The translations under genes were made by a program, and so were the position numbers. Under the pieces are notes generated by a model. That model ran no database searches. It was not told where the DNA came from and was given only the letters and a program-made list of their open reading frames with translations. Of a stretch of 64,000 bases of DNA, positions 1-64,000 are shown piece by piece. This stretch comes from Microbacterium testaceum StLB037 (GTDB taxonomy: Bacteria > Actinomycetota > Actinomycetes > Actinomycetales > Microbacteriaceae). Location: NCBI RefSeq assembly GCF_000202635.1, contig NC_015125.1:2728001-2792000 (forward strand). Reading direction: 5' to 3'. Position 1 is the first letter of the stretch, and each line of letters begins with the position of its first letter.

Positions 1-768
1 CGCCATCTTCATCGGCTGGGTCGCGACCATCACCAGGCTCAGCTGGTCACCGGCGATCGCGACGAGCACGAAGGACACGATCGCCGACCACAGGCCGAAG
101 CGGAGGGTCGTGCGCATCATCTCGACGTTGCGTCCGCGGGCGAGGTGCCAGGCGGAGATCGAGGCGACGATCATGGCCGCGAACATCCAGCCCGAGAAGA
201 TCGTGTGCGGGAAGGCCGCGAGCGCCACGGGGTTGGTGAGCATCGCCCAGAAGTCGACGAGCTCGGCGCGGTGGCCGTCGGCGGCCATCTGGTAGCCGAC
301 CGGGTTCTGCATGAACGCGTTGGCGGCGATGATGAAGTACGCCGAGAACGTCGCGCCGAGGGTTGCCATCCAGATGCTCGCGAGGTGGGCGAGGCGGGGG
401 AGTTTGTCCCAGCCGAAGATCCACAGGCCGATGAACGTGGCCTCGAGGAAGAAGGCCAGGAGCCCCTCGAACGCGAGCGGGGCGCCGAAGACGTCGCCGA
501 CGAAGCGGGAGTAGGCCGACCAGTTCATGCCGAACTGGAATTCCTGCACGATGCCGGTGACGACGCCCATCGCGAAGTTGATGAGGAAGATCTTCCCGAA
601 GAACCGGGTGAGGTGCAGCCACTTCACGTCCCCGGTGCGGTACCAGACGGTCTGGAAGATCGCCACGACGAGCGACATCCCGAGCGTCAGAGGCACGAAG
701 AGGAAGTGGTAAAGGGTCGTCAACCCGAACTGCCAGCGGGCGAGAGCAAGGGGGTCGAGCCACTCCAC
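1..768 (-). CDS. cydA: Cytochrome bd ubiquinol oxidase subunit I (partial, 3' end outside the window)
   Basis: Membrane subunit of the cytochrome bd quinol oxidase, which reduces oxygen with quinol electrons and carries the haems. The 256 visible residues are the N-terminal part. They show the family opening RWQFGLTTLYHFLFVPLTLG, whose His is the haem b595 axial ligand in the E. coli protein, followed by hydrophobic segments and an LEATFIGLWIFGW stretch. The GTG start at 768 has a GGAGG ribosome site about 7 bases upstream. The frame is uninterrupted to the left edge, so the gene is truncated by the window and is not a pseudogene. A 17-bp palindrome and a divergent PadR regulator lie upstream. 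Confidence 0.93.
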   Translation of the reverse strand, partial: MEWLDPLALARWQFGLTTLYHFLFVPLTLGMSLVVAIFQTVWYRTGDVKWLHLTRFFGKIFLINFAMGVVTGIVQEFQFGMNWSAYSRFVGDVFGAPLAFEGLLAFFLEATFIGLWIFGWDKLPRLAHLASIWMATLGATFSAYFIIAANAFMQNPVGYQMAADGHRAELVDFWAMLTNPVALAAFPHTIFSGWMFAAMIVASISAWHLARGRNVEMMRTTLRFGLWSAIVSFVLVAIAGDQLSLVMVATQPMKMA

Positions 769-793
769 GAGGAGCCTCCGATCAAGGTGTGCT

Positions 794-810
794 ATGTGGT
801 CAGACCACAT
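794..810. promoter_or_regulatory. 17-bp perfect palindrome, probable operator between cydA and padR
   Basis: The sequence ATGTGGTCAGACCACAT is a perfect inverted repeat of 8-bp arms around one base, 26 bp upstream of the cydA start and about 90 bp upstream of padR. The TGGTC-N-GACCA core resembles operators of FadR-subfamily GntR regulators more than the usual PadR boxes. The regulator that binds it is therefore uncertain. Confidence 0.6.
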
Positions 811-901
811 GCTACGCCGCGCCGCATCGCGTCATTCCGCGTTGATTCGGCGTCGAACCATATACTCGGAAAGTCATTTCTCGTGCGTGTTCGGAGAGTC
901 C

Positions 902-1453
902 ATGTCGGTGCGTCAGAGCCTGCTCGCGATCCTCGACCACGGCGCCTGTTACGGCTCCCAGCTGCGCGCCGAGTACATCCGTCGCACGGGTGCCTCCGTC
1001 AACGTCGGGCAGGTGTACACGACCCTCGAGCGGCTCGAGCGCGACGGGCTCGTCGCCAACGACGGCGTGGACGACGACGGTCGAGTCCTGTGGAGCGTGA
1101 CGCCCGCGGGACGCACCGAGGCTCGGGCCTGGCTGCAGTCGGCCTCCGTGGCCGACGGTCGCGACGAGGTCGCCCTGCGCATCGGCCTGGCGGTCACCCT
1201 GCCGGGGGCCGACGTCCGCGGCATCCTGTCGGCGCAGCGCGCGGGCGTCCGGGCTGCGCTGTCGGAGGAGGCTCGCCGCTCCGGGGGAGAGGACGTGGTG
1301 GGCGTCGCGGTCGTCGCGGCGGCGCGGCGCGCGCGCCTCGAGGCCGAGCTGCGCTGGCTCGACGAGGTGGAGCGGATGACGATCGGCCGTGCGGGCATCG
1401 CGATCTCCGAGGAGCGTCCGCGTCGGGGTCGGCCGGCGCGCGCGACGCTGTGA
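902..1453 (+). CDS. PadR-family transcriptional regulator
   Basis: Cytoplasmic DNA-binding regulator of 183 residues. The N-terminal winged helix (about residues 1-85) has the PadR pattern: LLAILDHGACYGSQL, then GQVYTTLERLERDGLV, then the wing ending in VTPAGR. The C-terminal half is the helical dimerisation region and ends in an Arg-rich tail. The frame is open further upstream, but the ATG at 902 is chosen because GGAGA lies 4-8 bases before it and the family starts here. It is divergent from cydA across a shared control region, so control of cytochrome bd, itself, or both is likely but not shown. Confidence 0.88.
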   Translation: MSVRQSLLAILDHGACYGSQLRAEYIRRTGASVNVGQVYTTLERLERDGLVANDGVDDDGRVLWSVTPAGRTEARAWLQSASVADGRDEVALRIGLAVTLPGADVRGILSAQRAGVRAALSEEARRSGGEDVVGVAVVAAARRARLEAELRWLDEVERMTIGRAGIAISEERPRRGRPARATL

Positions 1454-1552
1454 AAGTGGCTAGCCGGGCATAGGCGTTTCGTCAAGGGTCGCGCGGCGCA
1501 GAACTTCAGGGCGCAGGGTGAGAACACACCCGGACGACCTCAGGAGTCTCAC

Positions 1553-1828
1553 ATGGTCATGGAAGCACCGCTCAGCCGTTCGGGTCACGTCGTCGCCGCG
1601 AAGGCGGCCGCGAATTCGGCGCCCGTGGCCCCGATCGAGATCCCGTGGACGCGCATCGACATCGACCTCTACGAGGTCGCGCGCGACGGCTACATCGTCG
1701 GATACGTCGAGGTCGTCGGCTCCGTCTTCGTCGCGCTCGGCGGCACGCGCTACGACCGCGCGGTGGAGGTCGCCCAGCTGCTGACGTTCCACGCCGCCGT
1801 CGAGGCGGTCCTGCACCGCGCCGCGTGA
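1553..1828 (+). CDS. Small conserved-looking hypothetical protein
   Basis: Encodes 91 residues with no recognised domain. The first 30 residues are Ala-rich and probably disordered. The rest has an alternating pattern (IDIDLYEVARDGYIVGYVEV, then ALGGTRYDRAVEVAQL) that would suit a small alpha/beta fold. There is no signal peptide or membrane segment. AGGAG lies 7 bases before the ATG, and codon use matches the neighbours. It ends 4 bases before the convergent copZ-like gene. Function unknown. Confidence 0.7.
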   Translation: MVMEAPLSRSGHVVAAKAAANSAPVAPIEIPWTRIDIDLYEVARDGYIVGYVEVVGSVFVALGGTRYDRAVEVAQLLTFHAAVEAVLHRAA

Positions 1829-1832
1829 CGGC

Positions 1833-2174
1833 TCAGCGCACGAGCGTGTAGCCGGCCTCGTCGATCGCCGCCGCGATCTCGTCGTCGTCGACGGGCCGCG
1901 AGGTCGTGAAGCGCACGAGCGACGCGTCGCCGACGCGAAGGTCGACGTCGACCACGGCGACGCCCTCGAGGGCGTTCAGTTCCTCGGTCACCGCGCGCAC
2001 GCAGTGGGCGCACGTCATGCCCTCGACGCTCAGCGTCGACGTCTCCGACGTGGTCGTGTCCGCCGTGACGGCAGGAGTTCCGGATGCCGCGGACCCGCAC
2101 CCGCAGGATCCGTCGGCGCAGCCGCCACCCGTCGGTGCGGCGGTGAGCCCGAGCTCGATGCGCTGTTCGGTCAT
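1833..2174 (-). CDS. Copper chaperone-like heavy-metal-associated (HMA) domain protein
   Basis: A 113-residue soluble protein. The C-terminal HMA domain (about residues 47-113) has the metal-binding loop MTCAHC (Cys55, Cys58), the Cu(I) site of CopZ/Atx1 chaperones. The N-terminal 45 residues are unusual: a Cys-rich segment (Cys19, Cys24, Cys26 in GGGCADGSCGCG) followed by a Thr/Ser-rich linker, which may be an extra metal site. An AAGGAG ribosome site precedes the ATG. It lies 10 bases downstream of csoR and should be cotranscribed and copper-induced. No copA ATPase is in the window. Confidence 0.87.
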   Translation of the reverse strand: MTEQRIELGLTAAPTGGGCADGSCGCGSAASGTPAVTADTTTSETSTLSVEGMTCAHCVRAVTEELNALEGVAVVDVDLRVGDASLVRFTTSRPVDDDEIAAAIDEAGYTLVR

Positions 2175-2184
2175 GCGTGTCTCC

Positions 2185-2466
2185 TTACGAACGGACCAGG
2201 CGAGCGATCGCCTGGTTGGCTTCCTTGAGCTTCTCTTCGGCGACCGGGCCGCCCTGTGCCGCGGCCTCGGCCACGCAGTGCGACAGATGGTCGTCGAGGA
2301 GCGAGAGGGCGACGTTCTCGAGCGCCTTCGTGACGGCGGACACCTGCGTGAGGATGTCGATGCAGTACTGGTCGTCGTCGACCATCCGCGCGATGCCGCG
2401 GACCTGGCCCTCCGCGCGACGTAGACGCTTGAGCAGGTCGTCTTTGTGGCCCACGTATCCGTGCAT
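2185..2466 (-). CDS. csoR: CsoR-family copper-sensing repressor
   Basis: A 93-residue all-helical repressor that releases DNA on Cu(I) binding. The family's Cys-His-Cys site is intact: Cys35 (DDQYCIDIL), His60 and Cys64 (LLDDHLSHCV), in the same spacing as the Mycobacterium tuberculosis protein. The ATG at 2466 is chosen because the family starts close to HKDDLLKRLRRAEGQVRG. The gene is first in a two-gene operon with the HMA protein, and its own upstream region carries a G-tract palindrome of the CsoR operator type, which indicates autoregulation. Confidence 0.93.
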   Translation of the reverse strand: MHGYVGHKDDLLKRLRRAEGQVRGIARMVDDDQYCIDILTQVSAVTKALENVALSLLDDHLSHCVAEAAAQGGPVAEEKLKEANQAIARLVRS

Positions 2467-2475
2467 GCATCGATG

Positions 2476-2492
2476 ATACCCCCGTGGGGTAT
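2476..2492. promoter_or_regulatory. CsoR operator
   Basis: A perfect inverted repeat with arms ATACCCC and GGGGTAT separated by 3 bases, 10 bases upstream of the csoR start. G-tract palindromes of the form TACCCC-N-GGGGTA are the known CsoR/RcnR-family operator type. This is the only such site I saw in the window. Confidence 0.85.
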
Positions 2493-2696
2493 ACCTAGCA
2501 CCGACTTCGGGCCTGTCAACCCCCTCGGAATTCTCGGGTCGCGGACGGATGGTCGAGACATCAGGAGGTCGACATGTTCTCTCGTCGCACCGGTGGTGGT
2601 CAGCGATGACCGCCGACCCCTTCCCCACCGGCCCCCATCGCCCCGTGCGCATCCCGCACCTGCCCCCGCTGCGCTCGCAGCGGCGAGAATCGAAGG

Positions 2697-3059
2697 ATGA
2701 CGCGAACACTGGCAGCGCTTCCGGGCGCCGCCCGGAGGCTGTGCCTCAGCCGAAGGAACGGGGAGATCTGCACCCGTGAGGACGGCCACCGCGGCCTTCA
2801 CCACCGCACGGGCGGGCGCCTGCTGTGGAGTGACCTGCAGGCCGACCCGCCGGAGTGCGCCGCGGCCGGGACCCCCGCCGAAGCCGCTCCTCTCCTGGAC
2901 GACGGCTTTCCCGGCGGGCGTTCCGTCTGCCCCGTCTGCTGGGCGTTCGTCGACCGCGACGGCGACGGCCTGATCGAGCCCCACGACTCGTGGCGGGGAG
3001 ACGAGTCGCGCGGTGAGGCCGACCGCCGTCGCGAGTGGTTCAACGCGTACGGGTGGTGA
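2697..3059 (+). CDS. Hypothetical Cys/His-containing protein with CPxC motif
   Basis: Encodes 120 residues that I cannot assign to a named family. Cys16, Cys25, a GHRGLHH stretch, Cys54 and the C-terminal CPVC (about residues 78-81) suggest a small zinc-binding protein. The CPVC is followed by WAFVDRDGDGL, which reads like a single acidic Ca-type loop. There is no signal peptide. GAAGG precedes the ATG. The 3' end overlaps the convergent ABC transporter ATPase gene by 20 bases. Confidence 0.65.
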   Translation: MTRTLAALPGAARRLCLSRRNGEICTREDGHRGLHHRTGGRLLWSDLQADPPECAAAGTPAEAAPLLDDGFPGGRSVCPVCWAFVDRDGDGLIEPHDSWRGDESRGEADRRREWFNAYGW

Positions 3060-3735
3060 CGAGCGCCGCGCGTCCGTCGACGACCTCGACCGTCTCATCC
3101 AGCGCCCCCGCGTGCACGAGGTCGTGCGTCACGAGGAGGGTCGCGGTGCCGCGCTCGTGCGTCAGCCGTGAGATCAGCGCCATGATCTCCGCCCCCCGCG
3201 CACTGTCCAACGCGCTCGTCGGCTCGTCGACCAGCAGGACGCGCGGCTCGTGCACGAGCGCCCGGGCGATCGCGACCCTCTGGCGCTGCCCTCCCGACAG
3301 CTGAGCGGGGCGGCGATCGCCGAACGTGCCCAGGCCGACGGCATCCAGTAGTTCGTCGACGCGACCGCGCACAGCGGCGCGCCGCTCGCGACGGCCCCGT
3401 CCCCCCAGCTCCGCCATCACGCGCAGCTGCTCGCGGGCGGTGAGAGAGGGAAGCAGCTGCGGCTGCTGGAAAACGATGCCGATCCGCTCGCGTCGCAGCG
3501 CCGTGCGTCCCGCGGCGTCGAGGTCCGTGGCATCCACCCCGTCGATGATCACCCGGCCGGAGTCCGGGCGGACGAGGGTCGCGGCGAGCGCGAGCAGGCT
3601 CGATTTTCCCGAACCCGAGGGGCCGGTGATACCGGTGACCACGCCCCGGCGCCCCTCGAGGGTGACGTGGTCGACGGCGGTGACGCGGGCGTCTCCGTCG
3701 GGGTACGTGAGGGTGACGTCGTCGAGAAGGATCAT
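3040..3735 (-). CDS. ABC transporter ATP-binding protein (MacB/HrtA type)
   Basis: A 231-residue cytoplasmic ATPase that powers the adjacent FtsX-like permease. Walker A is GPSGSGKSS (about residues 38-46), the signature LSGGQRQRVAIARAL, Walker B VLLVDEPTSALD, and the H-loop LLVTHD. The length is typical of single-domain LolD/MacB/HrtA ATPases. Its ATG overlaps the permease stop (ATGA), so the two are translationally coupled. The divergent NarL-type two-component system makes a haem exporter of the HrtBA type the best guess, but the substrate is not visible in the ATPase sequence. Confidence 0.93.
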   Translation of the reverse strand: MILLDDVTLTYPDGDARVTAVDHVTLEGRRGVVTGITGPSGSGKSSLLALAATLVRPDSGRVIIDGVDATDLDAAGRTALRRERIGIVFQQPQLLPSLTAREQLRVMAELGGRGRRERRAAVRGRVDELLDAVGLGTFGDRRPAQLSGGQRQRVAIARALVHEPRVLLVDEPTSALDSARGAEIMALISRLTHERGTATLLVTHDLVHAGALDETVEVVDGRAALVTTRTR

Positions 3736-4793
3736 CGGGTGCTCCCGAGGGCGGTGAGGGGGTCGGACGAGGTGACGGTGCGCAGCGAGACGGCTGCGCC
3801 CAGGAGGCCGAGCGCGACCATGACTGCCGCGGGGGCGAGGGTGGTGAGGGGGCTCAGGACGAAAGGAAGCGCTCCTCCGGCGAGCGCCCCGAGCAGCGCC
3901 GTGAGGCCGATGCCGACGCCCACCCCGACGGCGAGGACGACCACCGCCTGACCGAGGGCGTCGCGGACGAGAGCGGGGGTGCTCGCCCCGAGGGCTTTCA
4001 GCACCGCGATGTCGGCCGAGCGCTGCATGGTCCAGACGGTGAAGAACGCGCCGACAACGAGGGCGGAGACGCCGAAGAGCATCGCGATCATCAGCGCGAG
4101 CGAACCGATCTCGGAGCGGAACGTCGACAGTGCCGTGAGACTCGACAGGGGAGTGGATGCCGCGGTGCCGGTGTCGGCGGCGACGGTGTCCCACGCGGGG
4201 GAGCCGGAGACGGCGAGCACGGTCGGTCGTCCCGTCCCGCCCAGACGCTCGTCGAGGGCGGCCCACGCGGTCGCGCTGAGCGTGACCACGGGAGTGTGGC
4301 TGTACCAGTCGTCGCCTCCGATCGCGGCGACCTGGTACGAGGAGCCCGCGATCGTGACCACGTCCCCGACCGCTGCGCCGAGGTCCTTGGCCGCTCCCAC
4401 GGAGAGGTCGATCTCGTCGTCGCGGCGCGGAGCGGGGAAGCTGGTGCCGGCGTCGAGGCCGAAGAGGGCCACCGCGGTCGAGGCTCCGGGCCCCTCGGCA
4501 CGCGTCTGAGCGATGCCGATGGGGGTGACCGCCTCGACGCCGGGGGCCGTGCGCCACGCGTCGACGGTGGCTTCATCGATCGCGGAGTCGGCGAACGTCG
4601 CCGCCGCCGCGCCCACCGGCTGCAGGACGAGCCGGTCGGCGGGGAGAGCGAGCACCGCCGAGACGTTCTGGGCGGCGAGGCCGCCGGTGAGGCCCGAGAG
4701 GAACCCGACGAGCAGGGTGATGAGGGCGACGACCGCCCCGATGAGGGCGAATCGCCCGCGGGCGAACCGCAGATCGCGCCATGCGACGTACAC
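3732..4793 (-). CDS. FtsX-like ABC transporter permease (HrtB/DevC type)
   Basis: A 353-residue membrane protein with the four-helix FtsX layout: one N-terminal helix (about residues 15-38), a large extracytoplasmic domain (about 40-235), then three helices near 240-260, 285-310 and 320-340. The LKALGASTPALVRDAL loop after helix 2 is the conserved coupling motif. This single-unit form fits HrtB and DevC exporters. It is the first gene of the permease-ATPase operon and is separated from the sensor kinase gene by a 147-base divergent promoter region. Confidence 0.88.
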   Translation of the reverse strand: MYVAWRDLRFARGRFALIGAVVALITLLVGFLSGLTGGLAAQNVSAVLALPADRLVLQPVGAAAATFADSAIDEATVDAWRTAPGVEAVTPIGIAQTRAEGPGASTAVALFGLDAGTSFPAPRRDDEIDLSVGAAKDLGAAVGDVVTIAGSSYQVAAIGGDDWYSHTPVVTLSATAWAALDERLGGTGRPTVLAVSGSPAWDTVAADTGTAASTPLSSLTALSTFRSEIGSLALMIAMLFGVSALVVGAFFTVWTMQRSADIAVLKALGASTPALVRDALGQAVVVLAVGVGVGIGLTALLGALAGGALPFVLSPLTTLAPAAVMVALGLLGAAVSLRTVTSSDPLTALGSTR

Positions 4794-4940
4794 GTCGCCT
4801 CCTTCCGGCCGACGGGTTTCGCCGGCGTCCTTCCACCCTCGTCACCGGATGCCGCCGGGTCATCGCCGTCCCGGGCGAACCTCCCTTCCACCTTTCGGAT
4901 GATCCGTCGGGGGCTCGGCATCCGTAGCCTGGATCGCGAC

Positions 4941-6107
4941 ATGTCTCATCGCCCTCTCGCCCCGGTGTTCGCGGGGCTGCGCATCGGGTTGCACGCGCTC
5001 TTCGCGGGCTTGCTCGTGCTGGTCGTCGTCCGGGTGCTCGTGACGGGCGCCGGAGCGGCCCCGATCGCCCTCACCGTCGCGCTCGGACTGGTCTACCTCG
5101 CGGGTGCGTGGGTCGCCCGTCGCGGGCGTTCGGGGGCCGGCATCGCGTGGGTGCTGGTGCTGACGGCGGTGTGGGCCGCGCTGGTCTGGCTGGTGCCCGA
5201 GGCGGCGTACCTCGTCTTTCCCCTCTTCTTCCTGTACCTGCACGTGCTGCCGAGGGTCGCCGGGCCCCTCGCCGTGGTCGCGACCACCGCCCTCACCATC
5301 GCCGCGTTCGCCGTGCACGGAGGACTCACCGTGGGCGGGGTCGTCGGGCCCGTCGTGGGTGCCGGCGTGGCCCTGCTGATCGGCCTCGGCTACGCCGCCC
5401 TCGAGCGCCGCGCCGCCGAGCGCGAGGAGCTGATGGCCGAGTTGCTGGCGACGCGCGACCGCCTGGCCGCGGCCGAGCGTGAACAGGGCACCCTCGCCGA
5501 GCGCGGGCGCCTCGCGCGCGAGATCCACGACACCGTCGCGCAGGGGCTGTCGAGCATCCAGATGCTGCTGTACGCCGCCGAGCGGGCGGATGCCACCGGC
5601 CCGGGCATCGCGCACATCCGGCTCGCCCGCCAGACCGCCGCCGACGGCCTCGCCGAGACGCGACGGTTCATCCGCGAGCTCGCGCCGCCCAGCCTGACCC
5701 AGGGCCTGGGACCGGCGCTGGAGCGCCTCGCCCGCAGCTGGGGAGAACACGCGGGGGTCGACGTCGAGGTCGACGTGCCGGACGAGGTCGAGCTGCCGAT
5801 GGACGCGCAGACCGCGCTCCTCCGCATCGCGCAGGGCGCTCTCGCCAACGTCGCCCAGCACGCCGCCGCGACGCGCGTGCGCGTGGTGCTCACCGCGGCG
5901 GGGCACGCGGTGCGGCTCACCGTCGCCGACGACGGCCGCGGGTTCGATCCCGACGCCCCCGACGCGCGGGGTGGCGGCACCGACTCCTTCGGTCTGCGCG
6001 CGATGCGCGAGCGCGTCGACCAGCTCGACGGGACGATTGAGGTGACGAGCACGCCGGGGGCGGGCACCACCGTCGCCGTGACGCTGCCGAGCGGGGGCTC
6101 GCAGTGA
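4941..6107 (+). CDS. Sensor histidine kinase, NarL-partner (HisKA_3) class
   Basis: A 388-residue membrane kinase. It has five or six predicted helices in the first 150 residues with almost no extracytoplasmic domain, a short coiled coil (155-185), then the HisKA_3 dimerisation helix with phospho-acceptor His196 in REIHDTVAQGLSSIQ. The HATPase domain has N-box ANVAQHA and G-box DDGRGFDP. A membrane-embedded sensor of this layout resembles ChrS, which senses haem. ATG 4941 follows a TAGCCT box by 10 bases with no ribosome site. An in-frame ATG at 4899 is the alternative. The stop overlaps the response regulator start. Confidence 0.9.
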   Translation: MSHRPLAPVFAGLRIGLHALFAGLLVLVVVRVLVTGAGAAPIALTVALGLVYLAGAWVARRGRSGAGIAWVLVLTAVWAALVWLVPEAAYLVFPLFFLYLHVLPRVAGPLAVVATTALTIAAFAVHGGLTVGGVVGPVVGAGVALLIGLGYAALERRAAEREELMAELLATRDRLAAAEREQGTLAERGRLAREIHDTVAQGLSSIQMLLYAAERADATGPGIAHIRLARQTAADGLAETRRFIRELAPPSLTQGLGPALERLARSWGEHAGVDVEVDVPDEVELPMDAQTALLRIAQGALANVAQHAAATRVRVVLTAAGHAVRLTVADDGRGFDPDAPDARGGGTDSFGLRAMRERVDQLDGTIEVTSTPGAGTTVAVTLPSGGSQ

Positions 6108-6724
6108 TCCGCGTCGTGATCGCCGACGATCACCCCGTCGTGCGGGCGGGGGTCCGTGCGCTCCTGGATGCCGAGGCCGACATCGAGGTGGTGGGCGAGG
6201 CCGCCACCCCCGACGAAGCCGTCGACCTCGCCGCGGCCCTCTCGCCCGAGCTCGTGCTGATGGACCTGCAGTTCGGCGACCGTGCCGCGGGCGCTCAGGC
6301 GACGCGCCGCGTCCGCGCCCTCGCCGCGCCGCCGTACGTGCTGATCCTCACCAACTACGACACCGACGGCGACATCCTGGGTGCCGTCGAGGCCGGCGCG
6401 AGCGGATACCTGCTCAAGGACGCGCCGCCGCACGAACTGCTCGCCGGGGTCCGTGCCGCCGCCGCCGGACACAGCGCGCTCGCCCCCGCCATTGCGGGGC
6501 GGCTCATGGCCCGTCTCCGCGAGCCCCGGATCAGCCTGTCCGCCCGCGAGATCGAGGTGCTGCGGCTCGTGGCGCGCGGCGCCTCCAACGCCGATGTCGC
6601 CGAGCGCCTGCACATCACGGACGCCACCGTGAAGTCGCACCTCGCCCACGTGTTCTCGAAGCTCGGCGTGACCTCGCGCACGGCGGCCGTCTCGACCGCG
6701 CGCTCCCTCGGCATCCTGAGGTGA
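6104..6724 (+). CDS. NarL/FixJ-family response regulator
   Basis: A 206-residue regulator. The receiver domain (1-120) has the acidic pair in IADDH, phospho-acceptor Asp54 in VLMDLQ, and the conserved Lys in YLLKDAPP. The LuxR-type HTH (about 140-200) contains [20 protein letters not shown] and a [16 protein letters not shown] recognition region. The GTG start overlaps the kinase stop (GTGA), so this is a coupled pair. By position it probably controls the divergent ABC exporter, as ChrA controls hrtBA in corynebacteria. Confidence 0.93.
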
Positions 6725-6845
6725 GAACCGCCTCCGCGTCGGCTCGCAAGGCGGACCTCGCCGCGGCTTCGCGCTCCTAGACTCGCGGGTGGGACCGTCC
6801 CACGGCCCCGCGCACGATGAACAATCCACGATGAACGGGGATCCA

Positions 6846-7907
6846 ATGCAACTCGCCATGGTCGGTCTCGGACGAATGGGCGCCAACATCGTCCGCAGGC
6901 TCATGAAGGACGGTCACGACTGCGTCGTCTTCGACGTGAATCAGGATGCCGTGGCCTCCCTCGTCGCTGAAGGGGCGACCGGAGCGACCAGCATCGCCGA
7001 CCTCGCCTCGAAGCTCACCAAGCCCCGCGCCGTGTGGCTGATGATCCCCGCTGGTCTCACCGGCAGCGTCGTCGACCAGGTCGCCGAGGTCTTCGAGCCG
7101 GGCGACATCATCATCGACGGCGGCAACTCGAACTACCGCGACGACGTGCGTCGGGCCGCGAAGCTGAACGACTCCGGCATCCACTACGTCGACGTGGGGA
7201 CGAGCGGCGGCGTCTTCGGCCTCGAGCGCGGATACTGCCTCATGGTCGGCGGCCATGACGAAGCCGTCGCGCACCTCGAGCCCGTGCTCCGCACGATCGC
7301 GCCGGGACCCGGAGAGGTCGAGCGCACGCCCGGCCGCACCGGCGACTACGCGACCGAGGAACGCGGCTACCTGCACTGCGGTCCCTCGGGAGCCGGTCAC
7401 TTCGTGAAGATGGTCCACAACGGCATCGAGTACGGCATCATGGCCGCGCTCGCCGAGGGGCTCAACGTCCTCAACAACGCCGACGCGGGGCTGCACCAGG
7501 GCGAGCACTCCGCCGAGGTCGCGCCGCTGGAGGAGCCGGAGTTCTACCAGTTCGACATCGACACGGCTCGGGTGACCGAACTCTGGCGTCGCGGCTCCGT
7601 GATCTCGTCGTGGCTGCTCGATCTCACCGCCGCCGCGCTCGAGCAGAACCCCACGCTCGACGGCCTCGCCGGGCGCGTCTCGGACTCGGGCGAGGGCCGG
7701 TGGACCGTCAAGGCGGCGGTCGACACGGGTGTTCCGGTGCCGGTGCTCGCCGCGTCGCTGTTCGAGCGCTTCGCCTCGCGCGGCGAGGACCACTTCGCCA
7801 ACCAGGTGTTGTCGGCGATGCGCCTGCAGTTCGGCGGTCACCAGGAGCTCCCCGCCGGCGACGTGCTCGAGGCCGGCTCGAAGAAGGCCGACAGCGGCAA
7901 GAGCTGA
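6846..7907 (+). CDS. gnd: 6-phosphogluconate dehydrogenase, decarboxylating (short form)
   Basis: Converts 6-phosphogluconate to ribulose 5-phosphate and CO2 in the oxidative pentose phosphate pathway. It has the Rossmann motif [23 protein letters not shown], the substrate-site region [11 protein letters not shown], and the catalytic [16 protein letters not shown]. At 353 residues it is the short form, lacking the C-terminal helical duplication of the roughly 470-residue enzyme. Short forms are commonly the NAD-preferring GntZ type, but cofactor choice is not proved here. GGGGA lies just before ATG 6846. An in-frame ATG at 6831 is possible. Confidence 0.93.
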
Positions 7908-7910
7908 ACG

Positions 7911-8471
7911 TCAGCGATCGAGCGTGATCGCGCAGATGTTCAGGCCCCCGCCGTCGTTCCAGACGTCCACGGCGGGGGCCACGCAGGTGCCGTTCTCCGC
8001 GGTCAGCAGGTTGATGGTGCTGCCCTCGTAGAGCGCGTAGGGGCCGACCGTACCCCGGACGGGCGTCGACGGGCCGGTCGTCGGCAGGTCGCCGACGGAG
8101 GACAGTTTCTCCATCAGCGGCTTGCTGGCCTCTTCGGTATAGAAGCTCGTCGCGCCGAAGTCGCGGCAGTTCGCGGTTCCACCGGCGCCGACCGGGAACC
8201 CGGTGCCCAGGCAGTAACCGCCGTCAGGCAACTCCGGGTACCCGCCGTTCGCCTCCTTGTACTTCGCGAACACCGCACGCCACTGGACGAGCAGTTCGGT
8301 GGCCTGGGTGTTGGACACCGTCGGGCCGGTCGAGGGTGCGGCATCCGACTCCGACGCCTGCGAGGTCAGGAACCACGCGGCGAACCCGACGGCACCGACG
8401 ATGAGCACGACGGACACGATGATCGCGGTGAGCGCGCCGGGGTGGATGCGACGATCATGAGCAGAAGACAT
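7911..8471 (-). CDS. Membrane-anchored extracytoplasmic hypothetical protein
   Basis: A 186-residue protein with an N-terminal membrane segment (about residues 13-36), a Ser/Pro linker and an extracytoplasmic domain. The four Cys residues of that domain (YCLG, NCRD, TCVA, ICAI) could form two disulfides. The VQWRAVFAKYKEANGGYP region is reminiscent of small pseudopilin-like folds, but I could not recognise a family. AAAGG precedes the ATG. It converges with gnd, the stops being only 3 bases apart. Function unknown. Confidence 0.75.
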   Translation of the reverse strand: MSSAHDRRIHPGALTAIIVSVVLIVGAVGFAAWFLTSQASESDAAPSTGPTVSNTQATELLVQWRAVFAKYKEANGGYPELPDGGYCLGTGFPVGAGGTANCRDFGATSFYTEEASKPLMEKLSSVGDLPTTGPSTPVRGTVGPYALYEGSTINLLTAENGTCVAPAVDVWNDGGGLNICAITLDR

Positions 8472-8651
8472 GGCGGTGCCTTTCTAGGGGCGGATCCGAG
8501 CGGAATACCGCTACAGGCTGGCATCCCGTCCCTTCGGTGACTCTCCTCCGCGCGACGCGGCCCGCCACAGATCGCCATCAGTTCACCTCGGACTTCACCC
8601 GAGGAACGTGGTGTGCGCGGAGGACGGAGGAAAACGGGACAAACTGGAGGG

Positions 8652-9215
8652 ATGAGCACGCCTGCCCCCGCATCCGTCGATCGTTACGTCGTCGCCACCG
8701 ACGGCGCCTGCAAGGGCAATCCCGGTCCGGCCGGGTGGGCGTGGGTCGGGGAGGACGGCCACTGGGCGGCCGGCTCGATCCCCGAGGGCACCAACAACAT
8801 CGGTGAGCTCCTCGGACTCCTGCACGCCATCACCGATCACGCCGACGTGCGCGAGCTGGTCGTGCAGGCCGACTCCAAGTACGCGATCGACACGTACTCG
8901 TCGTGGATGGACGGTCACCGCCGCCGCGGCTGGGTCACGAGTGCCAAGAAGCCCGTCGCCAACCGCGGCATCCTCGAGGCGCTGATCGCCGCGCGTGACA
9001 CGCGCCGGGCGGCCGGGCTTCCTGATGTGGTGCTCGAACACGTCCGCGGACACAGCGGGCACGTCCTGAACTCCTGGGCCGACGAGCGGGCCGTGCGTGC
9101 GTCTCAGCACGCCGCGAAGGGCGAAGAACTCATCTGGACGTCGCTGCGGGGCCTCGAGCGCCTGGACGTGGCCTCGCCGCCCGCGCGCGCGGCGGGTGAT
9201 CGCGCGGGTCGCTGA
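8652..9215 (+). CDS. rnhA: Ribonuclease HI
   Basis: Cleaves RNA in RNA-DNA hybrids. The metal-binding catalytic residues are visible: Asp17 in TDGACKGNPGP, Glu52 in NNIGELLGL, Asp74 in QADSKYAID, and the last Asp in SWADERA, preceded by the conserved HVRGHSGH loop. At 187 residues it is slightly longer than E. coli RNase HI (155) because of a C-terminal extension. ATG 8652 is chosen for the GGAGG one base upstream-adjacent to the spacer and because the catalytic core begins 10 residues later. Confidence 0.92.
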   Translation: MSTPAPASVDRYVVATDGACKGNPGPAGWAWVGEDGHWAAGSIPEGTNNIGELLGLLHAITDHADVRELVVQADSKYAIDTYSSWMDGHRRRGWVTSAKKPVANRGILEALIAARDTRRAAGLPDVVLEHVRGHSGHVLNSWADERAVRASQHAAKGEELIWTSLRGLERLDVASPPARAAGDRAGR

Positions 9216-9357
9216 GTCGCTTCGCCGGTCCCGGGTGACTTCGTACCCGGGACAGCATGATTCTTCGGGGCGCATGGCGTTTCAGGAATGTCTCCGTCGT
9301 TACAGTTCCTTTCCCGCGCCAGTCGCGGCGTGGGGCACTCGAAGGAGAGGACACGTC

Positions 9358-9831
9358 ATGTCGGACCAGCACAGGCAGCAGGCTCTCGGTCGACCGACCG
9401 GAGCATTCGTCGGAGCCTCCTGGGTCGCGCTGGGGCTCGGAGCCTCGGTGTATTTCGTGGGGCTGTACAACGCGCAGATGACCCTCGCGGAGAAGGGTTT
9501 CTCCCTCGCCGTGTTCCTGCTGGGGCTCTTCGCAGCGATCTCGGTGCAGAAGGCGGTCCGCGACCGCGCCGAGGAGGTGCCGGTGACGGGCGCCTATCTC
9601 GGGGTGGCGTGGGGGATGCTGCTCGCCGCGCTCACCCTCATGGCCGTGGGGCTGTGGAACGCCGAACTCCTGCTGTCGGAGAAGGGCTTCTACGGCATCG
9701 GGTTTGCGATGAGCCTCTTCGCCGTCGTCGCGGTGCAGAAGAACGTCCGCGACCTGGCCGCCTACCGCGCGGTGCACCCCGATGCGGTCGTGACTCCCGA
9801 GCGAGCGCCCTTCGTCACGCCGCAGGGCTGA
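9358..9831 (+). CDS. YiaA/YiaB-family inner membrane protein
   Basis: A 157-residue membrane protein made of two tandem copies of the YiaA/B two-helix unit. Copy 1 (about residues 13-64) ends AISVQKAVRD and copy 2 (about 75-127) ends AVVAVQKNVRD. Each has a VGLYNA or VGLWNA turn followed by L-EKGF. The family's role is not established. AAGGAGAGG is a strong ribosome site 7 bases before the ATG. It is monocistronic and converges with a GNAT acetyltransferase gene. Confidence 0.87.
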   Translation: MSDQHRQQALGRPTGAFVGASWVALGLGASVYFVGLYNAQMTLAEKGFSLAVFLLGLFAAISVQKAVRDRAEEVPVTGAYLGVAWGMLLAALTLMAVGLWNAELLLSEKGFYGIGFAMSLFAVVAVQKNVRDLAAYRAVHPDAVVTPERAPFVTPQG

Positions 9832-9846
9832 GGCGCATCGGGCGGC

Positions 9847-10404
9847 TCAGCGCGGCGATGGCCCGGCGGTGAAGTCGGGAACGAGCGTCCTGGACCCGGT
9901 CGCCCAGTCACGGCGGAGAATGCTGTAGCCCACGGATGCCACGGGCTCCGCACCGTCAATCGGCCACCCGTCACGGTAGTGGGCCTCTTGCACCCATCCG
10001 GATCGGACGAAGGTGCGGCGCATCGCCATGTTGTCCTCTCGCGTGGTGCCTTCGAACCGGCGCACGTTCGGGTAGGTATGGAAGAGGTGATCGGTGGCGG
10101 CGCGTAGCGCAGCGGTGCCGAGACCGCGGCCGCGATGGTGTTCCGCAAGCCGGAGGTCGAGCGTGGCCGTCGGGTCACGAAGGTCCTGCAGACGCACCAG
10201 ACCGGCGTGAGGTTCGTGATCCGCCTCGACCCAGAACGTCTCCGTGTCGTCGTCGCCCCAGGCGTCTCCGTCGATGGCCTCGGCGATCTGCGCAGAAGTC
10301 GGGCGCGTGATGACGTGAAACGGGAACGCGTTCGACGAGAGGAAGGTCTCCAGGGCACGCCTGTCGATCCCACGAGCATCGACACGATGGAGGGCGACGA
10401 TCAT
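9847..10404 (-). CDS. GNAT-family N-acetyltransferase (RimJ/RimL type)
   Basis: A 185-residue acetyl-CoA-dependent transferase. The acetyl-CoA pyrophosphate-binding loop is HHRGRGLGTAALRAATDHLF (about residues 90-109), followed by VRRFEGTTREDNMAMRRTFV and a GWVQEAHYRDGW strand typical of RimJ/RimL-like proteins. The substrate cannot be told from the sequence. The gene is alone on its strand between a YiaA/B gene and a Tat-exported protein gene, both of which point elsewhere in function. Confidence 0.88.
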   Translation of the reverse strand: MIVALHRVDARGIDRRALETFLSSNAFPFHVITRPTSAQIAEAIDGDAWGDDDTETFWVEADHEPHAGLVRLQDLRDPTATLDLRLAEHHRGRGLGTAALRAATDHLFHTYPNVRRFEGTTREDNMAMRRTFVRSGWVQEAHYRDGWPIDGAEPVASVGYSILRRDWATGSRTLVPDFTAGPSPR

Positions 10405-10432
10405 GACGACAGCGTAGGCATGTCCGACCGGC

Positions 10433-11863
10433 TCAGAACGACTTCGTGGCCAGAGCCGGGGTGTCGGCGAGCGCCGTCTTCAGCACGTTCTCACCGGGGA
10501 AGAGGCGTTTGCCGTTGAGGAGCCCGAACGCGAAGGGCGCGCGCATGTGCCAGATGGATGCGCCCGTGCACCACCGCGACTGCAGGGGAGCCTGTAGGAC
10601 GGATTGGTACAGCAGGGCCTGGACGTCGAAGTCCTCGGCCCCGGTGGCGGGGGAGTTGTTGTCCTGCTTCGCGAGGCCGTCGACGCGCGGCTGAACACCG
10701 ACCTCGGTGATGAAGAACGGGATGCGCAGCCCGTCGCACACGGCCTCGAGCTTGCCGAGATGGTCGTCTGTCCGGCCGCCGCCGCCCCGCCAGCCGGCGA
10801 CGAGTTCATCGACCGTGATGTTGGGCGCGTCGGGCGTGTAGACCTTGTCGGTCAGCCGGATCCACGAGTTGATGCCGAAGACGTCGAGCAACCGGGCCAT
10901 GTGCGGTGTCGACTGCGGAATCCAGTACGTGTAGAGCAGGAAGAGCTCGAGCGTCGTGAACGCGGCGGTGAGCTTCACCCCCGGCTCCGTGTCGCGGAGC
11001 TTCTGGATGAGCGGCACCCACCGGTCGTAGGTCGAGGCGTCGGTCTGGGCGGGCTGCTCGCACGTCAGCGCGAGATACTCCACGTCGTTCTGCGCACAGA
11101 GGGTGGCGAAGTACTGCAGTTGCGCCTGCCAGTTCGCGAAGAACGCGTCGAGGGATGCCGGGGCGTAGTTGCCGCGGTAGAACCCGTCGCCCTGATCGTC
11201 GGTCACGATGTGCGGCTTGACCAGCGTGATCCGGATGCCGCGGTCTCGAGCGAGTTGGAAAGCCTTGTCGATGCGGTCGTCGGAGACGCGTGTGAACGTG
11301 GTCGACGTGGGATCGGAGATGAAGCAGTAGATGACCAGCGTCGCGTTCGCGCCGAGGCGTGCGATGCGGTCGAACTCCTTCGCCGTGACCGACATCGGCG
11401 TCCGCTGGTCGAGGCTGAGGGAGATGTTCAGGTCGCGCTTGAGCGGGGCGACGGTGCCGGCGAAGGTGCGGAGCCGTTTCTTCTTGCCCTCCCGGACGTC
11501 GAGGGCGAACCGGTAGGCGCCTTCGGTCGTCGGGCGTCCGATCACACGGCCCGAGGAGAGGCCCACCCCGGCGGGCAGCGCGCCCGAGGCGAGCGTGACG
11601 GTCGCGTCGGCGGCATCCGAGATCTGACGGACGACGCTGTCCCACGCGTGAAGGCGCAGGTCTTCGGTCGCGTCCGCCGCGCTGCGGGTAGGGGTCGGCG
11701 TGGCGGTCGCGGTCGCGCTCGGGGAGGCCGTCCGCGCGTGCGGACCGACCAGGGGTTTCTCGGGGCCTCCGTGCGTCATCAGGGAAGCAGCCGCGACGCT
11801 CCCGGCACCGAGTCCGAGGACGCTCAGGGTGCCGACGAGCATGCTCCGTCGTGACAGCTCCAT
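10433..11863 (-). CDS. Tat-exported glycoside hydrolase-like protein (GH113-type TIM barrel)
   Basis: A 476-residue exported protein. A twin-arginine signal (SRRSMLVGTLSVLGLGAG) is followed by a Ser/Thr/Pro linker, a short Ig-like segment (about residues 70-140, with ALPAGVGLSSGRVIG as in putative Ig domains), and a TIM-barrel region. YLALTCEQ and FFITEVGVQPR fit the two catalytic Glu-bearing strands of GH113-like mannanases. The fold call is by motif only and the activity is inferred. The ATG is preceded by GAGGGG. It is monocistronic. Confidence 0.72.
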   Translation of the reverse strand: MELSRRSMLVGTLSVLGLGAGSVAAASLMTHGGPEKPLVGPHARTASPSATATATPTPTRSAADATEDLRLHAWDSVVRQISDAADATVTLASGALPAGVGLSSGRVIGRPTTEGAYRFALDVREGKKKRLRTFAGTVAPLKRDLNISLSLDQRTPMSVTAKEFDRIARLGANATLVIYCFISDPTSTTFTRVSDDRIDKAFQLARDRGIRITLVKPHIVTDDQGDGFYRGNYAPASLDAFFANWQAQLQYFATLCAQNDVEYLALTCEQPAQTDASTYDRWVPLIQKLRDTEPGVKLTAAFTTLELFLLYTYWIPQSTPHMARLLDVFGINSWIRLTDKVYTPDAPNITVDELVAGWRGGGGRTDDHLGKLEAVCDGLRIPFFITEVGVQPRVDGLAKQDNNSPATGAEDFDVQALLYQSVLQAPLQSRWCTGASIWHMRAPFAFGLLNGKRLFPGENVLKTALADTPALATKSF

Positions 11864-12007
11864 TTCACCCCTCCCGATGCGATGGCTTCGTCGACCGAGG
11901 ATGGGGCTCCTGCCCTCTCCGGCATTCAGCGTAGAACGCGCGGGTGGATCCCGATCCGACCCCGCGGAAATCGTGAGCGTTTCAGGGGGTTCTCTCGGCT
12001 GGTCGTG

Positions 12008-13039
12008 TCAGCGCAGAGCGAGCCGCCCGGGCAGGAAGCCGAGCGCCCGCCGGCGCGCGAGCGGGGCGTGCAGGTGGTCGACCAACGGCATGTGCGCGGC
12101 GGAAACGCCGAACGTGCGGCGCAGCCACACGAACACCATCAGCGCGATGAACCCCGTGAGCAGCTTGTCGATCACGGACGTGAGGATGTTCGTCGAGAAG
12201 GCCGCGGCGATGAGGGGCAGCCCGAGGTGCTCGAGCGAGACGGTGACGGTGTCGGATCCGTGGCCGGAGAAACCGCTGAAGAGGAGGACGTTGAGCGGAG
12301 CCCCGGCCATCGTGCACGCGACGGCCACCAGCAGGTTCAGCTGGAAGTACCGCACGATGTCGTTTCCCATGCCGAAGCGACGGACGCCGTATCCCCACAC
12401 GAGCGCACCGACCACATTCACGAGGGCGAACGGCGCGGCGCCCGGGACCCCCACGACGAACCCCAGGAGGTTCGTCATCAGGCCGACGGCGACGCCGTAC
12501 CAGGGACCGAAGACGATCGCCACGACCGCGGTGCCGGCCATGTCGAGGTAGAGCGGCAGATGGAGCTGCTGCACCACGATGAGTCCGATGAGGTTGAGGA
12601 CGAGGCATCCGAGAATCGTCAGGGGAGCGGAGCGCCGAGTCGGAGTCGACGTCGGAAGAAGAGGGGTGTCGGTCGTGGCGGCGACCTCGACAGGCGCGAC
12701 CGGGCGCGGGCGGGCGGCCGGTTCGGCCGAGCGGCGGACGCGGTGGTAGCGCTCAACCCACTCATCGGCTTCGGCGTCGTCCGCGCCGAGAGCCCGGACG
12801 ATGTCGTGCACGAGCGCCGGGTCCATGCGGGTGCGGCCGGGTCGGAACACGTCGTACACCGTGGTGCGTGCCGGGTAGGCGGCGGTGGCCGCGACTCCCC
12901 GCGCGATGCGCAGCTCGCCGACCCGGCGGGCCAGATCGCCGTACGAGACGGGGCCGCGGGCGTCTTTGAAGGCGACGAGATCGCGCGCGATCCGGTCGAG
13001 GGAGTCCGGCTGTTCCTGCGGCGAGGCGGTGAGGACCAC
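12008..13039 (-). CDS. HTH domain fused to an ECF-type S-component-like membrane protein
   Basis: A 343-residue two-part protein. Residues 1-105 look like an XRE-type DNA-binding region (SYGDLARRVGE, then ARTTVYDVFRPGR and DPALVHDIVRALG). After a Pro/Thr linker, residues 140-310 form about six hydrophobic helices with the ECF transporter S-component style (LDMAGTAVVAIVFGPWYGVAVG, GVPGAAPFALVNVVGALVWG). No EcfA or EcfT gene is adjacent, so it would rely on a shared energising module, or it may act as a membrane-tethered regulator. GTG start with GAAGGGG upstream. Confidence 0.75.
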   Translation of the reverse strand: MVLTASPQEQPDSLDRIARDLVAFKDARGPVSYGDLARRVGELRIARGVAATAAYPARTTVYDVFRPGRTRMDPALVHDIVRALGADDAEADEWVERYHRVRRSAEPAARPRPVAPVEVAATTDTPLLPTSTPTRRSAPLTILGCLVLNLIGLIVVQQLHLPLYLDMAGTAVVAIVFGPWYGVAVGLMTNLLGFVVGVPGAAPFALVNVVGALVWGYGVRRFGMGNDIVRYFQLNLLVAVACTMAGAPLNVLLFSGFSGHGSDTVTVSLEHLGLPLIAAAFSTNILTSVIDKLLTGFIALMVFVWLRRTFGVSAAHMPLVDHLHAPLARRRALGFLPGRLALR

Positions 13040-13194
13040 GGCAGCCCCTTCTGTCGTTCACGGCGGTGCGTTGCTCACCCTATCCGCGTGATCGGGCTCC
13101 GCCGGAACGGGGGACTGCGGCTGTCGACGCTCGATACCCTGGAATCACCGCCCACCCGTCGACGCCCCGCGTCGCGCTCGAAAAGGAGCCCCTC

Positions 13195-13569
13195 ATTCCT
13201 GCATCGCAGACTCCCGTCCCGTCTACGCGGATCCGCGCGCTTCGCACCGCGTCCCTCGTCATCGCGGGCCTCGGTGCCTCCGCGACCATGGCGACGCTCG
13301 GGTCGTGGTGGACGCCGCTCATCCTGCTCATCGCCACCGCCGGCGCGCTGCTGGTGGTGTGGCGGACGCCGGCCGGGGCCGTGGCATCCCGAGGGCTCGT
13401 TCCCGTGCTGATCGTCGTCATCGCGCTCACCGTCGTGGGGGCGCTCGGGGCCGTGGGCGTTCTGCCCGGCGGGTACGTGTGGGCCGCGCTCGGCGCGTAC
13501 ATCGTCGCGTGGGGCGAGTACCTGGTCTCCCAGACGATCGCCCGGTCGCGCGGCCTCACCGCGCGCTGA
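13195..13569 (+). CDS. Small membrane protein, possibly started at a rare ATT codon
   Basis: About 124 residues with four hydrophobic segments (GLGASATMATLG, PLILLIATAGALLVVW, VPVLIVVIALTVVGALGAV, VWAALGAYIVAWGEYL). No family recognised. The frame stays open upstream to a GTG at 13066, but the only good ribosome site, AAAAGGAG at 13181, stands 6 bases before an ATT at 13195. There is no ATG, GTG or TTG between 13066 and the first membrane segment. Either an ATT start is used or the protein has a poorly supported 43-residue extension. A strong terminator follows the stop. Confidence 0.7.
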   Translation: MPASQTPVPSTRIRALRTASLVIAGLGASATMATLGSWWTPLILLIATAGALLVVWRTPAGAVASRGLVPVLIVVIALTVVGALGAVGVLPGGYVWAALGAYIVAWGEYLVSQTIARSRGLTAR

Positions 13570-13592
13570 GCGAGCGCCTGCCGAGAACGACG

Positions 13593-13628
13593 ACGGCCCC
13601 GGATGCCATGGCATCCGGGGCCGTTTTT
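13593..13628 (+). terminator. Rho-independent terminator
   Basis: A perfect 32-base palindrome (arms of 16, the left arm beginning ACGGCCCCGGATGCCA) followed by a run of five T. It ends transcription of the small membrane protein gene. On the other strand there is no T-run, so it probably acts one way. Confidence 0.9.
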
Positions 13629-13633
13629 CCGTG

Positions 13634-14674
13634 TCAGACGCGCGAGGCCGCCTGTGTCGGCTGCCAGCCGAGGGCCGGCGCGACGTGACGGGCGAAGTTC
13701 TCGACGAGGCGGAGATTGAAGTCGACGCCCATCTGCGACGGGATCGTCAGCATCAGGGTGTCGGCGCTCATCACCGCGGCATCGTTCTGCAGCTGCTCGA
13801 CGAGGACGTCCGGCGTCGCGGCGTACGTCTTGCCGAAGGTCGAGCGCATGCCGTCGATCACGCCGATCTGGTCGCTGCCGGCGGAACCGCCGAAGTACAT
13901 CTCGTCTTCGGCGGTGACGATCGGGAAGATGCTCCGGCTGACCGAGGTGCGCGGCTCGCCCACGTGACCCGCCTCGCGCCACGCGGCGCGGAAGGCGTCG
14001 AGCTGCTGCGCCTGCAGGAGGTCGAAGGGCGTGCCGTCGGCCTCCGTGAGGAGCGTCGACGACATGAGGTTGACGCCGATGCGACCCGCCCACTCGGCCG
14101 TCGCCGTCGTGCCGGCGCCCCACCAGATGCGCTGACGGAGTCCGCGGGAATGCGGCTCGATGCGCTGCAGGCCCGTGCCGCCGCCGAAGGGGCTCATCGG
14201 GTCGCGCTCGGCGAGACCCTCGCCGTCGATCGCTCGGAGGAAGAGGTCGAAGTGCTCACGCGCGATGTCGGCACCGCGGGGGTCTTGCGAGCCCGTGTAC
14301 CCGAAGGCCTCGTAGCCGTTCTTGACCGTCTCGGGTGACCCACGGCTCACGCCGAGGGCGAGGCGGTTCCCGCTGATGAGGTCGACGGATGCCGCCTCCT
14401 CGGCGAGCATGAGCGGGTTCTCGTACCGCATGTCGATGACGCCGGTGCCGACCTCGATCCGCGAGGTGCGCGCGGCGATCGCGGCGAGCAGGGGCATGGG
14501 GGCGGCCTGCTGACGCGCGAAGTGGTGCACGCGGAACGAGACGCCGTTGATCCCGAGGTCGTCCATGCCCTGGGCGAGGTCGATCGCCTGGAGCATCGAG
14601 TCGCCGGCGGTCAGCTGACGACCGCCGCCGAGGGGGCCGTAATGGCCGAAGGAGAGGGTGCCGAAGGAGCGCAT
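13634..14674 (-). CDS. LLM-class flavin-dependent oxidoreductase (luciferase-like)
   Basis: A 346-residue (beta/alpha)8 flavin monooxygenase of the bacterial luciferase-like family, which uses reduced flavin supplied by a separate reductase. N-terminal FGTLSFGHYGPLGGG, the region TSRIEVGTGVIDMRYENPLMLAEEAA, and LISGNRLALGVSRGSPE are family hallmarks. The substrate is unknown. The ATG at 14674 matches the family start. The gene is monocistronic and divergent from the membrane protein gene at 14733 with only 58 bases between starts. Confidence 0.88.
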   Translation of the reverse strand: MRSFGTLSFGHYGPLGGGRQLTAGDSMLQAIDLAQGMDDLGINGVSFRVHHFARQQAAPMPLLAAIAARTSRIEVGTGVIDMRYENPLMLAEEAASVDLISGNRLALGVSRGSPETVKNGYEAFGYTGSQDPRGADIAREHFDLFLRAIDGEGLAERDPMSPFGGGTGLQRIEPHSRGLRQRIWWGAGTTATAEWAGRIGVNLMSSTLLTEADGTPFDLLQAQQLDAFRAAWREAGHVGEPRTSVSRSIFPIVTAEDEMYFGGSAGSDQIGVIDGMRSTFGKTYAATPDVLVEQLQNDAAVMSADTLMLTIPSQMGVDFNLRLVENFARHVAPALGWQPTQAASRV

Positions 14675-14732
14675 ACGTGGTGCAACGCGGCATCCGTCGA
14701 TCTATTCCCACGCATGAATCGGACGTGGCACG

Positions 14733-15512
14733 ATGCACAGAATGAACACGGACGACGAGAGCGAACTCGCTCGTCTGCGCGCGCGAGCGTATGGGCCGCA
14801 CGCCGACATCTCCGACGATCCTCGCGCCGTCGCCCGTTTGGCCGAGCTCGAAGAGGTCGATCGACGGGCGCGTGCGACGAGGACGGCTCCCGCTCCGGGC
14901 CCGAGTGCGCCGGCGCAGGCCACCGATGCGGAGGATCTTCCCGCGCCGGGGACGGGAGGCGAGCCGGACACGGCGGATGACGGCGTCCGGGCACGTCGCC
15001 GGTGGTCCGTGCCGATCCGGTCGCGCCGCGCGGTCTGGGCCTGGGCACTGACGATCGCCGTCGTGGCCGCCGCGTCGAGCGCCGTGACCGCCGCCAGCCT
15101 GGACATCGTGCCGGTGTCGAGCAGCGCCGGCGTCCCCCAGATCGCGACGCTCACCCCCGATGTCGGACGCGCGTTGCCGGGCGCGTTCGGTCCGCTGAGC
15201 TCCGACGCGCGGGCGTACCCGGACTTCTACGGCATGACCGCGTTCGTGTCGTACGCGCAGTTCGGCCCCGAGGGGGAGCGCAACGCCTGCATCTTCCTCG
15301 TGCCGACCGACACCCTCGACAAGCTCGAGGAGGGGGGTTACTCCGCCGGCTTCTCGGAATCGGGCTGCGGCGCGGGGGTGTTCCCGGCGGCCGTCCAGTT
15401 CGTGGTGAACTCGCTGGAGCCCGCCGAGTTCGTCGCGCGTTTCCCCCCGGGCTCGAGCGTGCAGTTCATCTTCGACGGAGAGAACCTCGGCGTCTTCAGC
15501 GACGCCGGGTGA
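14733..15512 (+). CDS. Membrane-anchored extracytoplasmic protein, paralogue A
   Basis: A 259-residue protein. The cytoplasmic N-terminus contains ELARLRARAYGPHADI, then an Ala/Pro-rich linker, one membrane segment (about residues 105-125) and an extracytoplasmic domain of about 130 residues with two Cys (NACIF, SGCGAG). The next gene encodes a close paralogue with the same architecture, so the pair arose by tandem duplication. No ribosome site precedes ATG 14733, which suggests leaderless translation. A second in-frame ATG is 9 bases later. No known domain. Confidence 0.78.
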   Translation: MHRMNTDDESELARLRARAYGPHADISDDPRAVARLAELEEVDRRARATRTAPAPGPSAPAQATDAEDLPAPGTGGEPDTADDGVRARRRWSVPIRSRRAVWAWALTIAVVAAASSAVTAASLDIVPVSSSAGVPQIATLTPDVGRALPGAFGPLSSDARAYPDFYGMTAFVSYAQFGPEGERNACIFLVPTDTLDKLEEGGYSAGFSESGCGAGVFPAAVQFVVNSLEPAEFVARFPPGSSVQFIFDGENLGVFSDAG

Positions 15513-15553
15513 GCGGGCGCGCTCGCTTCCGGCACGGGGACGAGCGTGACACC

Positions 15554-16318
15554 ATGCAGAAGATGGACGCGGACGAAGCTCACGAACTCGAACGCCTCCG
15601 CGCGCGGGCATACGGCCCGCACGCCGACATCACGAGCGATCCCGTCGCCCTCGCGCGTCTGCGCGAGCTGGAGGATCGGGAGCGGTCACGACCGCAGGCG
15701 GTGGCCCCGGAGCCGTCTGCGCGGGTCGACCCGGGTGCGGATGCCGCTGCGGAGCCGGTGGAGGAGGACGAGCGGTCCGCCACCGAGCCGCGCCCTCCGC
15801 GTCCGCCGCTGCTCCGGTCGCGACGGCGCGTGTGGATCGCCGCGCTCGCGATGGCGGTCGCAGTCGCGGCGACCAGCTCGGTGACCGCCGCCGCCGTCGG
15901 TTCCACCACCGTCGACGGCACCTCGGGGATCGCGCAGACGGATGCGTTGACGCCCGACCCGGGGGCGGAGCTCGGCGCGTCGGGCTACCTCGGCTTCGAT
16001 CCGGAACAGACGCGCGGATTCGCCGACTACTACGGATTGACCGTCTTCTCCGGGGTCACCCAGATCGACTCGGACGGCAATCGGTCCGATTGCCTGATCG
16101 TCCTCAACACCGAGGAGGTCCGGGACGAGGGCTCGTCTCGCTCCTCGCCGCGCGGGGTGCGATTCGGGTCATGCGGGGCCGGTCCGTTTCCGGCGGCGGT
16201 GAAGTTCATCGTGAGCGCGTCGTTCCCGGAGCCCTTCCGCACGCGTTACCCGGTGGGCACCGCGATCCAGTTCGTGCTCGACGAGGACGAGGTCGGGGTG
16301 TTCGCGGCGACCCCGTGA
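15554..16318 (+). CDS. Membrane-anchored extracytoplasmic protein, paralogue B
   Basis: A 254-residue paralogue of the preceding protein, starting 41 bases after its stop. Shared blocks are ELERLRARAYGPHADI near the N-terminus, an acidic linker, a membrane segment after RRRVW (about residues 95-115), DYYGLTVF, GSCGAGPFPAAVKF and a C-terminal VGTAIQFVLDEDEVGVF. Both have ATG-NNN-NNN-ATG starts with no clear ribosome site. The conserved cytoplasmic YGPHADI motif suggests a common inner partner. Function unknown. A 24-bp periodic repeat array follows. Confidence 0.78.
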   Translation: MQKMDADEAHELERLRARAYGPHADITSDPVALARLRELEDRERSRPQAVAPEPSARVDPGADAAAEPVEEDERSATEPRPPRPPLLRSRRRVWIAALAMAVAVAATSSVTAAAVGSTTVDGTSGIAQTDALTPDPGAELGASGYLGFDPEQTRGFADYYGLTVFSGVTQIDSDGNRSDCLIVLNTEEVRDEGSSRSSPRGVRFGSCGAGPFPAAVKFIVSASFPEPFRTRYPVGTAIQFVLDEDEVGVFAATP

Positions 16319-16330
16319 GACGGTCCCGGG

Positions 16331-16530
16331 GGCTTCGACGAGCTCAGCCCCCTGCGCTTCGACGAGCTCAGCCACCTGCGCTTCGGCGAGCTGAGCCACC
16401 GGGGCTTCGACGAGCTCAGCCCCCTGGGTTTCGGCGAGCTGAGCCACCGGGGCTTCGACGGGCTCAGCCCCCTGGGTTTCGGCGAGCTGAGCCACGGCGG
16501 GAGGTGGTCCCTGAGCCTGTCGAAGGGTCC
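16331..16530. repeat. 24-bp periodic array of CTTCGACGAGCTCAG elements
   Basis: Seven units begin at exact 24-base intervals (16332, 16356, 16380, 16404, 16428, 16452, 16476), each with a TTCG(A/G)CG(A/G)GCT(C/G)A core. The array ends with one inverted element (CCTGAGCCTGTCGAAGGG) at about 16509. It fills the gap between the paralogue pair and the helicase gene. No gene is seen here. The same core occurs in four other intergenic arrays in the window. Confidence 0.9.
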
Positions 16531-16559
16531 ACCCGCCCCGCGGATGAGAGGCTGGGGGA

Positions 16560-19091
16560 GTGACCCCCCTCCTCGAACACGTGCCCGCCGGTGCCGATCC
16601 GGATGCCGTGTACCTCGGCTTCGTCGAGTGGGCGGCCTCGCGCGGGCTGACGCTCTACCCCGCGCAGGACGAAGCGGTCATCGAGATCGTCTCGGGCGCG
16701 AACGTGATCCTGTCGACCCCGACAGGTACGGGCAAGTCGCTCGTCGCGGTCGCCGCGCACGCGGCATCCCTCTCCCGGGGCGGCCGCACCTACTACACGG
16801 CGCCGATCAAGGCGCTCGTGAGCGAGAAGTTCTTCGCGCTCGTCGACATCTTCGGCGCCGAGAACGTCGGGATGGTCACGGGCGACTCCTCCGTCAACGC
16901 CGACGCTCCGATCATCTGCTGCACCGCGGAGATCCTCGCCAACCTCGCGCTGCGCCAGGGGGCGGATGCCGAGGTCGACCAGGTGGTGATGGACGAGTTC
17001 CACTACTACGGCGAAGCCGACCGCGGGTGGGCGTGGCAAGTGCCGCTGCTGCTGCTGAACCGGGCGCAGTTCATCCTCATGTCGGCGACGCTCGGCGACG
17101 TCGAGGACATCGCCGACGACCTCTCGCGCCGGACCGGTCGGCCGACCGCCCGCGTGACCGGGGTCGAGCGACCGGTGCCCCTGCACTTCGAGTACGCGCG
17201 CACCCCCGTGCACGAGACGGTGCAGGAGCTTCTCGACACCAAGCAGGCGCCCATCTACGTCGTGCACTTCTCGCAGGCCGCGGCGATGGAGCGGGCGCAG
17301 GCGCTGTCGTCGATCCGCATCATCGGGCGCGAGCAGCGCGACGAGATCGCCGAGGCGATCGGCGGCTTCCGATTCACCACCGGGTTCGGCAAGACCCTGT
17401 CGCGCTACGTCCGCGCCGGAATCGGCGTGCACCACGCCGGGATGCTGCCGCGGTACCGCCGCCTGGTTGAGACTCTCGCCCAGCGTGGCCTGCTGCGCGT
17501 CATCTGCGGCACCGACACCCTGGGCGTCGGCATCAACGTGCCGATCCGCACCGTGCTGATGACGGCGCTGACCAAGTACGACGGCACGCGCATGCGGCAG
17601 CTGTCCGCGCGAGAGTTCCACCAGATCGCGGGGCGCGCGGGCCGCGCCGGGTACGACACCGCGGGAACGGTCGTCGTCATGGCCCCCGATCACGAGATCG
17701 AGAACGCCGCGCAGATCCTCAAGGCCGGCGACGACCTCAAGAAGCAGAAGAAGATCGTCCGCAAGAAGGCGCCGCAGGGCTTCGTCAACTGGACCGAGCA
17801 GAGCTACGACCGCCTCGTCGCGGCCGAGCCCGAGCCGCTCGTGCCCCAGATGAAGCTCTCGGCCGCGATGCTCATCAACGTCATCGCGCGCGGCGGTAAC
17901 GTGTTCGCCAACGTCCGCTCGCTGGTGTTCGACAACCACGAGCCCCGCGCCCGGCAGTACGAGCTCGCCCGGCGTGCGATCGCGATCTTCCGCACGCTCG
18001 TGCAGGCGGGCGTGGTCGAGGCGGGACCCGATGGCATCCGTCTCACCGTCGATCTGCAGCCGAACTTCGCGCTCAACCAGCCGCTGTCGCCGTTCGCGCT
18101 CGCCGCGATCGAGATGCTCGACCCCGAGGTCGAGCTCGGTAGGGGTCCGGATGCCGCGCCCGCCGGCGGCAGCGTCGGCACGGGGCACTACGCGCTCGAC
18201 GTCGTCAGCGTCATCGAGGCGACGCTCGACGATCCGCGTCCGATCCTGTCGCAGCAGCAGTTCCGCGCCCGCGGGGAAGCCGTCGCGGCGATGAAGCGCG
18301 AAGGCATCGAGTACGACGAGCGTATGGAGCTGCTGGAGGAGATCACCTGGCCGAAGCCCCTCGACGAGCTGCTCGCCCAGGCGTACGAGGTGTTCGCCTC
18401 GAGCCAGCCGTGGATCCGCGACTTCGAGCTGTCGCCCAAGTCGGTCGTGCGCGACATGTACGAGCGGGCGTGCTCCTTCGGAGAGTACGTCTCGCTGTAC
18501 CAGCTCGCCCGCAGCGAGGGCCTGGTGCTGCGCTACCTCAGCGACGCGTACCGGGCGATCCGCCAGACCGTGCCGGTCGACGCGCAGACCCCCGACCTGC
18601 TCGATCTCATCGCGTGGCTCGGCGAGGTCGTGCGCCAGGTCGACTCGAGCCTCGTCGACGAGTGGGAGCAGCTCGTCAACCCGGCCGACGATCCGTCGGC
18701 CCCGGTCGTTCCGCCGGCGCCGCCGTCGATCCTCACCAACCGACGGGCGTTCGTCGTGCTCGTGCGCAACGAGATGTTCCGTCGCGTGCAGCTGGCCGCG
18801 CTGCAAAAGGACGACGAACTGGTCGAACTCGATCCCGACGTCGACTGGCCGGGAGTTCTCGATCGCTACTTCGACGAGCACGACGCGATCGGCACCGGGG
18901 GAGCGGCCCGATCGTCAGCTCTCGTCGAGATCGACGAGTCCGCCGCCTCCGAGCGCGTCTGGCGGGTCGAGCAGACGATCGACGATCCCGCGGGAGACCA
19001 CGACTGGCGCATCCGGGCCGAGGTCGATCTCGCCGCCAGCGAGGAGGAGGGCACGGCGATCGTGCGCGTCACCGAGGTTCTGCGGCTCTGA
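16560..19091 (+). CDS. DEAD/DEAH-box superfamily 2 helicase with DUF3516
   Basis: An 843-residue helicase. RecA-like domain 1 has Walker A STPTGTGKSLVA (about residue 56) and motif II MDEFHYY. Motif III is MSATLGD. Domain 2 has VHHAGMLPRYR, GTDTLGVGINVP and the arginine motif QIAGRAGRAGYD. The C-terminal 430 residues match the DUF3516 layout found in actinobacterial RNA-helicase-like proteins. Motif II DEFH, rather than DEAD or DEAH, is normal for this group. A GTG start lies 6 bases after a GAGGCT box, suggesting leaderless translation. Confidence 0.92.
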   Translation: MTPLLEHVPAGADPDAVYLGFVEWAASRGLTLYPAQDEAVIEIVSGANVILSTPTGTGKSLVAVAAHAASLSRGGRTYYTAPIKALVSEKFFALVDIFGAENVGMVTGDSSVNADAPIICCTAEILANLALRQGADAEVDQVVMDEFHYYGEADRGWAWQVPLLLLNRAQFILMSATLGDVEDIADDLSRRTGRPTARVTGVERPVPLHFEYARTPVHETVQELLDTKQAPIYVVHFSQAAAMERAQALSSIRIIGREQRDEIAEAIGGFRFTTGFGKTLSRYVRAGIGVHHAGMLPRYRRLVETLAQRGLLRVICGTDTLGVGINVPIRTVLMTALTKYDGTRMRQLSAREFHQIAGRAGRAGYDTAGTVVVMAPDHEIENAAQILKAGDDLKKQKKIVRKKAPQGFVNWTEQSYDRLVAAEPEPLVPQMKLSAAMLINVIARGGNVFANVRSLVFDNHEPRARQYELARRAIAIFRTLVQAGVVEAGPDGIRLTVDLQPNFALNQPLSPFALAAIEMLDPEVELGRGPDAAPAGGSVGTGHYALDVVSVIEATLDDPRPILSQQQFRARGEAVAAMKREGIEYDERMELLEEITWPKPLDELLAQAYEVFASSQPWIRDFELSPKSVVRDMYERACSFGEYVSLYQLARSEGLVLRYLSDAYRAIRQTVPVDAQTPDLLDLIAWLGEVVRQVDSSLVDEWEQLVNPADDPSAPVVPPAPPSILTNRRAFVVLVRNEMFRRVQLAALQKDDELVELDPDVDWPGVLDRYFDEHDAIGTGGAARSSALVEIDESAASERVWRVEQTIDDPAGDHDWRIRAEVDLAASEEEGTAIVRVTEVLRL

Positions 19092-19211
19092 CGCCTCCTC
19101 CCCACCCGGTGTCGGGGTGAAATTCCTCCCCCGCGCGCCGATCGTCGTGCCGGTGAGGGCTCGCCCCTGTCTACAGTCGGATGCACCACCTCGCGCACGA
19201 ACGGAGTCGAC

Positions 19212-19676
19212 ATGGAGTCCCTTCCCCTGATCGCCACCGCCGTGGGTCTCGTGGTGACCATCTCGACCACGATCCTCGGCGGCACCAAATGGATGATCGT
19301 GAGGATGGAGGAGCGGACGGACCGGCGTTTCATCGAATCCGATCGTCGTACCGACCAACGGTTCGTTCGCCTCGAGAAGCACCTCGACGAGCGGTTCACG
19401 CGGGTGGATCAGCGGTTCGAGCAGGTGGACAGGCGGTTCGAGCAGGTCGATAAGCGATTCGAGCAGGTCGATAAGCGGTTCGAGCAGGTCGATAAGCGGT
19501 TCGAGCAGGTCGATAAGCGGTTCGAACAGGTGGATGAGCAGTTCGTGCAGGTCGCGCAGAGATTCGCGCAGGTCGACGAGCAGTTGCGATCCGTCGTCTC
19601 ATCCGTGACGGAACTCAAGATCGCCGTTGCTCGGCTCGAGGGCCCGCACCCGCCGTTCCTCATCGCGCGCGGCTGA
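19212..19676 (+). CDS. Membrane-anchored coiled-coil protein with perfect heptad repeats
   Basis: A 154-residue protein. An N-terminal membrane segment (about residues 5-24) is followed by a charged stretch and nine heptads related to RFEQVDK (residues 61-123), encoded by near-identical 21-bp repeats. It ends with a short heptad-like region ELKIAVARLEG. This is a long parallel coiled coil projecting from the membrane into the cytoplasm or outside, the side being undetermined. No family name can be given with confidence. The repeat tract is a candidate for copy-number variation between strains. Confidence 0.8.
   Translation: MESLPLIATAVGLVVTISTTILGGTKWMIVRMEERTDRRFIESDRRTDQRFVRLEKHLDERFTRVDQRFEQVDRRFEQVDKRFEQVDKRFEQVDKRFEQVDKRFEQVDEQFVQVAQRFAQVDEQLRSVVSSVTELKIAVARLEGPHPPFLIARG
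19392..19580 (+). repeat. Nine in-frame 21-bp tandem repeats
   Basis: Units start at 19392, 19413, 19434, 19455, 19476, 19497, 19518, 19539 and 19560. The four central units (19434-19517) are identical except for one base (CGATTC in place of CGGTTC at 19455). The outer units have diverged. Each encodes one heptad of the coiled-coil protein, so unit gain or loss keeps the frame. Confidence 0.93.
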
Positions 19677-19727
19677 CCCTCGACGGGCCCACGGACCGGC
19701 ACCGCGTGCGGCCGGACCCTCGCACGA

Positions 19728-19767
19728 ACACCGGATGCCGAAGCCCTGGGGCCCCGGCATCCGGTGT
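19728..19767. terminator. Inverted repeat, probable shared terminator
   Basis: Thirteen-base arms (ACACCGGATGCCG and its complement) around a 14-base loop, between the convergent coiled-coil gene and dps. There is no T-run on either side, so it may be a factor-assisted or bidirectional terminator. Confidence 0.6.
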
Positions 19768-19779
19768 GGTGGTCGCTGC

Positions 19780-20340
19780 TTACGACTTGCGGGCGACGCG
19801 ATTCTCGGCGCTGACCATCCACGACAGCTGCTCGAGGCGCTCGAGCACGCCGTGCAGGATGTCGGCGCTCGTGGGGTCTTCCTCGTCGACGTCGTCGTGC
19901 ACGTCGCGGACGGTGCCGACGACCGCGTCGAGGCGCTCGGTGATGAGGTCGATGACCTCTGCCGTGTCGACCTCGCCCTGCGGGAACTCCGGAAGGGTGG
20001 TCGTCTCGGCGACCGTGTCGCTCCGGCCGTCGGGGAGCGCGTGCAGAGCGCGCATGCGCTCGGCGACCTCGTCGCCGAACTCGCGGGCCGCGTCGATGAT
20101 CTCGTCGAGCTGGAGGTGGGTGTCGCGGAAGTTCTTGCCGACGACGTTCCAGTGCGCCTGCTTGCCCTGGATCGACAGTTCGATCAGGTCGACGAGGACC
20201 GCCTGGAGGCTGTCGGTCAGCTTCTCCGACGCCTGGAAGCCCTTCTCGGCGTTCTGCTCGTCGGTCGTCTCGGGTCCGCTGCCGCCGCGCGCGGGGCGGC
20301 GACGGTTCTTGGTCGGGGTGTCCTTGGTCGTCGTGGACAT
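19780..20340 (-). CDS. dps: Dps-family DNA-binding ferritin
   Basis: Forms a dodecameric shell that oxidises and stores iron and protects DNA under stress. It is 186 residues long with a Lys/Arg-rich disordered N-terminus (residues 1-35), which could bind DNA. The ferroxidase motif is KQAHWNVVGKNFRDTHLQLDEIID split over the intersubunit site: the key His, Asp and Glu are in AHWN, QLDE and the following GDEVAER. A GAAAGGA ribosome site lies before the ATG. The upstream region carries the two-block motif shared with other stress-type genes here. Confidence 0.93.
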   Translation of the reverse strand: MSTTTKDTPTKNRRRPARGGSGPETTDEQNAEKGFQASEKLTDSLQAVLVDLIELSIQGKQAHWNVVGKNFRDTHLQLDEIIDAAREFGDEVAERMRALHALPDGRSDTVAETTTLPEFPQGEVDTAEVIDLITERLDAVVGTVRDVHDDVDEEDPTSADILHGVLERLEQLSWMVSAENRVARKS

Positions 20341-20369
20341 GCACGTTCCTTTCACTCGCGGTGCCTCCG

Positions 20370-20407
20370 ACGTTAGATCGCCGCCGCTCCCGCGGGGCGG
20401 GGGTTGT
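20370..20407 (-). promoter_or_regulatory. Putative two-block promoter of dps
   Basis: On the minus strand, an ACAACCC block (20407-20401) is followed after 24 bases by CTAACGT (20376-20370), which sits 29 bases upstream of the dps ATG. The same pair of blocks with 24-28 base spacing occurs before four other genes in the window. The second block is a plausible -10 element. Confidence 0.5.
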
Positions 20408-20542
20408 GCGTCGCTGGGCATCGCGGTAACCGCTTCGGCGTCTAGGGGTTTCGGCGGGTAACGCGCCCGACGCGCGACAACACCCGAGGGCGTATGGAAC
20501 CATGCGTTCAGACCGGGGGCGGTCCCCGGGGGACACGAGCAT

Positions 20543-22213
20543 ATGAGCGACGAAGCCGACGAGCTCGACCGGGCGTGGATCGACGCCGAGCACACGCTCC
20601 TCGCCGTGTTCGCGGGTGATGCCCGCGCCCACCTGCGTGTTCTCGAGGCCCGGCGGGACGGCGCGGAGTCGGACACCGCGCGCGCGGTATGGGGCGTGGC
20701 GGCGGCGATGGCAGCGGTCATCGCGTGTCGCTTCGACGAGGCATCCGTTCATGCCGATCGCGCGCTCCGATCGGCGACAGACCCCGCCTCCGCCGAGCAC
20801 CGGCTCGCGGCGGCGGCCGTGTCGATGACCGACGCGATGTCGGGGGCGCAGCACGATCAGGGAGCCCGGCCCGATCCGCCGCTCCCGGACGACGCCGGAC
20901 GCGGCGCCCTGCTCGTCCGCTACCTGCGGGCCGAGGCCGCTCTCAGCTCGGGGGCCTTCGACGTCGCAGACGCTCTGATCGCCGACGCCGGGCTCGAGCC
21001 CGGGCAGGTGGTCGCCCCGAAGGCGCCGCCGGACGCCCCCGTGGACGGTGCCGCCCTCACCCTGCAGCTGCTGTGGGCGCGCAGCAGCGCCTTCCACGGC
21101 CGGGCGGCACGGGTGCGGGCGATCCACGACGGCATCCAGGCCCGCTCGGCGGACGTGCCGCCGCGCGCCCACCTCGTCTTCCTGGCGATCGGATGCTACG
21201 GCGCCGCTCTCGCCGCGGATCGTGACCGCGCCTCCGCCCTGGCGGACGTCGTCCTCCACCGGGCACGCCGCGACGTCAACTACCTCTCGGTCGGCTCGTG
21301 CATCTACGTCGGGTGGGCGCTGCGCGCCCTGGGACAGGTCCAGCGCGCCGCGGCGCTCCTGGTCGCCGCCGCCGGACCCGACCTCCACCACTGCAAGATC
21401 TGGGACCGCGCGTTCATCTCCGAGGTGCTGGTCGAAGCGGCGCTCGAACGCGGGGACCGGTACGGCGCCGCCGTGATCGTCGATCGCGCGACGTCCCTTC
21501 AGCGGTATCCCGTCGCGGCCTCGGCGGTGACCCGCGCGAGAGGCGCCATGGCCCGCTCGGACGGCCTGGACGATCGCGCGAAGGGTCTGGCTTCGGCGGC
21601 GGTCTTGCTCGATCAGCGCGCGGGAGCTGCGACGGAGGTCCTCCGCGGCCGTCTGCTCGAAGCCGAGGCGTTGCTCGGCACCGACCCGGTCGAGGCGGCA
21701 CGGATGCTCGAGACCGTCGCGACCGAGGCCGACGCCGCCGGCAACGAGTCGTTGCGCCGCCACGCGGCGCAGAAGTGGCGCGCCCTGCAGCAGCGCACGT
21801 CGGGTCTCGTTGCGGGGACCGCCGTGATGACGGCGCGTCAGCGCGAGGTCGTCGCCCTCGTCGCGGAGGGGCACAGCAACACCGCGATCGCGCAGGTCCT
21901 CTTCCTGTCGGCGCGGACCGTTCAGACGCATGTCTCCGACCTGCTGCGCATCACCGGGGCTCGCTCGCGCGCCGAGGTCGCCGCGTTGGCGGCGCCCGGT
22001 TCGACCTCCGCAATGATCGCGCTCACTCCCCGGCAACGCGAGATCGCCCGGCTCATCGCTCGCGGGCTGCGCAACAGCGAGATCGCCCGCGTCCTCTCGG
22101 TGAGCGACAAGACGGTCGAGAACCACGTCTCCGAGATCCTGCGCCGGCTCGGACGGCGATCGCGCGCGGGGATCGCGGGGCTGGCCGCCGCCGGTGAGGC
22201 GCCGCTTCCGTAG
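20543..22213 (+). CDS. Transcriptional regulator with two C-terminal LuxR-type HTH domains
   Basis: A 556-residue cytoplasmic protein. Residues 1-420 are Ala-rich helices resembling the TPR-like region of LAL/MalT-type regulators, but there is no Walker motif or ATPase domain. Two LuxR HTH domains follow in tandem: the first at about 429-484 (MTARQREVVALVAEGHSNTA, RTVQTHVSDLLRITG) and the second at about 491-548 (LTPRQREIARLIARGLRNSE, KTVENHVSEILRRLG). Two intact copies in one chain are unusual. ATG 20543 has only a weak ribosome site. It is divergent from dps and upstream of the GH15 gene. Confidence 0.88.
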   Translation: MSDEADELDRAWIDAEHTLLAVFAGDARAHLRVLEARRDGAESDTARAVWGVAAAMAAVIACRFDEASVHADRALRSATDPASAEHRLAAAAVSMTDAMSGAQHDQGARPDPPLPDDAGRGALLVRYLRAEAALSSGAFDVADALIADAGLEPGQVVAPKAPPDAPVDGAALTLQLLWARSSAFHGRAARVRAIHDGIQARSADVPPRAHLVFLAIGCYGAALAADRDRASALADVVLHRARRDVNYLSVGSCIYVGWALRALGQVQRAAALLVAAAGPDLHHCKIWDRAFISEVLVEAALERGDRYGAAVIVDRATSLQRYPVAASAVTRARGAMARSDGLDDRAKGLASAAVLLDQRAGAATEVLRGRLLEAEALLGTDPVEAARMLETVATEADAAGNESLRRHAAQKWRALQQRTSGLVAGTAVMTARQREVVALVAEGHSNTAIAQVLFLSARTVQTHVSDLLRITGARSRAEVAALAAPGSTSAMIALTPRQREIARLIARGLRNSEIARVLSVSDKTVENHVSEILRRLGRRSRAGIAGLAAAGEAPLP

Positions 22214-22275
22214 CCGCTCGCCCCGAAATCGACAACCCCGGCACATCGGCGGCTGGGCGTTCTTAGCGTGGAGCC

Positions 22276-24084
22276 GTGTCCTCCACTCCGTTCCCGCCGT
22301 CTCCGCCCCTGCGCGACTACGCCGCGATCGGCGACGGGCGAACGGTCGCGCTGATCGGGCGCGACGGGTCGATCGACTGGTTGCCCCTGCCCAACATCCA
22401 CTCGCGGCCGGTCTTCGCGCGGCTCGTGGACGAGTCGGCCGGCGGATGCATCCGACTCGCGCCCGTGGGAGAGTACGAGGTCACCCGCCGCTACCTTCCC
22501 CGCACGAACGTCCTCGAGACCACCTTCACCACCGCGAGCGGCGTCGCGACATTGACGGATGCCATGGTGACCGGTATCGCCGGCCGCCTCCCGTGGGCGG
22601 AACTCGCGCGCCGCGTCGAGGGCGTGAAGGGCGAGGTCGAATTCGCGTGGTGCGTCCAGCCGGGGACGATGCTGCGCTCGGCAGCGCCGTGGACCGAGCG
22701 CATCGACGGCTTCTCGGTCATGCGCATCGGACACGTCTCTCTCGCCGTGGTCGGCCACGAGCACGGCATCCACGGAGAACCGGATGCCGGGAACGAGAGC
22801 ATCGAGGGCGGCTTCACGACGTCGAAGGGCTCGCGCCACCTGCTCGTCCTCGCCGCCACCGAGGGGGAGCCGCTCCGCATTCCCGACGCGCAGAACGTCG
22901 ACCGCGGGATCGATCGCACCGTCGACGGCTGGAAGATGTGGTCGGACGAGTTCTCGTACGACGGGCCGTGGGCGGATGACGTGCAGCGCAGCGCCCTCGC
23001 CCTGAAGCTGCTGCTCTTCAGCCCGACCGGTGCGATCGCGGCGGCGGCGACGACCTCGCTGCCCGAGAACCCCCGCGGCGGGAAGAACTGGGACTACCGC
23101 TACGCCTGGGTGCGCGACCTCGCCTACACCGCTCACGCGTGGGTCGGCTTCGGTCTGCGCGAAGAGACCCACGCGGCGATCTCGTGGCTGCTGCGCACGA
23201 TCCGCAAGAACGGCCCCGAGGTGCAGGTGATGTACACCCTCGACGGCGACGCCGAGATCGGCCTCGAGAAGCACGACGTCCCGGGCTGGAACGGCTCGCA
23301 GCCGGTGGTCACCGGAAACCCCGCCCAGGGGCAGCTGCAACTCGGCGTGTACGGCGACCTCATCGCGCTGTGCCGCACCTACGTCGAGGCGGGGAACCGC
23401 CTCGACATCCAGACCGGCCGCCTGCTCGCCGATGTCGCCGACCGCACGTGCGACCTCTGGCGACGCGAGGATTCGGGCATGTGGGAGTTGCCGGAACTCC
23501 GCCACTACACCTCGTCGAAGATGGGCTGCTGGAAGGCCCTCGACGATGCGCAGTGGCTCGCACAGGGCGGGCACATCCCCGACAACGGCGACCGCTGGCG
23601 CGCCGAGCGCGACCGCATCCATCGCTGGGTCGAGGAGCGCTGCTGGTCCGAAGAGCTCCAGGCGTACACGCTCGCCCCGGGAAGCGAGGACCTCGACGCC
23701 TCGGTGCTCCTGCACGCGCCCACCGGCTTCGACCGCGGGGAACGCATGTCGAAGACCCTGGATGCCATCACCGAGCGCCTCGGCACCGAGAACCACCTCG
23801 TCTACCGCTACACGGGCATGGACCAGGAGGAGCAGACCTTCGTCGCCTGCGCCTTCTGGCGAGCCACCGCTCTCGCCTGCGTCGGTCGGCACGCGGAGGC
23901 GATCGAGGCGATGGACGCGCTCGTCGCGCAGGCGAACGACGTCGGCATCTATTCCGAGATGATCGCCGAGTCCGACGGGGCGTTCTGGGGCAACCTCCCC
24001 CAGGCCCTCAGCCACCTCGCTCTCATCAACGCCGCCCTCGTCATCCGCGATGTCGTGGATGCCGATGAGCTCGGTGGCCGTTGA
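22276..24084 (+). CDS. Glycoside hydrolase family 15 protein (glucoamylase/trehalase-like)
   Basis: A 602-residue cytoplasmic enzyme predicted to release glucose from an alpha-glucoside. The N-terminal beta-sandwich (about 10-210) opens with YAAIGDGRTVALIGRDGSIDW, the hallmark of trehalase-like GH15 proteins. The (alpha/alpha)6 barrel (about 225-590) contains KNWDYRYAWVRDLAYT, and the catalytic acids are expected in the barrel region ending FWGNLPQALSHLALI. No signal peptide. A GTG start follows TAGCGT by 6 bases (leaderless type). Actinobacterial homologues include trehalases, but the substrate is not settled by sequence. Confidence 0.9.
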   Translation: MSSTPFPPSPPLRDYAAIGDGRTVALIGRDGSIDWLPLPNIHSRPVFARLVDESAGGCIRLAPVGEYEVTRRYLPRTNVLETTFTTASGVATLTDAMVTGIAGRLPWAELARRVEGVKGEVEFAWCVQPGTMLRSAAPWTERIDGFSVMRIGHVSLAVVGHEHGIHGEPDAGNESIEGGFTTSKGSRHLLVLAATEGEPLRIPDAQNVDRGIDRTVDGWKMWSDEFSYDGPWADDVQRSALALKLLLFSPTGAIAAAATTSLPENPRGGKNWDYRYAWVRDLAYTAHAWVGFGLREETHAAISWLLRTIRKNGPEVQVMYTLDGDAEIGLEKHDVPGWNGSQPVVTGNPAQGQLQLGVYGDLIALCRTYVEAGNRLDIQTGRLLADVADRTCDLWRREDSGMWELPELRHYTSSKMGCWKALDDAQWLAQGGHIPDNGDRWRAERDRIHRWVEERCWSEELQAYTLAPGSEDLDASVLLHAPTGFDRGERMSKTLDAITERLGTENHLVYRYTGMDQEEQTFVACAFWRATALACVGRHAEAIEAMDALVAQANDVGIYSEMIAESDGAFWGNLPQALSHLALINAALVIRDVVDADELGGR

Positions 24085-24136
24085 TCCGGCCGGGTGCGTG
24101 ACACCCGGCATCCATCCCCCACCGAAAGGACGTGTC

Positions 24137-25030
24137 ATGAGCACGCAGTACACCTTCACCGACCCCACGAAGCTCTACGCCGACATCGAACCGCAGGCGC
24201 AGGACCAGCCCGAACCGGGCCTCGACGCGAAGCTCACCCCGAAGGCGGCTCTCGGCGAGGACACCTACGTCGGCAGCGAGCGCCTGAAGGGCCGGAAGGC
24301 GCTGATCACCGGCGCCGACTCGGGTATCGGCGCGGCCACCGCGATCGCCTTCGCCCGCGAGGGCGCGTCGGTCGCGATGTCGTACCTGCCCGAGGAGAAG
24401 CAGGATGCCGACCGGATCGCGGGCATCCTCCGCGAGGCCGGGGCCACCGTCGTGCAGATCCCCGGCGACCTGCGCGAGCGCGAGTACGCCACCACGCTGG
24501 TCAAGGAAGCGGTTGAGGGCCTCGGCGGCCTCGACATCGTCGTCAACAACGGCGGCAAGCAGATCTTCAACGAAGACGTCACGACGCTGTCGGACGAGCA
24601 GTTCGACGACACCTTCAAGACCAACGTCTACGCGATGTTCTGGATCTGCAAAGAGGCGGTGCCGCACCTGAAGCCCGGCTCCACGATCATCAACACGACG
24701 TCGATCCAGGCGTATTCGCCGGCGCCGATCCTCGTCGACTACGCCTCGACGAAGTCGACGATCAACACCTTCACCAAGGCGCTCGGTCAGCAGCTGGCGC
24801 CGAAGGGCATCCGGGTGAACGCGGTGGCGCCCGGCCCGATCTGGACGCCGCTGCAGGTCACCGACGGCCAGCCGAACGAGAAGGTCGACGAGTTCGGCGA
24901 GGAGACCCCGCTCGGACGCATGGGTCAGCCCGCAGAGCTCGCCCCGGCGTACGTGTACCTCGCCTCGGCGGAGTCGAGCTACGTGATCGGCGAGACGTTG
25001 AACGTCAACGGCGGAATGCCGACCCCGTAA
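24137..25030 (+). CDS. Short-chain dehydrogenase/reductase (YhdF/YghA-type stress SDR)
   Basis: A 297-residue NAD(P)-dependent oxidoreductase. The N-terminal 45-residue extension (with PTKLYADIEPQAQDQPEPGLD) is typical of general-stress SDRs. The nucleotide motif is TGADSGIGAA, the stabilising NNGG replaces the more usual NNAG, and the catalytic Ser-Tyr-Lys are in TTSIQAYSPAPILVDYASTKS. It ends VIGETLNVNGGMPTP. A GAAAGGA ribosome site precedes the ATG. It follows the GH15 gene by 52 bases and may be cotranscribed. Substrate unknown. Confidence 0.92.
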   Translation: MSTQYTFTDPTKLYADIEPQAQDQPEPGLDAKLTPKAALGEDTYVGSERLKGRKALITGADSGIGAATAIAFAREGASVAMSYLPEEKQDADRIAGILREAGATVVQIPGDLREREYATTLVKEAVEGLGGLDIVVNNGGKQIFNEDVTTLSDEQFDDTFKTNVYAMFWICKEAVPHLKPGSTIINTTSIQAYSPAPILVDYASTKSTINTFTKALGQQLAPKGIRVNAVAPGPIWTPLQVTDGQPNEKVDEFGEETPLGRMGQPAELAPAYVYLASAESSYVIGETLNVNGGMPTP

Positions 25031-25095
25031 GCGCGCGGGGAGGGAGGGGCCGTCGTCCGGGTGCGGGCGGCGGCCCTTCGGCATCCGCGGGTCCC

Positions 25096-25284
25096 GGTCC
25101 CTTCGACAAGCTCAGGGACCTTCGTGCGCGGAGGTGGCTGAGCTTGTCGAAGCCTCCGGTCCCTTCGACGGGCTCAGGGACCTGGGGTGCGGTGGGGGTG
25201 GCTGAGCTTGTCGAAGCCTCCGGTCCCTTCGACGGGCTCAGGGAGCTGGGTTGCGGGGGTGGCTGAGCCTGTCGAAGCCTCCGG
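25096..25284. repeat. Array of CTTCGACAAGCTCAG elements in both orientations
   Basis: Alternating direct and inverted elements between the SDR and GNAT genes. Elements with core TTCGACAAGCTCA or TTCGACGGGCTCA are flanked by GGTCCC and GGGACC arms. Inverted elements with core TGAGCTTGTCGAA have GGTGGC and GCCTCC arms. No gene is seen in the gap 25031-25284. Confidence 0.9.
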
Positions 25285-25746
25285 TCAGAGGAGCGCCTTG
25301 CGGTAGAAGATCTCGCCGTCGGCCGTCTCCTCGGAGCGGTGGTAGCCCTCGCGCTCGTAGAGACGCTGGTTGGCCTCGCTGAGACCGCCCGTGAAGAGCT
25401 CGGCCTCGGTCGCGCCGGCCTCGCGACCCCGATCCTCGACGGCTCCGAGCAGGAGAGTCCCGAGACCCTCGCCCTGCTGGTCGGGGGCGATGGCGAGTCG
25501 GCCGATGAGCAGCAGGTCGCCATCCCGGCGCGCCCGCACCGCGCCGACGATGCGGTGGTCCGTCACCGCCACGCAGCCGAGGTTCTCGACAAGTTCGGCG
25601 CGCAGCTCCTCGAGGGTCTGCGTGAGCGGTGGCATGTCGGGGTCGCCGTAGATGAGTGCCTCGCTCGCGAAGGCGGCGCGCTGGATGGTGAGCACCTCTC
25701 CGGCGTCGTCGGGGGTGATGGGGCGGATGCGGGGGCTGCTGCTCAT
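25285..25746 (-). CDS. GNAT-family N-acetyltransferase
   Basis: A 153-residue acetyltransferase. The core has the strand IVGAVRARRDGDLLLIGRLA, the acetyl-CoA loop PDQQGEGLGTLLLGAVED, and the end ANQRLYEREGYHRSEE, all in standard GNAT order. The target molecule is unknown. ATG 25746 with GGAAAG upstream is preferred. An in-frame ATG at 25773 would add nine residues. It is divergent from the AraC-type regulator gene with an 88-base intergenic region. Confidence 0.88.
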   Translation of the reverse strand: MSSSPRIRPITPDDAGEVLTIQRAAFASEALIYGDPDMPPLTQTLEELRAELVENLGCVAVTDHRIVGAVRARRDGDLLLIGRLAIAPDQQGEGLGTLLLGAVEDRGREAGATEAELFTGGLSEANQRLYEREGYHRSEETADGEIFYRKALL

Positions 25747-25834
25747 GGTCGCTTTCCGAAAGAGGGTGAACAAAAGACGCCGAAACGACGGCGGTCCGAG
25801 ACCGCGAGGTTAACTACGATGGCTGTGGCCAGCT

Positions 25835-26764
25835 ATGAACGACTTCTTCGATACCCGTGTCCGCACCGCCGACGTCGCCGACACGCAGGCCTGGCTCCAG
25901 GCGCAGTACGGGCACGTCGACGTCCAGGCCGATGACGCGTCGTTCGGCGAGCACGCGATCGGAGACGGCGGATTCTCGCTGCGCCACCTCGACTGGGACT
26001 GCCGTGCCGAGGTCATCTACGAAGCGGACCGATTCTTCGTGGCCACCTCCACGCCGGGCTACGCCTGGAGCATCGGATCGGATGCCGGGGAGTACAGCGT
26101 CGAACCGGGCATCGTTCAGCCGGGCCAGGAGTTGATCGGCCGACCCAGCTCGACGCGACTGCACCTCGCCGCCTTCGACGCCGACCGGCTCACCGAGACC
26201 GCGCGCACGATCTACGGCGACGAGACGCTCTGCGTGCGGTTCCAGGGCACCGCACCGGTCTCGCGGAGGATGCGCGAGTACTGGCTCGCCACGCTGCGGT
26301 GGTCGCTGACCCAGGCGCCGATGATGGCGGAACCTCTCGTGCGCGCTCACGTGTACCGCTCTCTCGCCTCCGCGACGCTCGAGACCTTCGCCCTCGTGGG
26401 CGATCCGCGCGAGCGGCGCGCCTCGGCCATCGAGCAGGCTTCGATCTACGCGTCCGCGACCGCGTGGCTCGACGATCACGCGTCGCTGCCCATCACGATC
26501 GACGACGCCGCGGGCGCGGTCGGCACCTCCCGCGAGGGCCTGCGCCGTGCTTTCGCCGCGAACGGCCATCTGACGCGGACGCCCGAGACCTATCTTGCGG
26601 CGGCTCGCGTGAGCGCGGCCCACGCCGACCTCATCGCCGCGGATCCCGCGGCCACCTCGGTCGCGCAGGTGGCGGCCCGTTGGGGCTTCGCCGCTCCGGG
26701 ACGGTTCGTCCAGGCATACCGCGACGCGTATGGCGTCGATCCGCAGACGACTCTCGATCGCTGA
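25835..26764 (+). CDS. AraC-family transcriptional regulator
   Basis: A 309-residue regulator. The N-terminal 200 residues form an effector or dimerisation domain resembling the AraC-type ligand-binding domain with no assignable ligand. The C-terminal HTH pair (about 225-309) has ITIDDAAGAVGTSREGLRRAF and VAQVAARWGFAAPGRFVQAY followed by a YGVDPQTTL end, the family pattern. It is divergent from the GNAT gene and may regulate it. Confidence 0.87.
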   Translation: MNDFFDTRVRTADVADTQAWLQAQYGHVDVQADDASFGEHAIGDGGFSLRHLDWDCRAEVIYEADRFFVATSTPGYAWSIGSDAGEYSVEPGIVQPGQELIGRPSSTRLHLAAFDADRLTETARTIYGDETLCVRFQGTAPVSRRMREYWLATLRWSLTQAPMMAEPLVRAHVYRSLASATLETFALVGDPRERRASAIEQASIYASATAWLDDHASLPITIDDAAGAVGTSREGLRRAFAANGHLTRTPETYLAAARVSAAHADLIAADPAATSVAQVAARWGFAAPGRFVQAYRDAYGVDPQTTLDR

Positions 26765-26769
26765 GCCGT

Positions 26770-27030
26770 TCAGCGGTCGCGGTCGGTGTACTCGCCGGGG
26801 TTGTCGAGATCTTCCCGGTCGTCCTTCCCCGACGGCAGCTGCACGTCGGTGTAGGCGCCGGCCTCGTCGGCACGCGGCCGCGATTCGGTGCCGTCGGTGT
26901 TCTCCCGGTCCACGTACTCGCCGGGCAGATCGGCGCTGCCGTGGTCCCGCTCGCCGTCGGGGAGCTGCACGTCGGTGTACTCGCCCTCATCGGGTCCGGT
27001 TCCGCGGCCTGTGGTGTCGCGTTCGCTCAT
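26770..27030 (-). CDS. Small acidic protein with an internal duplication
   Basis: An 86-residue very acidic, Gly/Asp-rich, probably disordered protein. It contains two copies of a roughly 27-residue unit: EYTDVQLPDGERD ending LPGEYVDRE, and AYTDVQLPSGKDD ending NPGEYTDRD. No known domain. GGGA precedes the ATG. A two-block promoter motif shared with dps lies upstream, which suggests stress induction. It is one of three small acidic proteins in this part of the window. Its stop is 5 bases from the convergent araC-type gene stop. Confidence 0.72.
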   Translation of the reverse strand: MSERDTTGRGTGPDEGEYTDVQLPDGERDHGSADLPGEYVDRENTDGTESRPRADEAGAYTDVQLPSGKDDREDLDNPGEYTDRDR

Positions 27031-27061
27031 CGTTGGGTCTCCCGCCGTCGTGGTGCTCTCG

Positions 27062-27100
27062 ACGCTAGACCGCGCGGCGCACACGCGCCCGGCCTTGACA
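27062..27100 (-). promoter_or_regulatory. Putative two-block promoter of the small acidic protein gene
   Basis: On the minus strand, TGTCAAG (27100-27094) is followed after 25 bases by CTAGCGT (27068-27062), 31 bases upstream of the ATG at 27030. An inverted repeat CCTTGACA (27093-27100) / TGTCAAGG (27121-27128) overlaps the first block. Confidence 0.5.
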
Positions 27101-27166
27101 GATACGCCCGATCCGCCCCGTGTCAAGGGCGGCCGCCCGGGTGGGGGAGCGGGGGAGAGTGGAGGC

Positions 27167-27325
27167 ATGCCAGCTCTCGCCATCATCCTCGTCATCGTGG
27201 GACTCGTCCTGCTGTTCCTCGGCCTCTTCGTCGAGGCGGTGAAGTTCCTGCTCTGGGTGGGAATCGTCATCCTCATCGTGGGCGTGATCGCCGCCCTCAT
27301 GCGGTTCATCCGCCGAAACGCCTGA
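27167..27325 (+). CDS. Very small membrane protein
   Basis: A 52-residue protein, almost entirely two hydrophobic helices (LAIILVIVGLVLLFLGLFV and FLLWVGIVILIVGVIAALM) ending in RFIRRNA. The architecture matches small actinobacterial membrane proteins of unknown role. GGAGG lies 2 bases before the spacer ahead of ATG 27167, and codon use is normal. A hairpin follows the stop. It is divergent from the acidic protein gene. Confidence 0.75.
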   Translation: MPALAIILVIVGLVLLFLGLFVEAVKFLLWVGIVILIVGVIAALMRFIRRNA

Positions 27326-27336
27326 CCTGACGTCCT

Positions 27337-27363
27337 CCCGCCCGCTCGGTTCTTCCGGGCGGG
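27337..27363. terminator. Hairpin terminator
   Basis: Eight-base arms CCCGCCCG and CGGGCGGG around an 11-base loop, between the convergent small membrane protein and epimerase genes. There is no T-run, so strength is uncertain. Confidence 0.55.
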
Positions 27364-27384
27364 CGGTTCGTCATGCCCGCGCCC

Positions 27385-28389
27385 TCACGCGGAGAAGAGA
27401 TCGCTCGCGCGCGGCGCGTGCGTCGCCGCCACGGCATCCAGCGCCGGACCCAGCTCCGGATGCCGGAAGCGGAAGCCGGCGTCGGTGAGCACACGCGGCA
27501 CGGCCCACCGGCTCTTCAGCACCAGCTCGGGCTCGTTGCGCAGGAGCGCCATCGCGGGATCGAGCATCCACCGGAACGCGGGGAGGCCGACCCTCCGCCG
27601 CGCGACGCGCCGGACCTCGCGCATGAGCGTGCGGTTGTCGCTGACCCCCGGTGCCGACAGGTTGACCGGCCCCTCGAGATCGTCGCGATCGCGGAGGAAC
27701 AGAACGGATGCCACGACGTCGTCGATGTGGATCCAGCTGAAGCGCTGACGACCCGAGGTCCGGTGCCAGTTCGACCACACCGGTCCGGTCGGGTGCGCGC
27801 CGATGCCGCGATAGCGGCGGTGCGGGAACCACCAGCTGTCGATCTGCGGTCCGCCGAGACCGAGGCGGCCGAGGGCGAAGAGCATGCGCGTCGCCGGCCC
27901 GTCCCCGAGGACGATCGCCATACGCAGAGCCACGCGGCGGGTCTGCGGAAGGTCGCCGTCGAAGAACGCCCGCTCCCACGAGGTCGCCACGTCGACCGAG
28001 AAGCCGTCGCCGATGACGCCGTCGCGCTCGTCGTTGCCGTGCTCGGTCTCATGCCGGTAGATGGTCGCCGTCGAGGCGTTGAACCAGACGCGCGGGGCGT
28101 GGGCGGCCGCGCGGACCGCGCGATGGAGGGACCGCGTCGTCTCGACCCGCGACCGGAGGATCTCGTCGCGCGCAGCGTCGGTGTACCGGCACGACACGAT
28201 CTTGCCGGCGAGGTTGACGAGCACGTCGGCACCGTCGACGAGGCGGTCGATCGCCGGTTGATCGCCCCAGGTCGCGGTGCCCGTGCGGCCGATCGTGTCG
28301 ACGTCGTAGCCCTCGTCGCGGAACGCGGATGCCAGCGCTCGGCCGACGAAGCCACTCGCTCCGGCGATGACGACACGGGGTCGGGGCAC
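27385..28389 (-). CDS. TIGR01777-family NAD-dependent epimerase/dehydratase-like protein
   Basis: A 334-residue extended SDR. The nucleotide motif is IAGASGFVGRALASAF, followed by ADVLVNLAGKIVSCRY. The central NASTATIYRH and FSVDVATSWERAF are the YfcH/TIGR01777 marks, and the C-terminal part (about 280-334) corresponds to DUF1731 with SRWAVPRVLTDAGFRFRHPEL. Its reaction is not known. The GTG start at 28389 has AGGAGG 6 bases upstream. It is divergent from the hypothetical gene at 28460. Confidence 0.88.
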   Translation of the reverse strand: MPRPRVVIAGASGFVGRALASAFRDEGYDVDTIGRTGTATWGDQPAIDRLVDGADVLVNLAGKIVSCRYTDAARDEILRSRVETTRSLHRAVRAAAHAPRVWFNASTATIYRHETEHGNDERDGVIGDGFSVDVATSWERAFFDGDLPQTRRVALRMAIVLGDGPATRMLFALGRLGLGGPQIDSWWFPHRRYRGIGAHPTGPVWSNWHRTSGRQRFSWIHIDDVVASVLFLRDRDDLEGPVNLSAPGVSDNRTLMREVRRVARRRVGLPAFRWMLDPAMALLRNEPELVLKSRWAVPRVLTDAGFRFRHPELGPALDAVAATHAPRASDLFSA

Positions 28390-28459
28390 GGCATCCTCCT
28401 GGGTCGGATTCAGCCTAGGGGGAGTGCCGGCGAACGCGGGCGTCGGCAGAATGGGAGGC

Positions 28460-29248
28460 ATGGCGCACCCGCTCGACGTGGCTCCCCTCCTGACGCTGCG
28501 CGACGGGTACGGCGATCGCGAGGAGTCCGAGGCCATCCGACTTTTCGCGGAGGCGAACGGCGCGCGGTTCTGGCCGCTCATGATGGATCAGCCCCTGCCG
28601 GGGGTGGTGTTCCGCGATGCCACGGGCGCGTCGCGCCACCTGCAGGGGGCGGGCCGCATCGTCCGGTTCCCCGGGGAGCCCGAGATCGAGATCGCCAACT
28701 CGGGGTTCCAACACGCCATCGACCTCAACGTGATGAGTTCGGGCTGGGGCTACGCGGCCGTGCGCCCGTCTCGTCCCGCTCCGGCTCTGCTCGTCGAGAC
28801 GGCGAGCGCCCGAGCGGTCCGTCTGCTGCCGGCCATCCCGACGGCGGCGGAGACCCTGACACTCGGGGGTGCGGAGGCGTACGTCGACGCCCGCGCGGCG
28901 CACTGGGCCCGCGGCATCCTGCGTCCCGACCTCCTCGCGCTGCTCGACGACCCGGGCCTGCCCTTCGACCTCGAGATCGTGGAGGGATGGCTGTTCCTCT
29001 ACAGTCCGCGTCAGCTCTCGGTGGCCGACCCCCGGGTGTGGCGACGCACCCTGGGGGTGGTGGCGGCGGTGCACGAGGCGGTGGAGGCGGCCGACGGCGC
29101 CGGGGTCGTGGCATCCGGAGTTCCCGTGGGGCTGCCGATGACGGACCGGCCGTGGAAGGGCGGGGCGCGCAAAGCCCTGTGGATCTACGGGTCCCTGATC
29201 GCTGGCATGGCGGTCGTGGGCGGGTGCGTCGCGCTGTTCGCGCGGTGA
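28460..29248 (+). CDS. Hypothetical protein with C-terminal membrane anchor
   Basis: A 262-residue protein. It is mostly a soluble domain without recognisable family motifs, with a C-terminal hydrophobic helix (about residues 240-260) after WKGGARKALW, suggesting a tail-anchored membrane protein facing the cytoplasm. ATG 28460 lies 7 bases after CAGAAT. The nearby GGGAGG is too close to act as a ribosome site, so the transcript is probably leaderless. An in-frame ATG at 28451 is the alternative. The next gene has the same start layout. Confidence 0.7.
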   Translation: MAHPLDVAPLLTLRDGYGDREESEAIRLFAEANGARFWPLMMDQPLPGVVFRDATGASRHLQGAGRIVRFPGEPEIEIANSGFQHAIDLNVMSSGWGYAAVRPSRPAPALLVETASARAVRLLPAIPTAAETLTLGGAEAYVDARAAHWARGILRPDLLALLDDPGLPFDLEIVEGWLFLYSPRQLSVADPRVWRRTLGVVAAVHEAVEAADGAGVVASGVPVGLPMTDRPWKGGARKALWIYGSLIAGMAVVGGCVALFAR

Positions 29249-29290
29249 CGGCGGCGGTCGGCGTCGAGCGCGCCTGACACAATGGGAGCC

Positions 29291-29902
29291 ATGCGACGGC
29301 ACGAACGGGGAACGCGCGTCGCGCGCGGGGCCGTCGCCGCCGCTCTGGCGACGTTCGTCGCCCTGCTCTCGCACGTGACCGCCGGGGGAGCGATGCCGGG
29401 CGCGGTGGGGATCGTCGTCCCGCTCGCGCTCTCGTTCGTCGCGTGCACGGCCCTCGCCGGTCGTCGGCTGTCGGCGATCCGTCTGGGCCTCGCCGTGGCG
29501 CTGAGTCAGGCGCTGTTCCATACGTTGTTCGTCCTCGGCAGCTACCAGCCGGGTCTCGCCGCCGGGCACGTCCACGGCGCGGCCGGCGCGATGACCGCGC
29601 TCGGTGCGGATTCCCTGCCGATGACGATGGCCCCGGATGCCACGATGTGGGGCGGGCACCTCGTCGCCGCCGCGTTGACCACCGTCGCCCTGCACCGCGG
29701 GGAGCGCGCCGTCGCGCGCCTGCGCGAACTCGCCGTCCGCCTCGGCGCGTGGCTCGGGGCGCGGGTCCGCATCCTCACCGTCGCGCCCGGGCCCGCGCCC
29801 GTGCGCCGCGTCCTCGCTGAGATCGTCGTCGACGTCCGCGCGGTCTCGGTCCTGCTGGCGGCGACCGCTCGGCGGCGCGGCCCGCCTCTCGGCGCGCACT
29901 GA
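29291..29902 (+). CDS. Hypothetical multi-pass membrane protein upstream of copper genes
   Basis: A 203-residue protein with four or five hydrophobic segments (for example VAAALATFVALLSHVTAGG and VVPLALSFVACTALAG). His and Met residues cluster in or near the outer loops (LSHVTAGGAM, ALFHTLF, GHVHGAAGAM, PMTMAPDATMWGGH), which would suit a metal-related protein. No family name can be given. It precedes the CopC operon by 235 bases and is separated from it by a hairpin, so a link is only suggestive. CACAAT lies 7 bases before the ATG (leaderless type). Confidence 0.68.
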   Translation: MRRHERGTRVARGAVAAALATFVALLSHVTAGGAMPGAVGIVVPLALSFVACTALAGRRLSAIRLGLAVALSQALFHTLFVLGSYQPGLAAGHVHGAAGAMTALGADSLPMTMAPDATMWGGHLVAAALTTVALHRGERAVARLRELAVRLGAWLGARVRILTVAPGPAPVRRVLAEIVVDVRAVSVLLAATARRRGPPLGAH

Positions 29903-29906
29903 CGCC

Positions 29907-29932
29907 CGCCCCGCGCGATCCGTCGCGGGGCG
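29907..29932 (+). terminator. Hairpin after the membrane protein gene
   Basis: Nine-base arms CGCCCCGCG and CGCGGGGCG around an 8-base loop, 4 bases after the stop. It is followed by TTCGGTCG and has no long T-run. The remaining gap to 30137 shows no gene. Confidence 0.5.
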
Positions 29933-30137
29933 TTCGGTCGTCGGCATCCGGTGTCTGACGCTCTCGCGTGCTCGGCACCCGCCGCGACCGACCCGCTGCG
30001 CACGCGCGCGGCGGGGATTCGCGTCCCTCCAGGACGCCCGTGTCCGTCGTGCCGTGCCGTCGTCGACGCGCGGGGCAGCGCTGTGCGCTGAACCCCGCCG
30101 CTGAGGCGCGCGCGGCATCGCCGAAAGAAAGAACCCC

Positions 30138-30701
30138 ATGATCCGCTTCCGCGCTGTCGCGGTCGGCTGGGCCGTGGCCGTCGTCGTCGTTCTGACGTCG
30201 GTCGTCCCGGCATCCGCCCACGACCAGCTGTCATCCAGTTCACCCGCTCCGGATGAGCGTCTGCCCTCCGCCCCCGATGAGATCACCCTGACCTTCTCGG
30301 CCGACGTCCTCGACGTGGGCGCCGACATCATCGTCGCCGACGGGGACGGCACCGATTGGGCGGTCGGCGACCCCGACATCGCCTCGTCGACCGTCGCCGT
30401 CGGCCTCAAGGAGGGCATGCCCGCCGCGGGATACGAGGTGCGCTGGCGCGTCGTCTCGAGCGACGGCCACCCCATCTCGGGCGTCATCCCGTTCACGGTC
30501 GGCGACGCGGCCCCGCTCGAGCGGACGCCCGCTCCGGCGAGTCCGTCCGCCGTCGCGGCTCCCGCGTCCGACGATCCGGGCGTCCCGCGTGTCGTGATCG
30601 TCGCCGCCCTCGGCGCGGGCATCGCCCTCGCCGCTCTCCTCCTCGTCTCTCTCCTCCGCCGCGCCGCGCGCGGCCGACAGTCCGGAAAGGTCTCGTCATG
30701 A
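30138..30701 (+). CDS. copC: CopC-domain copper-binding protein
   Basis: A 187-residue exported protein. A signal peptide ends at VVPASA, so the mature protein starts with AHDQL, placing a His at or next to the N-terminus as in the CopC Cu(II) site. The beta-barrel domain (about 28-125) contains VRWRVVSSDGHPISGVIPF, with the second copper-site Asp-Gly-His. A Ser/Pro/Ala linker and a C-terminal membrane helix (about 155-175) with an Arg-rich tail anchor it. GAAAGAAAG precedes the ATG. It overlaps the next gene by 4 bases. Confidence 0.9.
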   Translation: MIRFRAVAVGWAVAVVVVLTSVVPASAHDQLSSSSPAPDERLPSAPDEITLTFSADVLDVGADIIVADGDGTDWAVGDPDIASSTVAVGLKEGMPAAGYEVRWRVVSSDGHPISGVIPFTVGDAAPLERTPAPASPSAVAAPASDDPGVPRVVIVAALGAGIALAALLLVSLLRRAARGRQSGKVSS

Positions 30702-31216
30702 ACACCCGCTCCCTGCGCTTCGGCGCCGTTGCCCTCCTCGCCACCCTCGCCCTCGCCGGTTGCGCCGGCACGACGGCCCCCGCCCCCGCCTCCGAGTCGG
30801 CGGTGTTCTCCAGCTCGAACGTGTGGGTCAAAGCCGCCGACGGCGGGATGACCGCCGGCTTCGGCGAGCTCACGAACACCGGAGACACCGACCTCACGGT
30901 CGTTTCCGCGACCAGCCCCGCCACCTCGTCGATGCAGCTGCACGAGACGGTGCAGAACGAGAACGGCCAGATGATCATGCGGGAGGTCGAGGGCGGATTC
31001 GTGATCCCGGCCCACGGCTCGCTCGCGCTCGCCCCGGGTGGGAACCACCTGATGTTCATGGACGTCACCTCCCCGCTGCGCGCGGGTGACGACACCACGA
31101 TCACCCTGACGTTCTCCGACGCGTCGACCGTAGAGATCACCGCGCCGGTCAAGGAGTTCGCCGGGGCGAACGAGAACTACGACGACGGCATGGGCGACAT
31201 GGACATGGGCAAGTGA
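30698..31216 (+). CDS. PCu(A)C-type copper chaperone lipoprotein
   Basis: A 172-residue lipoprotein with lipobox LALAGC (Cys22). The PCu(A)C domain (about 40-150) has the Cu(I) ligand set His82 (QLHETV), Met94 (MIMREV), His117 and Met119 (GNHLMF). The C-terminal tail is Met/Asp-rich (DGMGDMDMGK), a possible extra copper site. Chaperones of this class deliver copper to extracytoplasmic cuproenzymes such as cytochrome oxidase. The ATG overlaps the copC stop, and the stop overlaps the DyP start, so all are in one operon. Confidence 0.9.
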   Translation: MNTRSLRFGAVALLATLALAGCAGTTAPAPASESAVFSSSNVWVKAADGGMTAGFGELTNTGDTDLTVVSATSPATSSMQLHETVQNENGQMIMREVEGGFVIPAHGSLALAPGGNHLMFMDVTSPLRAGDDTTITLTFSDASTVEITAPVKEFAGANENYDDGMGDMDMGK

Positions 31217-32421
31217 GGGCGCGCCTCGACACACGGCGCGGCCCGAGCCGGCGCACGTTCCTCCTCGGGGGAGCGGTCGCCGGGGTCGGCGCGGTCGCGG
31301 CGATCGGTGTCGACGCGGCCGCGTCGGCACAGGATGCCGCCCCCTCGGCGCCGTTGAACGGAGAGGTGACCGTTCCGTTCCACGGCATCCATCAAGCCGG
31401 GATCGACACCGACGCCCAGGCGCACGCGTCGCTCATCGCGCTTGACCTGCGGTCTGAGGTCGACCGCGACGGGCTTCGCCGGCTTCTGCGTACGCTCACC
31501 GACGACGCCGCCCGTCTGACGCGGGGCGAGGCGGCCCTGGCCGACACCGAGCCCGAGCTCGCGACCGCGCCGGCGCGCCTGACGGTGACCTTCGGGTTCG
31601 GGCCCGCGCTCGTCGCGCGGGCCGGTGCGGTCGCTCCGCCGTGGTTGCGCCCGCTGCCCGCGTTCTCGATCGACCGGCTCCGACCGGAGTACGGCGACGG
31701 CGACCTGTTGCTCCAGATCGCCGCCGACGATCCGGTGACGGTGGCCCACGCCGCGCGGATGCTGCTCAAGGACGCGCGCGCCTTCGCCACCCCGCGCTGG
31801 GTGCAGCAGGGGTTCCGACGTGCGCACGGCACGGAGCGCCCCGGCACGACGATGCGCAACCTCTTCGGGCAGGTCGACGGCACGGCCAACCCCGTACCGG
31901 GGACGACCGCGTTCGACGACGTCGTGTGGGCCCGGGAGGGCTGGCTGGCGGGAGGCACCGGCATGGTGGTGCGCCGCATCGCGATGAACCTCGACACCTG
32001 GGACCACCTCGACCGGCCCGGGCGCGATCAGGCCGTCGGGCGGTTCCAGTCGACGGGCGCGCCCCTGACCGGAACCGACGAGTTCGATGAGCCGGACTTC
32101 GCGGCGAAGGATGCCATCGGCTTCCCCGTCATTCCGGAGTTCTCGCACCTCCGCCGGTCGCGACCGGAGGAGCCCTCGCAGCGGATCTTCCGCCGCGGCT
32201 ACAACTACGACCAGACCCCTCCCGCCGGGGACGTCAGCGATGCGGGGCTGGTCTTCGTGTCGTTCCAGGCCGACGTGGACGCGCAGTTCGTGCCGATCCA
32301 GCAGCGGCTCGACGAGCTCGACCTGCTGAACCAGTGGACGACGCCGATCGGGTCGGCGGTCTTCGCCGTGCCGCCGGGGTGCGGCGAGGGCGGCTTCATC
32401 GGAGAGGGGATCCTGTCGTGA
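31213..32421 (+). CDS. Tat-exported DyP-type haem peroxidase (EfeB-like)
   Basis: A 402-residue peroxidase. The Tat signal contains SRRTFLLGG. The family motif GxxDG is Gly219-Gln-Val-Asp222-Gly in LFGQVDGTANP, with the distal Asp intact. The end GGFIGEGILS is typical of class A (EfeB-type) DyPs. It is exported folded with haem. It starts with GTG overlapping the chaperone stop and ends overlapping the PepSY gene. No EfeU or EfeO gene is adjacent, so a role in ferrous iron uptake cannot be assumed. The copper-chaperone context recalls the Streptomyces DtpA system. Confidence 0.92.
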   Translation: MRARLDTRRGPSRRTFLLGGAVAGVGAVAAIGVDAAASAQDAAPSAPLNGEVTVPFHGIHQAGIDTDAQAHASLIALDLRSEVDRDGLRRLLRTLTDDAARLTRGEAALADTEPELATAPARLTVTFGFGPALVARAGAVAPPWLRPLPAFSIDRLRPEYGDGDLLLQIAADDPVTVAHAARMLLKDARAFATPRWVQQGFRRAHGTERPGTTMRNLFGQVDGTANPVPGTTAFDDVVWAREGWLAGGTGMVVRRIAMNLDTWDHLDRPGRDQAVGRFQSTGAPLTGTDEFDEPDFAAKDAIGFPVIPEFSHLRRSRPEEPSQRIFRRGYNYDQTPPAGDVSDAGLVFVSFQADVDAQFVPIQQRLDELDLLNQWTTPIGSAVFAVPPGCGEGGFIGEGILS

Positions 32422-34073
32422 CGACGACGCGATCGGACGGGTCTTCCCCGTCGGGTGCCGCGCTGTCGGGTGCCGCGCTGTCGGGTGCCGCGCTGTCGGG
32501 TGCCGCCCCGTCGAGTGCCGCCCGGTCGGGTGCCGCCCCGTCGGGTGTCCAAGAAACCCGGAGCTCCGGGGGCGGGAGTCCGGGTGTTCTGGACGCTCAA
32601 CCGGCTCGCGGCGCCGGAGGCGTGGCATCCGGTTCCGGCCGCACGGGATGGTTCACGGCGCTGCTGCGGCGGGTGCACTTCTTCGCGGGGCTCCTCGTGG
32701 GGCCGTTCCTCCTCATCGCGGCGGTGAGTGGCGGGCTGTACGCGCTCACGCCCACGATCGAGAAGGCGGTGTACTCCCACGAACTCACGGCGACCTCGAA
32801 CCTGCCCGGGATGCCGTTGGCCGACCAGATCCGGGCCGCCGAGGCGTACGTCGGTTCCGGTGCCGCGCCCGTCGCCGTGCGGCCCGCGCCCGAACCCGGC
32901 GCGACCACGCGCGTCATGTTCGCCGACGAGTCGCTTCCGGAGAGCACCACCCGGGCGATCTTCGTCGACCCCGCCACGACGCAGGTCCGCGGCGATCTCC
33001 CCGTCTACGGCACGAGCGGAGCGCTGCCGGTCCGGCACTGGATCAGCGATCTGCACCGCTCCCTCCACGTGGGTGCCCCGGGTCGGTGGTACAGCGAGCT
33101 CGCGGCATCCTGGCTCGGAATCGTCGCTCTCGCGGGGCTGGGACTCTGGATCGGACGATTCGTGCGGAGCCGTCGCGGACGCCGCGATCTCTTGCGACCG
33201 AACCGCGGGCACCGCGGGTACCGTCGCCTGTCGGGCTGGCACTCGGCGGTCGGGATCTGGGTCGTGCTGGGGGCGCTGTTCCTCTCGGCGACCGGGATCA
33301 CCTGGTCGACGTTCGCGGGCGCCCACGTGACGGACCTGCGCGCCGCGATCGGCGGCGCGACGCCGTCGCTGGACACCTCGCTCGACGGCACAGCCACCGC
33401 CGGGGGAGCGCACGCGGATCACGGTGGGGCGGCGCCCGGACAGCCGACGGGCGCGGCGAACCCGGCGACCTTCGACGCGGTGCTCGCGATCGCGAAGCGG
33501 ATCAACGTCAACACCGGCGACGTCGAGATCCGCCCGCCGAGCGCTCCCGGCACCGCCTGGGTCGTGCAGGAGATCCACCGGAGCTTTCCGACCGAGGTGG
33601 ACGCGGTGGCGATCGACGGTTCGACGATGCAGGTCGTCGACCGCGTCGACTTCGCGGACTTCCCGCTGCTCGCGAAGCTCTCGCGCTGGGGCATCGACCT
33701 GCACATGGGATCGATGTTCGGCCTGGTCAACCAGCTGGCGCTGTTCGCGCTGGCCGTCGGAATCGCCGCCCTCGTCGTGCTCGGTTACGCGATGTGGTGG
33801 AAGCGTCGCCCGACGCGGGGAGTCGCGGCCCCGCCCGCGCGCGGTGCTCTGCGCGGTGCGCCGTGGTGGGGAGTCGGAGCGGTCGTCGTCGTCGCGGTGC
33901 TGATCGGATGGGTGCTCCCGATGGTCGGCTATCCGCTGGCGGCCTTCGTCGTGCTCGACGTGCTGCTCGGGTGGCGCGCGCGGCGGCGGATCGATCGCCC
34001 GGGCCGGACGCCGGTCGAGGGAGTCAGCGCAGCAACTGATGCATCGTCACCGAGCCGTTCGTTGGCTCGGTGA
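32418..34073 (+). CDS. PepSY-associated membrane protein
   Basis: A 551-residue membrane protein. The first 75 residues are a low-complexity Ser/Gly/Ala tract built from SGAAL/SGAAP pentapeptides. Then follows the PepSY_TM layout: helix 1 (FFAGLLVGPFLLIAAVSGGLYAL), an extracytoplasmic PepSY region, a helix near LGIVALAGLGLWIG, RGYRRLSGWHSAVGIWV with its conserved His, a second PepSY region with a His-rich loop (AHADHGG), and three C-terminal helices. Such proteins are often called iron-regulated or reductase-like. Last gene of the copper/DyP operon. GTG start overlaps the preceding stop. Confidence 0.87.
   Translation: MTTTRSDGSSPSGAALSGAALSGAALSGAAPSSAARSGAAPSGVQETRSSGGGSPGVLDAQPARGAGGVASGSGRTGWFTALLRRVHFFAGLLVGPFLLIAAVSGGLYALTPTIEKAVYSHELTATSNLPGMPLADQIRAAEAYVGSGAAPVAVRPAPEPGATTRVMFADESLPESTTRAIFVDPATTQVRGDLPVYGTSGALPVRHWISDLHRSLHVGAPGRWYSELAASWLGIVALAGLGLWIGRFVRSRRGRRDLLRPNRGHRGYRRLSGWHSAVGIWVVLGALFLSATGITWSTFAGAHVTDLRAAIGGATPSLDTSLDGTATAGGAHADHGGAAPGQPTGAANPATFDAVLAIAKRINVNTGDVEIRPPSAPGTAWVVQEIHRSFPTEVDAVAIDGSTMQVVDRVDFADFPLLAKLSRWGIDLHMGSMFGLVNQLALFALAVGIAALVVLGYAMWWKRRPTRGVAAPPARGALRGAPWWGVGAVVVVAVLIGWVLPMVGYPLAAFVVLDVLLGWRARRRIDRPGRTPVEGVSAATDASSPSRSLAR
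32451..32540 (+). repeat. Six 15-bp in-frame tandem repeats in the PepSY gene
   Basis: Units TCGGGTGCCGCGCTG begin at 32451, 32466 and 32481 (identical). Variants ending CCCCG or CCCGG follow at 32496, 32511 and 32526. They encode SGAAL/SGAAP pentapeptides at the cytoplasmic N-terminus. Slippage would not change the frame. Confidence 0.9.
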
Positions 34074-34437
34074 AGCCCAGGCTGCGGTATAGCGCCTGAC
34101 CCGGCGGGTCGGCCAAGAGCGTCACGTACGCACCCTCGGGGGCCTTCGCGCGGATCTCCGCGAGAAGGCCCTCGAGGATGCGGCGCCCGAGTCCGCGCCG
34201 CTGGTAGCCGGGGAGGGTCGCCATGTCGGCCACGAGGAAGTACCACCCGCCGTCGCCGATGACCCGACCCATCGCGACCGCTCGACCCCCGGCATCCACG
34301 ATCCGTCGCCATGCCCAGCTGTTCGTCAGTGCCGGTGCGCCCTGCTCGGGGCGCTTCGGCGTGAGTCCCGAGGCGCGGCGGAGCTCGAGATAGTCCTCGA
34401 GCGTCGGGGCGAGGGGTTCGAGGCGGAGGTCGTCCAT
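34024..34437 (-). CDS. GNAT-family N-acetyltransferase
   Basis: A 137-residue acetyltransferase. It has the core strand VAMGRVIGDGGWYFLVADMA, the acetyl-CoA loop PGYQRRGLGRRILEGLLAEI and the end PPGQALYRSLGFTEP. The N-terminal LTNSWAWRRIV and the overall length fit small GNAT proteins. Substrate unknown. Its 3' end overlaps the convergent PepSY gene by 50 bases. The spacing to the upstream acidic protein gene on the same strand is 41 bases, so they could be cotranscribed. Confidence 0.87.
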   Translation of the reverse strand: MDDLRLEPLAPTLEDYLELRRASGLTPKRPEQGAPALTNSWAWRRIVDAGGRAVAMGRVIGDGGWYFLVADMATLPGYQRRGLGRRILEGLLAEIRAKAPEGAYVTLLADPPGQALYRSLGFTEPTNGSVTMHQLLR

Positions 34438-34478
34438 CGTCCCAGCCTGGCACGCGTCAGCTGCCGGGCCGGGCCCGA

Positions 34479-34910
34479 TCAGGCGTCGTCGGGATCGGGC
34501 AGGCTCTGCGCGATGCGGCTCGAGGCGGCGGAGTCGCGGCCCACTCCGGGCTGGTACTTCGCGATGGGGTCGTCGCCGTCGACGTGCGGCTCCGGCTCGT
34601 CGGTCGCGGCGGGCGCCGTCGCGGGAGTGTCTTCGTGGTGGCGCGAGGTCGACCCGTTGCCGCCGCGCGCGTCGTCGGTGCCGCGTTCCATGCCGCCGTC
34701 CGCGGCCCGCGTGCCAACTCCGGGCAGGTCGTTCTGGCTCGAGACGTTCTGCACGCGGGCGTCGTCGTCGGGATCGATCTCGGTTGCGGCGACCGCTCCG
34801 CTGTCGGCTCCGGCACCGCCCGCGGGGACGTCGGCGGTGAGGCCGTCGGAGTTCGCGACCGTGTCGTCGTGATCCGCGCCGGGGAGATGCTCGGGGGTGG
34901 GGGTGCTCAT
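34479..34910 (-). CDS. Acidic, probably disordered hypothetical protein
   Basis: A 143-residue protein rich in Asp, Ala, Gly, Thr and Pro with no hydrophobic core segments and no recognised domain. Local motifs are ATEIDPDDDARVQNVSSQND and HVDGDDPIAKYQPGVGRDS. It has a GAAGGA ribosome site and the two-block promoter motif shared with dps and others, so a stress role is inferred. Comparable small acidic proteins are encoded at 26770 and 38674. Confidence 0.68.
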   Translation of the reverse strand: MSTPTPEHLPGADHDDTVANSDGLTADVPAGGAGADSGAVAATEIDPDDDARVQNVSSQNDLPGVGTRAADGGMERGTDDARGGNGSTSRHHEDTPATAPAATDEPEPHVDGDDPIAKYQPGVGRDSAASSRIAQSLPDPDDA

Positions 34911-34937
34911 GGCGGTCCTTCCGTGGGATGTGCGGCC

Positions 34938-34976
34938 ACGCTAGGCGCGGGGTCCGACATCGGTGACGGGGTTGAC
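34938..34976 (-). promoter_or_regulatory. Putative two-block promoter of the acidic protein gene
   Basis: On the minus strand, GTCAAC (34976-34971) then 26 bases, then CTAGCGT (34944-34938), 27 bases upstream of the ATG at 34910. Same layout as at dps. Confidence 0.5.
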
Positions 34977-35063
34977 GCGGGGAGAACGCCCGAGTCCCGG
35001 CATCCACCCGCCCCGATGTCGGAGGCGCTGGCTAGGCTCGAGACAGCGTCGAAAGGACACCCC

Positions 35064-36056
35064 ATGCAGCAGCGCCCCCTCTCCCGTACCGGCCGCGATG
35101 TCTCGGCGATCGGTCTCGGTACCTGGCAACTCGGTGCCGACTGGGGGGATGTCAGCGAAGACGACGCGCGCGCGGTGCTCGCCGCCTCGGCCGACGCCGG
35201 CGTCACCCTCTTCGACACCGCCGACGTCTACGGCGACGGCCGGTCCGAGCAGATCATCGGGTCGTTCTTGAAGCGCCGGGATGCCGATGACATCACCGTC
35301 GCGACCAAGATGGGCCGCCGCGAAGACCAGGTGCCCGAGAACTACGTCATGGAGAACCTCCGTGGCTGGCTCGACCGCTCGCGCCGTCTGCTCGACACCG
35401 AGACGCTCGACCTCGTGCAGCTGCACTGCCCGCCGTCCGCGGTGATCGACGACGACGCCACGTGGGACGCGCTGGATCAGCTCGTGTCCGAGGGGGTGAT
35501 CGCCGCGTACGGTGCCTCGGTCGAGACGATGGACCAGGCTCTGTCGGCGCTGAACCGCCCGAACCTGACCAACCTGCAGATCATCTTCAACCCGTTCCGC
35601 CTCAAGCCCCTCGACGAGGTGCTGCCGCTCGCGGCCGAGAAGAACGTGGCCGTGTTCGCCCGTGTGCCCCTGGCGAGCGGGTTGCTCTCGGGGAAGTACT
35701 CCCGGTCCACGACGTTCGCCGAGAACGACCACCGCACCTACAACCGCAACGGCGAGGCGTTCGACAAGGGCGAGACGTTCTCGGGTGTGCCGTTCGACGA
35801 GGGCGTGGCCGCGGCCGACGAGCTCAAGGCATCCCTCCCCGAGGGTGTGACACTGCCCGCGGCGACGCTCGCGTGGATCGCGTCCCGCGAGGGGGTGACC
35901 TCGGTCATCCCGGGAGCGCGCTCGGTGTCGCAGGCCACCGCGAACGCTGAGGCGGCGGAGCTGCTCGAGGGCGGCTTCGACCTCGACGCGTTCGACGCTC
36001 TCGTCCGCGACGTGTACGACCGCCGTCTGCGCGCGGAGATCCACTCGCAGTGGTGA
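35064..36056 (+). CDS. Aldo/keto reductase
   Basis: A 330-residue NADPH-dependent oxidoreductase with a TIM-barrel fold. The catalytic tetrad is visible: Asp and Tyr in FDTADVYGDG, Lys in VATKMGR, and His in VQLHCPP. The C-terminal SVIPGARSVSQATAN is the NADP-binding segment. It resembles the general-stress AKR subgroup. Substrate unknown. GAAAGGA precedes the ATG. It is monocistronic, ends at a strong bidirectional hairpin, and sits among stress-type genes. It is unrelated in context to the AKR at 53131. Confidence 0.92.
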   Translation: MQQRPLSRTGRDVSAIGLGTWQLGADWGDVSEDDARAVLAASADAGVTLFDTADVYGDGRSEQIIGSFLKRRDADDITVATKMGRREDQVPENYVMENLRGWLDRSRRLLDTETLDLVQLHCPPSAVIDDDATWDALDQLVSEGVIAAYGASVETMDQALSALNRPNLTNLQIIFNPFRLKPLDEVLPLAAEKNVAVFARVPLASGLLSGKYSRSTTFAENDHRTYNRNGEAFDKGETFSGVPFDEGVAAADELKASLPEGVTLPAATLAWIASREGVTSVIPGARSVSQATANAEAAELLEGGFDLDAFDALVRDVYDRRLRAEIHSQW

Positions 36057-36066
36057 CCCACGCATG

Positions 36067-36108
36067 ACGAGAGCCGGGCCCGCCTCTACAGGCGGACCCG
36101 GCTCTCGT
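36067..36108. terminator. Strong bidirectional hairpin
   Basis: Eighteen-base arms starting ACGAGAGCCGGG with one G-U type mismatch around a 6-base loop, between the convergent AKR and SRPBCC genes. Confidence 0.8.
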
Positions 36109-36123
36109 CGTTCGGGGGAGGCG

Positions 36124-36576
36124 TCAGCTGACGTCGCCGCGCCACGCGCCGGACTCGGCACCGCGCGACTCGATGTACTTCTTGAAGTTCTCGAGGTCCT
36201 TCTTGACCGAGTGGTCGTCCGCGCCGAAGACCGCGCCGAGCTTCTCGAGGACGCCGGTGGGCGCCCAGTCGATCTGGACCGTGACGCGCGTCTCGTCGTC
36301 CGACAGACGGTGGAAGGTCACGACACCGGCGTGGTTCTCGTCCCCGCCGATGCTGTTCCACGCGACCCGCTCGTCGGGGTGCTGCTCGGTGATCTCGGCG
36401 TCGAACTCGCGCTCGGCCCCGGCGATCTTCACCTTCCAGTGCGTGAGGGTGTCGTTCTTCTGCGTGATGGACTCCACGAAGCTCATGAAGTGCGGGAACT
36501 CCTCGAACTGCGTCCACTGGTTGTACGCGACGCGGACGGGAACGTTCACGTCGATGGTTTCGATGACCTGTGCCAT
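36124..36576 (-). CDS. SRPBCC/polyketide cyclase-like protein
   Basis: A 150-residue soluble protein with the START/SRPBCC helix-grip fold. It opens with ETIDVNVPVRVAYNQWTQFE, continues with FPHFMSFVESI, and has the long C-terminal helix DLENFKKYIESRG that closes the cavity. Proteins of this type (cyclase/dehydrase family) often accompany stress genes in actinobacteria, and the ligand is unknown. A two-block promoter motif lies upstream. It is monocistronic and converges with the aldo/keto reductase gene across a shared hairpin. Confidence 0.88.
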   Translation of the reverse strand: MAQVIETIDVNVPVRVAYNQWTQFEEFPHFMSFVESITQKNDTLTHWKVKIAGAEREFDAEITEQHPDERVAWNSIGGDENHAGVVTFHRLSDDETRVTVQIDWAPTGVLEKLGAVFGADDHSVKKDLENFKKYIESRGAESGAWRGDVS

Positions 36577-36611
36577 GGTGTCCTCTTTCGTGTGGTTTCC
36601 GGGGTGCCCCC

Positions 36612-36650
36612 AGTCTTCGCGCGTCGCGGTCGCCCCACCCCCGGGGTTGA
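36612..36650 (-). promoter_or_regulatory. Putative two-block promoter of the SRPBCC gene
   Basis: On the minus strand, TCAAC (36650-36646) then 28 bases, then AAGACT (36617-36612), 35 bases upstream of the ATG. This is the weakest match of the five sites with this layout. Confidence 0.35.
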
Positions 36651-36697
36651 GGGATCAGCGTTCATGACCTATACGCGCGGGTGCTCATCGCGGGGGA

Positions 36698-36824
36698 GGT
36701 GGCTGAGCTTGTCGAAGCCTCCGGCGCGTGGTGGCGGTGCGGTCCCTTCGGCGGGCTCAGGGACCTGGCGGGGTGGCTGGGGTGCGGTCCCTTCGATGGG
36801 CTCAGGGACCTGGCGGGGTGCGGT
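36698..36824. repeat. Array of CTTCGACGGGCTCAG elements
   Basis: One inverted element (TGAGCTTGTCGAA core at about 36703) followed by two direct elements (TTCGGCGGGCTCA and TTCGATGGGCTCA cores) each with GGTCCC and GGGACC arms. They lie between the SRPBCC start and the 3' end of the flavoprotein gene. No gene is seen in 36577-36827. Confidence 0.88.
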
Positions 36825-36827
36825 GGG

Positions 36828-38018
36828 TCAGGCGCGGCCGCGGAGGATCAGGTGCCAGTACACCCACGGCAGCACGCGCCGGTCGGCGATCCACGACAGC
36901 CTCCGCTCCCGGTACAGCGTGCGCCAGAACGGCACGGTCGGTTGCAGGTGCCCCCACCGGTCGAACTCCGCGAACACCACGGTGCCGCGCGACACGGTGA
37001 ACGGCACCACGCTGTACCCGTTGTACTTCTGCGGGGGCGTTCGTCCCGCCAGGGTGGCGCGCAGGTTCTTCACGAGCGCCTTCGCCTGCTGGCGGATCGC
37101 TCCTCCGGACCGCCGGGTGGCCACCGCCGCCGCGTCGCCGACCGCCCAGATCTCCGGATGCCGCACGTGCTGCAGCGTCTCCGGATCCACGTCGACGAAC
37201 CCGTGCGGATCATCGGATGCCGCGAGCCCGCTGCCCGCGATCCACTCGGGCGCGCGCTGCGGAGGAACCGCGTGCAGGACGTCGTACTCGAGGGTTTCGG
37301 ACGCGTCGCCGCGACCGATCGTGAGCGTCCGGGTCTCGGCATCCACGGATCGGAGATCGCGGCTGTACCGCACCTCGATGCCGTACTCGTCGAGCTTGCG
37401 CTGCAGCTCGCGATCGATCGCCGGGATGCCGAACGGCACGGGGTCGGGGCACACGAACATCACGCGGATGTCGTCGCGGACCCCGATCGCGCGCCACCAG
37501 TCGCACGCGAGATACATCGGCTTCTGGGCGGCCGCGCCGCACGACGCGGGCTCGGGCGGCTGCGTGAAGACGACGGTTCCGGACCGGAGATCGCGCAGGA
37601 CGGTGGAGGCCTTCGCGGCGAGGGCGTAGTCGTAGTTCGAGATGCCCGAGTCGGCGTCCATCGCCTCGGGCAGGCCGGGGACCTGCTCCCACGCCATGCG
37701 CATCCCGGCGCAGATGACGAGCTGGTCGTAGTCGATGCGCCCACCCGAGACGAGATGGACGCGACGGGTGTCGGCATCCACCGTGAAGACCTCGTCGCGC
37801 AGCCACCGCACCCCCGGAGGGATGACGTCGGCCTGGGCGCGCGCGGCCTCCGAGGCTCGGGCGGCTCCGCCGGCGATGTGCGACTGCAGGGGAGCGAAGA
37901 CGTGGAGCGTCCGCGGCTCGATGACCGTGATGTCGGCCAGGCCGGCGCGGTGGAGGCGACCGGCGACCGACAACCCGGCGTTGCCACCGCCGATCACGAC
38001 AATGCGGGGGTTCGTCAT
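36828..38018 (-). CDS. Sulfide:quinone oxidoreductase-like flavoprotein lacking the second redox Cys
   Basis: A 396-residue FAD enzyme related to SQR and type II NADH dehydrogenases. The FAD motif is VVIGGGNAGLSVAGRL (residues 7-22) and the second is WAVGDAAAVAT. Cys160 stands in PASCGAAAQKPMYL, which matches the first catalytic Cys region of SQR. The C-terminal Cys region YxGYxxCP reads YNGYSVVP, with Val338 replacing Cys, and no Cys replaces position 128. Sulfide oxidation by the usual mechanism is therefore doubtful. ATG 38018 has a close GAGG. An in-frame ATG at 38036 is possible. Confidence 0.85.
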   Translation of the reverse strand: MTNPRIVVIGGGNAGLSVAGRLHRAGLADITVIEPRTLHVFAPLQSHIAGGAARASEAARAQADVIPPGVRWLRDEVFTVDADTRRVHLVSGGRIDYDQLVICAGMRMAWEQVPGLPEAMDADSGISNYDYALAAKASTVLRDLRSGTVVFTQPPEPASCGAAAQKPMYLACDWWRAIGVRDDIRVMFVCPDPVPFGIPAIDRELQRKLDEYGIEVRYSRDLRSVDAETRTLTIGRGDASETLEYDVLHAVPPQRAPEWIAGSGLAASDDPHGFVDVDPETLQHVRHPEIWAVGDAAAVATRRSGGAIRQQAKALVKNLRATLAGRTPPQKYNGYSVVPFTVSRGTVVFAEFDRWGHLQPTVPFWRTLYRERRLSWIADRRVLPWVYWHLILRGRA

Positions 38019-38083
38019 GTCCTCACGCAACGGCATGCCCCCGGTGTGCGCCAGCGCCTTGACAGCCGTGGCGGGGTGCCCGA

Positions 38084-38410
38084 CTAGGCGAACGTCGTGG
38101 CGGCGACGCTGTCCTCGGCCGGCTCGGGCACGACGTACAGACCGGTGGGGGAGTTCGCCGTCGACATCAGGGCTTCGAGCCACGCGCGGTTCAGCGCCGG
38201 CGGGCGTCCGCCGTTGAACTTGAACACGAGGTTCGCTCGGGGGTGCAGCCACACCGAGGTGCGACCGCCGCCGGTGCTGATGTCGTCCTTCCAGACGAAG
38301 TAGAACGGTTCGCCGCGGCGCAGCTTGTTGCCGACCACGACCTGCAGGTGCGCGAGGAGCCGGTCCTCGAACTCGTTGCGGACCCCGCCCTCATAGATGA
38401 ACTTGCCCAC
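38084..38410 (-). CDS. DUF7882-type small protein
   Basis: A 108-residue soluble protein of a type widespread in Microbacteriaceae, often mislabelled as ATP-dependent DNA ligase in databases. It opens MGKFIYEGGVRNEFEDRLLA and carries RRGEPFYFVWKDD, SVWLHPRANLVFKFNGG and a C-terminal VVPEPAE. The pattern suggests a small alpha/beta fold of unknown role. It lies 65 bases upstream of the SQR-like gene on the same strand. Confidence 0.78.
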   Translation of the reverse strand: MGKFIYEGGVRNEFEDRLLAHLQVVVGNKLRRGEPFYFVWKDDISTGGGRTSVWLHPRANLVFKFNGGRPPALNRAWLEALMSTANSPTGLYVVPEPAEDSVAATTFA

Positions 38411-38673
38411 GTATCCCTCCCCGCGGGCCTCGAGCCCGCTGCTGCGTCCGTGCTATCGAAGCCGCTCGGCGGGGCAGCGCGGCCCGGCGCGCCCCGTCCG
38501 GGCGGCGCTTTGGGTACGAGTCTCAGCACCCGGGCGGTGTGCGGCGGGGACGACCCAGTAGTTTTCCCCGTAGTCCTCGCGCTGCCCGGTGCGTCGTCGC
38601 GCGGCTGTCAAGGGGCGGGTCCGGGTGCGGGAGCCGCGATGGGATGAGGGGGCCGTCAACGAAAGGATTCCCC

Positions 38674-39036
38674 ATGAGCGACGCCTCGATCGACCCGTCC
38701 ACCCCCGACGTCCCCGTCACCGACCCGGACGGCGGTCTCGCGGCCGCGCAGCCGCTGCGCGACGGAGACACCTCCATCGAGCCCGACCCCGCACTCGACC
38801 CCGCGCAGGCGGAATGGGACGCCACGACCGCCATCGACGCGGGGGTGGATCCCGAGGACATCAACCCGGCGACGGCGACCGGCGCTGACCCCGCCGAGAT
38901 CCCCGCGGACGACAGTGACATCCCCCTCGAGGACATCCACCCGGAGTCCACCGGAACCGACTCGCAGGGCGAAGACCCCGGCATCGTCGAACTCGGCGAG
39001 GAAGGCCAGGGCGACCTCGCTCCCGAGGACCTCTGA
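38674..39036 (+). CDS. Acidic, probably disordered hypothetical protein
   Basis: A 120-residue Asp/Glu/Pro-rich protein with almost no basic residues and no recognised domain. Recurrent short motifs are EDINPATATGADPAEI and LEDIHPESTG. The strong GAAAGGA ribosome site before the ATG and normal codon use support a real gene. A TGTCAA block (38605-38610) stands 63 bases upstream, as at the other acidic protein genes, but the matching -10 block is poor. The gap 38411-38673 holds nothing else I can recognise. Confidence 0.68.
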   Translation: MSDASIDPSTPDVPVTDPDGGLAAAQPLRDGDTSIEPDPALDPAQAEWDATTAIDAGVDPEDINPATATGADPAEIPADDSDIPLEDIHPESTGTDSQGEDPGIVELGEEGQGDLAPEDL

Positions 39037-39081
39037 GTCTCTCGCCCGTCCCGCCCCAGGTTGTCCGGGCGGGGCGGGCCG

Positions 39082-39155
39082 AACTCCTGAGATTTCGGGC
39101 AGCAACGCCCGGCTTCGCCCGTGGCGTCCGCCCCGGTACCGAAATCTCAGGAGTT
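39082..39155. repeat. 16-bp inverted repeat with 42-base spacer
   Basis: Perfect arms AACTCCTGAGATTTCG (39082-39097) and its complement (39140-39155), with GC-rich flanks (GGCGGGC and GCCCGC) that are also complementary. It lies between the convergent acidic protein and hsp20 genes, so it may be a terminator or a dispersed repeat. No gene in 39037-39273. Confidence 0.8.
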
Positions 39156-39273
39156 TCGCCCGCACGCGGTCGAGCCCTCGCGCGCCGCCCGATCGACGGG
39201 ACGCGCGGACCGCGACCCGTGACAGCGCACGACGAGGGGGCCGGCCCCGACGGACCGGCCCCCTCGGCACGGG

Positions 39274-39729
39274 TCACTGCTCGATGAGCTGCGGCGTGCT
39301 CTCGTGCGCCTCGATGACGCCGTCGTGGTCGTCGGTCGAGACGGCGATGCGTCGCGGCTTCGCCTTCTCGCTCACGGGGATCGTCACGCTCAGCACGCCG
39401 TTGCGGTACGACGCGCTGATGTTGTCGGTGTCGATGCCCTGCCCGAGGTTGAGCTGGCGGACAAACGATGCCGTCTCGCGCTCGCGGGTGATCCACTTCA
39501 CGCCCTCGCCCGAGGCGAGGGTCCGCTCGGCGCGGATCGTCAGCAGCTGACCGTCGACGTCGATGTCGACCGAACCCGGGTCGACGCCCGGAAGGTCGGC
39601 GGCGAGGACGTAGTGGTCGCCGTCACGGTAGAGGTCCATCGGCATCCGTCGCGGTCCGCCGCCGCGCCGTGCGTCGAGAAGGGTCGACGCGAGGCGGTCG
39701 AGGTCGCGGAAGGGGTCGTAAGTGGCCAT
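39274..39729 (-). CDS. Hsp20/alpha-crystallin-family small heat shock protein
   Basis: A 151-residue ATP-independent chaperone that holds unfolding proteins. It opens MATYDPFRDLDRLAS. The alpha-crystallin domain (about 35-130) contains HYVLAADLPGVDPGSVDIDV, LTIRAER, and the C-terminal YRNGVLSVTIPVSEKAKPRRI signature. A final I-x-V motif for oligomerisation is in RRIAVST. Two operator-like elements, HspR-type and HrcA-type (CIRCE), lie upstream, so heat induction by relief of repression is likely. Confidence 0.94.
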   Translation of the reverse strand: MATYDPFRDLDRLASTLLDARRGGGPRRMPMDLYRDGDHYVLAADLPGVDPGSVDIDVDGQLLTIRAERTLASGEGVKWITRERETASFVRQLNLGQGIDTDNISASYRNGVLSVTIPVSEKAKPRRIAVSTDDHDGVIEAHESTPQLIEQ

Positions 39730-39783
39730 GTCGATTCTCCTTTTCGATCGGTCCGGACATCGGCATCCGGAAGGTTCTGTGAA

Positions 39784-39804
39784 GTTGAGTCGTGTCCGCT
39801 CAAC
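39784..39804. promoter_or_regulatory. HAIR-like (HspR) inverted repeat
   Basis: GTTGAGT-N7-GCTCAAC, with perfect symmetry over AGTTGAG/CTCAACT, 55 bases upstream of hsp20. The HspR consensus is CTTGAGT-N7-ACTCAAG, so the spacing is exact and five of seven positions per arm match. Confidence 0.6.
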
Positions 39805-39814
39805 TGCGTCCAGA

Positions 39815-39841
39815 TTAGCACTCTCGGGTGGAGAGTGCCAA
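39815..39841. promoter_or_regulatory. CIRCE element (HrcA operator)
   Basis: TTAGCACTC-N9-GAGTGCCAA, one mismatch from the canonical CIRCE sequence and with the exact 9-base spacer, 86 bases upstream of hsp20. Confidence 0.9.
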
Positions 39842-39984
39842 GGCCTCGGGTGCGCGATTGTGGCGCACGAAGTGCCCGCCGACAACCCCCATCCCGGATG
39901 CCGCGATCCCGACGTTCGCTGTCTGTCACGCGCCGCCCCGGTCACCTGACCACGATCCCCCCAGCGGTGCGGTGAGGAGAGACG

Positions 39985-40866
39985 ATGTACTTCCACAGGC
40001 AAGAGCTTCAGCACTCCGCCACCCCCGACAAGCCCGACGCCGTCTACGCGCGCAAGCTCCAGGAGGTGCTCGGCGGGCAGTACGGCGAGATCTCGGTCGC
40101 GATGCAGTACCAGTTCCAAGCGTGGAACATGCACATGCCCGGCAAATACCGCGACCTCGTGTTCGGGATCGGCGCCGAGGAGATGGGCCACGTCGAGATG
40201 CTCGCGATCATGATCGCGCAGCTGCTCGAGAAGTCGCCGCTCGGCATCACCGAGGAGGCCGTCCAGGACGACCCGACCGTCGCCGCCGTCATCGGGGGGA
40301 CCGACATCCAGCACGGCATCGTCGCGGGCGCCGGCGCGCGCCCGGTCGACTCCAACGGCAACCCGTGGCAGGGCAGCTTCATCACCGCGAGCGGCAACCT
40401 GCTCGCCGACTTCACCGCCAACGCCAACGCCGAGATGCAGGGGCGCGTGCAGGTCGCCCGGCTCTACCACCAGACCGACGACCACGGCGTGAAGGACCTT
40501 CTCGCGTTCCTCCTGGCCCGCGACACCATGCACCAGAACCAGTGGGCTGCGGCCGCCGCCGAGCTGCAGGCCGAGGGATACGAGTCGCTCCCCGTGCCGA
40601 GCAACTTCCCCTTGGACAAGGAGGATCGCGACGTGGCGTACCAGTACATCAACTTCAGCGACGGCACGCAGGCGGGCGACGGAACCTGGGCCTCGGGCCC
40701 GACCCCCGACGGCAAGGGGGAGTTCACCTACCTTCCCGAGCCGCCCGCGGGCGTTCCGATGCCCCCGCCCACCAAGCCCGACGTGCGCTTCTACGGCACG
40801 ACCGAGCTGCCGAACACGGTCGAGAAGCTGGCCGGCCGCGCGCAGGACGCGCTGCACAAGGAATGA
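39985..40866 (+). CDS. Manganese catalase
   Basis: Disproportionates hydrogen peroxide with a dimanganese centre. It has 293 residues. The ligands line up with the Lactobacillus plantarum enzyme: Glu35 (QYGEIS), Glu66 and His69 (GAEEMGHVEML), then Glu in NAEMQGRVQVARLY and His in DTMHQNQW. The C-terminal tail (about 225-293) is a Pro-rich extension. GAGGAGAG precedes the ATG. It is coupled to a DUF2231-type membrane protein gene by an ATGA overlap. It sits next to hsp20 among stress genes. Confidence 0.94.
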   Translation: MYFHRQELQHSATPDKPDAVYARKLQEVLGGQYGEISVAMQYQFQAWNMHMPGKYRDLVFGIGAEEMGHVEMLAIMIAQLLEKSPLGITEEAVQDDPTVAAVIGGTDIQHGIVAGAGARPVDSNGNPWQGSFITASGNLLADFTANANAEMQGRVQVARLYHQTDDHGVKDLLAFLLARDTMHQNQWAAAAAELQAEGYESLPVPSNFPLDKEDRDVAYQYINFSDGTQAGDGTWASGPTPDGKGEFTYLPEPPAGVPMPPPTKPDVRFYGTTELPNTVEKLAGRAQDALHKE

Positions 40867-41429
40867 GCGGGACGGATGCCGCGACGCCGGGACCCTCGAC
40901 GGTCTCGGCGCCGCGGAGCGGAGCGAGCTTCCCCGCCATGCGCGCGGCCAAGGTCCCGCGCGCGATCGTCGCAGGCCCCTACGGGCACCCGTTCCATCCG
41001 GTGGCGGTCACGATTCCCATCGGGGCGTGGTCGTCGAGCCTCGTGTTCGACCTGCTGGGTCTCGCCTCCGACGACCCCCGGGCGTTCGCGACGGGCTCGC
41101 GCTGGCTCATCGCCATCGGACTCGGGGGAGCCGTCGGCGCCTCGGTGCTCGGCTTGCTCGACATGTCGCGGATCCCCCGGGGGACGCCCGCGCGGCGCAC
41201 GGCCGTGGCGCACCTCGTGCTGAATGTGACCGCGATGGTGTTGTTCTCGCTCGGCCTCCTGGTCCGGATGCTCGACCTCGGCCGGGTGCCGGTCGTCGCG
41301 TTCGGCCTGAGTGTCGTGGCATCCGCCGGCCTCAGCGTCTCGGGATGGCTCGGCGGCAAGCTCGCCTACCGCTGGGGTGTTCGGGTCGCCGACGAGAACA
41401 CGCAACGCGAGGGATTCGAGTCCGCCTGA
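40863..41429 (+). CDS. DUF2231-type membrane protein
   Basis: A 188-residue protein with four hydrophobic helices. It contains GHPFHPVAVTIPIGAWSSSL, the hallmark of DUF2231, followed by LIAIGLGGAVGASVLGLLD, VLNVTAMVLFSLGLLVRM and VASAGLSVSGWLGGKLAYRWG. DUF2231 proteins can bind haem in some lineages, but that is not evident here. The ATG overlaps the manganese catalase stop, so it is translated together with it and probably works with it in oxidative stress. Confidence 0.88.
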   Translation: MSGTDAATPGPSTVSAPRSGASFPAMRAAKVPRAIVAGPYGHPFHPVAVTIPIGAWSSSLVFDLLGLASDDPRAFATGSRWLIAIGLGGAVGASVLGLLDMSRIPRGTPARRTAVAHLVLNVTAMVLFSLGLLVRMLDLGRVPVVAFGLSVVASAGLSVSGWLGGKLAYRWGVRVADENTQREGFESA

Positions 41430-41450
41430 CGCCCCCGGGCCCGTCGGGTC

Positions 41451-41694
41451 TCCGAGCCGGTGGAGGTCCCTGAGCCTGTCGAGGTCCCTGAGCCGGTGGA
41501 GGTCCCTGAGCCTGTCGAAGGGGCCGGCCCGGGCGGCCCGCCCGGGGGGCTTCGACGGGCTCAGCCTCCTCCGCCCGGTGTCGCGGGCGTGTGGGTGAGG
41601 TCCGCGAGCCTGTGGAGGTCCCTGAGCCTGTCGAAGGGGCCGGCCCGGGCGGCCCGCCCGGGGGGCTTCGGCGGGCTCAGCCTCCTCCGCCCCG
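41451..41694. repeat. CTTCGACGGGCTCAG array with an 80-bp direct duplication
   Basis: The 307-base gap 41430-41736 has no gene. It contains inverted elements (CCTGAGCCTGTCGAAG) and direct elements. An 80-base block at 41497-41576 recurs at 41613-41692 with a single mismatch (CGACGGG versus CGGCGGG). Confidence 0.9.
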
Positions 41695-41736
41695 TCCGAG
41701 CACTCCGGCGCGCTCAGGCAACCGGCGACGCGCGGG

Positions 41737-42627
41737 TCAGCGCGGGCGTCGGACGGGCACGCGCGACCAGCCCCCGCTGACGGCGCCCGTGTCGTGGTTC
41801 GCGGCGAGCACCGCACCGGGCGTCGGGGCTGCGGGGCGGCGACGCAGCCCGAGGACGCGCTGGAGCACGCGGATGAACAGGTCGTACACCCGAGGCGCGA
41901 GGAACTGCAGCGGACGGGTGACGAACTGCGCGGCACCGACGCCCACCTCGTTGCGCGGACCGCGCGTCACCCGCACGATCGCCCGCGCCACGCGGTCAGC
42001 GGCCACCACCGGCGGGAGAGGGAACGCGGTCCGCCCTGTGTAGTTCGCCGCGCGCTGGTAGATCGGCGTGTCGACGCTCGCCGGCAGCACCATCTTGATC
42101 CGGATGCCACGGTGCGCGAGCATCTCCTGCCGGAGAGACCGCGAGAAGCCGAGCAGACCGTGCTTCGCGGCGACGTAGGACGAGACGTACGGTCCCGCGA
42201 CCTGCGAGTACAGCGATCCGACGAAGACGATCGTCCCGAGCCCCGCCGCGCGGAAGTGGGGGAGGACGGCGCGCGCCGCGCGCATGTGCCCGAGGAGGTT
42301 CGTCTCCATCACTCGATCGCGCACCTCGTCGGGGGTGTCTTCGACCGAGCCGTACGAGAAGACCGAGGCCGAGGCGACCCAGACGTCGATCCGCCCGAAG
42401 CGTTCGATGGTGGCATCCACTGCTCGTTGCGGGCCGTCAGCGGTCGCGAGGTCCATCGGGAGCGTCAAGACCTCCGCGCCGCGCCGGCGGCACTCCTCGG
42501 CGGCTGATGACAGGGCCACCGTGTCGCGCGCGACGAGCACGAGGCGAGCGCGTCGACGGGCGAAGCGGAGTGCCGCTGCGCGTCCGATCCCTCGGGAGCC
42601 CCCGGTGATGACGACGACGTGTTCCAT
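41737..42627 (-). CDS. Short-chain dehydrogenase/reductase with C-terminal extension
   Basis: A 296-residue SDR. The nucleotide motif is TGGSRGIGRAAALRFA, the next strand LVLVARD, and the active site is in VGSLYSQVAGPYVSSYVAAKHG (Ser, Tyr, Lys). The NNAG motif is replaced by ASASV. The C-terminal 60 residues (from FVTRPLQFLAPRVYD) are hydrophobic and suggest membrane association, as in many classical SDRs with DltE-like architecture. AGAGGAG precedes the ATG. A two-block promoter motif is upstream. Substrate unknown. Confidence 0.9.
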   Translation of the reverse strand: MEHVVVITGGSRGIGRAAALRFARRRARLVLVARDTVALSSAAEECRRRGAEVLTLPMDLATADGPQRAVDATIERFGRIDVWVASASVFSYGSVEDTPDEVRDRVMETNLLGHMRAARAVLPHFRAAGLGTIVFVGSLYSQVAGPYVSSYVAAKHGLLGFSRSLRQEMLAHRGIRIKMVLPASVDTPIYQRAANYTGRTAFPLPPVVAADRVARAIVRVTRGPRNEVGVGAAQFVTRPLQFLAPRVYDLFIRVLQRVLGLRRRPAAPTPGAVLAANHDTGAVSGGWSRVPVRRPR

Positions 42628-42658
42628 GCGACTCCTCTTCTCGGGGCGGGTGCGCACG

Positions 42659-42698
42659 ACCGTAGGCGGCGCGCCCGCCCCGAGCCGCGGGGGTTGAC
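42659..42698 (-). promoter_or_regulatory. Putative two-block promoter of the SDR gene
   Basis: On the minus strand, GTCAAC (42698-42693) then 27 bases, then CTACGGT (42665-42659), 31 bases upstream of the ATG at 42627. Same layout as at dps and the acidic protein genes. Confidence 0.45.
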
Positions 42699-42897
42699 GG
42701 GGACCGGCGGCGACCGCGACGCACGCCGTCACGCGGAGATCGTCGACGACCCGCCGCTGCCGACGCCGTGAAACCGGCGTGACGCGCGCGGACTCCGCCG
42801 GACGGCCCGCCCGTGGAGCGCGGGTTCCGCGGGATGGCGCGCGAGCGCCGCCCCGACGCCGCGCCCGTCGCTCCTCCGCGCGCGATAGCGTCGTCGG

Positions 42898-43725
42898 GTG
42901 ACGGATGCCGCGGCGAAGCCGCACCTCGTGCGAGCCCTGTGGGGCGCCACCCACCCCGGTCCCACGCTCGTGGTCACCGTCCTCTCGCTCGCCCTCGGCC
43001 TCGCGGCCGGCGTCGAGCCGGCGCGTCTCGTTCTGCTCGTGGTCGCGGTGTTCGCCGGGCAGGTATCGGTCGGCCTCTCCAACGACGCGATCGACGGCGC
43101 GCGCGACGCGGCGGTCGGCCGGACCGACAAGCCCATCGCCGGGGGCGCGATCACCCCGGAGCGCGCACTCGCGGTGGCCGTGGCATCCGCGATCCTCGCC
43201 GTCGTGCTTTCGGTGCCGCTCGGTCCGGGCCTCGTCGCCGCTCACGCGATCGCGCTCGCCTCGGCGTGGGCGTACAACGCGGGTCTGAAGTCGACGCCGT
43301 TCTCGATCGCACCGTTCGTGCTGAGCTTCGGGCTGTTCCCGTCGTTCGCGACGCTGTCCCTCGTCCCTCCCGCGCTCGCCGCGCCCTGGGCCTCGGTCGC
43401 CGGCGCGGCGTTGGGGGCCGCCGTCCACCTGACCAACGTCGTGCGCGACCTCGACGACGACCGGCTCACCGGGGTGCGCGGCCTCCCGCACCGTCTCGGG
43501 GCACGGGCCTCGGTCGTGCTCGCCGCGTGCGGGATCGGCGCGGGCGCGGTCGCCGTGCTCCTCGGAACGGATGCCACCGTGCTCGGCATCGTCTTCTTCG
43601 TCGCCGTGGTGGGGGTCGCTGCCGGGGCGGTGGTCGTGGTGTTCGTGCGGGCACCGGGACGGGCGGTGTTCCAGCTGACGATGCTGGCCGCGCTGCTTCT
43701 CGCCGTGCAGCTCGTCGTGGCGTGA
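42898..43725 (+). CDS. UbiA-family prenyltransferase
   Basis: A 275-residue membrane enzyme with about eight helices that transfers a prenyl chain to an aromatic or quinone-like acceptor. The first Asp-rich motif is SNDAIDGARDAAVGRTDKP and the second is VVRDLDDDRLTG, both intact. GTG 42898 lies 6 bases after TAGCGT with no ribosome site (leaderless type). It is a lone gene. It could belong with the FAD monooxygenase and methyltransferase at 62-64 kb (see findings). Confidence 0.92.
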   Translation: MTDAAAKPHLVRALWGATHPGPTLVVTVLSLALGLAAGVEPARLVLLVVAVFAGQVSVGLSNDAIDGARDAAVGRTDKPIAGGAITPERALAVAVASAILAVVLSVPLGPGLVAAHAIALASAWAYNAGLKSTPFSIAPFVLSFGLFPSFATLSLVPPALAAPWASVAGAALGAAVHLTNVVRDLDDDRLTGVRGLPHRLGARASVVLAACGIGAGAVAVLLGTDATVLGIVFFVAVVGVAAGAVVVVFVRAPGRAVFQLTMLAALLLAVQLVVA

Positions 43726-43755
43726 CGAGGACGCGGAGGCGGTCGGTGCGGGGCG

Positions 43756-44010
43756 GGTGGCTTCGACGGGCTCAGCCACCGGGGTCGGGGCCGGGGTGGC
43801 GCTTCGACGGGCTCAGCCACCGGGGTCGGGGCTGGGGTAACGGTTCGACGGGCTCAGTAACCGGGGTCGGGGCCGGGGTGACGCTTCGACGGGCTCAGCC
43901 ACCGGGGAGTGCGTCCGCCGCCGTCGCGGGTGGCCCCGGGTGGCTTCGACAGGCTCAGCCACCCGGGGCACCCACTCGACGGGCTTCGACGGGCTCAGCC
44001 ACCCGGGGCG
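43756..44010. repeat. Array of direct CTTCGACGGGCTCAG elements
   Basis: Six elements with core TTCGACGGGCTCA or TTCGACAGGCTCA, all in one orientation, most with GGTGGC and GCCACC arms and separated by GGGGTCGGGGCCGGGG-type spacers. They fill the 302-base gap between UbiA and the left end of the sugar-acid operon. No gene is seen. Confidence 0.9.
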
Positions 44011-44027
44011 CGCGCGCCGGCGGGCGG

Positions 44028-44783
44028 CTACCGCGGGCGCACCCGCAGGTGCGTCACGCCGCCGTCGACCTCGAGCGCGGTGCCGGTCGTCGATCCGGCG
44101 AGCGGACTCGCGAGGTACAGGATCGCGTGCGCGACCTCGTCGGGCGTGACCATGCGACCCGTCGCCTGGCGGGCGTCGAGGGCGGCCCGCTCGGCGACGG
44201 GGTCGGGGAAGTTCTGCAGCATGCGCTCCACGAACGGCGTCGACACGGTACCCGGGCTCACGCAGTTCACCCGCACGCCCTCGCGCACGTGGTCGGTCGC
44301 CATCGCGTAGGTGAGCGAGAGGATCGCGCCCTTGGATGCGTTGTACACGGCGCGCTGCGGCAGACCGTTCAGCGCCCCGATCGAGCACACGTTGACGATC
44401 GACGCGTGCTCCGAGCGCTTCAGGTACGGCAGGGCCGCGGCGCAGGCGCGCGCGGTGCCGCGCACGTTGATGTTCAGCACGCGGTCCCAGTCGGCCTCGG
44501 TCGCCTCCTCGACCGTTCCCACGCAGCTCACGCCCGCGCTGTTGACCAGCACGTCCACGCCGCCGAAGCGTTCCGCCACGGCCGCCATCGCGGCATCCAC
44601 CGATTCCCGGTCGGTCACGTCGGCGGCGAATCCGGTCAGTCCCTCATCCAGACCCTCGGCGACGAGATCGAGTACCGCGACCCGCGCCCCCCGCGCGGCG
44701 AAGGCTCTCGCGGTCGCGAGGCCGATGCCCGAGGCTCCGCCGGTCACGACGACGGACAGTCCGTCGAACTCCCCGGCGCTCAT
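44028..44783 (-). CDS. SDR, probable 2-keto-3-deoxy-L-fuconate dehydrogenase
   Basis: A 251-residue SDR with TGGASGIGLATARAFAARG, LVNSAGVSCVG, the active site VCSIGALNGLPQRAVYNASKG and VSPGTVSTPFVERML. It is the last gene of a six-gene minus-strand operon and overlaps the FAH-hydrolase gene by 4 bases. In oxidative L-fucose pathways an SDR turns 2-keto-3-deoxy-L-fuconate into the 2,4-diketo acid, which a hydrolase of the FAH family cleaves. The overlap with such a hydrolase supports that role, but substrate identity is inferred. Confidence 0.85.
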   Translation of the reverse strand: MSAGEFDGLSVVVTGGASGIGLATARAFAARGARVAVLDLVAEGLDEGLTGFAADVTDRESVDAAMAAVAERFGGVDVLVNSAGVSCVGTVEEATEADWDRVLNINVRGTARACAAALPYLKRSEHASIVNVCSIGALNGLPQRAVYNASKGAILSLTYAMATDHVREGVRVNCVSPGTVSTPFVERMLQNFPDPVAERAALDARQATGRMVTPDEVAHAILYLASPLAGSTTGTALEVDGGVTHLRVRPR

Positions 44784-45631
44784 GCCTGCACCAGCGTCTG
44801 ACGGGCGCGACCGAGGCCGTCGATCTCGAGCTCGACGACGTCGCCGGCTCGGAGGTAGGGGGTGTCGGGAAGCCCGAGGGCCACTCCCGCCGGGGTGCCG
44901 GTGTTCACGAGATCACCCGGTCGCAGCACCATGAACTGCGACAGGTACCAGACGACGTACGCGACGGAGAAGATCTGCGACGCGGTCGAGCCGTTCTGCC
45001 GCTCGACGTCGTTCACCGAGAGGCGCAGACCGAGAGCCTGCGGGTCGCTGACATCCGACGCGGGCACGAGGACCGGCCCGAGCGGGTTGAAGGTCTCGCA
45101 GCTCTTGCCCTTGTCCCACTGTCCGCCGCGTTCGAGCTGGAACTCGCGCTCGGACACGTCGTGCGAGACCACGTACCCGGCGACGTGGGCGAGTGCCTCC
45201 TCGGGGGAGGAGAGGTAACGCGCGGTCGTGCCGATCACGACCCCGAGCTCGACCTCCCAGTCCGTCTTCGTCGATCCGCGCGGAATGAGAACGTCGTCGA
45301 AGGGCCCGACGATCGTCGAGGGGTCCTTCATGAAGACGACCGGCTCGGCCGGGACCGCGGCCCCCGTCTCGGCGGCGTGGTCGTGGTAGTTCAGCCCGAT
45401 GCACACGATCTTGCCCGGGACGGCGATCGGAGCGCCGATGCGGAGGGTGTCGGCATCCGGGAGCGGTGTCAGGTCGCCACGGTCGGCCGCGGCGCGAGCG
45501 CGAGCGAGACCGTCCGCGGCGAGGAACGCCCCGTCGATGTCGGCGGTCAGCGGGCGCAGATCGTAGACGGCACCGTCGTGGCGGAGGACGGGGATCTCGG
45601 CGCCGGGATCACCGAGTCGAGCGAAGGTCAT
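44780..45631 (-). CDS. Fumarylacetoacetate hydrolase-family protein, probable 2,4-diketo-3-deoxy-L-fuconate hydrolase
   Basis: A 283-residue metal-dependent C-C hydrolase. The FAH core has IVCIGLNYHDHAAETG, EPVVFMKDPSTIVGP, the metal-binding DWEVELGVVIG, and the C-terminal NTGTPAGVALG. The GGQWDKGKSCETFNPLGPVL segment is typical of the subgroup acting on 2,4-diketo-3-deoxy-sugar acids, releasing pyruvate and lactate. AAGGAG precedes the ATG. There is a 36-base gap from the kinase gene upstream and a 4-base overlap with the SDR downstream. Confidence 0.87.
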   Translation of the reverse strand: MTFARLGDPGAEIPVLRHDGAVYDLRPLTADIDGAFLAADGLARARAAADRGDLTPLPDADTLRIGAPIAVPGKIVCIGLNYHDHAAETGAAVPAEPVVFMKDPSTIVGPFDDVLIPRGSTKTDWEVELGVVIGTTARYLSSPEEALAHVAGYVVSHDVSEREFQLERGGQWDKGKSCETFNPLGPVLVPASDVSDPQALGLRLSVNDVERQNGSTASQIFSVAYVVWYLSQFMVLRPGDLVNTGTPAGVALGLPDTPYLRAGDVVELEIDGLGRARQTLVQA

Positions 45632-45667
45632 GGATTCTCCTTGGGTGGGTGGTTCAGCGGGACGGGA

Positions 45668-46609
45668 TCAGCGGGTCACGGGATCGCCGGATGCGGCGCG
45701 GTCGAGTTCGGATCGACGGATGCCGCCCTGCCAGTCGCCGGGGTGAAGGCAGGCGTACGCGCCGGCCAGAGTCGCCGTGCGCAGGCGGGTTACGGCGTCG
45801 CTGTCGGCCAAGCGCTCGGCGACGTATCCGGCGGCGAAAGCGTCTCCGGCGCCGACGGTGTCGACGGGGGTGATGGGGACCGCGGCCACGCGGTGCAACT
45901 CGCCGTCGATGAGCGCGACGGCGCCGTCGCCGCCCAGGGTGACGATGGCTTCGGTCGGGCCCGCCGCAGCGAGAGCGCGCGCGAGGTCGTCCGGCGCGGT
46001 GTGGGCGTGCAGCATCCGCGCCTCGTCATCGCTGGCGAACACGATGTCGGCGCGGGCGATCACGTGCGCGTAGGCGGCGACCGCCTCGGTGCTTCCCCAG
46101 AGTCGGCTGCGGTGATTGACCGCGAAGGACACGAGGGCGCCCACCTCCCGCGCGCGCTCCACCGCGACGAGCACCGCGTCGCGCGCCGAGTCCGACAGGG
46201 CGAGCGTCACGCCGGTCACGTGCAGGATGTCGCCGGCGGCGAGGGGCAGGTCGTCGAGGTCGGCGGCGTCGAGGCGGCTCCCCGCGCTCCCGCGGCGGTA
46301 GTAGTCGACGGTCGTCGCCCCCGCGCGCGGGGTCGACTTGAGCATGAGACCGGTGGGGGCTCCCGCGTCGATGCGGGCGCGCACGTCGACGCCCTCCGAC
46401 CGCAGGTCGCCGACCACTCGGCGTCCCAGCGCGTCGTCGCCGACGCGGCCCAGCCAGGTGACGGGGACGCCGAGGCGGGCCAGACCGATGGCGGTGTTGC
46501 CCTCGGCGCCGCCGGTCGCGACGCGCGCCTGCGACTGGTGCTCCCAGCCGCCGACGCCGTCGCCGAGGACCAGCCCCATGCTCTCGCCGAAGGTGACGAC
46601 GCGGCTCAT
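45668..46609 (-). CDS. kdgK: PfkB-family sugar kinase, probable 2-keto-3-deoxygluconate kinase
   Basis: A 313-residue ribokinase-fold kinase. The N-terminal signature is GGAEGNTAIGLARLGVPVTWLGRVGDD and the C-terminal ATP and catalytic motif is DTVGAGDAFAAGYV, with the catalytic Asp intact. FGESMGLVLGD at the start and the coupling to KDPG aldolase support KDG as substrate, giving KDPG. Its ATG overlaps the aldolase stop by 4 bases. Other 2-keto-3-deoxy acids or ribokinase-like substrates are possible. Confidence 0.87.
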   Translation of the reverse strand: MSRVVTFGESMGLVLGDGVGGWEHQSQARVATGGAEGNTAIGLARLGVPVTWLGRVGDDALGRRVVGDLRSEGVDVRARIDAGAPTGLMLKSTPRAGATTVDYYRRGSAGSRLDAADLDDLPLAAGDILHVTGVTLALSDSARDAVLVAVERAREVGALVSFAVNHRSRLWGSTEAVAAYAHVIARADIVFASDDEARMLHAHTAPDDLARALAAAGPTEAIVTLGGDGAVALIDGELHRVAAVPITPVDTVGAGDAFAAGYVAERLADSDAVTRLRTATLAGAYACLHPGDWQGGIRRSELDRAASGDPVTR

Positions 46610-47259
46610 CGGGCGGACCGCGCGTCGTCGCGGATACGGGCGCACGCGGCGGCCGCGGTGGTGATCGTGTCGAAGTCGCCGCGGGCGATCGCGTCGCGCG
46701 GCACCATCCAGCTGCCGCTGGCGGCGAGCACCCACGGGCGACGGAGGTAGTCGCCCAGGCTGGTCGGATCGACACCGCCGCTGGGGATGAATCGCATGTC
46801 GGCGAACGGCCCGTGCAGGGCGTCGAGGTAGCCCGCACCTCCGAGGTGGCCGGCGGGGAAGATCTTCACGTCGGCGAAGCCGTCCGCACGGGCCCGCTGC
46901 ACCTCGGTGGGGGTCGCGACGCCCGGAACGACCGCGACGCCGCCGGAGCGCAGCCGATCGGCGACCGCGGGGTCGTACCCCGGCGTGACGGCGAAGGTCG
47001 CGCCCGCGTCGATCGCGGCATCCGCCTGTTCCACCGTCAGGACCGTGCCCGCACCCGCGAGGAATCCCTCGACGTCCGCGGCCGCGGCGATCGCGGCGAG
47101 ACCGGCGGGGGTGCGGAGGGTGAACTCGGCACAGCCGATGCCCCCGTCACGGAGGGCGAGGGCCAGGCCGCGCGCGCGGTCGGCGTCGTCGAGCACCACG
47201 ACCGGGACGATACCGACGGTGCCGATGCGTTCGGTGAGCGAGGACGATGAGCCGCTCAT
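46606..47259 (-). CDS. eda: KDPG/KHG aldolase
   Basis: A 217-residue class I aldolase that splits 2-keto-3-deoxy-6-phosphogluconate into pyruvate and glyceraldehyde 3-phosphate. The catalytic Glu is in CAEFTLRTPAG, the Schiff-base Lys in DVKIFPAGHLGG, and the phosphate site in FIPSGGVDP. It is coupled by 4-base overlaps to the SDR before it and the KDG kinase after it, which gives a complete lower Entner-Doudoroff branch within one operon. Confidence 0.92.
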   Translation of the reverse strand: MSGSSSSLTERIGTVGIVPVVVLDDADRARGLALALRDGGIGCAEFTLRTPAGLAAIAAAADVEGFLAGAGTVLTVEQADAAIDAGATFAVTPGYDPAVADRLRSGGVAVVPGVATPTEVQRARADGFADVKIFPAGHLGGAGYLDALHGPFADMRFIPSGGVDPTSLGDYLRRPWVLAASGSWMVPRDAIARGDFDTITTAAAACARIRDDARSAR

Positions 47260-48014
47260 CGCCCGAGCCACCCCCCGTCGACCGGGAGCGTGATGCCCGA
47301 CACATAGTCGGAGGCGCGGGAGGCGAGGAACACGGTCGCCCCGGCGAGATCGGATGCCTCGCCCCACCGCCCCGCGGGGATGCGGTCGAGGATCGCGGTC
47401 GAGCGCGCTGCGTCGGCGCGGAGCGCCTCGGTGTTGTCTGTCGCGATGTAGCCCGGCGCGATCGCGTTGACGGTGACGCCCTTCGACGCCCACTCGTTGG
47501 CGAGGGCCTTGGTGAGGCCGGCGATGCCGGACTTGGCCGCGGTGTACCCCGGGACGTTGATGCCGCCCTGGAAGCTCAGCAGCGAGGCGGTGAAGATGAT
47601 CTTGCCCCGTCCTCGCTCGAGCATCTGCTGCGCGACGGCCTGCGTGAGTCGGAATTGACTGCTCAGGTTGATCTGCAGCACGCGGTCCCACGCGTCGAGC
47701 GGGTGCTCCGCCGCCGGCGCGCGCTCGATGGTGCCGGCGTTGTTGACGAGGATGTCGACGTGGCGGCCAGACAGCTCGGCGCCCAGCGCGTCGACGGCCG
47801 TCGGGTCGCTGAAGTCGCACGCGATGCCGGTGAAGGAGCGTCCGGCGGCGGTCACGGCGCGCTCGATCTCGCTGCCCGACGTCGACTGCGAGGCGCTGAC
47901 CCCGATGATGTCGGCACCCGCCTCGGCGAGACCGAGCGCCATCGCGAAGCCGATCCCGCGTCGCGCGCCGGTGACGACGGCCGTCGTGCCCTCGAGGGAG
48001 AAGAGCCCGCTCAT
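47256..48014 (-). CDS. kduD: KduD-like SDR (2-keto-3-deoxygluconate 5-dehydrogenase type)
   Basis: A 252-residue SDR. It opens FSLEGTTAVVTGARRGIGFAM, with MALGLAEAGADIIGVSASQ, NNAGTIERAPA, the active site FTASLLSFQGGINVPGYTAAK, and the end SDYVSGITLPVDGGWLGR, all in the KduD style. KduD interconverts 5-keto-4-deoxyuronate-derived and KDG intermediates, but relatives act as gluconate 5-dehydrogenases. Overlaps on both sides (4 bases each) tie it to the zinc alcohol dehydrogenase and the aldolase. Confidence 0.85.
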   Translation of the reverse strand: MSGLFSLEGTTAVVTGARRGIGFAMALGLAEAGADIIGVSASQSTSGSEIERAVTAAGRSFTGIACDFSDPTAVDALGAELSGRHVDILVNNAGTIERAPAAEHPLDAWDRVLQINLSSQFRLTQAVAQQMLERGRGKIIFTASLLSFQGGINVPGYTAAKSGIAGLTKALANEWASKGVTVNAIAPGYIATDNTEALRADAARSTAILDRIPAGRWGEASDLAGATVFLASRASDYVSGITLPVDGGWLGR

Positions 48015-49033
48015 GCCTGGCCTCCCACGTCGACGAGGATCTTCATCGCACGACCCGCCTCGAGGTCGGCGAAGGCCTCGGCGGTGGCGCTCAGGGGCAC
48101 GATCCGGGTGATGAGCAGGTCCGTGGGGATCACGCCGTCGGCGACGAGTTCGACGGCGGTCTCGAAGTCGGGACGCTGGTAGACGCGTGCGCCGAGCAGG
48201 CGCAGTTCGCGCCAGAACATGCGCTGGAGGTCGACCTCGCGCGGGGTGGGGTGGATCGCCACGACGACGATCGTGCCGCGCACCTTCGCCAGCCCGGTCG
48301 CTCCGCGGACGGCGGCCGCGGCGCCCGAGACCTCGAACACGACGTCGGCTCCGGCGCCCCGGGTCCATTCCTCGACGACCGCGACCTGGTCGCGCTCGCG
48401 GGGGTCGAGGGTCGCGAAGCCGAGCTCCTCGATCTGCGCGCGGCGCTTCTCGTCGAGCTCGATCACGAGCACGTCGGCGCCGGTGTGCCGGGCGACGCAG
48501 GCGATGAGGACGCCGATGGGGCCGCCGCCGATGACGACGGCCTTGTCGCCGGGGGCGAGCTCGGCGCGCCGCACGTCGTGGACGGCGACCGCGACCGGTT
48601 CGACGAGCGCGGCGTGGTCCAGCGCGATGCCCTCGGGCAGACGGACGAGCGTCTCGGCGGGCACGTTCCACAGGCCCTGCAGCGAGCCGGGGGAGTCGAT
48701 GCCGATGAAGTCGAGGTTCTGGCAGATGTGCTGGTTTCCGGCCAGGCAGGCGGGGCACGTGCCGTCCCACGCGAGCGGCATCACCGTGACGCCGTTGCCG
48801 ACGTCCCATCCCTCGACGCCCTCGCCGAGCGAGGCGATCGTGCCGCTCATCTCGTGTCCGAAGACGAGCGGGGTCTGCACCCGCGCGTCCATCGACCCGT
48901 GCAGGATGTGCAGGTCCGTCCCGCAGAGGCCCGTGTAGGCCACGCGGATCTGGACCTGACCGGGGCCGGGAGGGGTGGCATCCGCTTCTCGGACGTCGAT
49001 CGTGTGCTCGCCCACGTAGGCCGCTGTCAGCAT
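48011..49033 (-). CDS. Zinc-dependent alcohol dehydrogenase (sugar or sugar-acid type)
   Basis: A 340-residue medium-chain dehydrogenase. The catalytic zinc site is Cys in TGLCGTDLHILHG and His-Glu in FGHEMSGT, with structural-zinc Cys residues in CPACLAGNQHIC. The Rossmann motif is VIGGGPIGVLIA. It resembles threonine, sorbitol and galactitol-phosphate dehydrogenases, so a polyol or aldonate substrate is likely. It is the first gene of the six-gene operon, with AGGAGAG at the ribosome site. A CATC-N-GATG-type site lies 14 bases upstream of the start. Confidence 0.9.
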   Translation of the reverse strand: MLTAAYVGEHTIDVREADATPPGPGQVQIRVAYTGLCGTDLHILHGSMDARVQTPLVFGHEMSGTIASLGEGVEGWDVGNGVTVMPLAWDGTCPACLAGNQHICQNLDFIGIDSPGSLQGLWNVPAETLVRLPEGIALDHAALVEPVAVAVHDVRRAELAPGDKAVVIGGGPIGVLIACVARHTGADVLVIELDEKRRAQIEELGFATLDPRERDQVAVVEEWTRGAGADVVFEVSGAAAAVRGATGLAKVRGTIVVVAIHPTPREVDLQRMFWRELRLLGARVYQRPDFETAVELVADGVIPTDLLITRIVPLSATAEAFADLEAGRAMKILVDVGGQA

Positions 49034-49046
49034 TGACTCTCCTAAA

Positions 49047-49060
49047 GATCAGATGAATTC
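49047..49060. promoter_or_regulatory. Putative FCD-regulator site before the six-gene operon
   Basis: On the minus strand GAATTCATCTGATC, with core CATC-T-GATC, 14 bases before the adh ATG. It matches the motif found at 53088, 56176, 56230 and 57183 around the GntR gene. Confidence 0.6.
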
Positions 49061-49131
49061 TCCGAACAATCATGCCCCACAAATCGTCATATGTCTCTGT
49101 TGCACGCGAAACCGCCGAGCGATACGGTGAA

Positions 49132-49144
49132 CAAACGATTGACC
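49132..49144. promoter_or_regulatory. Putative LacI-type operator before the CoA-transferase operon
   Basis: CAAACGATTGACC, 49 bases upstream of the CoA-transferase start. It closely resembles CAAACGTTTGATC (57236) and ATAACGTTTGACC (57265) before the importer gene. A palindromic CGTTTG core is typical for LacI-family operators. Confidence 0.5.
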
Positions 49145-49192
49145 ACGATGTCTCACGACGTCCCCTCCTCGACGCGAAGGCGCGCGAATCCC

Positions 49193-50380
49193 ATGGTGCA
49201 ACAGATCATCAGACCCTTGGACGGGCTCCTCGTCCTCGACTTCAGTCAGTTCCTGGCCGGCCCCGTTGCGGCGCTCCGCCTCGCCGATCTCGGCGCGCGG
49301 GTCATCAAGATCGAGCGCCCCGGTGTCGGCGACATCGGACGGACCCTCGCGTTCGCGGGTCGCTCGATCGACGGCGACACGGTGTCGTTCCACGCGATGA
49401 ACCGCAACAAGGAGTCCGTCGCCGCCGATCTGAAGAACCCCGACGACCTCGAAGACGTCCGTCGGCTCGTCGCCCGCGCCGACGTGGTGATCCAGAACTT
49501 CCGCCCTGGGGTGATGGAGCGGATCGGCCTCGACTACGCCTCGGTGAAAGAGCTCAACCCCTCGATCGTCTACGCCAGCGCGAGCGGCTACGGCGATGAG
49601 GGTCCGTGGCGCGACCGCCCCGGTCAAGATCTGCTGGCCCAGGCGATCTCGGGACTGCCGTGGCTGAGCGGCTCCCGCGAGGACGGACCCGTGCCCCTCG
49701 GCCTCTCGATCGCCGACCACCTGCTGAGCTGTCACCTCGCTCAGGGGGTCACGGCGCTCCTGGTCCGCCGGTTCCGCACGGGGCAGGGGGGACTCGTGCA
49801 GTCGAGCCTGCTCGAAGCCGTCCTCGACCTGCAGTTCGAGCTCCTCAGCACGAAGCTCAACGACGCCACGATCCAGGTGCGGCGCCACGGCGAGCACTCC
49901 GCGCACGCCTTCCTCGCCGCCCCCTACGGCACCTACCCGACCCTCGACGGGTATCTCGCCCTCGCGATGAACCCGATCCCCGAACTCGGTCGCCTCCTCG
50001 GACTCCCCGAGCTCCAGGCCCTCGCGGACCCGCGCGACGCGTGGGACCGTCAGGAAGAGATCGAAGCACTCCTCGCGGCGCGCTTCGCCACAGGGTCCAC
50101 GGCGCACTGGCTCGGCATCCTGGATGCCGCGGACGTGTGGTGCGCGCCGGTGCTGACGCTCGACGAGCTGCTGGCCTCGGACGGGTTCGCCGCGATCGAC
50201 ATGACGCAGGAGGTCGAGCGGCGAGGGACGAGGATCGCCACCACCCGGAGCCCGCTCCGGATCGACGGGCAGGTGCTGCGCAGCGAGAAGGCGGCGCCCC
50301 TGCTCGGGGAGGACGGCGCGCGCATCCGCGCCGAGTTCCTGTCGCGCGATGTCCGGGCGGAAGACGGGAGTCTCGCATGA
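49193..50380 (+). CDS. Class III (CaiB/BaiF) CoA-transferase
   Basis: A 395-residue enzyme that moves CoA between carboxylic acids. It opens PLDGLLVLDFSQFLAGPVAA as in the family, with ADLGARVIKIERP, LNPSIVYASASGYGDEGPW, and catalytic Asp146 in RPGQDLLAQAISGL. The late AADVWCAPVLTLDELLAS is also conserved. The frame is open upstream to 49091, but 49193 fits the family start. An ATG at 49148 is possible. The stop overlaps the SBP-like gene by 4 bases. Its acid substrate is unknown. The context points to a sugar-derived acid. Confidence 0.9.
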   Translation: MVQQIIRPLDGLLVLDFSQFLAGPVAALRLADLGARVIKIERPGVGDIGRTLAFAGRSIDGDTVSFHAMNRNKESVAADLKNPDDLEDVRRLVARADVVIQNFRPGVMERIGLDYASVKELNPSIVYASASGYGDEGPWRDRPGQDLLAQAISGLPWLSGSREDGPVPLGLSIADHLLSCHLAQGVTALLVRRFRTGQGGLVQSSLLEAVLDLQFELLSTKLNDATIQVRRHGEHSAHAFLAAPYGTYPTLDGYLALAMNPIPELGRLLGLPELQALADPRDAWDRQEEIEALLAARFATGSTAHWLGILDAADVWCAPVLTLDELLASDGFAAIDMTQEVERRGTRIATTRSPLRIDGQVLRSEKAAPLLGEDGARIRAEFLSRDVRAEDGSLA

Positions 50381-51510
50381 GCGTCGTCCTGCGCGGCATC
50401 ACCTGGGAGCACGCGCGTGGGTACGGCAGCGTCGCGGCGTCGGCCCGGGCATACCGGACGGTCGCTCCCGACGTCGAGGTGAGATGGGATCAGCGCTCGC
50501 TGCAGTCCTTCGCCGACCAGCCGCTCGAAGAGCTCGTGCGCGACTACGACCTGCTCGTCATCGACCACCCGCACATCCCCTTCGCCGCGGAGGAGGGCCT
50601 CTTCGCGCGTCTCGACGGCAGCGGCCACGATGACGAGCTCGCGGTCCTCGCCGCGCAGTCGGTCGGGTCCTCGCACGCGTCGTACGCGCACGCCGGAGGG
50701 CAATGGGCCCTCGCGACGGATGCGGCCGCCCAGGTCGCGGCGTTCCGCCCCGACCTGCTTCCCGAGCCGCCGCGCGATTGGCCGAGCGTGCTCTCCCTCG
50801 CGGCCGAGGGGAGGGTGCTGTGGCCCTACAAGCCGGTCGACGCCTTCTCGAGTCTCATCACGGTCGCCGCCGGCGACGGCGAGGAGGCGATGCGGGCTCC
50901 CGGCGTGTTCCTGTCCGCGGACGCGCTCGGCGGGGCGATGGCCACCCTCCGCGCTCTCGCTCGGGCCGTGCCGGCGGGATGCGCGACGTGGAACCCCATC
51001 CAGACCGCCGACGCGCTCAGCGAGGGCACGCGGTACTGCTACGCCCCGTTGCTGTTCGGCTATTCGAACTACGCGCGCGCGGGCTTCCGCGCGCACCGTC
51101 TGCGGTACGTCGACATCCCGGCATCCCGTCGAGGGGTGCGCGGGTCGCTGTTGGGCGGTGCGGGCGTCGCCGTCTCGTCGCGGTCCCTCCACACGGCCGA
51201 GGCGATCGCGCACGCCTTCTGGCTCGCCTCGGCCGAGGTGCAGGCCGGTGTCTACTACGACGCCGGCGGACAGCCGGGCAACGCGGTCGCGTGGGACGAC
51301 GACCGCACGAACGCCGACAGCCTCGACTTCTTCCGGGGAACCCGCGCGACGCTCGAAGGGGCGTACGTCCGGCCGCGCTGGCCCCGCTACATCGACCTGC
51401 AGAACGCCCTCTCGCCCCTCGTGACCGCAGCCCTGCGCGGCGAGCTGACCGACGACGAGCTACGCGCGCGCCTGGACGCCGGCGTCCGCGCCGCCGAGGA
51501 GGACCGATGA
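50377..51510 (+). CDS. Solute-binding-protein-like protein without a signal peptide
   Basis: A 377-residue protein resembling family 1 extracellular solute-binding proteins ([20 protein letters not shown] at the start, then a bilobal alpha/beta pattern and [17 protein letters not shown]). It has no signal peptide, no lipobox Cys and no hydrophobic leader, and its start is fixed by an ATGA overlap with the CoA-transferase stop. It is also coupled to the MaoC gene. A cytoplasmic protein with this fold may be an enzyme or a substrate carrier for its neighbours. Function unknown. Confidence 0.82.
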
Positions 51511-51974
51511 GAACGATGGATCGCTGGTTCGACGACTACGCCGTCGGAGAGACGCGCGAGACGGTGGGGCGCACCATCACCGAGGGCGACATCGTCCTGC
51601 ACGCCGGCCAGACCGGCGACTTCTTCCCCCACCACATGGATGCCGAGTGGATGGCGACCCAACCCGCCGGGCAGCGCATCGCCCACGGCACGCTGATCCT
51701 CTCGGTCGCGGTCGGCATGACCGCCGGCGACATCAACCCGCAGTCGATGAGCTACGGGTACGACCGGATCCGCTTCATCCGCCCCGTGTTCATCGGCGAC
51801 ACGATCCGCGTGACGGCCGAGATCACCGCCCTGCGCCCGCACGCCAGGACTCCGGATGCCACCGGCTACATCGACGAGCTCGTCACGGTGCGGAACCAGC
51901 ACGGTGACACGGTCATGGTGCTCACGCACGTGTACCTCGTCAACCGCCGCCCCGCGGGGGAGCGCGACGTGTGA
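51507..51974 (+). CDS. MaoC-family (R)-specific hydratase/dehydratase
   Basis: A 155-residue hot-dog-fold protein. The hydratase motif is [13 protein letters not shown], with the catalytic Asp and His in the family's spacing. Then come [15 protein letters not shown] and [18 protein letters not shown]. MaoC proteins add water to, or remove it from, enoyl- or hydroxyacyl-CoA. This fits an acyl-CoA made by the CoA-transferase two genes upstream. The ATG overlaps the SBP-like stop by 4 bases. An in-frame ATG at 51516 is possible. Confidence 0.9.
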
Positions 51975-52011
51975 CGCGGGGGTCGGCCCGCGGCATCCCT
52001 ACACTGGGCGG

Positions 52012-53031
52012 ATGGTCAGGCTGAGCGACGTCGCCGCGCGTGCCGGGGTATCGGTCTCGGCCGTCTCCCGGGTCCTCAGCGATGCGCCGAACACCCGGGT
52101 GAGCGAGACGACCCGCCGGCGGATCCACGAGGCGGCGGCCGAACTCGGCTATCGTCCGAACTTCGCGGCCCGCGCACTGAAGTCCGCGCGCACGCACGTC
52201 GTCGGTCTCGTCGTGCCCGATGTGACGAACGCCGTCTTCACCGAGCTGTTGCACGGCGTCGAAGACGAGGCGTACCGCCTCGGTTACGTCGTGCTGCTGG
52301 CCCGGGCGGATGGTCTGCCCGAGGGCGTCGACATCATCGGACGACTGATCGGCGAGGGGCGCGTCGACGGGCTGATCGTGCAGACCGGCGACGCGATGCC
52401 CGACAGCGACATCGCCCGACTGATCGCGGGCCGCCTGCCCGTCGTCTTCGTCAACTCGATCCATCCCGAGGGGGCGGGGTCGGTCGTCCTCGATGACGAG
52501 CGCGGTGCGGGCATCGCCGTCGATCATCTCGTGGGTCTCGGTCACCGCCGTATCGCGCTCGTCGGAGGCCTCGCCTCGTCCGACACGGCGCGCCGCCGCG
52601 AGATCGGATTCCGCGCCGCGATGGAGCGGGCGGGCCTCGAGGTCGGCGACCACGATGTCACGCGCCTCGGGTACGAACCCGAACGGGGTGCGGAGGCCTT
52701 GACCCGCCTGTGGACGGGGGAGGGACGGCCGAGCGCCGTCGTCGTCGCGAACGTCAACGCCGCGTACGGTGTGCTCACCGCAGCGCACCGCCTGGGGGTG
52801 AGTGTGCCCGAGGATCTGTCCGTGGTGGCGATCCACGACGCATGGACGGCCGAACATTCGTGGCCGCCCCTCACGACGGTCCGGATGCCGCTGCGCGAGC
52901 TGGGCGCGACGGCGCTTCGGGCGATGGTCGAGAGCCTGGCGTCGGGGGCCCGCGCGGATGCCGTGGTGACCGACCCCGAACCGGTCCTCGTCGTGCGGGC
53001 ATCGACGGCGGAGCCTCGCGTAAAGAACTGA
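52012..53031 (+). CDS. LacI-family transcriptional regulator
   Basis: A 339-residue repressor-type regulator. The HTH and hinge are residues 1-57 (LSDVAARAGVSVSAVSRVLS, LGYRPNFAARALKS). The periplasmic-binding-like sensor domain follows (VVGLVVPDVTNAVFTELLHG, DHLVGLGHRRIALVGG, LSVVAIHDAWTAE). ATG 52012 lies 6 bases after TACACT, so a separate leaderless transcript is likely in addition to read-through from MaoC (37-base gap). Probable targets are CAAACG-type sites at 49132 and 57236-57277. Confidence 0.93.
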   Translation: MVRLSDVAARAGVSVSAVSRVLSDAPNTRVSETTRRRIHEAAAELGYRPNFAARALKSARTHVVGLVVPDVTNAVFTELLHGVEDEAYRLGYVVLLARADGLPEGVDIIGRLIGEGRVDGLIVQTGDAMPDSDIARLIAGRLPVVFVNSIHPEGAGSVVLDDERGAGIAVDHLVGLGHRRIALVGGLASSDTARRREIGFRAAMERAGLEVGDHDVTRLGYEPERGAEALTRLWTGEGRPSAVVVANVNAAYGVLTAAHRLGVSVPEDLSVVAIHDAWTAEHSWPPLTTVRMPLRELGATALRAMVESLASGARADAVVTDPEPVLVVRASTAEPRVKN

Positions 53032-53087
53032 TCTATTGCGCCAATTCGGCGGCGATATCCGGGCTCTCGCACCTATTTCTTCCTAGT

Positions 53088-53105
53088 CATCGGATGAATC
53101 TGATG
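53088..53105. promoter_or_regulatory. Putative FCD-regulator sites before the AKR-FucD operon
   Basis: CATC-G-GATG (53088-53096) immediately followed by AATC-T-GATG (53097-53105), about 25-43 bases upstream of the AKR start. They match the motif around the GntR gene. Confidence 0.6.
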
Positions 53106-53130
53106 TAGGCTGGGAGAAAAGGAGGCGACC

Positions 53131-54108
53131 ATGCGCACTCGTGCACTGCGGCACGGAACACCGCTCACCGAGATCGGCCTCGGCGCGGCCCAACTCGGGA
53201 ACCTGTACCGCGAGACGACCGAGGCGGAGGTCGACGAGTCGGTCGACACCGCGTGGGACGGGGGCATCCGATACTTCGACACCGCCCCGCACTACGGGCT
53301 CGGTCTCTCGGAGCGACGCCTCGGCGCGCGCCTCGCGCATCGCCCGCGCGAGGAGTTCGTCATCTCGACCAAGGTCGGACGGGTGCTCGAGCCGAGCCCC
53401 GAGACCGCGCATCTGCGCGACGACGACGGGTTCGACGTCCCGCGCGACGTCGTCCGGCGGTGGGACTTCAGCCGCGACGGCATCCTGCGCTCGGTCGAGG
53501 ACTCCCTCCGGCGCACGGGGCTCGACCGCTTCGACATCCTCTACCTGCACGATCCCGACGACCATTTCGCTCAGGCGTCGACCGAGGGCATCGGCGCGCT
53601 CATCGAGCTGCGCGAGCAGGGAGTGGTCTCGGCCGTCGGCGCCGGGATGAACGCGGCGGACCCGCTCGCCGAGCTCATCCGACGCTCCGACGTCGACGTC
53701 GTGATGTGCGCCGGTCGGTACACGCTCCTCGACGACTCCGCCGCCGCCGAACTGCTCCCGCTCGCCCAGGAGCGCGGCGTGGGCGTGGTGGCCGCCGGGG
53801 TGTTCAACTCCGGACTCCTCAGCGCGCCGCGCCCGCCGGCGGACGCCACCTACGACTACCAACCCGCGCCGCCCGAGCTGATCGCGCGGGCGAACGCGAT
53901 CGCCGACATCAGCGAGCGCCACGGGGTGACCCTGCCCGACGTCGCGGTGGCCTTCGCCCTGCGGCATCCCGCGGTCGTCTCGGTCGTCCTCGGCGCGCGA
54001 GGACGCCGCCAGGTCGCGCAGAACCTCGATCGCGCCGCCACGCCCATTCCCGACGACCTCTGGCGCGACCTCGCCGAGGCAGACCTCATCTCCAAGGAAG
54101 ACGCATGA
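53131..54108 (+). CDS. Aldo/keto reductase, probable L-fucose (sugar 1-) dehydrogenase
   Basis: A 325-residue AKR. The tetrad residues are Asp and Tyr in [15 protein letters not shown], Lys in [12 protein letters not shown], and His in [10 protein letters not shown]. This subgroup ([14 protein letters not shown] at the start) includes sugar 1-dehydrogenases such as D-threo-aldose and L-fucose dehydrogenase, which make the lactone. AAAAGGAGG is a strong ribosome site. The stop overlaps the L-fuconate dehydratase ATG by 4 bases, the main support for L-fucose as substrate. Confidence 0.9.
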
Positions 54109-55406
54109 CCACGATCACCGCCGTCACCGCGCACGACGTGCGCTTTCCGACCTCGCTCAGCATGGACGGGTCGGATGCCATGAACAAGGACGGCGACTAC
54201 TCCGCCGCCTACGTGGTGGTGCACACCGACGACCCGGAGCTGAAGGGCTACGGCTTCACGTTCACCATCGGCCGCGGCAACGACCTGTGCGTGGAGGCGG
54301 CGCGTCAGCGTGGACTGCCCCTCGTCGGACGCTCGGTCGAAGACGCGGTCGCAGACCTCGGGGGTGTCTACCGCGATCTCGCCTCCGACTCCCAGCTGCG
54401 CTGGCTCGGCCCCGAGAAAGGCGTCGTCCACCTCGGGATGGCGGCGGTCATGAACGCGATGTGGGATCTCGCCGCGCGGGTCGCTCAGAAGCCGCTCTGG
54501 CGCCTGCTCGCCGACATGACGCCGGAGCAGCTCGTCGATGTCGCCGACATGCGCTACCTGTCGGACGCCCTCACGCGCGACGAGGCCATCGGCATCCTCA
54601 CCGAACTCGCCCCCACGCGCGCCGCGCGCATCGCCGAGCTCGAGGGCCGAGGCGGCTACCCCTGCTACACCACGAGTGCCGGCTGGCTCGGCTACAGCGA
54701 CGACAAGCTGCGGCGTCTGCTGCAGGAGGCCGTCGACGAGGGGTACCGCCACGTCAAGCTCAAGGTCGGGGCGAGCCTCGACGATGACATCCGGCGCCTG
54801 CGCATCGCGCGAGAGGTGATCGGGTGGGATGCCAACCTGATGATCGATGCGAACCAGGTCTGGGACGTCCCCGAGGCGATCGAGTGGATGAGCCACCTCG
54901 CCGAGTTCAAGCCGCTGTGGATCGAAGAGCCCACGAGCCCCGACGACGTGCTGGGGCACGCCGCGGTGCGCAAGGCCGTCGCCCCGATCGGCGTCGCGAC
55001 CGGCGAGCACGGGATGAACCGCGTGCTGTTCAAGCAGATGTTCCAGGCCGAGGCGATCGACTTCTGTCAGCTCGACTCCGCCCGCCTCGCGAGCGTGAAC
55101 GAGATCATCGCGGTCTACCTGATGGCCGCGAAGTTCGGGGTGCCGGTCTGCCCGCACGCCGGCGGGGTCGGTCTGTGCGAGCTCGTGCAGCACCTGTCGA
55201 TCTTCGACTTCGTGTGCGTCTCCGGGACGCTCGAGAACCGTGTGACCGAGTTCGTCGACCACCTGCACGAGCACTTCGTCGACCCGTGCATCGTCGAGAA
55301 CGGCGCGTACGTGCTTCCCTCGTTGCCCGGCTACAGCGCCGAGATGCACGACGCCTCGGTCGCCGAGTACACCTTCCCCGAGGGAACGTACTGGGCGAGC
55401 CGGTGA
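54105..55406 (+). CDS. L-fuconate dehydratase (enolase superfamily)
   Basis: Removes water from L-fuconate to give 2-keto-3-deoxy-L-fuconate. It has 433 residues, the usual length of this subgroup (human ENOSF1 type). The N-terminal capping domain has [15 protein letters not shown] and [20 protein letters not shown]. The barrel has the catalytic KxK-type VKLKVG, metal-binding LMIDANQVW and [10 protein letters not shown], then ATGEHG and CPHAGGVG with the general acid/base His. The [11 protein letters not shown] loop is characteristic of FucD. Second gene of the AKR operon. It converges with the GntR gene, 3 bases between stops. Confidence 0.93.
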
Positions 55407-55409
55407 CGA

Positions 55410-56147
55410 CTACCGGGCTTCGGGGTCTTCGTCCGCGTGGGCGGCGCTGAACTCCTCGACCCCCAGGAGATGGACCTGCATGCGGATGCGAGCCCGGGCC
55501 GGATCCCGACGGACGAGTTCGTCGAGGATCGCCCGGTGCTCGGCCTGCGTCTCACGCACCGAGCCGCGGTGCGTGATGGCGCGCCAGAGTCGCGCGCGGA
55601 ACGTGCGGCCCACGAGCGTGTCGATGATGGCGGCCAGCGCGGGATTGCCGCTCGCGCGGGCGATGATGCGGTGGAACTCGGTGTCGGCATCGATGAACCC
55701 CTCGAGGTCCATGTCGGGCTCGTTCTCGAGGATCGTGTCGACGACCCCGAGCGTGCGGTCGAGCTGCTGCAGCTCCTCCTCGGTGAGGCGGGTGGCGGCG
55801 AGCGAGACGGTCTCGGCCTCGAGCATGCGTCGCACCGCCAGCAGGTCGGCCGCGTGGGCGGGCTGCTGGAGGTCGGCGAGGAAGCCGAGCGGGCTCAGGA
55901 GGGTGCGGGGGTCGAGCGCGGTCACGTACGTGCCGTCGCCCTGTCGCGTCTCGAGGACGCCGAGCGTCGCAAGCGCACGGACGCCCTCTCGCAGCGATCC
56001 CCGCGAGACACCGAGCTGTGCCGCCAGGTCTTTCTCGATCGGCAGGCGCGACCCGGGACCGAGCTCTCCGCGCGTCAGCATCGTCTTGATGCCGTCGATG
56101 ACCACGTCCGTCTGGGAGCGCGGTGCGGAGACGAAGTCTTCGGTCAT
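55410..56147 (-). CDS. GntR-family regulator, FCD subfamily
   Basis: A 245-residue regulator. The winged HTH (about 12-75) contains LGPGSRLPIEKDLAAQLGVSR and SLREGVRALATLGVLETRQG. The all-helical FCD domain (about 95-235) has metal or ligand residues in DADTEFHRIIARASGN and ETQAEHRAILDEL. FCD regulators usually bind organic or sugar acids. It is divergent from the lactonase gene. CATC-N-GATG-like sites occur in that region and before three other island operons, so it is the probable local regulator. Confidence 0.93.
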   Translation of the reverse strand: MTEDFVSAPRSQTDVVIDGIKTMLTRGELGPGSRLPIEKDLAAQLGVSRGSLREGVRALATLGVLETRQGDGTYVTALDPRTLLSPLGFLADLQQPAHAADLLAVRRMLEAETVSLAATRLTEEELQQLDRTLGVVDTILENEPDMDLEGFIDADTEFHRIIARASGNPALAAIIDTLVGRTFRARLWRAITHRGSVRETQAEHRAILDELVRRDPARARIRMQVHLLGVEEFSAAHADEDPEAR

Positions 56148-56175
56148 GGCGGTCAGTCTACGGACTGGAAGGATT

Positions 56176-56238
56176 CATCGGAGGAATTCCCCCCGTTTCT
56201 GCCGAGAGAACCCCCGTCGGTGGCGAAAACCTCCGATG
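56176..56238. promoter_or_regulatory. Two mirrored FCD-regulator sites in the GntR-lactonase promoter region
   Basis: CATC-G-GAGG (56176-56184) and its exact reverse complement CCTC-C-GATG (56230-56238), 29 and 33 bases from the respective start codons of the divergent genes. One site serves each direction. Confidence 0.6.
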
Positions 56239-56270
56239 ATGATTGTCCGAACCCGCCCGAGGAGGCACGC

Positions 56271-57143
56271 ATGACCTTTCCCGTGATCGACGCTCACCAG
56301 CACGTGTGGGACCCGACCCGCGCGGAGTACGACTGGCTCACGCCGGATGCCGCCCCGATCGACGGGGTGATGACCTTCGCCGACGTCGCCCCCGAGCTTC
56401 GCGCCGCCGGCGTCGACTTCACGGTGCAGGTGCAGTCGGCCGACAATCCCGAGGACACGCAGCTGATGCGCGAGTCCGCAGCGGCCCACGCGGAGGTGGC
56501 CGGCATCGTCGGGTACGCCCCGCTCGAGGATCCCGAGCGGACGGAGCGCACGCTCGCGTCGTGGGAGGGCGACCCGCTCATGGTGGGGGTGCGGACTCTC
56601 ATCCACAACCAGCCCGACCCCGATTGGCTGCTGCGCCCGGAGGTCGACGCCTCGCTCGGACTCCTGGAAGAGCGTGGCCTCCCGTTCGACGTGGTCGCGG
56701 TGCTGCCGCGCCATGTCGAGATCATCCCGCTCGTCGCCGCTCGCCACCCCCGCCTGCGGATGGTGATCGACCACCTCGCGAAGCCTCCGATCGGTGTGAG
56801 CGACGGGGCGGAGTGGGGTCGTCTGATGAGTGCCGCCGCGGACAACGAGAACGTGTACGCCAAGGTGAGCGGGCTGTACTCGGCGACGGACGACGGCTCG
56901 GCCTGGACGACCGACCTCATCCGACCGTTCGTGGACCGTGCTCTCGAGATGTTCGGGCCGCAGCGGTTGATGTACGGCGGGGACTGGCCGATCTCGGTGC
57001 TTTCCGGGGGATACACCCGCGTGTGGAACGGTCTGCGCCCCCTCTTCGACGCGCTCGACCCCGACGCGCGCGAGAGGGTCCTGGGCCGCACGGCAGCCGA
57101 GTTCTACCGCTTGGACGCGGGCCGCCTGGGCCTTGGCGGCTGA
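56271..57143 (+). CDS. Amidohydrolase-family L-fuconolactonase
   Basis: A 290-residue TIM-barrel hydrolase (COG3618 type) that opens sugar lactones. The metal motif HxH is in VIDAHQHVWDP. Then come VDFTVQVQSADNPEDTQLM, MVIDHLAKPPI with its His, and RLMYGGDWPISVLSGGY with the catalytic Asp. It should hydrolyse L-fucono-lactone made by the AKR to L-fuconate for FucD. GAGGAGG is an excellent ribosome site. It is transcribed alone and is divergent from the GntR gene. Confidence 0.92.
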   Translation: MTFPVIDAHQHVWDPTRAEYDWLTPDAAPIDGVMTFADVAPELRAAGVDFTVQVQSADNPEDTQLMRESAAAHAEVAGIVGYAPLEDPERTERTLASWEGDPLMVGVRTLIHNQPDPDWLLRPEVDASLGLLEERGLPFDVVAVLPRHVEIIPLVAARHPRLRMVIDHLAKPPIGVSDGAEWGRLMSAAADNENVYAKVSGLYSATDDGSAWTTDLIRPFVDRALEMFGPQRLMYGGDWPISVLSGGYTRVWNGLRPLFDALDPDARERVLGRTAAEFYRLDAGRLGLGG

Positions 57144-57182
57144 ACTCGATCACAATCCCAAAAATCCCTGGAAACAACAATT

Positions 57183-57229
57183 CATCTGATGTATCGTCGG
57201 ACCTAAGCCTGAGGCCGCGCGATCAGATC
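57183..57229. promoter_or_regulatory. FCD-regulator sites before the importer operon
   Basis: A perfect CATC-T-GATG (57183-57191) within AATTCATCTGATGTAT, and a second GATC-A-GATC (57221-57229), both upstream of the solute-binding protein gene. Confidence 0.6.
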
Positions 57230-57235
57230 AGAACG

Positions 57236-57277
57236 CAAACGTTTGATCAAATGCGAGTCGCGGGATAACGTTTGACC
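57236..57277. promoter_or_regulatory. Two LacI-type operator-like sites before the importer operon
   Basis: CAAACGTTTGATC (57236-57248), which contains the perfect palindrome CAAACGTTTG, and ATAACGTTTGACC (57265-57277), 29 bases apart. They resemble the site before the CoA-transferase operon. Confidence 0.55.
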
Positions 57278-57343
57278 AATTCGCCCGGATCGTCACAGCT
57301 CCCGATAACCGGGCGGAGCGGCAGCTCACACAAAGGAGTGTCA

Positions 57344-58660
57344 ATGAAGACCACACGCATCCTTGCGGCCGGTGCGGCGCTCGCCGTCGCGGCGCTCGCG
57401 CTCGCCGGGTGTTCCGGCGACGCCACGGGCGGGACGGCGACGCAGGCGCAGACCGATTCGGGCGGCAAGATCACCGTCTGGGTCGACCCGCCCCGCGTCC
57501 CCGCGGCAGAGGCGTTCCAGAAGGCGTACCCCGACATCCCCATCGACGTCGTGCAGATCGACGGCACGGTCGGCGGCAAGACGGTGAAGCAGTCGTTCGC
57601 CAACTTCGACGCGGCCGGCTCGGGCTGGCCCGACGCGATCTTCTTCCCGTCGAACGACGACATCGCCTGGGCGACCAACTCGACCAGCAACTACGCGGCC
57701 GACCTGACCGACATCATGGCCGACACCATCAAGGGCTACGACCCGGCCGTGCTGTCGTTCTGCGACATCGACGGCAAGATCCGGTGCCTGCGCAACGACG
57801 CGGCGCCCGACGTGTTCTGGTACAACAAGGCCTTCTTCGACCAGAACGGCTACACCCTGCCCACCACGTGGGAAGAGTACGGCGACCTCGCGGTCAAGAT
57901 CGCCGCCGAGCACCCGGGCAAGATCAGCGGTTTCCTGGGCGACGCGTACGCGATCAACCGGTACCTGCAGGCGTCGGGCTGCCCGACGAACGACCGCGTC
58001 TCCGAGAGCGAAGCGCACATCGACCTCTCCGACGCGACCTGCACCCGGGCGACCGAGCTGCTCGACAAGATGTACAAGGGCAAGGCGCTCAGCACGCAGG
58101 GCATCTTCGACGGTGACGCGGCGACCGAGGGCCAGAACCTCGTGATGAGCCCCGGAGCGGCGTGGTGGGGCAACTACCTCTTCCGCGACACCTGGAAGAT
58201 CCCGGCCGGTCAGATGACCGCGGCGGCTCCGCTGCCCTGGAAGGGCGACTCGAAGCCGTCGACCGGTAACGAGGGCGGTGGCCTCTGGGGTGCCTCGTCG
58301 CACATCACGGGCAAGGAGCTCGAGAACACGCTGACGTTCATGAAGTTCGTCGCGACCGACCCGCGTTGGCAGGTCGACCTCAGCACCGGTCTTCCCGGCT
58401 ACGGACCCGTCCAGGACCAGTGGCTCGCGAAGCTCGAGGCGGACAAGTACTTCGCCGACGTGCCCACGACGCAGGCGGCGTTCAAGACCGCCCTGGGCGA
58501 AGTGCAGCCGTACTCGTACATGCTCTACGACACCGGCTCGGTGTGGACCGAGACGGTCAGCCCGACCCTCATCTCGGGCGGCACCGTGCCCGACGCCATC
58601 ACCAAGTTCGGCGACGAACTCGTGAACCAGGCCAAGTCGGTCGGCTACACCGTCCAGTGA
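57344..58660 (+). CDS. ABC sugar transporter solute-binding lipoprotein (family 1)
   Basis: A 438-residue lipoprotein that captures the sugar outside the membrane. The signal ends in LALAGC (Cys23). The mature protein has ITVWVDPPRVPAAEAFQKAY, a bilobal layout, DVFWYNKAFFDQNGYTLPTTWEEY and WWGNYLFRDTW, typical of MalE-like family 1 proteins. CAAAGGAG is the ribosome site. It is followed after 81 bases by two permease genes. By operon content the ligand is probably L-fucose or a fucoside. Confidence 0.93.
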   Translation: MKTTRILAAGAALAVAALALAGCSGDATGGTATQAQTDSGGKITVWVDPPRVPAAEAFQKAYPDIPIDVVQIDGTVGGKTVKQSFANFDAAGSGWPDAIFFPSNDDIAWATNSTSNYAADLTDIMADTIKGYDPAVLSFCDIDGKIRCLRNDAAPDVFWYNKAFFDQNGYTLPTTWEEYGDLAVKIAAEHPGKISGFLGDAYAINRYLQASGCPTNDRVSESEAHIDLSDATCTRATELLDKMYKGKALSTQGIFDGDAATEGQNLVMSPGAAWWGNYLFRDTWKIPAGQMTAAAPLPWKGDSKPSTGNEGGGLWGASSHITGKELENTLTFMKFVATDPRWQVDLSTGLPGYGPVQDQWLAKLEADKYFADVPTTQAAFKTALGEVQPYSYMLYDTGSVWTETVSPTLISGGTVPDAITKFGDELVNQAKSVGYTVQ

Positions 58661-58741
58661 GTCCGCGGCCAGGGCGCCGGTGAGAACCGGTGCCCTGGCC
58701 CCCTGTTTTCCCCCGGAAGTCGATTCCCCAGGAAAGAAGTC

Positions 58742-59719
58742 ATGACCGTCACCGCCACAGAAACGCTCACCACAGCCGAGCGACGCGGGGCCGTGCCCCG
58801 CCGTTCCTCGGGGCGTCGGCGCGCTCCCCACCGTGTCGAGGCCCGCGGGGCCTGGATCCTCATGGCGCCGTACGCGGCCCTGTTCCTCGTCGCCGCCGCC
58901 ATCCCCATCTGCTACGCCTTCTGGATCTCGCTCCAGAAGGCACCGACCATGGTCAATCCGAAATCCGGGTTCGGCGGTCTCGACGCCTACATCACCGCCG
59001 TCACCGACTTCCGGTTCTTCGACACGTTCATCAACATCTTCACGGTCATGATCGTGTGGCTGCCGCTGATGATCGTGGGCATCGTCGGTCTCGCGCTGCT
59101 GGTGCACGCGAGCCCCGGGCGCTTCGGCGGCGCGATGCGCTTCGTGTACTTCCTGCCCGGCGCCCTCGCCGGCATCGCCAACTTCGTGCTGTGGGTGTAC
59201 CTGCTCAACCCCTCCATCTCCCCGATCGCGTTCCTCTGGCAGGGCATGGGGGTCGACAACCTCAAAGAGGTCACCACCACCGAGAACCTGCCCTGGATCC
59301 TCACCGCCATGCTGTTCTTCCAGGGCGTCGGAACCTGGATCGTCATCGTCAACGGGGGCCTGAACGGCATCGCCGAGGAGGTCTTCGAGGCGGCCAAGAT
59401 CGACGGGGCAAACTCGTGGCAGCTCGCGTGGAACATCAAGCTCCCGCTCATCCGCCCCTGGATCGGCTACGCCGCGCTGATGAACCTCGCCTACGGCTTC
59501 CAGCTGTTCCTCGAGCCCTACCTGCTGCGGCAGATCTCGTCGGGATCGGTGGATGCCGAGTGGGCACCGACGCAGCTCGGGTACGCCTTCGCCTTCACCA
59601 ACCGCAACTTCCCGGCCGCCGCGGCGATGTCGATCATCCTGCTGGTGATCACTCTCGCGATCGGCATGTTCATCGTGTTCAAGAGCGGCCTGTTCGGCGA
59701 AGAGGAGAAGTCCCAGTGA
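58742..59719 (+). CDS. ABC sugar transporter permease, MalF/UgpA type
   Basis: A 325-residue permease with six helices after a cytoplasmic basic N-terminus. The first helix begins ILMAPYAALFLVAAAIPICYA. The EAA coupling loop is EEVFEAAKIDGANSWQLAWN followed by KLPLIRP, intact. GAAAG precedes the ATG. The GTGA overlap with the next gene indicates coupling with the second permease. No ATPase gene is in the operon, so a shared MsmK/MsiK-like ATPase elsewhere is expected. Confidence 0.92.
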   Translation: MTVTATETLTTAERRGAVPRRSSGRRRAPHRVEARGAWILMAPYAALFLVAAAIPICYAFWISLQKAPTMVNPKSGFGGLDAYITAVTDFRFFDTFINIFTVMIVWLPLMIVGIVGLALLVHASPGRFGGAMRFVYFLPGALAGIANFVLWVYLLNPSISPIAFLWQGMGVDNLKEVTTTENLPWILTAMLFFQGVGTWIVIVNGGLNGIAEEVFEAAKIDGANSWQLAWNIKLPLIRPWIGYAALMNLAYGFQLFLEPYLLRQISSGSVDAEWAPTQLGYAFAFTNRNFPAAAAMSIILLVITLAIGMFIVFKSGLFGEEEKSQ

Positions 59720-60657
59720 GCGTCGCAACCCGCACCCCGTCCGGCAACAAGGCCCCGTCGACGCGCTGGAGCGTCGGTCGTGTGTCGCGCATCACGGTGA
59801 TGCTCGTCGTCGCCGCGATGTTCGTCATCCCCATCGTCGGCTTCATCGCGATGGCCTTCCGCGATCAGGACAACGTCGCTGCGGGAAGCGACGGCTTCCT
59901 CGGGCTCGGCGGCCTCTCCTGGGACCACGTGGTCTACAGCTGGTCGCAGATCACCGGTTTCGGCCCCTCGGGTGGCGGCCTCTTCCAGCGGTGGATCCTC
60001 AACTCCCTGATCCTCGCGGTGGCCGGCGGCATCCTGGCTCTGGCCGCCGCCCTTCCCGCGGGCTACGCGCTCGCCCGGCTGCGGTTCCGGTGGCGCAAGG
60101 CCTGGCTGTTCGCGACGCTGCTGGCGATGGTCATGCCCAACACGGTCCTCGTCATCCCGCTCTTCCTCGAGGTCAACGCGATCGGCGCGGTGGGGCAGCT
60201 CTGGCCCGTGGCCGTCATCATGGGGTTCTTCCCGTTCGGGGTGTACCTCAGCTACATCCACTTCATGACGACCATGCCGCCGGAGCTCGTCGAGGCCGCG
60301 CGCATCGACGGGCTGGGGGAGCTGGCGATCTTCTTCAAGATCGGTCTGCCGATCTCGAAGCAGGCGATCGCGCTCGTGGCGTTCTTCTCCTTCGTGGCCA
60401 ACTGGACCAACTTCTTCCTGCCGCTGGCGCTGCTGACCTCGAACCAGCAGAACAAGACGATCTCGATCGGCATCCAGGAGCTCATCGGCGCGAGCCCGCT
60501 GTTCAACGCCACCGTGGCGGCGGGGCTCGACGTCAAGCTCTACATGCCGCAGCTCGCGCTCGCGACCGTGATCTCGATGATCCCGTTGCTGATCGTGTTC
60601 ATCGGGGCGCAGCGCTTCCTCGTGCGCGGTCAGACCGTCGGCGCGGTCAAGGGCTGA
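59716..60657 (+). CDS. ABC sugar transporter permease, MalG/UgpE type
   Basis: A 313-residue permease, partner of the preceding protein. Six helices, starting VMLVVAAMFVIPIVGFIAMAF. The EAA loop is PPELVEAARIDGLGELAIFF followed by KIGLPISK. GTG start overlaps the previous stop. The Gfo/Idh gene starts 4 bases after its stop, so transport and catabolic genes are in one operon. Confidence 0.92.
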   Translation: MSVATRTPSGNKAPSTRWSVGRVSRITVMLVVAAMFVIPIVGFIAMAFRDQDNVAAGSDGFLGLGGLSWDHVVYSWSQITGFGPSGGGLFQRWILNSLILAVAGGILALAAALPAGYALARLRFRWRKAWLFATLLAMVMPNTVLVIPLFLEVNAIGAVGQLWPVAVIMGFFPFGVYLSYIHFMTTMPPELVEAARIDGLGELAIFFKIGLPISKQAIALVAFFSFVANWTNFFLPLALLTSNQQNKTISIGIQELIGASPLFNATVAAGLDVKLYMPQLALATVISMIPLLIVFIGAQRFLVRGQTVGAVKG

Positions 60658-60661
60658 GCGC

Positions 60662-61774
60662 ATGGGCGATCGACCCGAGGAGCACCCCGCCGCGGCGTAC
60701 ACCGTGCGGCCGGTGGAGCATCCGCGTCCCATCGTGATCATCGGCACGGGAGGGATCGTCAAGGACGCCCACCTGCCGGCCTATCGCAAGGCGGGCCTCC
60801 CCGTGTGGGGGCTGGTGAACCGCACAGTGGCGCGTGCCCGAGCGCTCGCCGACGAGTACGGCATCGATCAGGTCTTCAGGACGGTCGCCGAGGCCGTCGC
60901 GGATGCCCCCGCCGACGCCGTCTACGACATCGCGCTCATGCCCGAGCAGTATCTCGACACCCTCGAGGCGTTGCCCGACGGCGCGGCGGTCCTCATCCAG
61001 AAGCCGCTCGGCCACTCGTTGAGCGAGGGCATCGCCCTACGCGATCTCTGTCGCCGGAAGGGACTCGTCGCCGCGGTCAACACGCAGCTGCGTTTCGCGC
61101 CGTACATCGCCGCGGCCCGACGCCTGATCGCCGAGGGAGCGATCGGCGAGGTCTACGACATGCAGGTGCGCGTCGCGGTCGACACCCCGTGGCACCTGTT
61201 CCCGCATGTGTTCGGCCTCGACCGCCTCGAGATCACGATGCACAGCGTCCACTACCTCGATCTCGTGCGGTCGTTCTTCGGCGACCCCGACGCGGTCAGC
61301 GCGGTGACCGTCCGGCATCCGGAGAAGCCCGAGATCGCGACCACACGCTCGACGATCCTGATGCGCTATCGGGATCGCCCCCTGCGCGTCACCGTGAGCA
61401 CGAACCACGACCATGCCTTCGGGCCGGGGCACGAGGAGAGCTTCGTGCAGTGGGAGGGCACGCGCGGGGCGATCCGCGCCCAGATGGGCCTTCTGCTCGA
61501 CTATCCGGACGGCGGTCCCGACTCTCTCGAGATGGTGCTGCTCGACGAGAAGGATGCCGGTTGGCAGCCCGTGCCGTTCGAGGGGTCGTGGTTCCCCGAC
61601 GCCTTCATCGGCTCGATGGGTGCCGTCCAGCGCTTCGTCGAGGGAGAGGTGCCGACGCTGCCGACCTCCGTGGACGACGTGCTGCACACCATGGCGGTCG
61701 TCGAGGCCGCCTACGCTTCCGAGGATCACGAGGGCGTTCCCGTGATCGTGCCCGACCCCCAGGAGAACGAATGA
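60662..61774 (+). CDS. Gfo/Idh/MocA-family oxidoreductase
   Basis: A 370-residue NAD(P)-dependent oxidoreductase. The Rossmann motif is VIIGTGGIVKDAHLPAYRKAG, and the usual EKP motif reads IQKPLGHSL. The C-terminal substrate domain follows (VAAVNTQLRFAPYIAAARRL, ITMHSVHYLDLVRSFFGDP). Family members oxidise or epimerise sugars or inositols. Here it could provide another entry sugar for the pathway, or act before the AKR. The stop overlaps the mutarotase ATG by 4 bases. Confidence 0.88.
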   Translation: MGDRPEEHPAAAYTVRPVEHPRPIVIIGTGGIVKDAHLPAYRKAGLPVWGLVNRTVARARALADEYGIDQVFRTVAEAVADAPADAVYDIALMPEQYLDTLEALPDGAAVLIQKPLGHSLSEGIALRDLCRRKGLVAAVNTQLRFAPYIAAARRLIAEGAIGEVYDMQVRVAVDTPWHLFPHVFGLDRLEITMHSVHYLDLVRSFFGDPDAVSAVTVRHPEKPEIATTRSTILMRYRDRPLRVTVSTNHDHAFGPGHEESFVQWEGTRGAIRAQMGLLLDYPDGGPDSLEMVLLDEKDAGWQPVPFEGSWFPDAFIGSMGAVQRFVEGEVPTLPTSVDDVLHTMAVVEAAYASEDHEGVPVIVPDPQENE

Positions 61775-62094
61775 GAAGGTTCGCGTCCGTCATCGGCGTC
61801 TCGCCCGAGAACCGCGAAGAGTACGAGCGGTACCACGCGGCCGTGTGGCCCGGGGTGCTCGAGCAGATCACGCGGAGCAACATCCGCAACTACTCGATCT
61901 ACCGCTACGGCGAGCTGCTGTTCGCGTACTACGAGTACGTCGGCGACGACTACGAGGCCGACATGGCGGCGATGGCGGCCGACCCCGAGACCCAGCGCTG
62001 GTGGTCGGTGCAGGAGCCCCTGCAGAGCCCGGTCCCCGACCGGCGCGAGGGCGAGTGGTGGCACGAGCTGCCCGAGATCTTCCACCTCGACTGA
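61771..62094 (+). CDS. L-rhamnose/L-fucose mutarotase (RhaM family)
   Basis: A 107-residue enzyme that interconverts the anomers of a 6-deoxy-L-sugar. It opens RRFASVIGVSPENREEYERY, with His in YERYHAAVWPGVL, NIRNYSIYRYGELLFAYYEY, and the conserved WWSVQEPLQSP and WWHELPEIFHLD end. The family includes RhaM and the FCSD-type fucose mutarotases, so it supports L-fucose or L-rhamnose as the imported sugar. Last gene of the importer operon. Confidence 0.92.
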   Translation: MRRFASVIGVSPENREEYERYHAAVWPGVLEQITRSNIRNYSIYRYGELLFAYYEYVGDDYEADMAAMAADPETQRWWSVQEPLQSPVPDRREGEWWHELPEIFHLD

Positions 62095-62148
62095 GCGTGG
62101 CCCGGGCGCCGCGTCGCGGTCGGCATCGCGCCTGCGCCGAGGCGCGGC

Positions 62149-63267
62149 TCAGCGGCGGGCGGCCCGATCCAGCTGCATCGCGTAGGCGCGGGTGAAGGCC
62201 GTGCCGCCCGGTCCGCGCAGGACCGTGCGCAGCGCCGCGGTCTTCGCGGCGTGCGCCGACGGGCCGAGCGCGCGCCCGAGGAACGTGTTGAGCGCCGCGA
62301 GACGGGCCGCGTGCCGCGCCGACGCGAGGCGATCGCGTTCCCAGCGCGCGAGTCCGTCGGGCGCGTCCGTCCGGAGCCACCGCGAGAGCAGGGGCGCGAG
62401 GGTCAGTGCGTCGAGCAGCCCGAGGTTCATGCCCTGACCGCCGATCGGGCTCACCTCGTGCGCCGCGTCGCCGACGACGATCACGCGGCCACGGCGGAGC
62501 GCGGGAGCCACCGCCCGGCGGACGCGGAACGTGGTCGCTTCCGCGATGTCGACCTCGAGCCCGGCGCGTTCGGCGACGGCACGGCGGAGGAAGGCCGTGG
62601 CATCCGGGATCTCCTCCGTCCCGGCCCAGGCCACGAGGCGGCGGTGGCCGTCCGGGAGGGGGAACGACTCGAGCACTCCTGCGCGCTCGAGGTGGACGCG
62701 CGCGACGGGGCCGCCGGGGGCGACGACGTCGGCCATCGCGTACCGGTCGGGGTACCGGTGCGTGCGCACGGCGCCGGGGCAGTAGACGAGGTCTCGTCCC
62801 GCCCATCCGGATGCCACGACGACGAGCCGCGCGCGGATCTCCTCCTCGCCGTGCGGGCCGGTGGTACGAGCCCGCACCGAAGCGCCGTCGTCCGAGACCG
62901 CCGTGACGGTCACGCCGTGCCGGACCGGTGGGGCGAGGCGGGTGAGCACCGCGACGGTGTCGGCTTGCGGGAGCGCGGCGACGTACGGGTGACGCGCGCG
63001 CAGCCGGTCGAAGCGGATCGCCGCGAGCAGTCGTCCGTCGGCCCGGGCTTCGCCGCGCTCGATGTGGACGGCCCGCGCCAGCAGTTCGTCGGTCGCTCCG
63101 GAGGCTTCGAGGTGGGCGAGGGCGGGGGAATGGATGCCGATGGCTCGCGTCCCCCCGCCGATCGCCGTCCGCTTCTCGACGACGTCGACCTCGACGCCCC
63201 GCGCCCGGAGGTCGGCGGCCAGCGCGAGCCCGACGGGACCGGCGCCGACGACGAGGACCTCAGGCAT
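62149..63267 (-). CDS. FAD-dependent monooxygenase-like protein (UbiH/geranylgeranyl-reductase fold)
   Basis: A 372-residue flavoprotein. FAD motifs are VVGAGPVGLALAADLRARG (residues 6-24) and GRVIVVGDAAH followed by SPIGGQGMNLGLLD. The RTAIGGGTRAIGIHSPALAHLE stretch fits aromatic-ring hydroxylases. Its ATG region overlaps the end of the methyltransferase gene by 8 bases, so they are coupled. With the methyltransferase it looks like tailoring enzymes of a type III polyketide pathway common in Microbacteriaceae. The substrate is inferred only. Confidence 0.87.
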   Translation of the reverse strand: MPEVLVVGAGPVGLALAADLRARGVEVDVVEKRTAIGGGTRAIGIHSPALAHLEASGATDELLARAVHIERGEARADGRLLAAIRFDRLRARHPYVAALPQADTVAVLTRLAPPVRHGVTVTAVSDDGASVRARTTGPHGEEEIRARLVVVASGWAGRDLVYCPGAVRTHRYPDRYAMADVVAPGGPVARVHLERAGVLESFPLPDGHRRLVAWAGTEEIPDATAFLRRAVAERAGLEVDIAEATTFRVRRAVAPALRRGRVIVVGDAAHEVSPIGGQGMNLGLLDALTLAPLLSRWLRTDAPDGLARWERDRLASARHAARLAALNTFLGRALGPSAHAAKTAALRTVLRGPGGTAFTRAYAMQLDRAARR

Positions 63268-63982
63268 CCGCGCGTCCGTCCGCGACGGCGAGCACCCGGA
63301 AGGGTGCGGGCGACTCGACGTGCCACGGCGAACCGAGTGCGGCGGCCAGTTCGGCGGGCCGGTAGCTGCGGCGGATGGACCGCAGCCCGTCCACCCGCAG
63401 GAAGGTCCCCGCAGCCAGCGGACTGATGCCGACGGCGTACAGGGCGTAGGCGAGGCGCCCGCGGGCGATGTCGGCGTGCAGGACCCGTCCGCGCGAGAGG
63501 GCGAGGGAATCGTCGGCGAACTGCCGCAGGCCCTCGGCGTCGAGGTGGTGCAGGACGTGGTTCGACAGGACGAGGTCGAAGCGCTCGCCGGCGGCGAGCA
63601 GATCCTGCGAGCCGTGCGCCACGAAGCGCACGCCCGGGCTCTCCCGCTCGCGGGCCGCCTCGAGCGCCCGCGGGTCGGGGTCGGCGCCCACCCACTCGAC
63701 GTCGAGGCCGTCGCGCGCGGCGAGGACAGCGAGGCGGGCGACGACGTCCCCGCCCCCGCACCCGAGGTCGAGCACGCGGGCCGGGCGGCCGAGCGCCCGC
63801 AGCTCCGGGCGGACGCGCGTGCGATACACGTGCCCCCATGCCGAGACGAGCCGGTTCACGAGGCCGAAGCGGCGGTAGGTCGCCGCGAGCGCGCGCGGGT
63901 CGCAGTCGGGATCGTCCATCAGCTCGGTCAGAGCGGTGTCCCGATGGGCGAGCCCGCCCCACGCTCCGCGAGCCCGGATCAC
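63260..63982 (-). CDS. Class I SAM-dependent methyltransferase
   Basis: A 240-residue methyltransferase. The SAM-binding motif I is VLDLGCGGGDVVARL (about 69-83), with Asp in the second strand VEWVGADPDP and motif III region FDLVLSNHVLHHLD. Small-molecule methyltransferases of this kind accompany type III polyketide synthases. A GTG start at 63982 overlaps (GTGA) the stop of a gene that continues beyond the right edge. It overlaps the FAD enzyme gene downstream by 8 bases. Confidence 0.88.
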   Translation of the reverse strand: MIRARGAWGGLAHRDTALTELMDDPDCDPRALAATYRRFGLVNRLVSAWGHVYRTRVRPELRALGRPARVLDLGCGGGDVVARLAVLAARDGLDVEWVGADPDPRALEAARERESPGVRFVAHGSQDLLAAGERFDLVLSNHVLHHLDAEGLRQFADDSLALSRGRVLHADIARGRLAYALYAVGISPLAAGTFLRVDGLRSIRRSYRPAELAAALGSPWHVESPAPFRVLAVADGRADA

Positions 63983-64000
63983 GCGCGGCGCAGCGTCAGG
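63979..64000 (-). CDS. 3' end of an upstream gene (partial)
   Basis: Only the last codons are visible, reading LTLRRA and a TGA that overlaps the methyltransferase GTG. The coupling predicts an operon partner, plausibly a type III polyketide synthase. This rests on context alone. Confidence 0.3.

Follow-up and report, generated by a model that had tools for sequence, protein, structure and literature searches.

A solute-binding-fold protein without an export signal as a possible partner of a class III CoA-transferase in L-fucose-type sugar clusters

What might a protein with the fold of an importer's sugar-binding component be doing when its gene is coupled to that of a CoA-transferase and encodes no export signal? 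The window analyzed here, a 64,000-nt stretch of the Microbacterium testaceum StLB037 genome, presents this question in a three-gene operon (Table 1). The genes for a CaiB/BaiF-family protein (CaiB) and a solute-binding protein (SBP)-like protein share an ATGA at positions 50377-50380, and the SBP-like and MaoC genes share another at 51507-51510, as read directly from the sequence.

Table 1. Operon and neighboring features, with the basis of each assignment
Feature	Coordinates	Strand	Basis
SDR oxidoreductase, overlapping FAH gene	44028..44783	-	PF13561
FAH-family hydrolase, resembles 2,4-didehydro-3-deoxy-L-rhamnonate hydrolase	44780..45631	-	NF053535, 303.4 bits, below cut-off of 500
PfkB-family sugar kinase	45668..46609	-	PF00294
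KDPG/KHG aldolase family	46612..47259	-	PF01081, scanned without first 8 residues
SDR, KduD-like	47256..48014	-	TIGR01832, 335.9 bits vs cut-off 338.85; scanned without start Met
Zn alcohol dehydrogenase, divergent	48011..49033	-	PF08240/PF00107
LacI-type operator TGAACAAACGATTGACCA, upstream of CaiB	49128..49145	+	imperfect palindrome, 6/9 positions paired
Predicted class III CoA-transferase (CaiB/BaiF family), catalytic Asp146	49193..50380	+	PF02515
Solute-binding-fold protein of 377 aa with no signal; possible partner of CoA-transferase in the cytoplasm	50377..51510	+	PF13416 SBP_bac_8
Predicted MaoC-type enoyl-CoA hydratase or dehydratase	51507..51974	+	PF01575, PDB 4ffu match, GDFFPHH motif
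LacI-family regulator, likely acts on operator at 49128	52012..53031	+	PF00356 and PF13377; control from context
Aldo-keto reductase (candidate L-fucose dehydrogenase)	53131..54108	+	NCBIfam AKR models all below cut-off; role from context
Enolase-superfamily sugar-acid dehydratase (candidate L-fuconate dehydratase)	54105..55406	+	NF047820 and others below cut-off
GntR-family regulator	55410..56147	-	NCBIfam GntR models all below cut-off
Amidohydrolase, L-fucono-1,5-lactonase-like	56271..57143	+	NF052480, 162.2 bits vs cut-off 400
Ordinary lipoprotein SBP, presumably of ABC importer, same cluster	57344..58660	+	signal peptide with lipobox in translation, by eye

The two flanking proteins can be assigned to enzyme families with some assurance. 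CaiB matches PF02515 at 325.5 bits (cut-off 23.3) and carries the catalytic aspartate, Asp146 as numbered from the ATG at 49193, within an intact PGQDLL motif, and is thus predicted to be a class III CoA-transferase. Its best solved relatives are formyl-CoA transferase and succinate-hydroxymethylglutarate CoA-transferase, with which, as with succinyl-CoA:mesaconate CoA-transferase, it shares the fold family and the aspartate. Unlike the known enzymes, however, it scores below the cut-off of all seven NCBIfam models that it matches, including those for mesaconate (175.2 bits vs 700) and glutarate (202.7 bits vs 750). Only two CaiB genes are present in the M. testaceum genome. The third protein of the operon matches PF01575 (74.7 bits, cut-off 27) and PDB 4ffu (168.7 bits), and its intact GDFFPHH sequence, with Asp38 and His42/43, is what we take to be the Asp/His active-site motif of MaoC-type hydratases; it is therefore a predicted enoyl-CoA hydratase of this type. 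The initial annotation of this DNA had described genes overlapping by ATGA, an intact CoA-transferase with Asp146 and an intact MaoC motif, all of which are borne out. A CoA-transferase followed by a MaoC hydratase recalls the itaconate and mesaconate routes, which add a CitE-like lyase. In contrast to RipABC-type itaconate degradation, the cluster here is of a sugar-acid type, the RipB model NF038241 reaches 42.4 bits against a cut-off of 340, and no CitE-type lyase was found among the neighbors scanned.

The middle protein has the PBP-II fold of sugar SBPs. Its match to PF13416 (37.2 bits, cut-off 27) is weak, yet above the cut-off, and the 50 VIA matches listed in a structure comparison are importer-type SBPs. 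Its first 50 residues include no signal-like stretch, with a maximum mean hydropathy of 1.13 over 10 residues, whereas values of 1.86-2.82 are reached around the starts at the genome's 26 further PF13416 places, all of which have a lipobox. The start at the ATGA does not depend on the overlap alone: in 20 of 34 GTDB loci (L009, L013-L018, L020-L025, L027-L032 and L034), a stop that closes the frame 3-26 codons upstream fixes it as well; outside this count are loci with longer open frames (L001-L008, L010-L012, L019 and L026) and one cut by a contig end (L033). Similarly, 119 of the 121 listed family-1 SBP-like proteins start 5-10 residues before the family motif, one starts 21 residues before it and one inside it. 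No signal peptide or lipobox occurs among these 121 listed members. Two homologue searches gave at least 1428 and at least 1933 proteins, and the N-termini of the best 120 from each are all without a signal peptide. Upstream stops, protein starts and the lipobox control within the genome together rule out an importer SBP whose upstream signal was missed. The initial annotation had recognized both the sugar-binding fold without an export signal and the start at the ATGA, and had named signal peptides in homologues as a finding that would speak against it; its description stands.

Two individual proteins deserve mention. In the listed family member P0031, hydropathy over 11 residues reaches 2.17 within the first 45, compared with 2.56 for the lipoprotein SBP of the window, and this counts against the signal-less reading; the stretch sits in the first helix, after the family motif. 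The lipobox pattern is matched by chance in P0316, of family 2, though this protein begins at the family motif.

Compared with the family 1 sugar SBPs of ABC importers (TMBP, MalE3, LpqY and SmoF; PF13416/PF01547), the SBP-like protein thus differs in the missing signal peptide or lipobox. It also belongs to a separate sequence family, whose own profile gives its members 276 bits or more vs 9.7-16.0 for four other SBPs, and its gene is coupled to CaiB rather than to permeases, the direct neighbors being CaiB and MaoC. The importer-type genes of the cluster have their own SBP, downstream of which lie hydrophobic ORFs judged by eye to be permease-like, although some importer elsewhere may use the SBP-like protein. 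In Burkholderiales, too, SBP-type genes are found beside CaiB genes; the SBPs there are of the Tct/Bug type, another group whose members are exported and have signal peptides. Among 29 sequences of the SBP-like family, 51 columns are invariant, many of them polar (H12, R14, R40, D47, D63, H66, S95, S99, Y103, D115, N231, Y232, Q299, N302 and W306), as placed by sequence and secondary structure only. No catalytic motif was recognized in the protein.

The association with CaiB extends across the family. CaiB accompanies the SBP-like gene in 31 of 34 GTDB loci and in 30/30 Microbacterium loci, and the partnership recurs in Actinomycetota, Pseudomonadota and Bacteroidota, where the neighboring regulators differ. 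In the reverse direction, the SBP-like gene lies with 15/15 CaiB genes of the closest clade (one cut by a contig end) and with 18 of 22 type-b CaiB genes, leaving four without this neighbor; all four more distant CaiB genes checked (L119, L121 and two in L122) also lack it. Each of the four genomes with an unpaired type-b CaiB holds another SBP-like gene, compared with at least 31 of 295 genomes overall, a lower bound given that up to six candidates per genome were scored. In all four, its presence may reflect no more than a tendency of fucose-type clusters to occur together; in two (G380 and G307) this gene is ~8 and ~18 kb away. The distance matrices of SBP-like and CaiB proteins correlate at r = 0.86 over 65 pairs, a value that ignores shared descent and joint transfer, and the largest of 1000 permutations was 0.11.

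The pairing is not absolute. One Microbacterium copy (L082) has its nearest CaiB 3.5 kb off, and two Dormibacterota loci carry the SBP-like gene with no CaiB or MaoC within ~8 kb; together with the unpaired type-b genes, these cases weaken the case for strict subunit status of the SBP-like protein. Obligate pairing was rejected on the unpaired type-b genes, the distant CaiB genes and the Dormibacterota loci. Nor is there an obligate three-gene unit, which is ruled out by the absence of MaoC within 1.5 kb in 16 of 30 Microbacterium loci and from 25 kb around the Sinorhizobium meliloti pair; the type-b locus scanned with Pfam has a crotonase at the MaoC place. Of the three-gene co-occurrence that the initial annotation proposed to test, the CaiB part therefore holds across phyla, apart from the four unpaired type-b genes, and the MaoC part is weaker. 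In the laboratory strain S. meliloti 2011 the pair is intact on pSymB (CaiB from about 731316, the SBP-like gene from 732458). The CaiB frame of strain 1021 (NC_003078) closes 30 codons earlier than its homologue in strain R14. A joined CaiB and SBP-like query revealed no fusion in what was checked; proteins of ~780 aa had been candidates, and Pfam scans of 10 of the best 120 found two CaiB domains in each, making them CaiB-CaiB tandems. A megablast search of one type-b SBP gene against plasmids gave no match.

Other lineages offer variations on this arrangement. In two Bacteroidota, a RhaT symporter gene adjoins the operon, two signal-less SBP genes accompany two CoA-transferase genes, and no ABC permease is annotated within 25 kb around the SBP-like gene. 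A haloarchaeon carries, in a cluster of this type, a second family of SBPs without a signal, next to a MaoC gene and an AMP-binding gene of the CoA-ligase type. The link of a periplasmic-binding fold without an export signal to a CoA-transferase in sugar-acid clusters, as originally noted for this locus, is thus found elsewhere.

The surrounding genes resemble those of the non-phosphorylative L-fucose pathway, with lactonase, fuconate dehydratase, SDR and FAH hydrolase families all present and several also found in other phyla. Lactonase, dehydratase and FAH scores all fall below equivalog cut-offs, and the L-fucose assignment is at the family level only; the candidate L-fuconate dehydratase has 54-57% identity to annotated L-fuconate dehydratase genes in three loci (L038, L039 and L041; parts inside the loci). 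We know of no CoA step in the described pathway, to which the CaiB/SBP/MaoC module would be an addition. Judging from its gene families and the pathway as we know it, the neighboring fucose-type pathway looks complete without such a step, which makes the purpose of a CoA branch hard to explain. A literature search, in the parts of the sources available, returned no report of the module in fucose breakdown, and the available part of the main text of PMC10444878 makes no mention of CaiB, CoA-transferase, MaoC, solute-binding or Gfo.

The operon here is likely controlled by the LacI-family regulator encoded just downstream, whose probable operator is conserved with the cluster. With at most one mismatch, the pattern TGNNCAANCGNTTGNNCA, written after the site had been seen, matches once in the window vs 0.03 expected. 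It lies upstream of CaiB in 12/12 loci (L001-L012), and none of the remaining 22 GTDB loci has an exact match. The site escaped a simple search for palindromes with at least 7/9 positions paired. In Herbiconiux, two loci (L007 and L011) also have the operator ahead of the lactonase gene. Neighboring regulators differ by clade (LacI, IclR or GntR), and the SBP-CaiB pairing stays.

Given these observations, we see about an even chance that the SBP-like protein binds substrate in the cytoplasm as a partner of CaiB in a CoA-thioester side branch of L-fucose-type breakdown. A sugar-derived ligand, such as an L-fucose-type aldonic acid or its product, would be held in the cleft where sugars bind in importer SBPs. 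The protein would then hand this ligand to CaiB, or form a complex with it, and CaiB would make the CoA thioester through Asp146. Water might subsequently be added to or removed from the thioester by a hydratase, MaoC here and a crotonase in the second clade. The module would run as an additional branch alongside the non-phosphorylative L-fucose pathway, probably under LacI control in this organism. None of the class III CoA-transferases named above is known to require an SBP-fold partner.

The SBP-like protein might instead be an enzyme itself, such as an epimerase, isomerase, lyase or hydrolase with the sugar acid or its CoA ester as substrate, that serves the pathway of CaiB without binding CaiB. 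Its many invariant polar columns perhaps go beyond the needs of pure binding, and its separation from CaiB in Dormibacterota and in the unpaired type-b clusters would suit such a role. There are also precedents, as PBP-II-fold enzymes include prephenate dehydratase, HisG, MqnA, thiaminase I and Thi5; because of these, the suggestion in the initial annotation that a periplasmic-binding fold recruited as an enzyme would be new was overstated. We nevertheless consider this rather unlikely, as the tight gene coupling is to CaiB and not to other enzymes, no catalytic motif is apparent, and the occurrence of two distinct signal-less SBP families with CoA-transferase genes fits binding better than convergent catalysis. 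A cytoplasmic sensor or buffer that has a sugar or sugar acid as its ligand and modulates CaiB, the LacI regulator or the metabolite pool, with no direct catalytic role, would be compatible with the binding-protein fold, the LacI operator before the operon and the SBP-like genes in the four genomes whose type-b CaiB lacks this neighbor, but is decidedly unlikely given that the regulators vary among clades while the SBP-CaiB pairing persists.

That the three genes share a cluster only as a multi-compound regulon of the same habitat, with no common reaction sequence, is highly unlikely. The operator before the lactonase gene in Herbiconiux and the exchangeable or absent MaoC would fit a loose regulon, but the ATGA coupling, the co-occurrence in 31/34 and 30/30 loci and the recurrence of the same partners in three phyla beside different regulators do not. 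An ordinary importer SBP whose export route went unrecognized, or a degenerate copy of the importer SBP at 57344-58660, is scarcely plausible: membership in SBP_bac_8 speaks for it, as does the presence in this cluster of a lipoprotein SBP of the importer type together with permease-like ORFs, and against it stand the lack of a signal or lipobox in 121 listed members, strong conservation across phyla, the separate family, the cluster's own lipoprotein SBP and the RhaT symporter beside the gene in Bacteroidota.

If the SBP-like protein is indeed a cytoplasmic partner of CaiB, many annotated extracellular sugar-binding proteins would be cytoplasmic metabolic proteins, and transporter predictions based on them would therefore be wrong. 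A real partnership would give a well-studied CoA-transferase class a substrate-binding component and imply that fucose-type sugars are broken down with a hitherto unknown step that depends on CoA. Relatives in several bacterial phyla have retained similar partners, and this suggests a CoA route for sugar breakdown not yet described. It is possible, with a little less than an even chance in our estimation, that bacteria and haloarchaea share such a route, through CoA thioesters of L-fucose-type sugar acids. Class III CoA-transferases would there receive the acceptor from cytoplasmic sugar-binding proteins that are dedicated to this task and derive, by at least two separate recruitments, from the SBPs of ABC importers.

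The solute-binding-fold protein studied here (the SBP-like protein P0002, 377 aa) is encoded between a class III CoA-transferase (CaiB, P0001) whose catalytic residue, Asp146, is intact and a MaoC-type hydratase/dehydratase. ATGA overlaps are seen in the window sequence at both junctions, in agreement with the translational coupling proposed in the initial annotation. The surrounding genes, in a genome that consists of a single 3.98-Mb contig and whose closest named relatives belong to Microbacterium, are summarized in the table below, where the lipoprotein SBP and permease-like ORFs were identified by eye. All equivalog scores of the cluster genes fall below curated cut-offs, and thus "L-fucose-type" is a family-level statement rather than an assignment. 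The KduD-like SDR is barely under its threshold (335.9 versus 338.85 for TIGR01832).

Features of the operon, its surroundings and related loci
Feature	Position	Strand	Remark
SDR, FAH-family hydrolase, PfkB kinase, KDPG-type aldolase, KduD-like SDR, Zn alcohol dehydrogenase	44028-49033	minus	cluster
KduD-like SDR	47256-48014	minus	
Putative LacI-type operator	49128-49145		18-base imperfect palindrome, 47 bases before CaiB start
CaiB gene	49193-50380		
SBP-like gene	50377-51510		
MaoC gene	51507-51974		
LacI gene	52012-53031		starts 37 bases after MaoC
Aldo-keto reductase, enolase-superfamily dehydratase, fuconolactonase-like amidohydrolase, lipoprotein SBP, permease-like ORFs	53131-60657	plus	cluster
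GntR gene		minus	among the plus-strand genes of 53131-60657
Second signal-less SBP family	L084:13142-14374; L085:13288-14415; L040:5423-6610; L113:12001-13236		Bacteroidota, a sphingomonad, a haloarchaeon
AMP-binding (CoA-ligase-type) gene	L113:10332-11960		immediately before haloarchaeal SBP gene, fucosidase cluster

The putative operator pattern is expected 0.03 times in the window at one mismatch, a figure for a pattern that was written after the site had been seen. Its conservation is better evidence for this candidate site: it occurs upstream of CaiB in all 12 loci L001-L012, and L007 and L011 also have it ahead of the lactonase gene. No exact match is present in the remaining 22 GTDB loci of SBP-like homologues. 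The site also favours 49193 as the CaiB start over the ATG further upstream, at 49091.

The lack of a signal peptide or lipobox, claimed initially for the single protein, holds for the family members listed. Among the query and the best 120 of 1428 relatives, 119 of 121 proteins start 5-10 residues ahead of the conserved motif, with one exception starting 21 residues ahead and another inside it, and the first 45 residues contain no lipobox pattern in any of them. In 20 of 34 GTDB loci, an upstream stop closes the frame 3-26 codons ahead of the conserved start; in the remaining 14 the frame is longer or cut. When the window's own genome was searched with PF13416, 27 places were found, and a lipobox is present in the upstream frame of all 26 others. 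A profile of the family matched 85 ORFs, one per locus in 85 loci and each with at least 276 bits, a count that includes overlapping copies of one place and excludes 27 own-genome loci (L086-L112). The same profile gave 9.7-16.0 bits on three SBPs of the second family and one importer SBP.

Co-occurrence with CaiB across genomes was confirmed, though not as an absolute rule, and MaoC proved dispensable to the arrangement. Within the stretches fetched, CaiB is present in 31 of 34 GTDB loci (missing from the Dormibacterota L013 and L014 and from L021, a 3.6-kb contig) and MaoC in 32 (missing from L013 and L014). CaiB directly adjoins the SBP-like gene (at most 141 bases) in 17 loci, and in another 14 it is found 1.3-2.4 kb downstream, past MaoC and a lactonase-like gene; a fuconolactonase-like gene is found in 26 of the 34. 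The Dormibacterota loci carry SBP-like, enolase-superfamily and LacI genes, with neither CaiB nor MaoC closer than about 8 kb. Two MaoC-type genes per cluster are seen in L018-L020 and L026-L034, with RraA-like, mutarotase and Gfo/Idh/MocA genes as further members of the L032 cluster. In a genus sample, which is not independent of the GTDB set because some genomes are the same strains, the SBP-like gene occurs at 33 places in 31 of 295 Microbacterium genomes. Thirty of these places, the window's own among them, are represented as loci; CaiB lies within about 1.5 kb at every one, and MaoC is present at 14 and absent at 16; in L051, CaiB is seen only as a fragment at the locus edge. At three further places CaiB is adjacent (G351, G511) or 3.5 kb away (G512, L082). 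Only 3 of 296 genomes sampled across the phylum carry the SBP-like gene, and thus its distribution is sporadic; in the two from outside the genus (L043, L044), CaiB adjoins it.

In a second Microbacterium clade (type-b), the locus scanned with Pfam (L074) has a crotonase in place of MaoC. Its genes run enolase-superfamily, metallo-beta-lactamase-like, Gfo/Idh-like (the first three called by eye), CaiB, SBP-like, crotonase (PF00378) and aldehyde dehydrogenase (PF00171). At E 0.001, Pfam gives no match for the type-b SBP, whose link to the family comes from the profile (276-318 bits). Different folds can thus take the place of the hydratase, suggesting that the feature kept is chemistry on a CoA thioester rather than the MaoC protein itself.

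The association is also seen when approached from CaiB. In the 295 genomes, 15 places score at least 501 bits with P0001 (the next scores 290); the SBP-like gene lies within 1.4 kb of 14, and the fifteenth, cut by a contig edge, retains the start of an SBP frame (26 bits). Type-b CaiB (at least 671 bits) occurs at 22 places, with an SBP-like gene at 18 and none at four (L115-L118). The genomes of these four each hold another SBP-like gene (fucose-type in G307, G380 and G468, type-b in G483), versus 31 of 295 for the whole sample, which is a minimum because at most six candidates were scored per genome. This is compatible with a partner acting in trans, although clustering of fucose-type loci could be an alternative cause. 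None of the four more distant CaiB genes that were examined (L119, L121, two in L122) has an SBP-like neighbour, and just two CaiB genes are present in the window's own genome. Tandem CaiB-CaiB proteins of about 780 aa, from Hymenobacter, Planctomycetota, Pelagicoccus and others, also occur among the CaiB relatives listed (P0125-P0244; 10 of 10 scanned with Pfam). Identity distances of SBP and CaiB correlate over 65 pairs (r = 0.86; maximum of 1000 permutations, 0.11), after 16 loci, mostly copies of one place, had been left out beforehand and four had yielded no CaiB. Part of this correlation is due to common descent and joint transfer.

The pairing extends to other phyla and to plasmids, where homologues occur in 145 annotated records, 90 of them from Sinorhizobium. 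S. meliloti R14 has a two-gene CaiB/SBP-like unit downstream of traA, and strain 2011 keeps the pair intact with the same overlap; in the 1021 pSymB record (L036:10845-11915), the CaiB frame ends early, by about 30 codons relative to R14. Clusters of Martelella, Nitratireductor and Shinella place the pair among genes annotated as L-fuconate dehydratase, L-rhamnose mutarotase, Gfo/Idh/MocA, MaoC and an IclR regulator, and in Croceibacterium it shares a cluster with alpha-L-fucosidase. Persicobacter and Rufibacter combine SBP-like, CoA transferase, CaiB, a second SBP, Gfo/Idh/MocA, MaoC and RhaT symporter genes, with alpha-L-fucosidase nearby in Persicobacter.

The second SBPs of Persicobacter, Rufibacter and Croceibacterium (44-54% mutual identity) belong to a separate family that also lacks a signal and is of the same general SBP type (PF01547/PF13416). 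Among the best 120 of 1933 relatives (381-397 aa; named ones mostly sphingomonads), 115 have an LRIA-like strand beginning in the first six residues, and the other five start in a similar way. The haloarchaeal member, from Halostagnicola, has no signal at its start, and its cluster is annotated with alpha-L-fucosidase, amidohydrolase, mutarotase, two Gfo/Idh/MocA proteins, MaoC, CoA transferase and an AMP-binding protein.

These data establish a conserved SBP-fold protein without an export signal whose partner gene, in sugar-acid clusters, encodes a class III CoA-transferase. A transport role is hard to square with the 25-kb stretches of Persicobacter and Rufibacter, in which no ABC permease is annotated. 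The best-supported reading, to which we give even chances, is that the SBP-like protein is a partner of CaiB that binds its acceptor: as a subunit or delivery protein, it would hold a sugar-derived acceptor for CaiB, and MaoC or crotonase would then act on the thioester. Enzymes with the PBP-II fold are known, and that the protein is an independent enzyme is an unlikely reading, though somewhat better placed than a role as a sensor or buffer, which we consider improbable.

The SBP fold, CaiB and MaoC families are already known, and the open-access literature searched yielded no description of the presumably cytoplasmic SBP/CaiB pairing or of its breadth. The initial suggestion that a periplasmic-binding fold serving as a cytoplasmic enzyme would be new was overstated, since PBP-II-fold enzymes have precedent; the novelty is thus one of partnership and of an implied CoA route, rather than of a fold found outside the periplasm. 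Our guess is that the CoA-dependent step might act on an aldonic acid or a 2-keto-3-deoxy acid.
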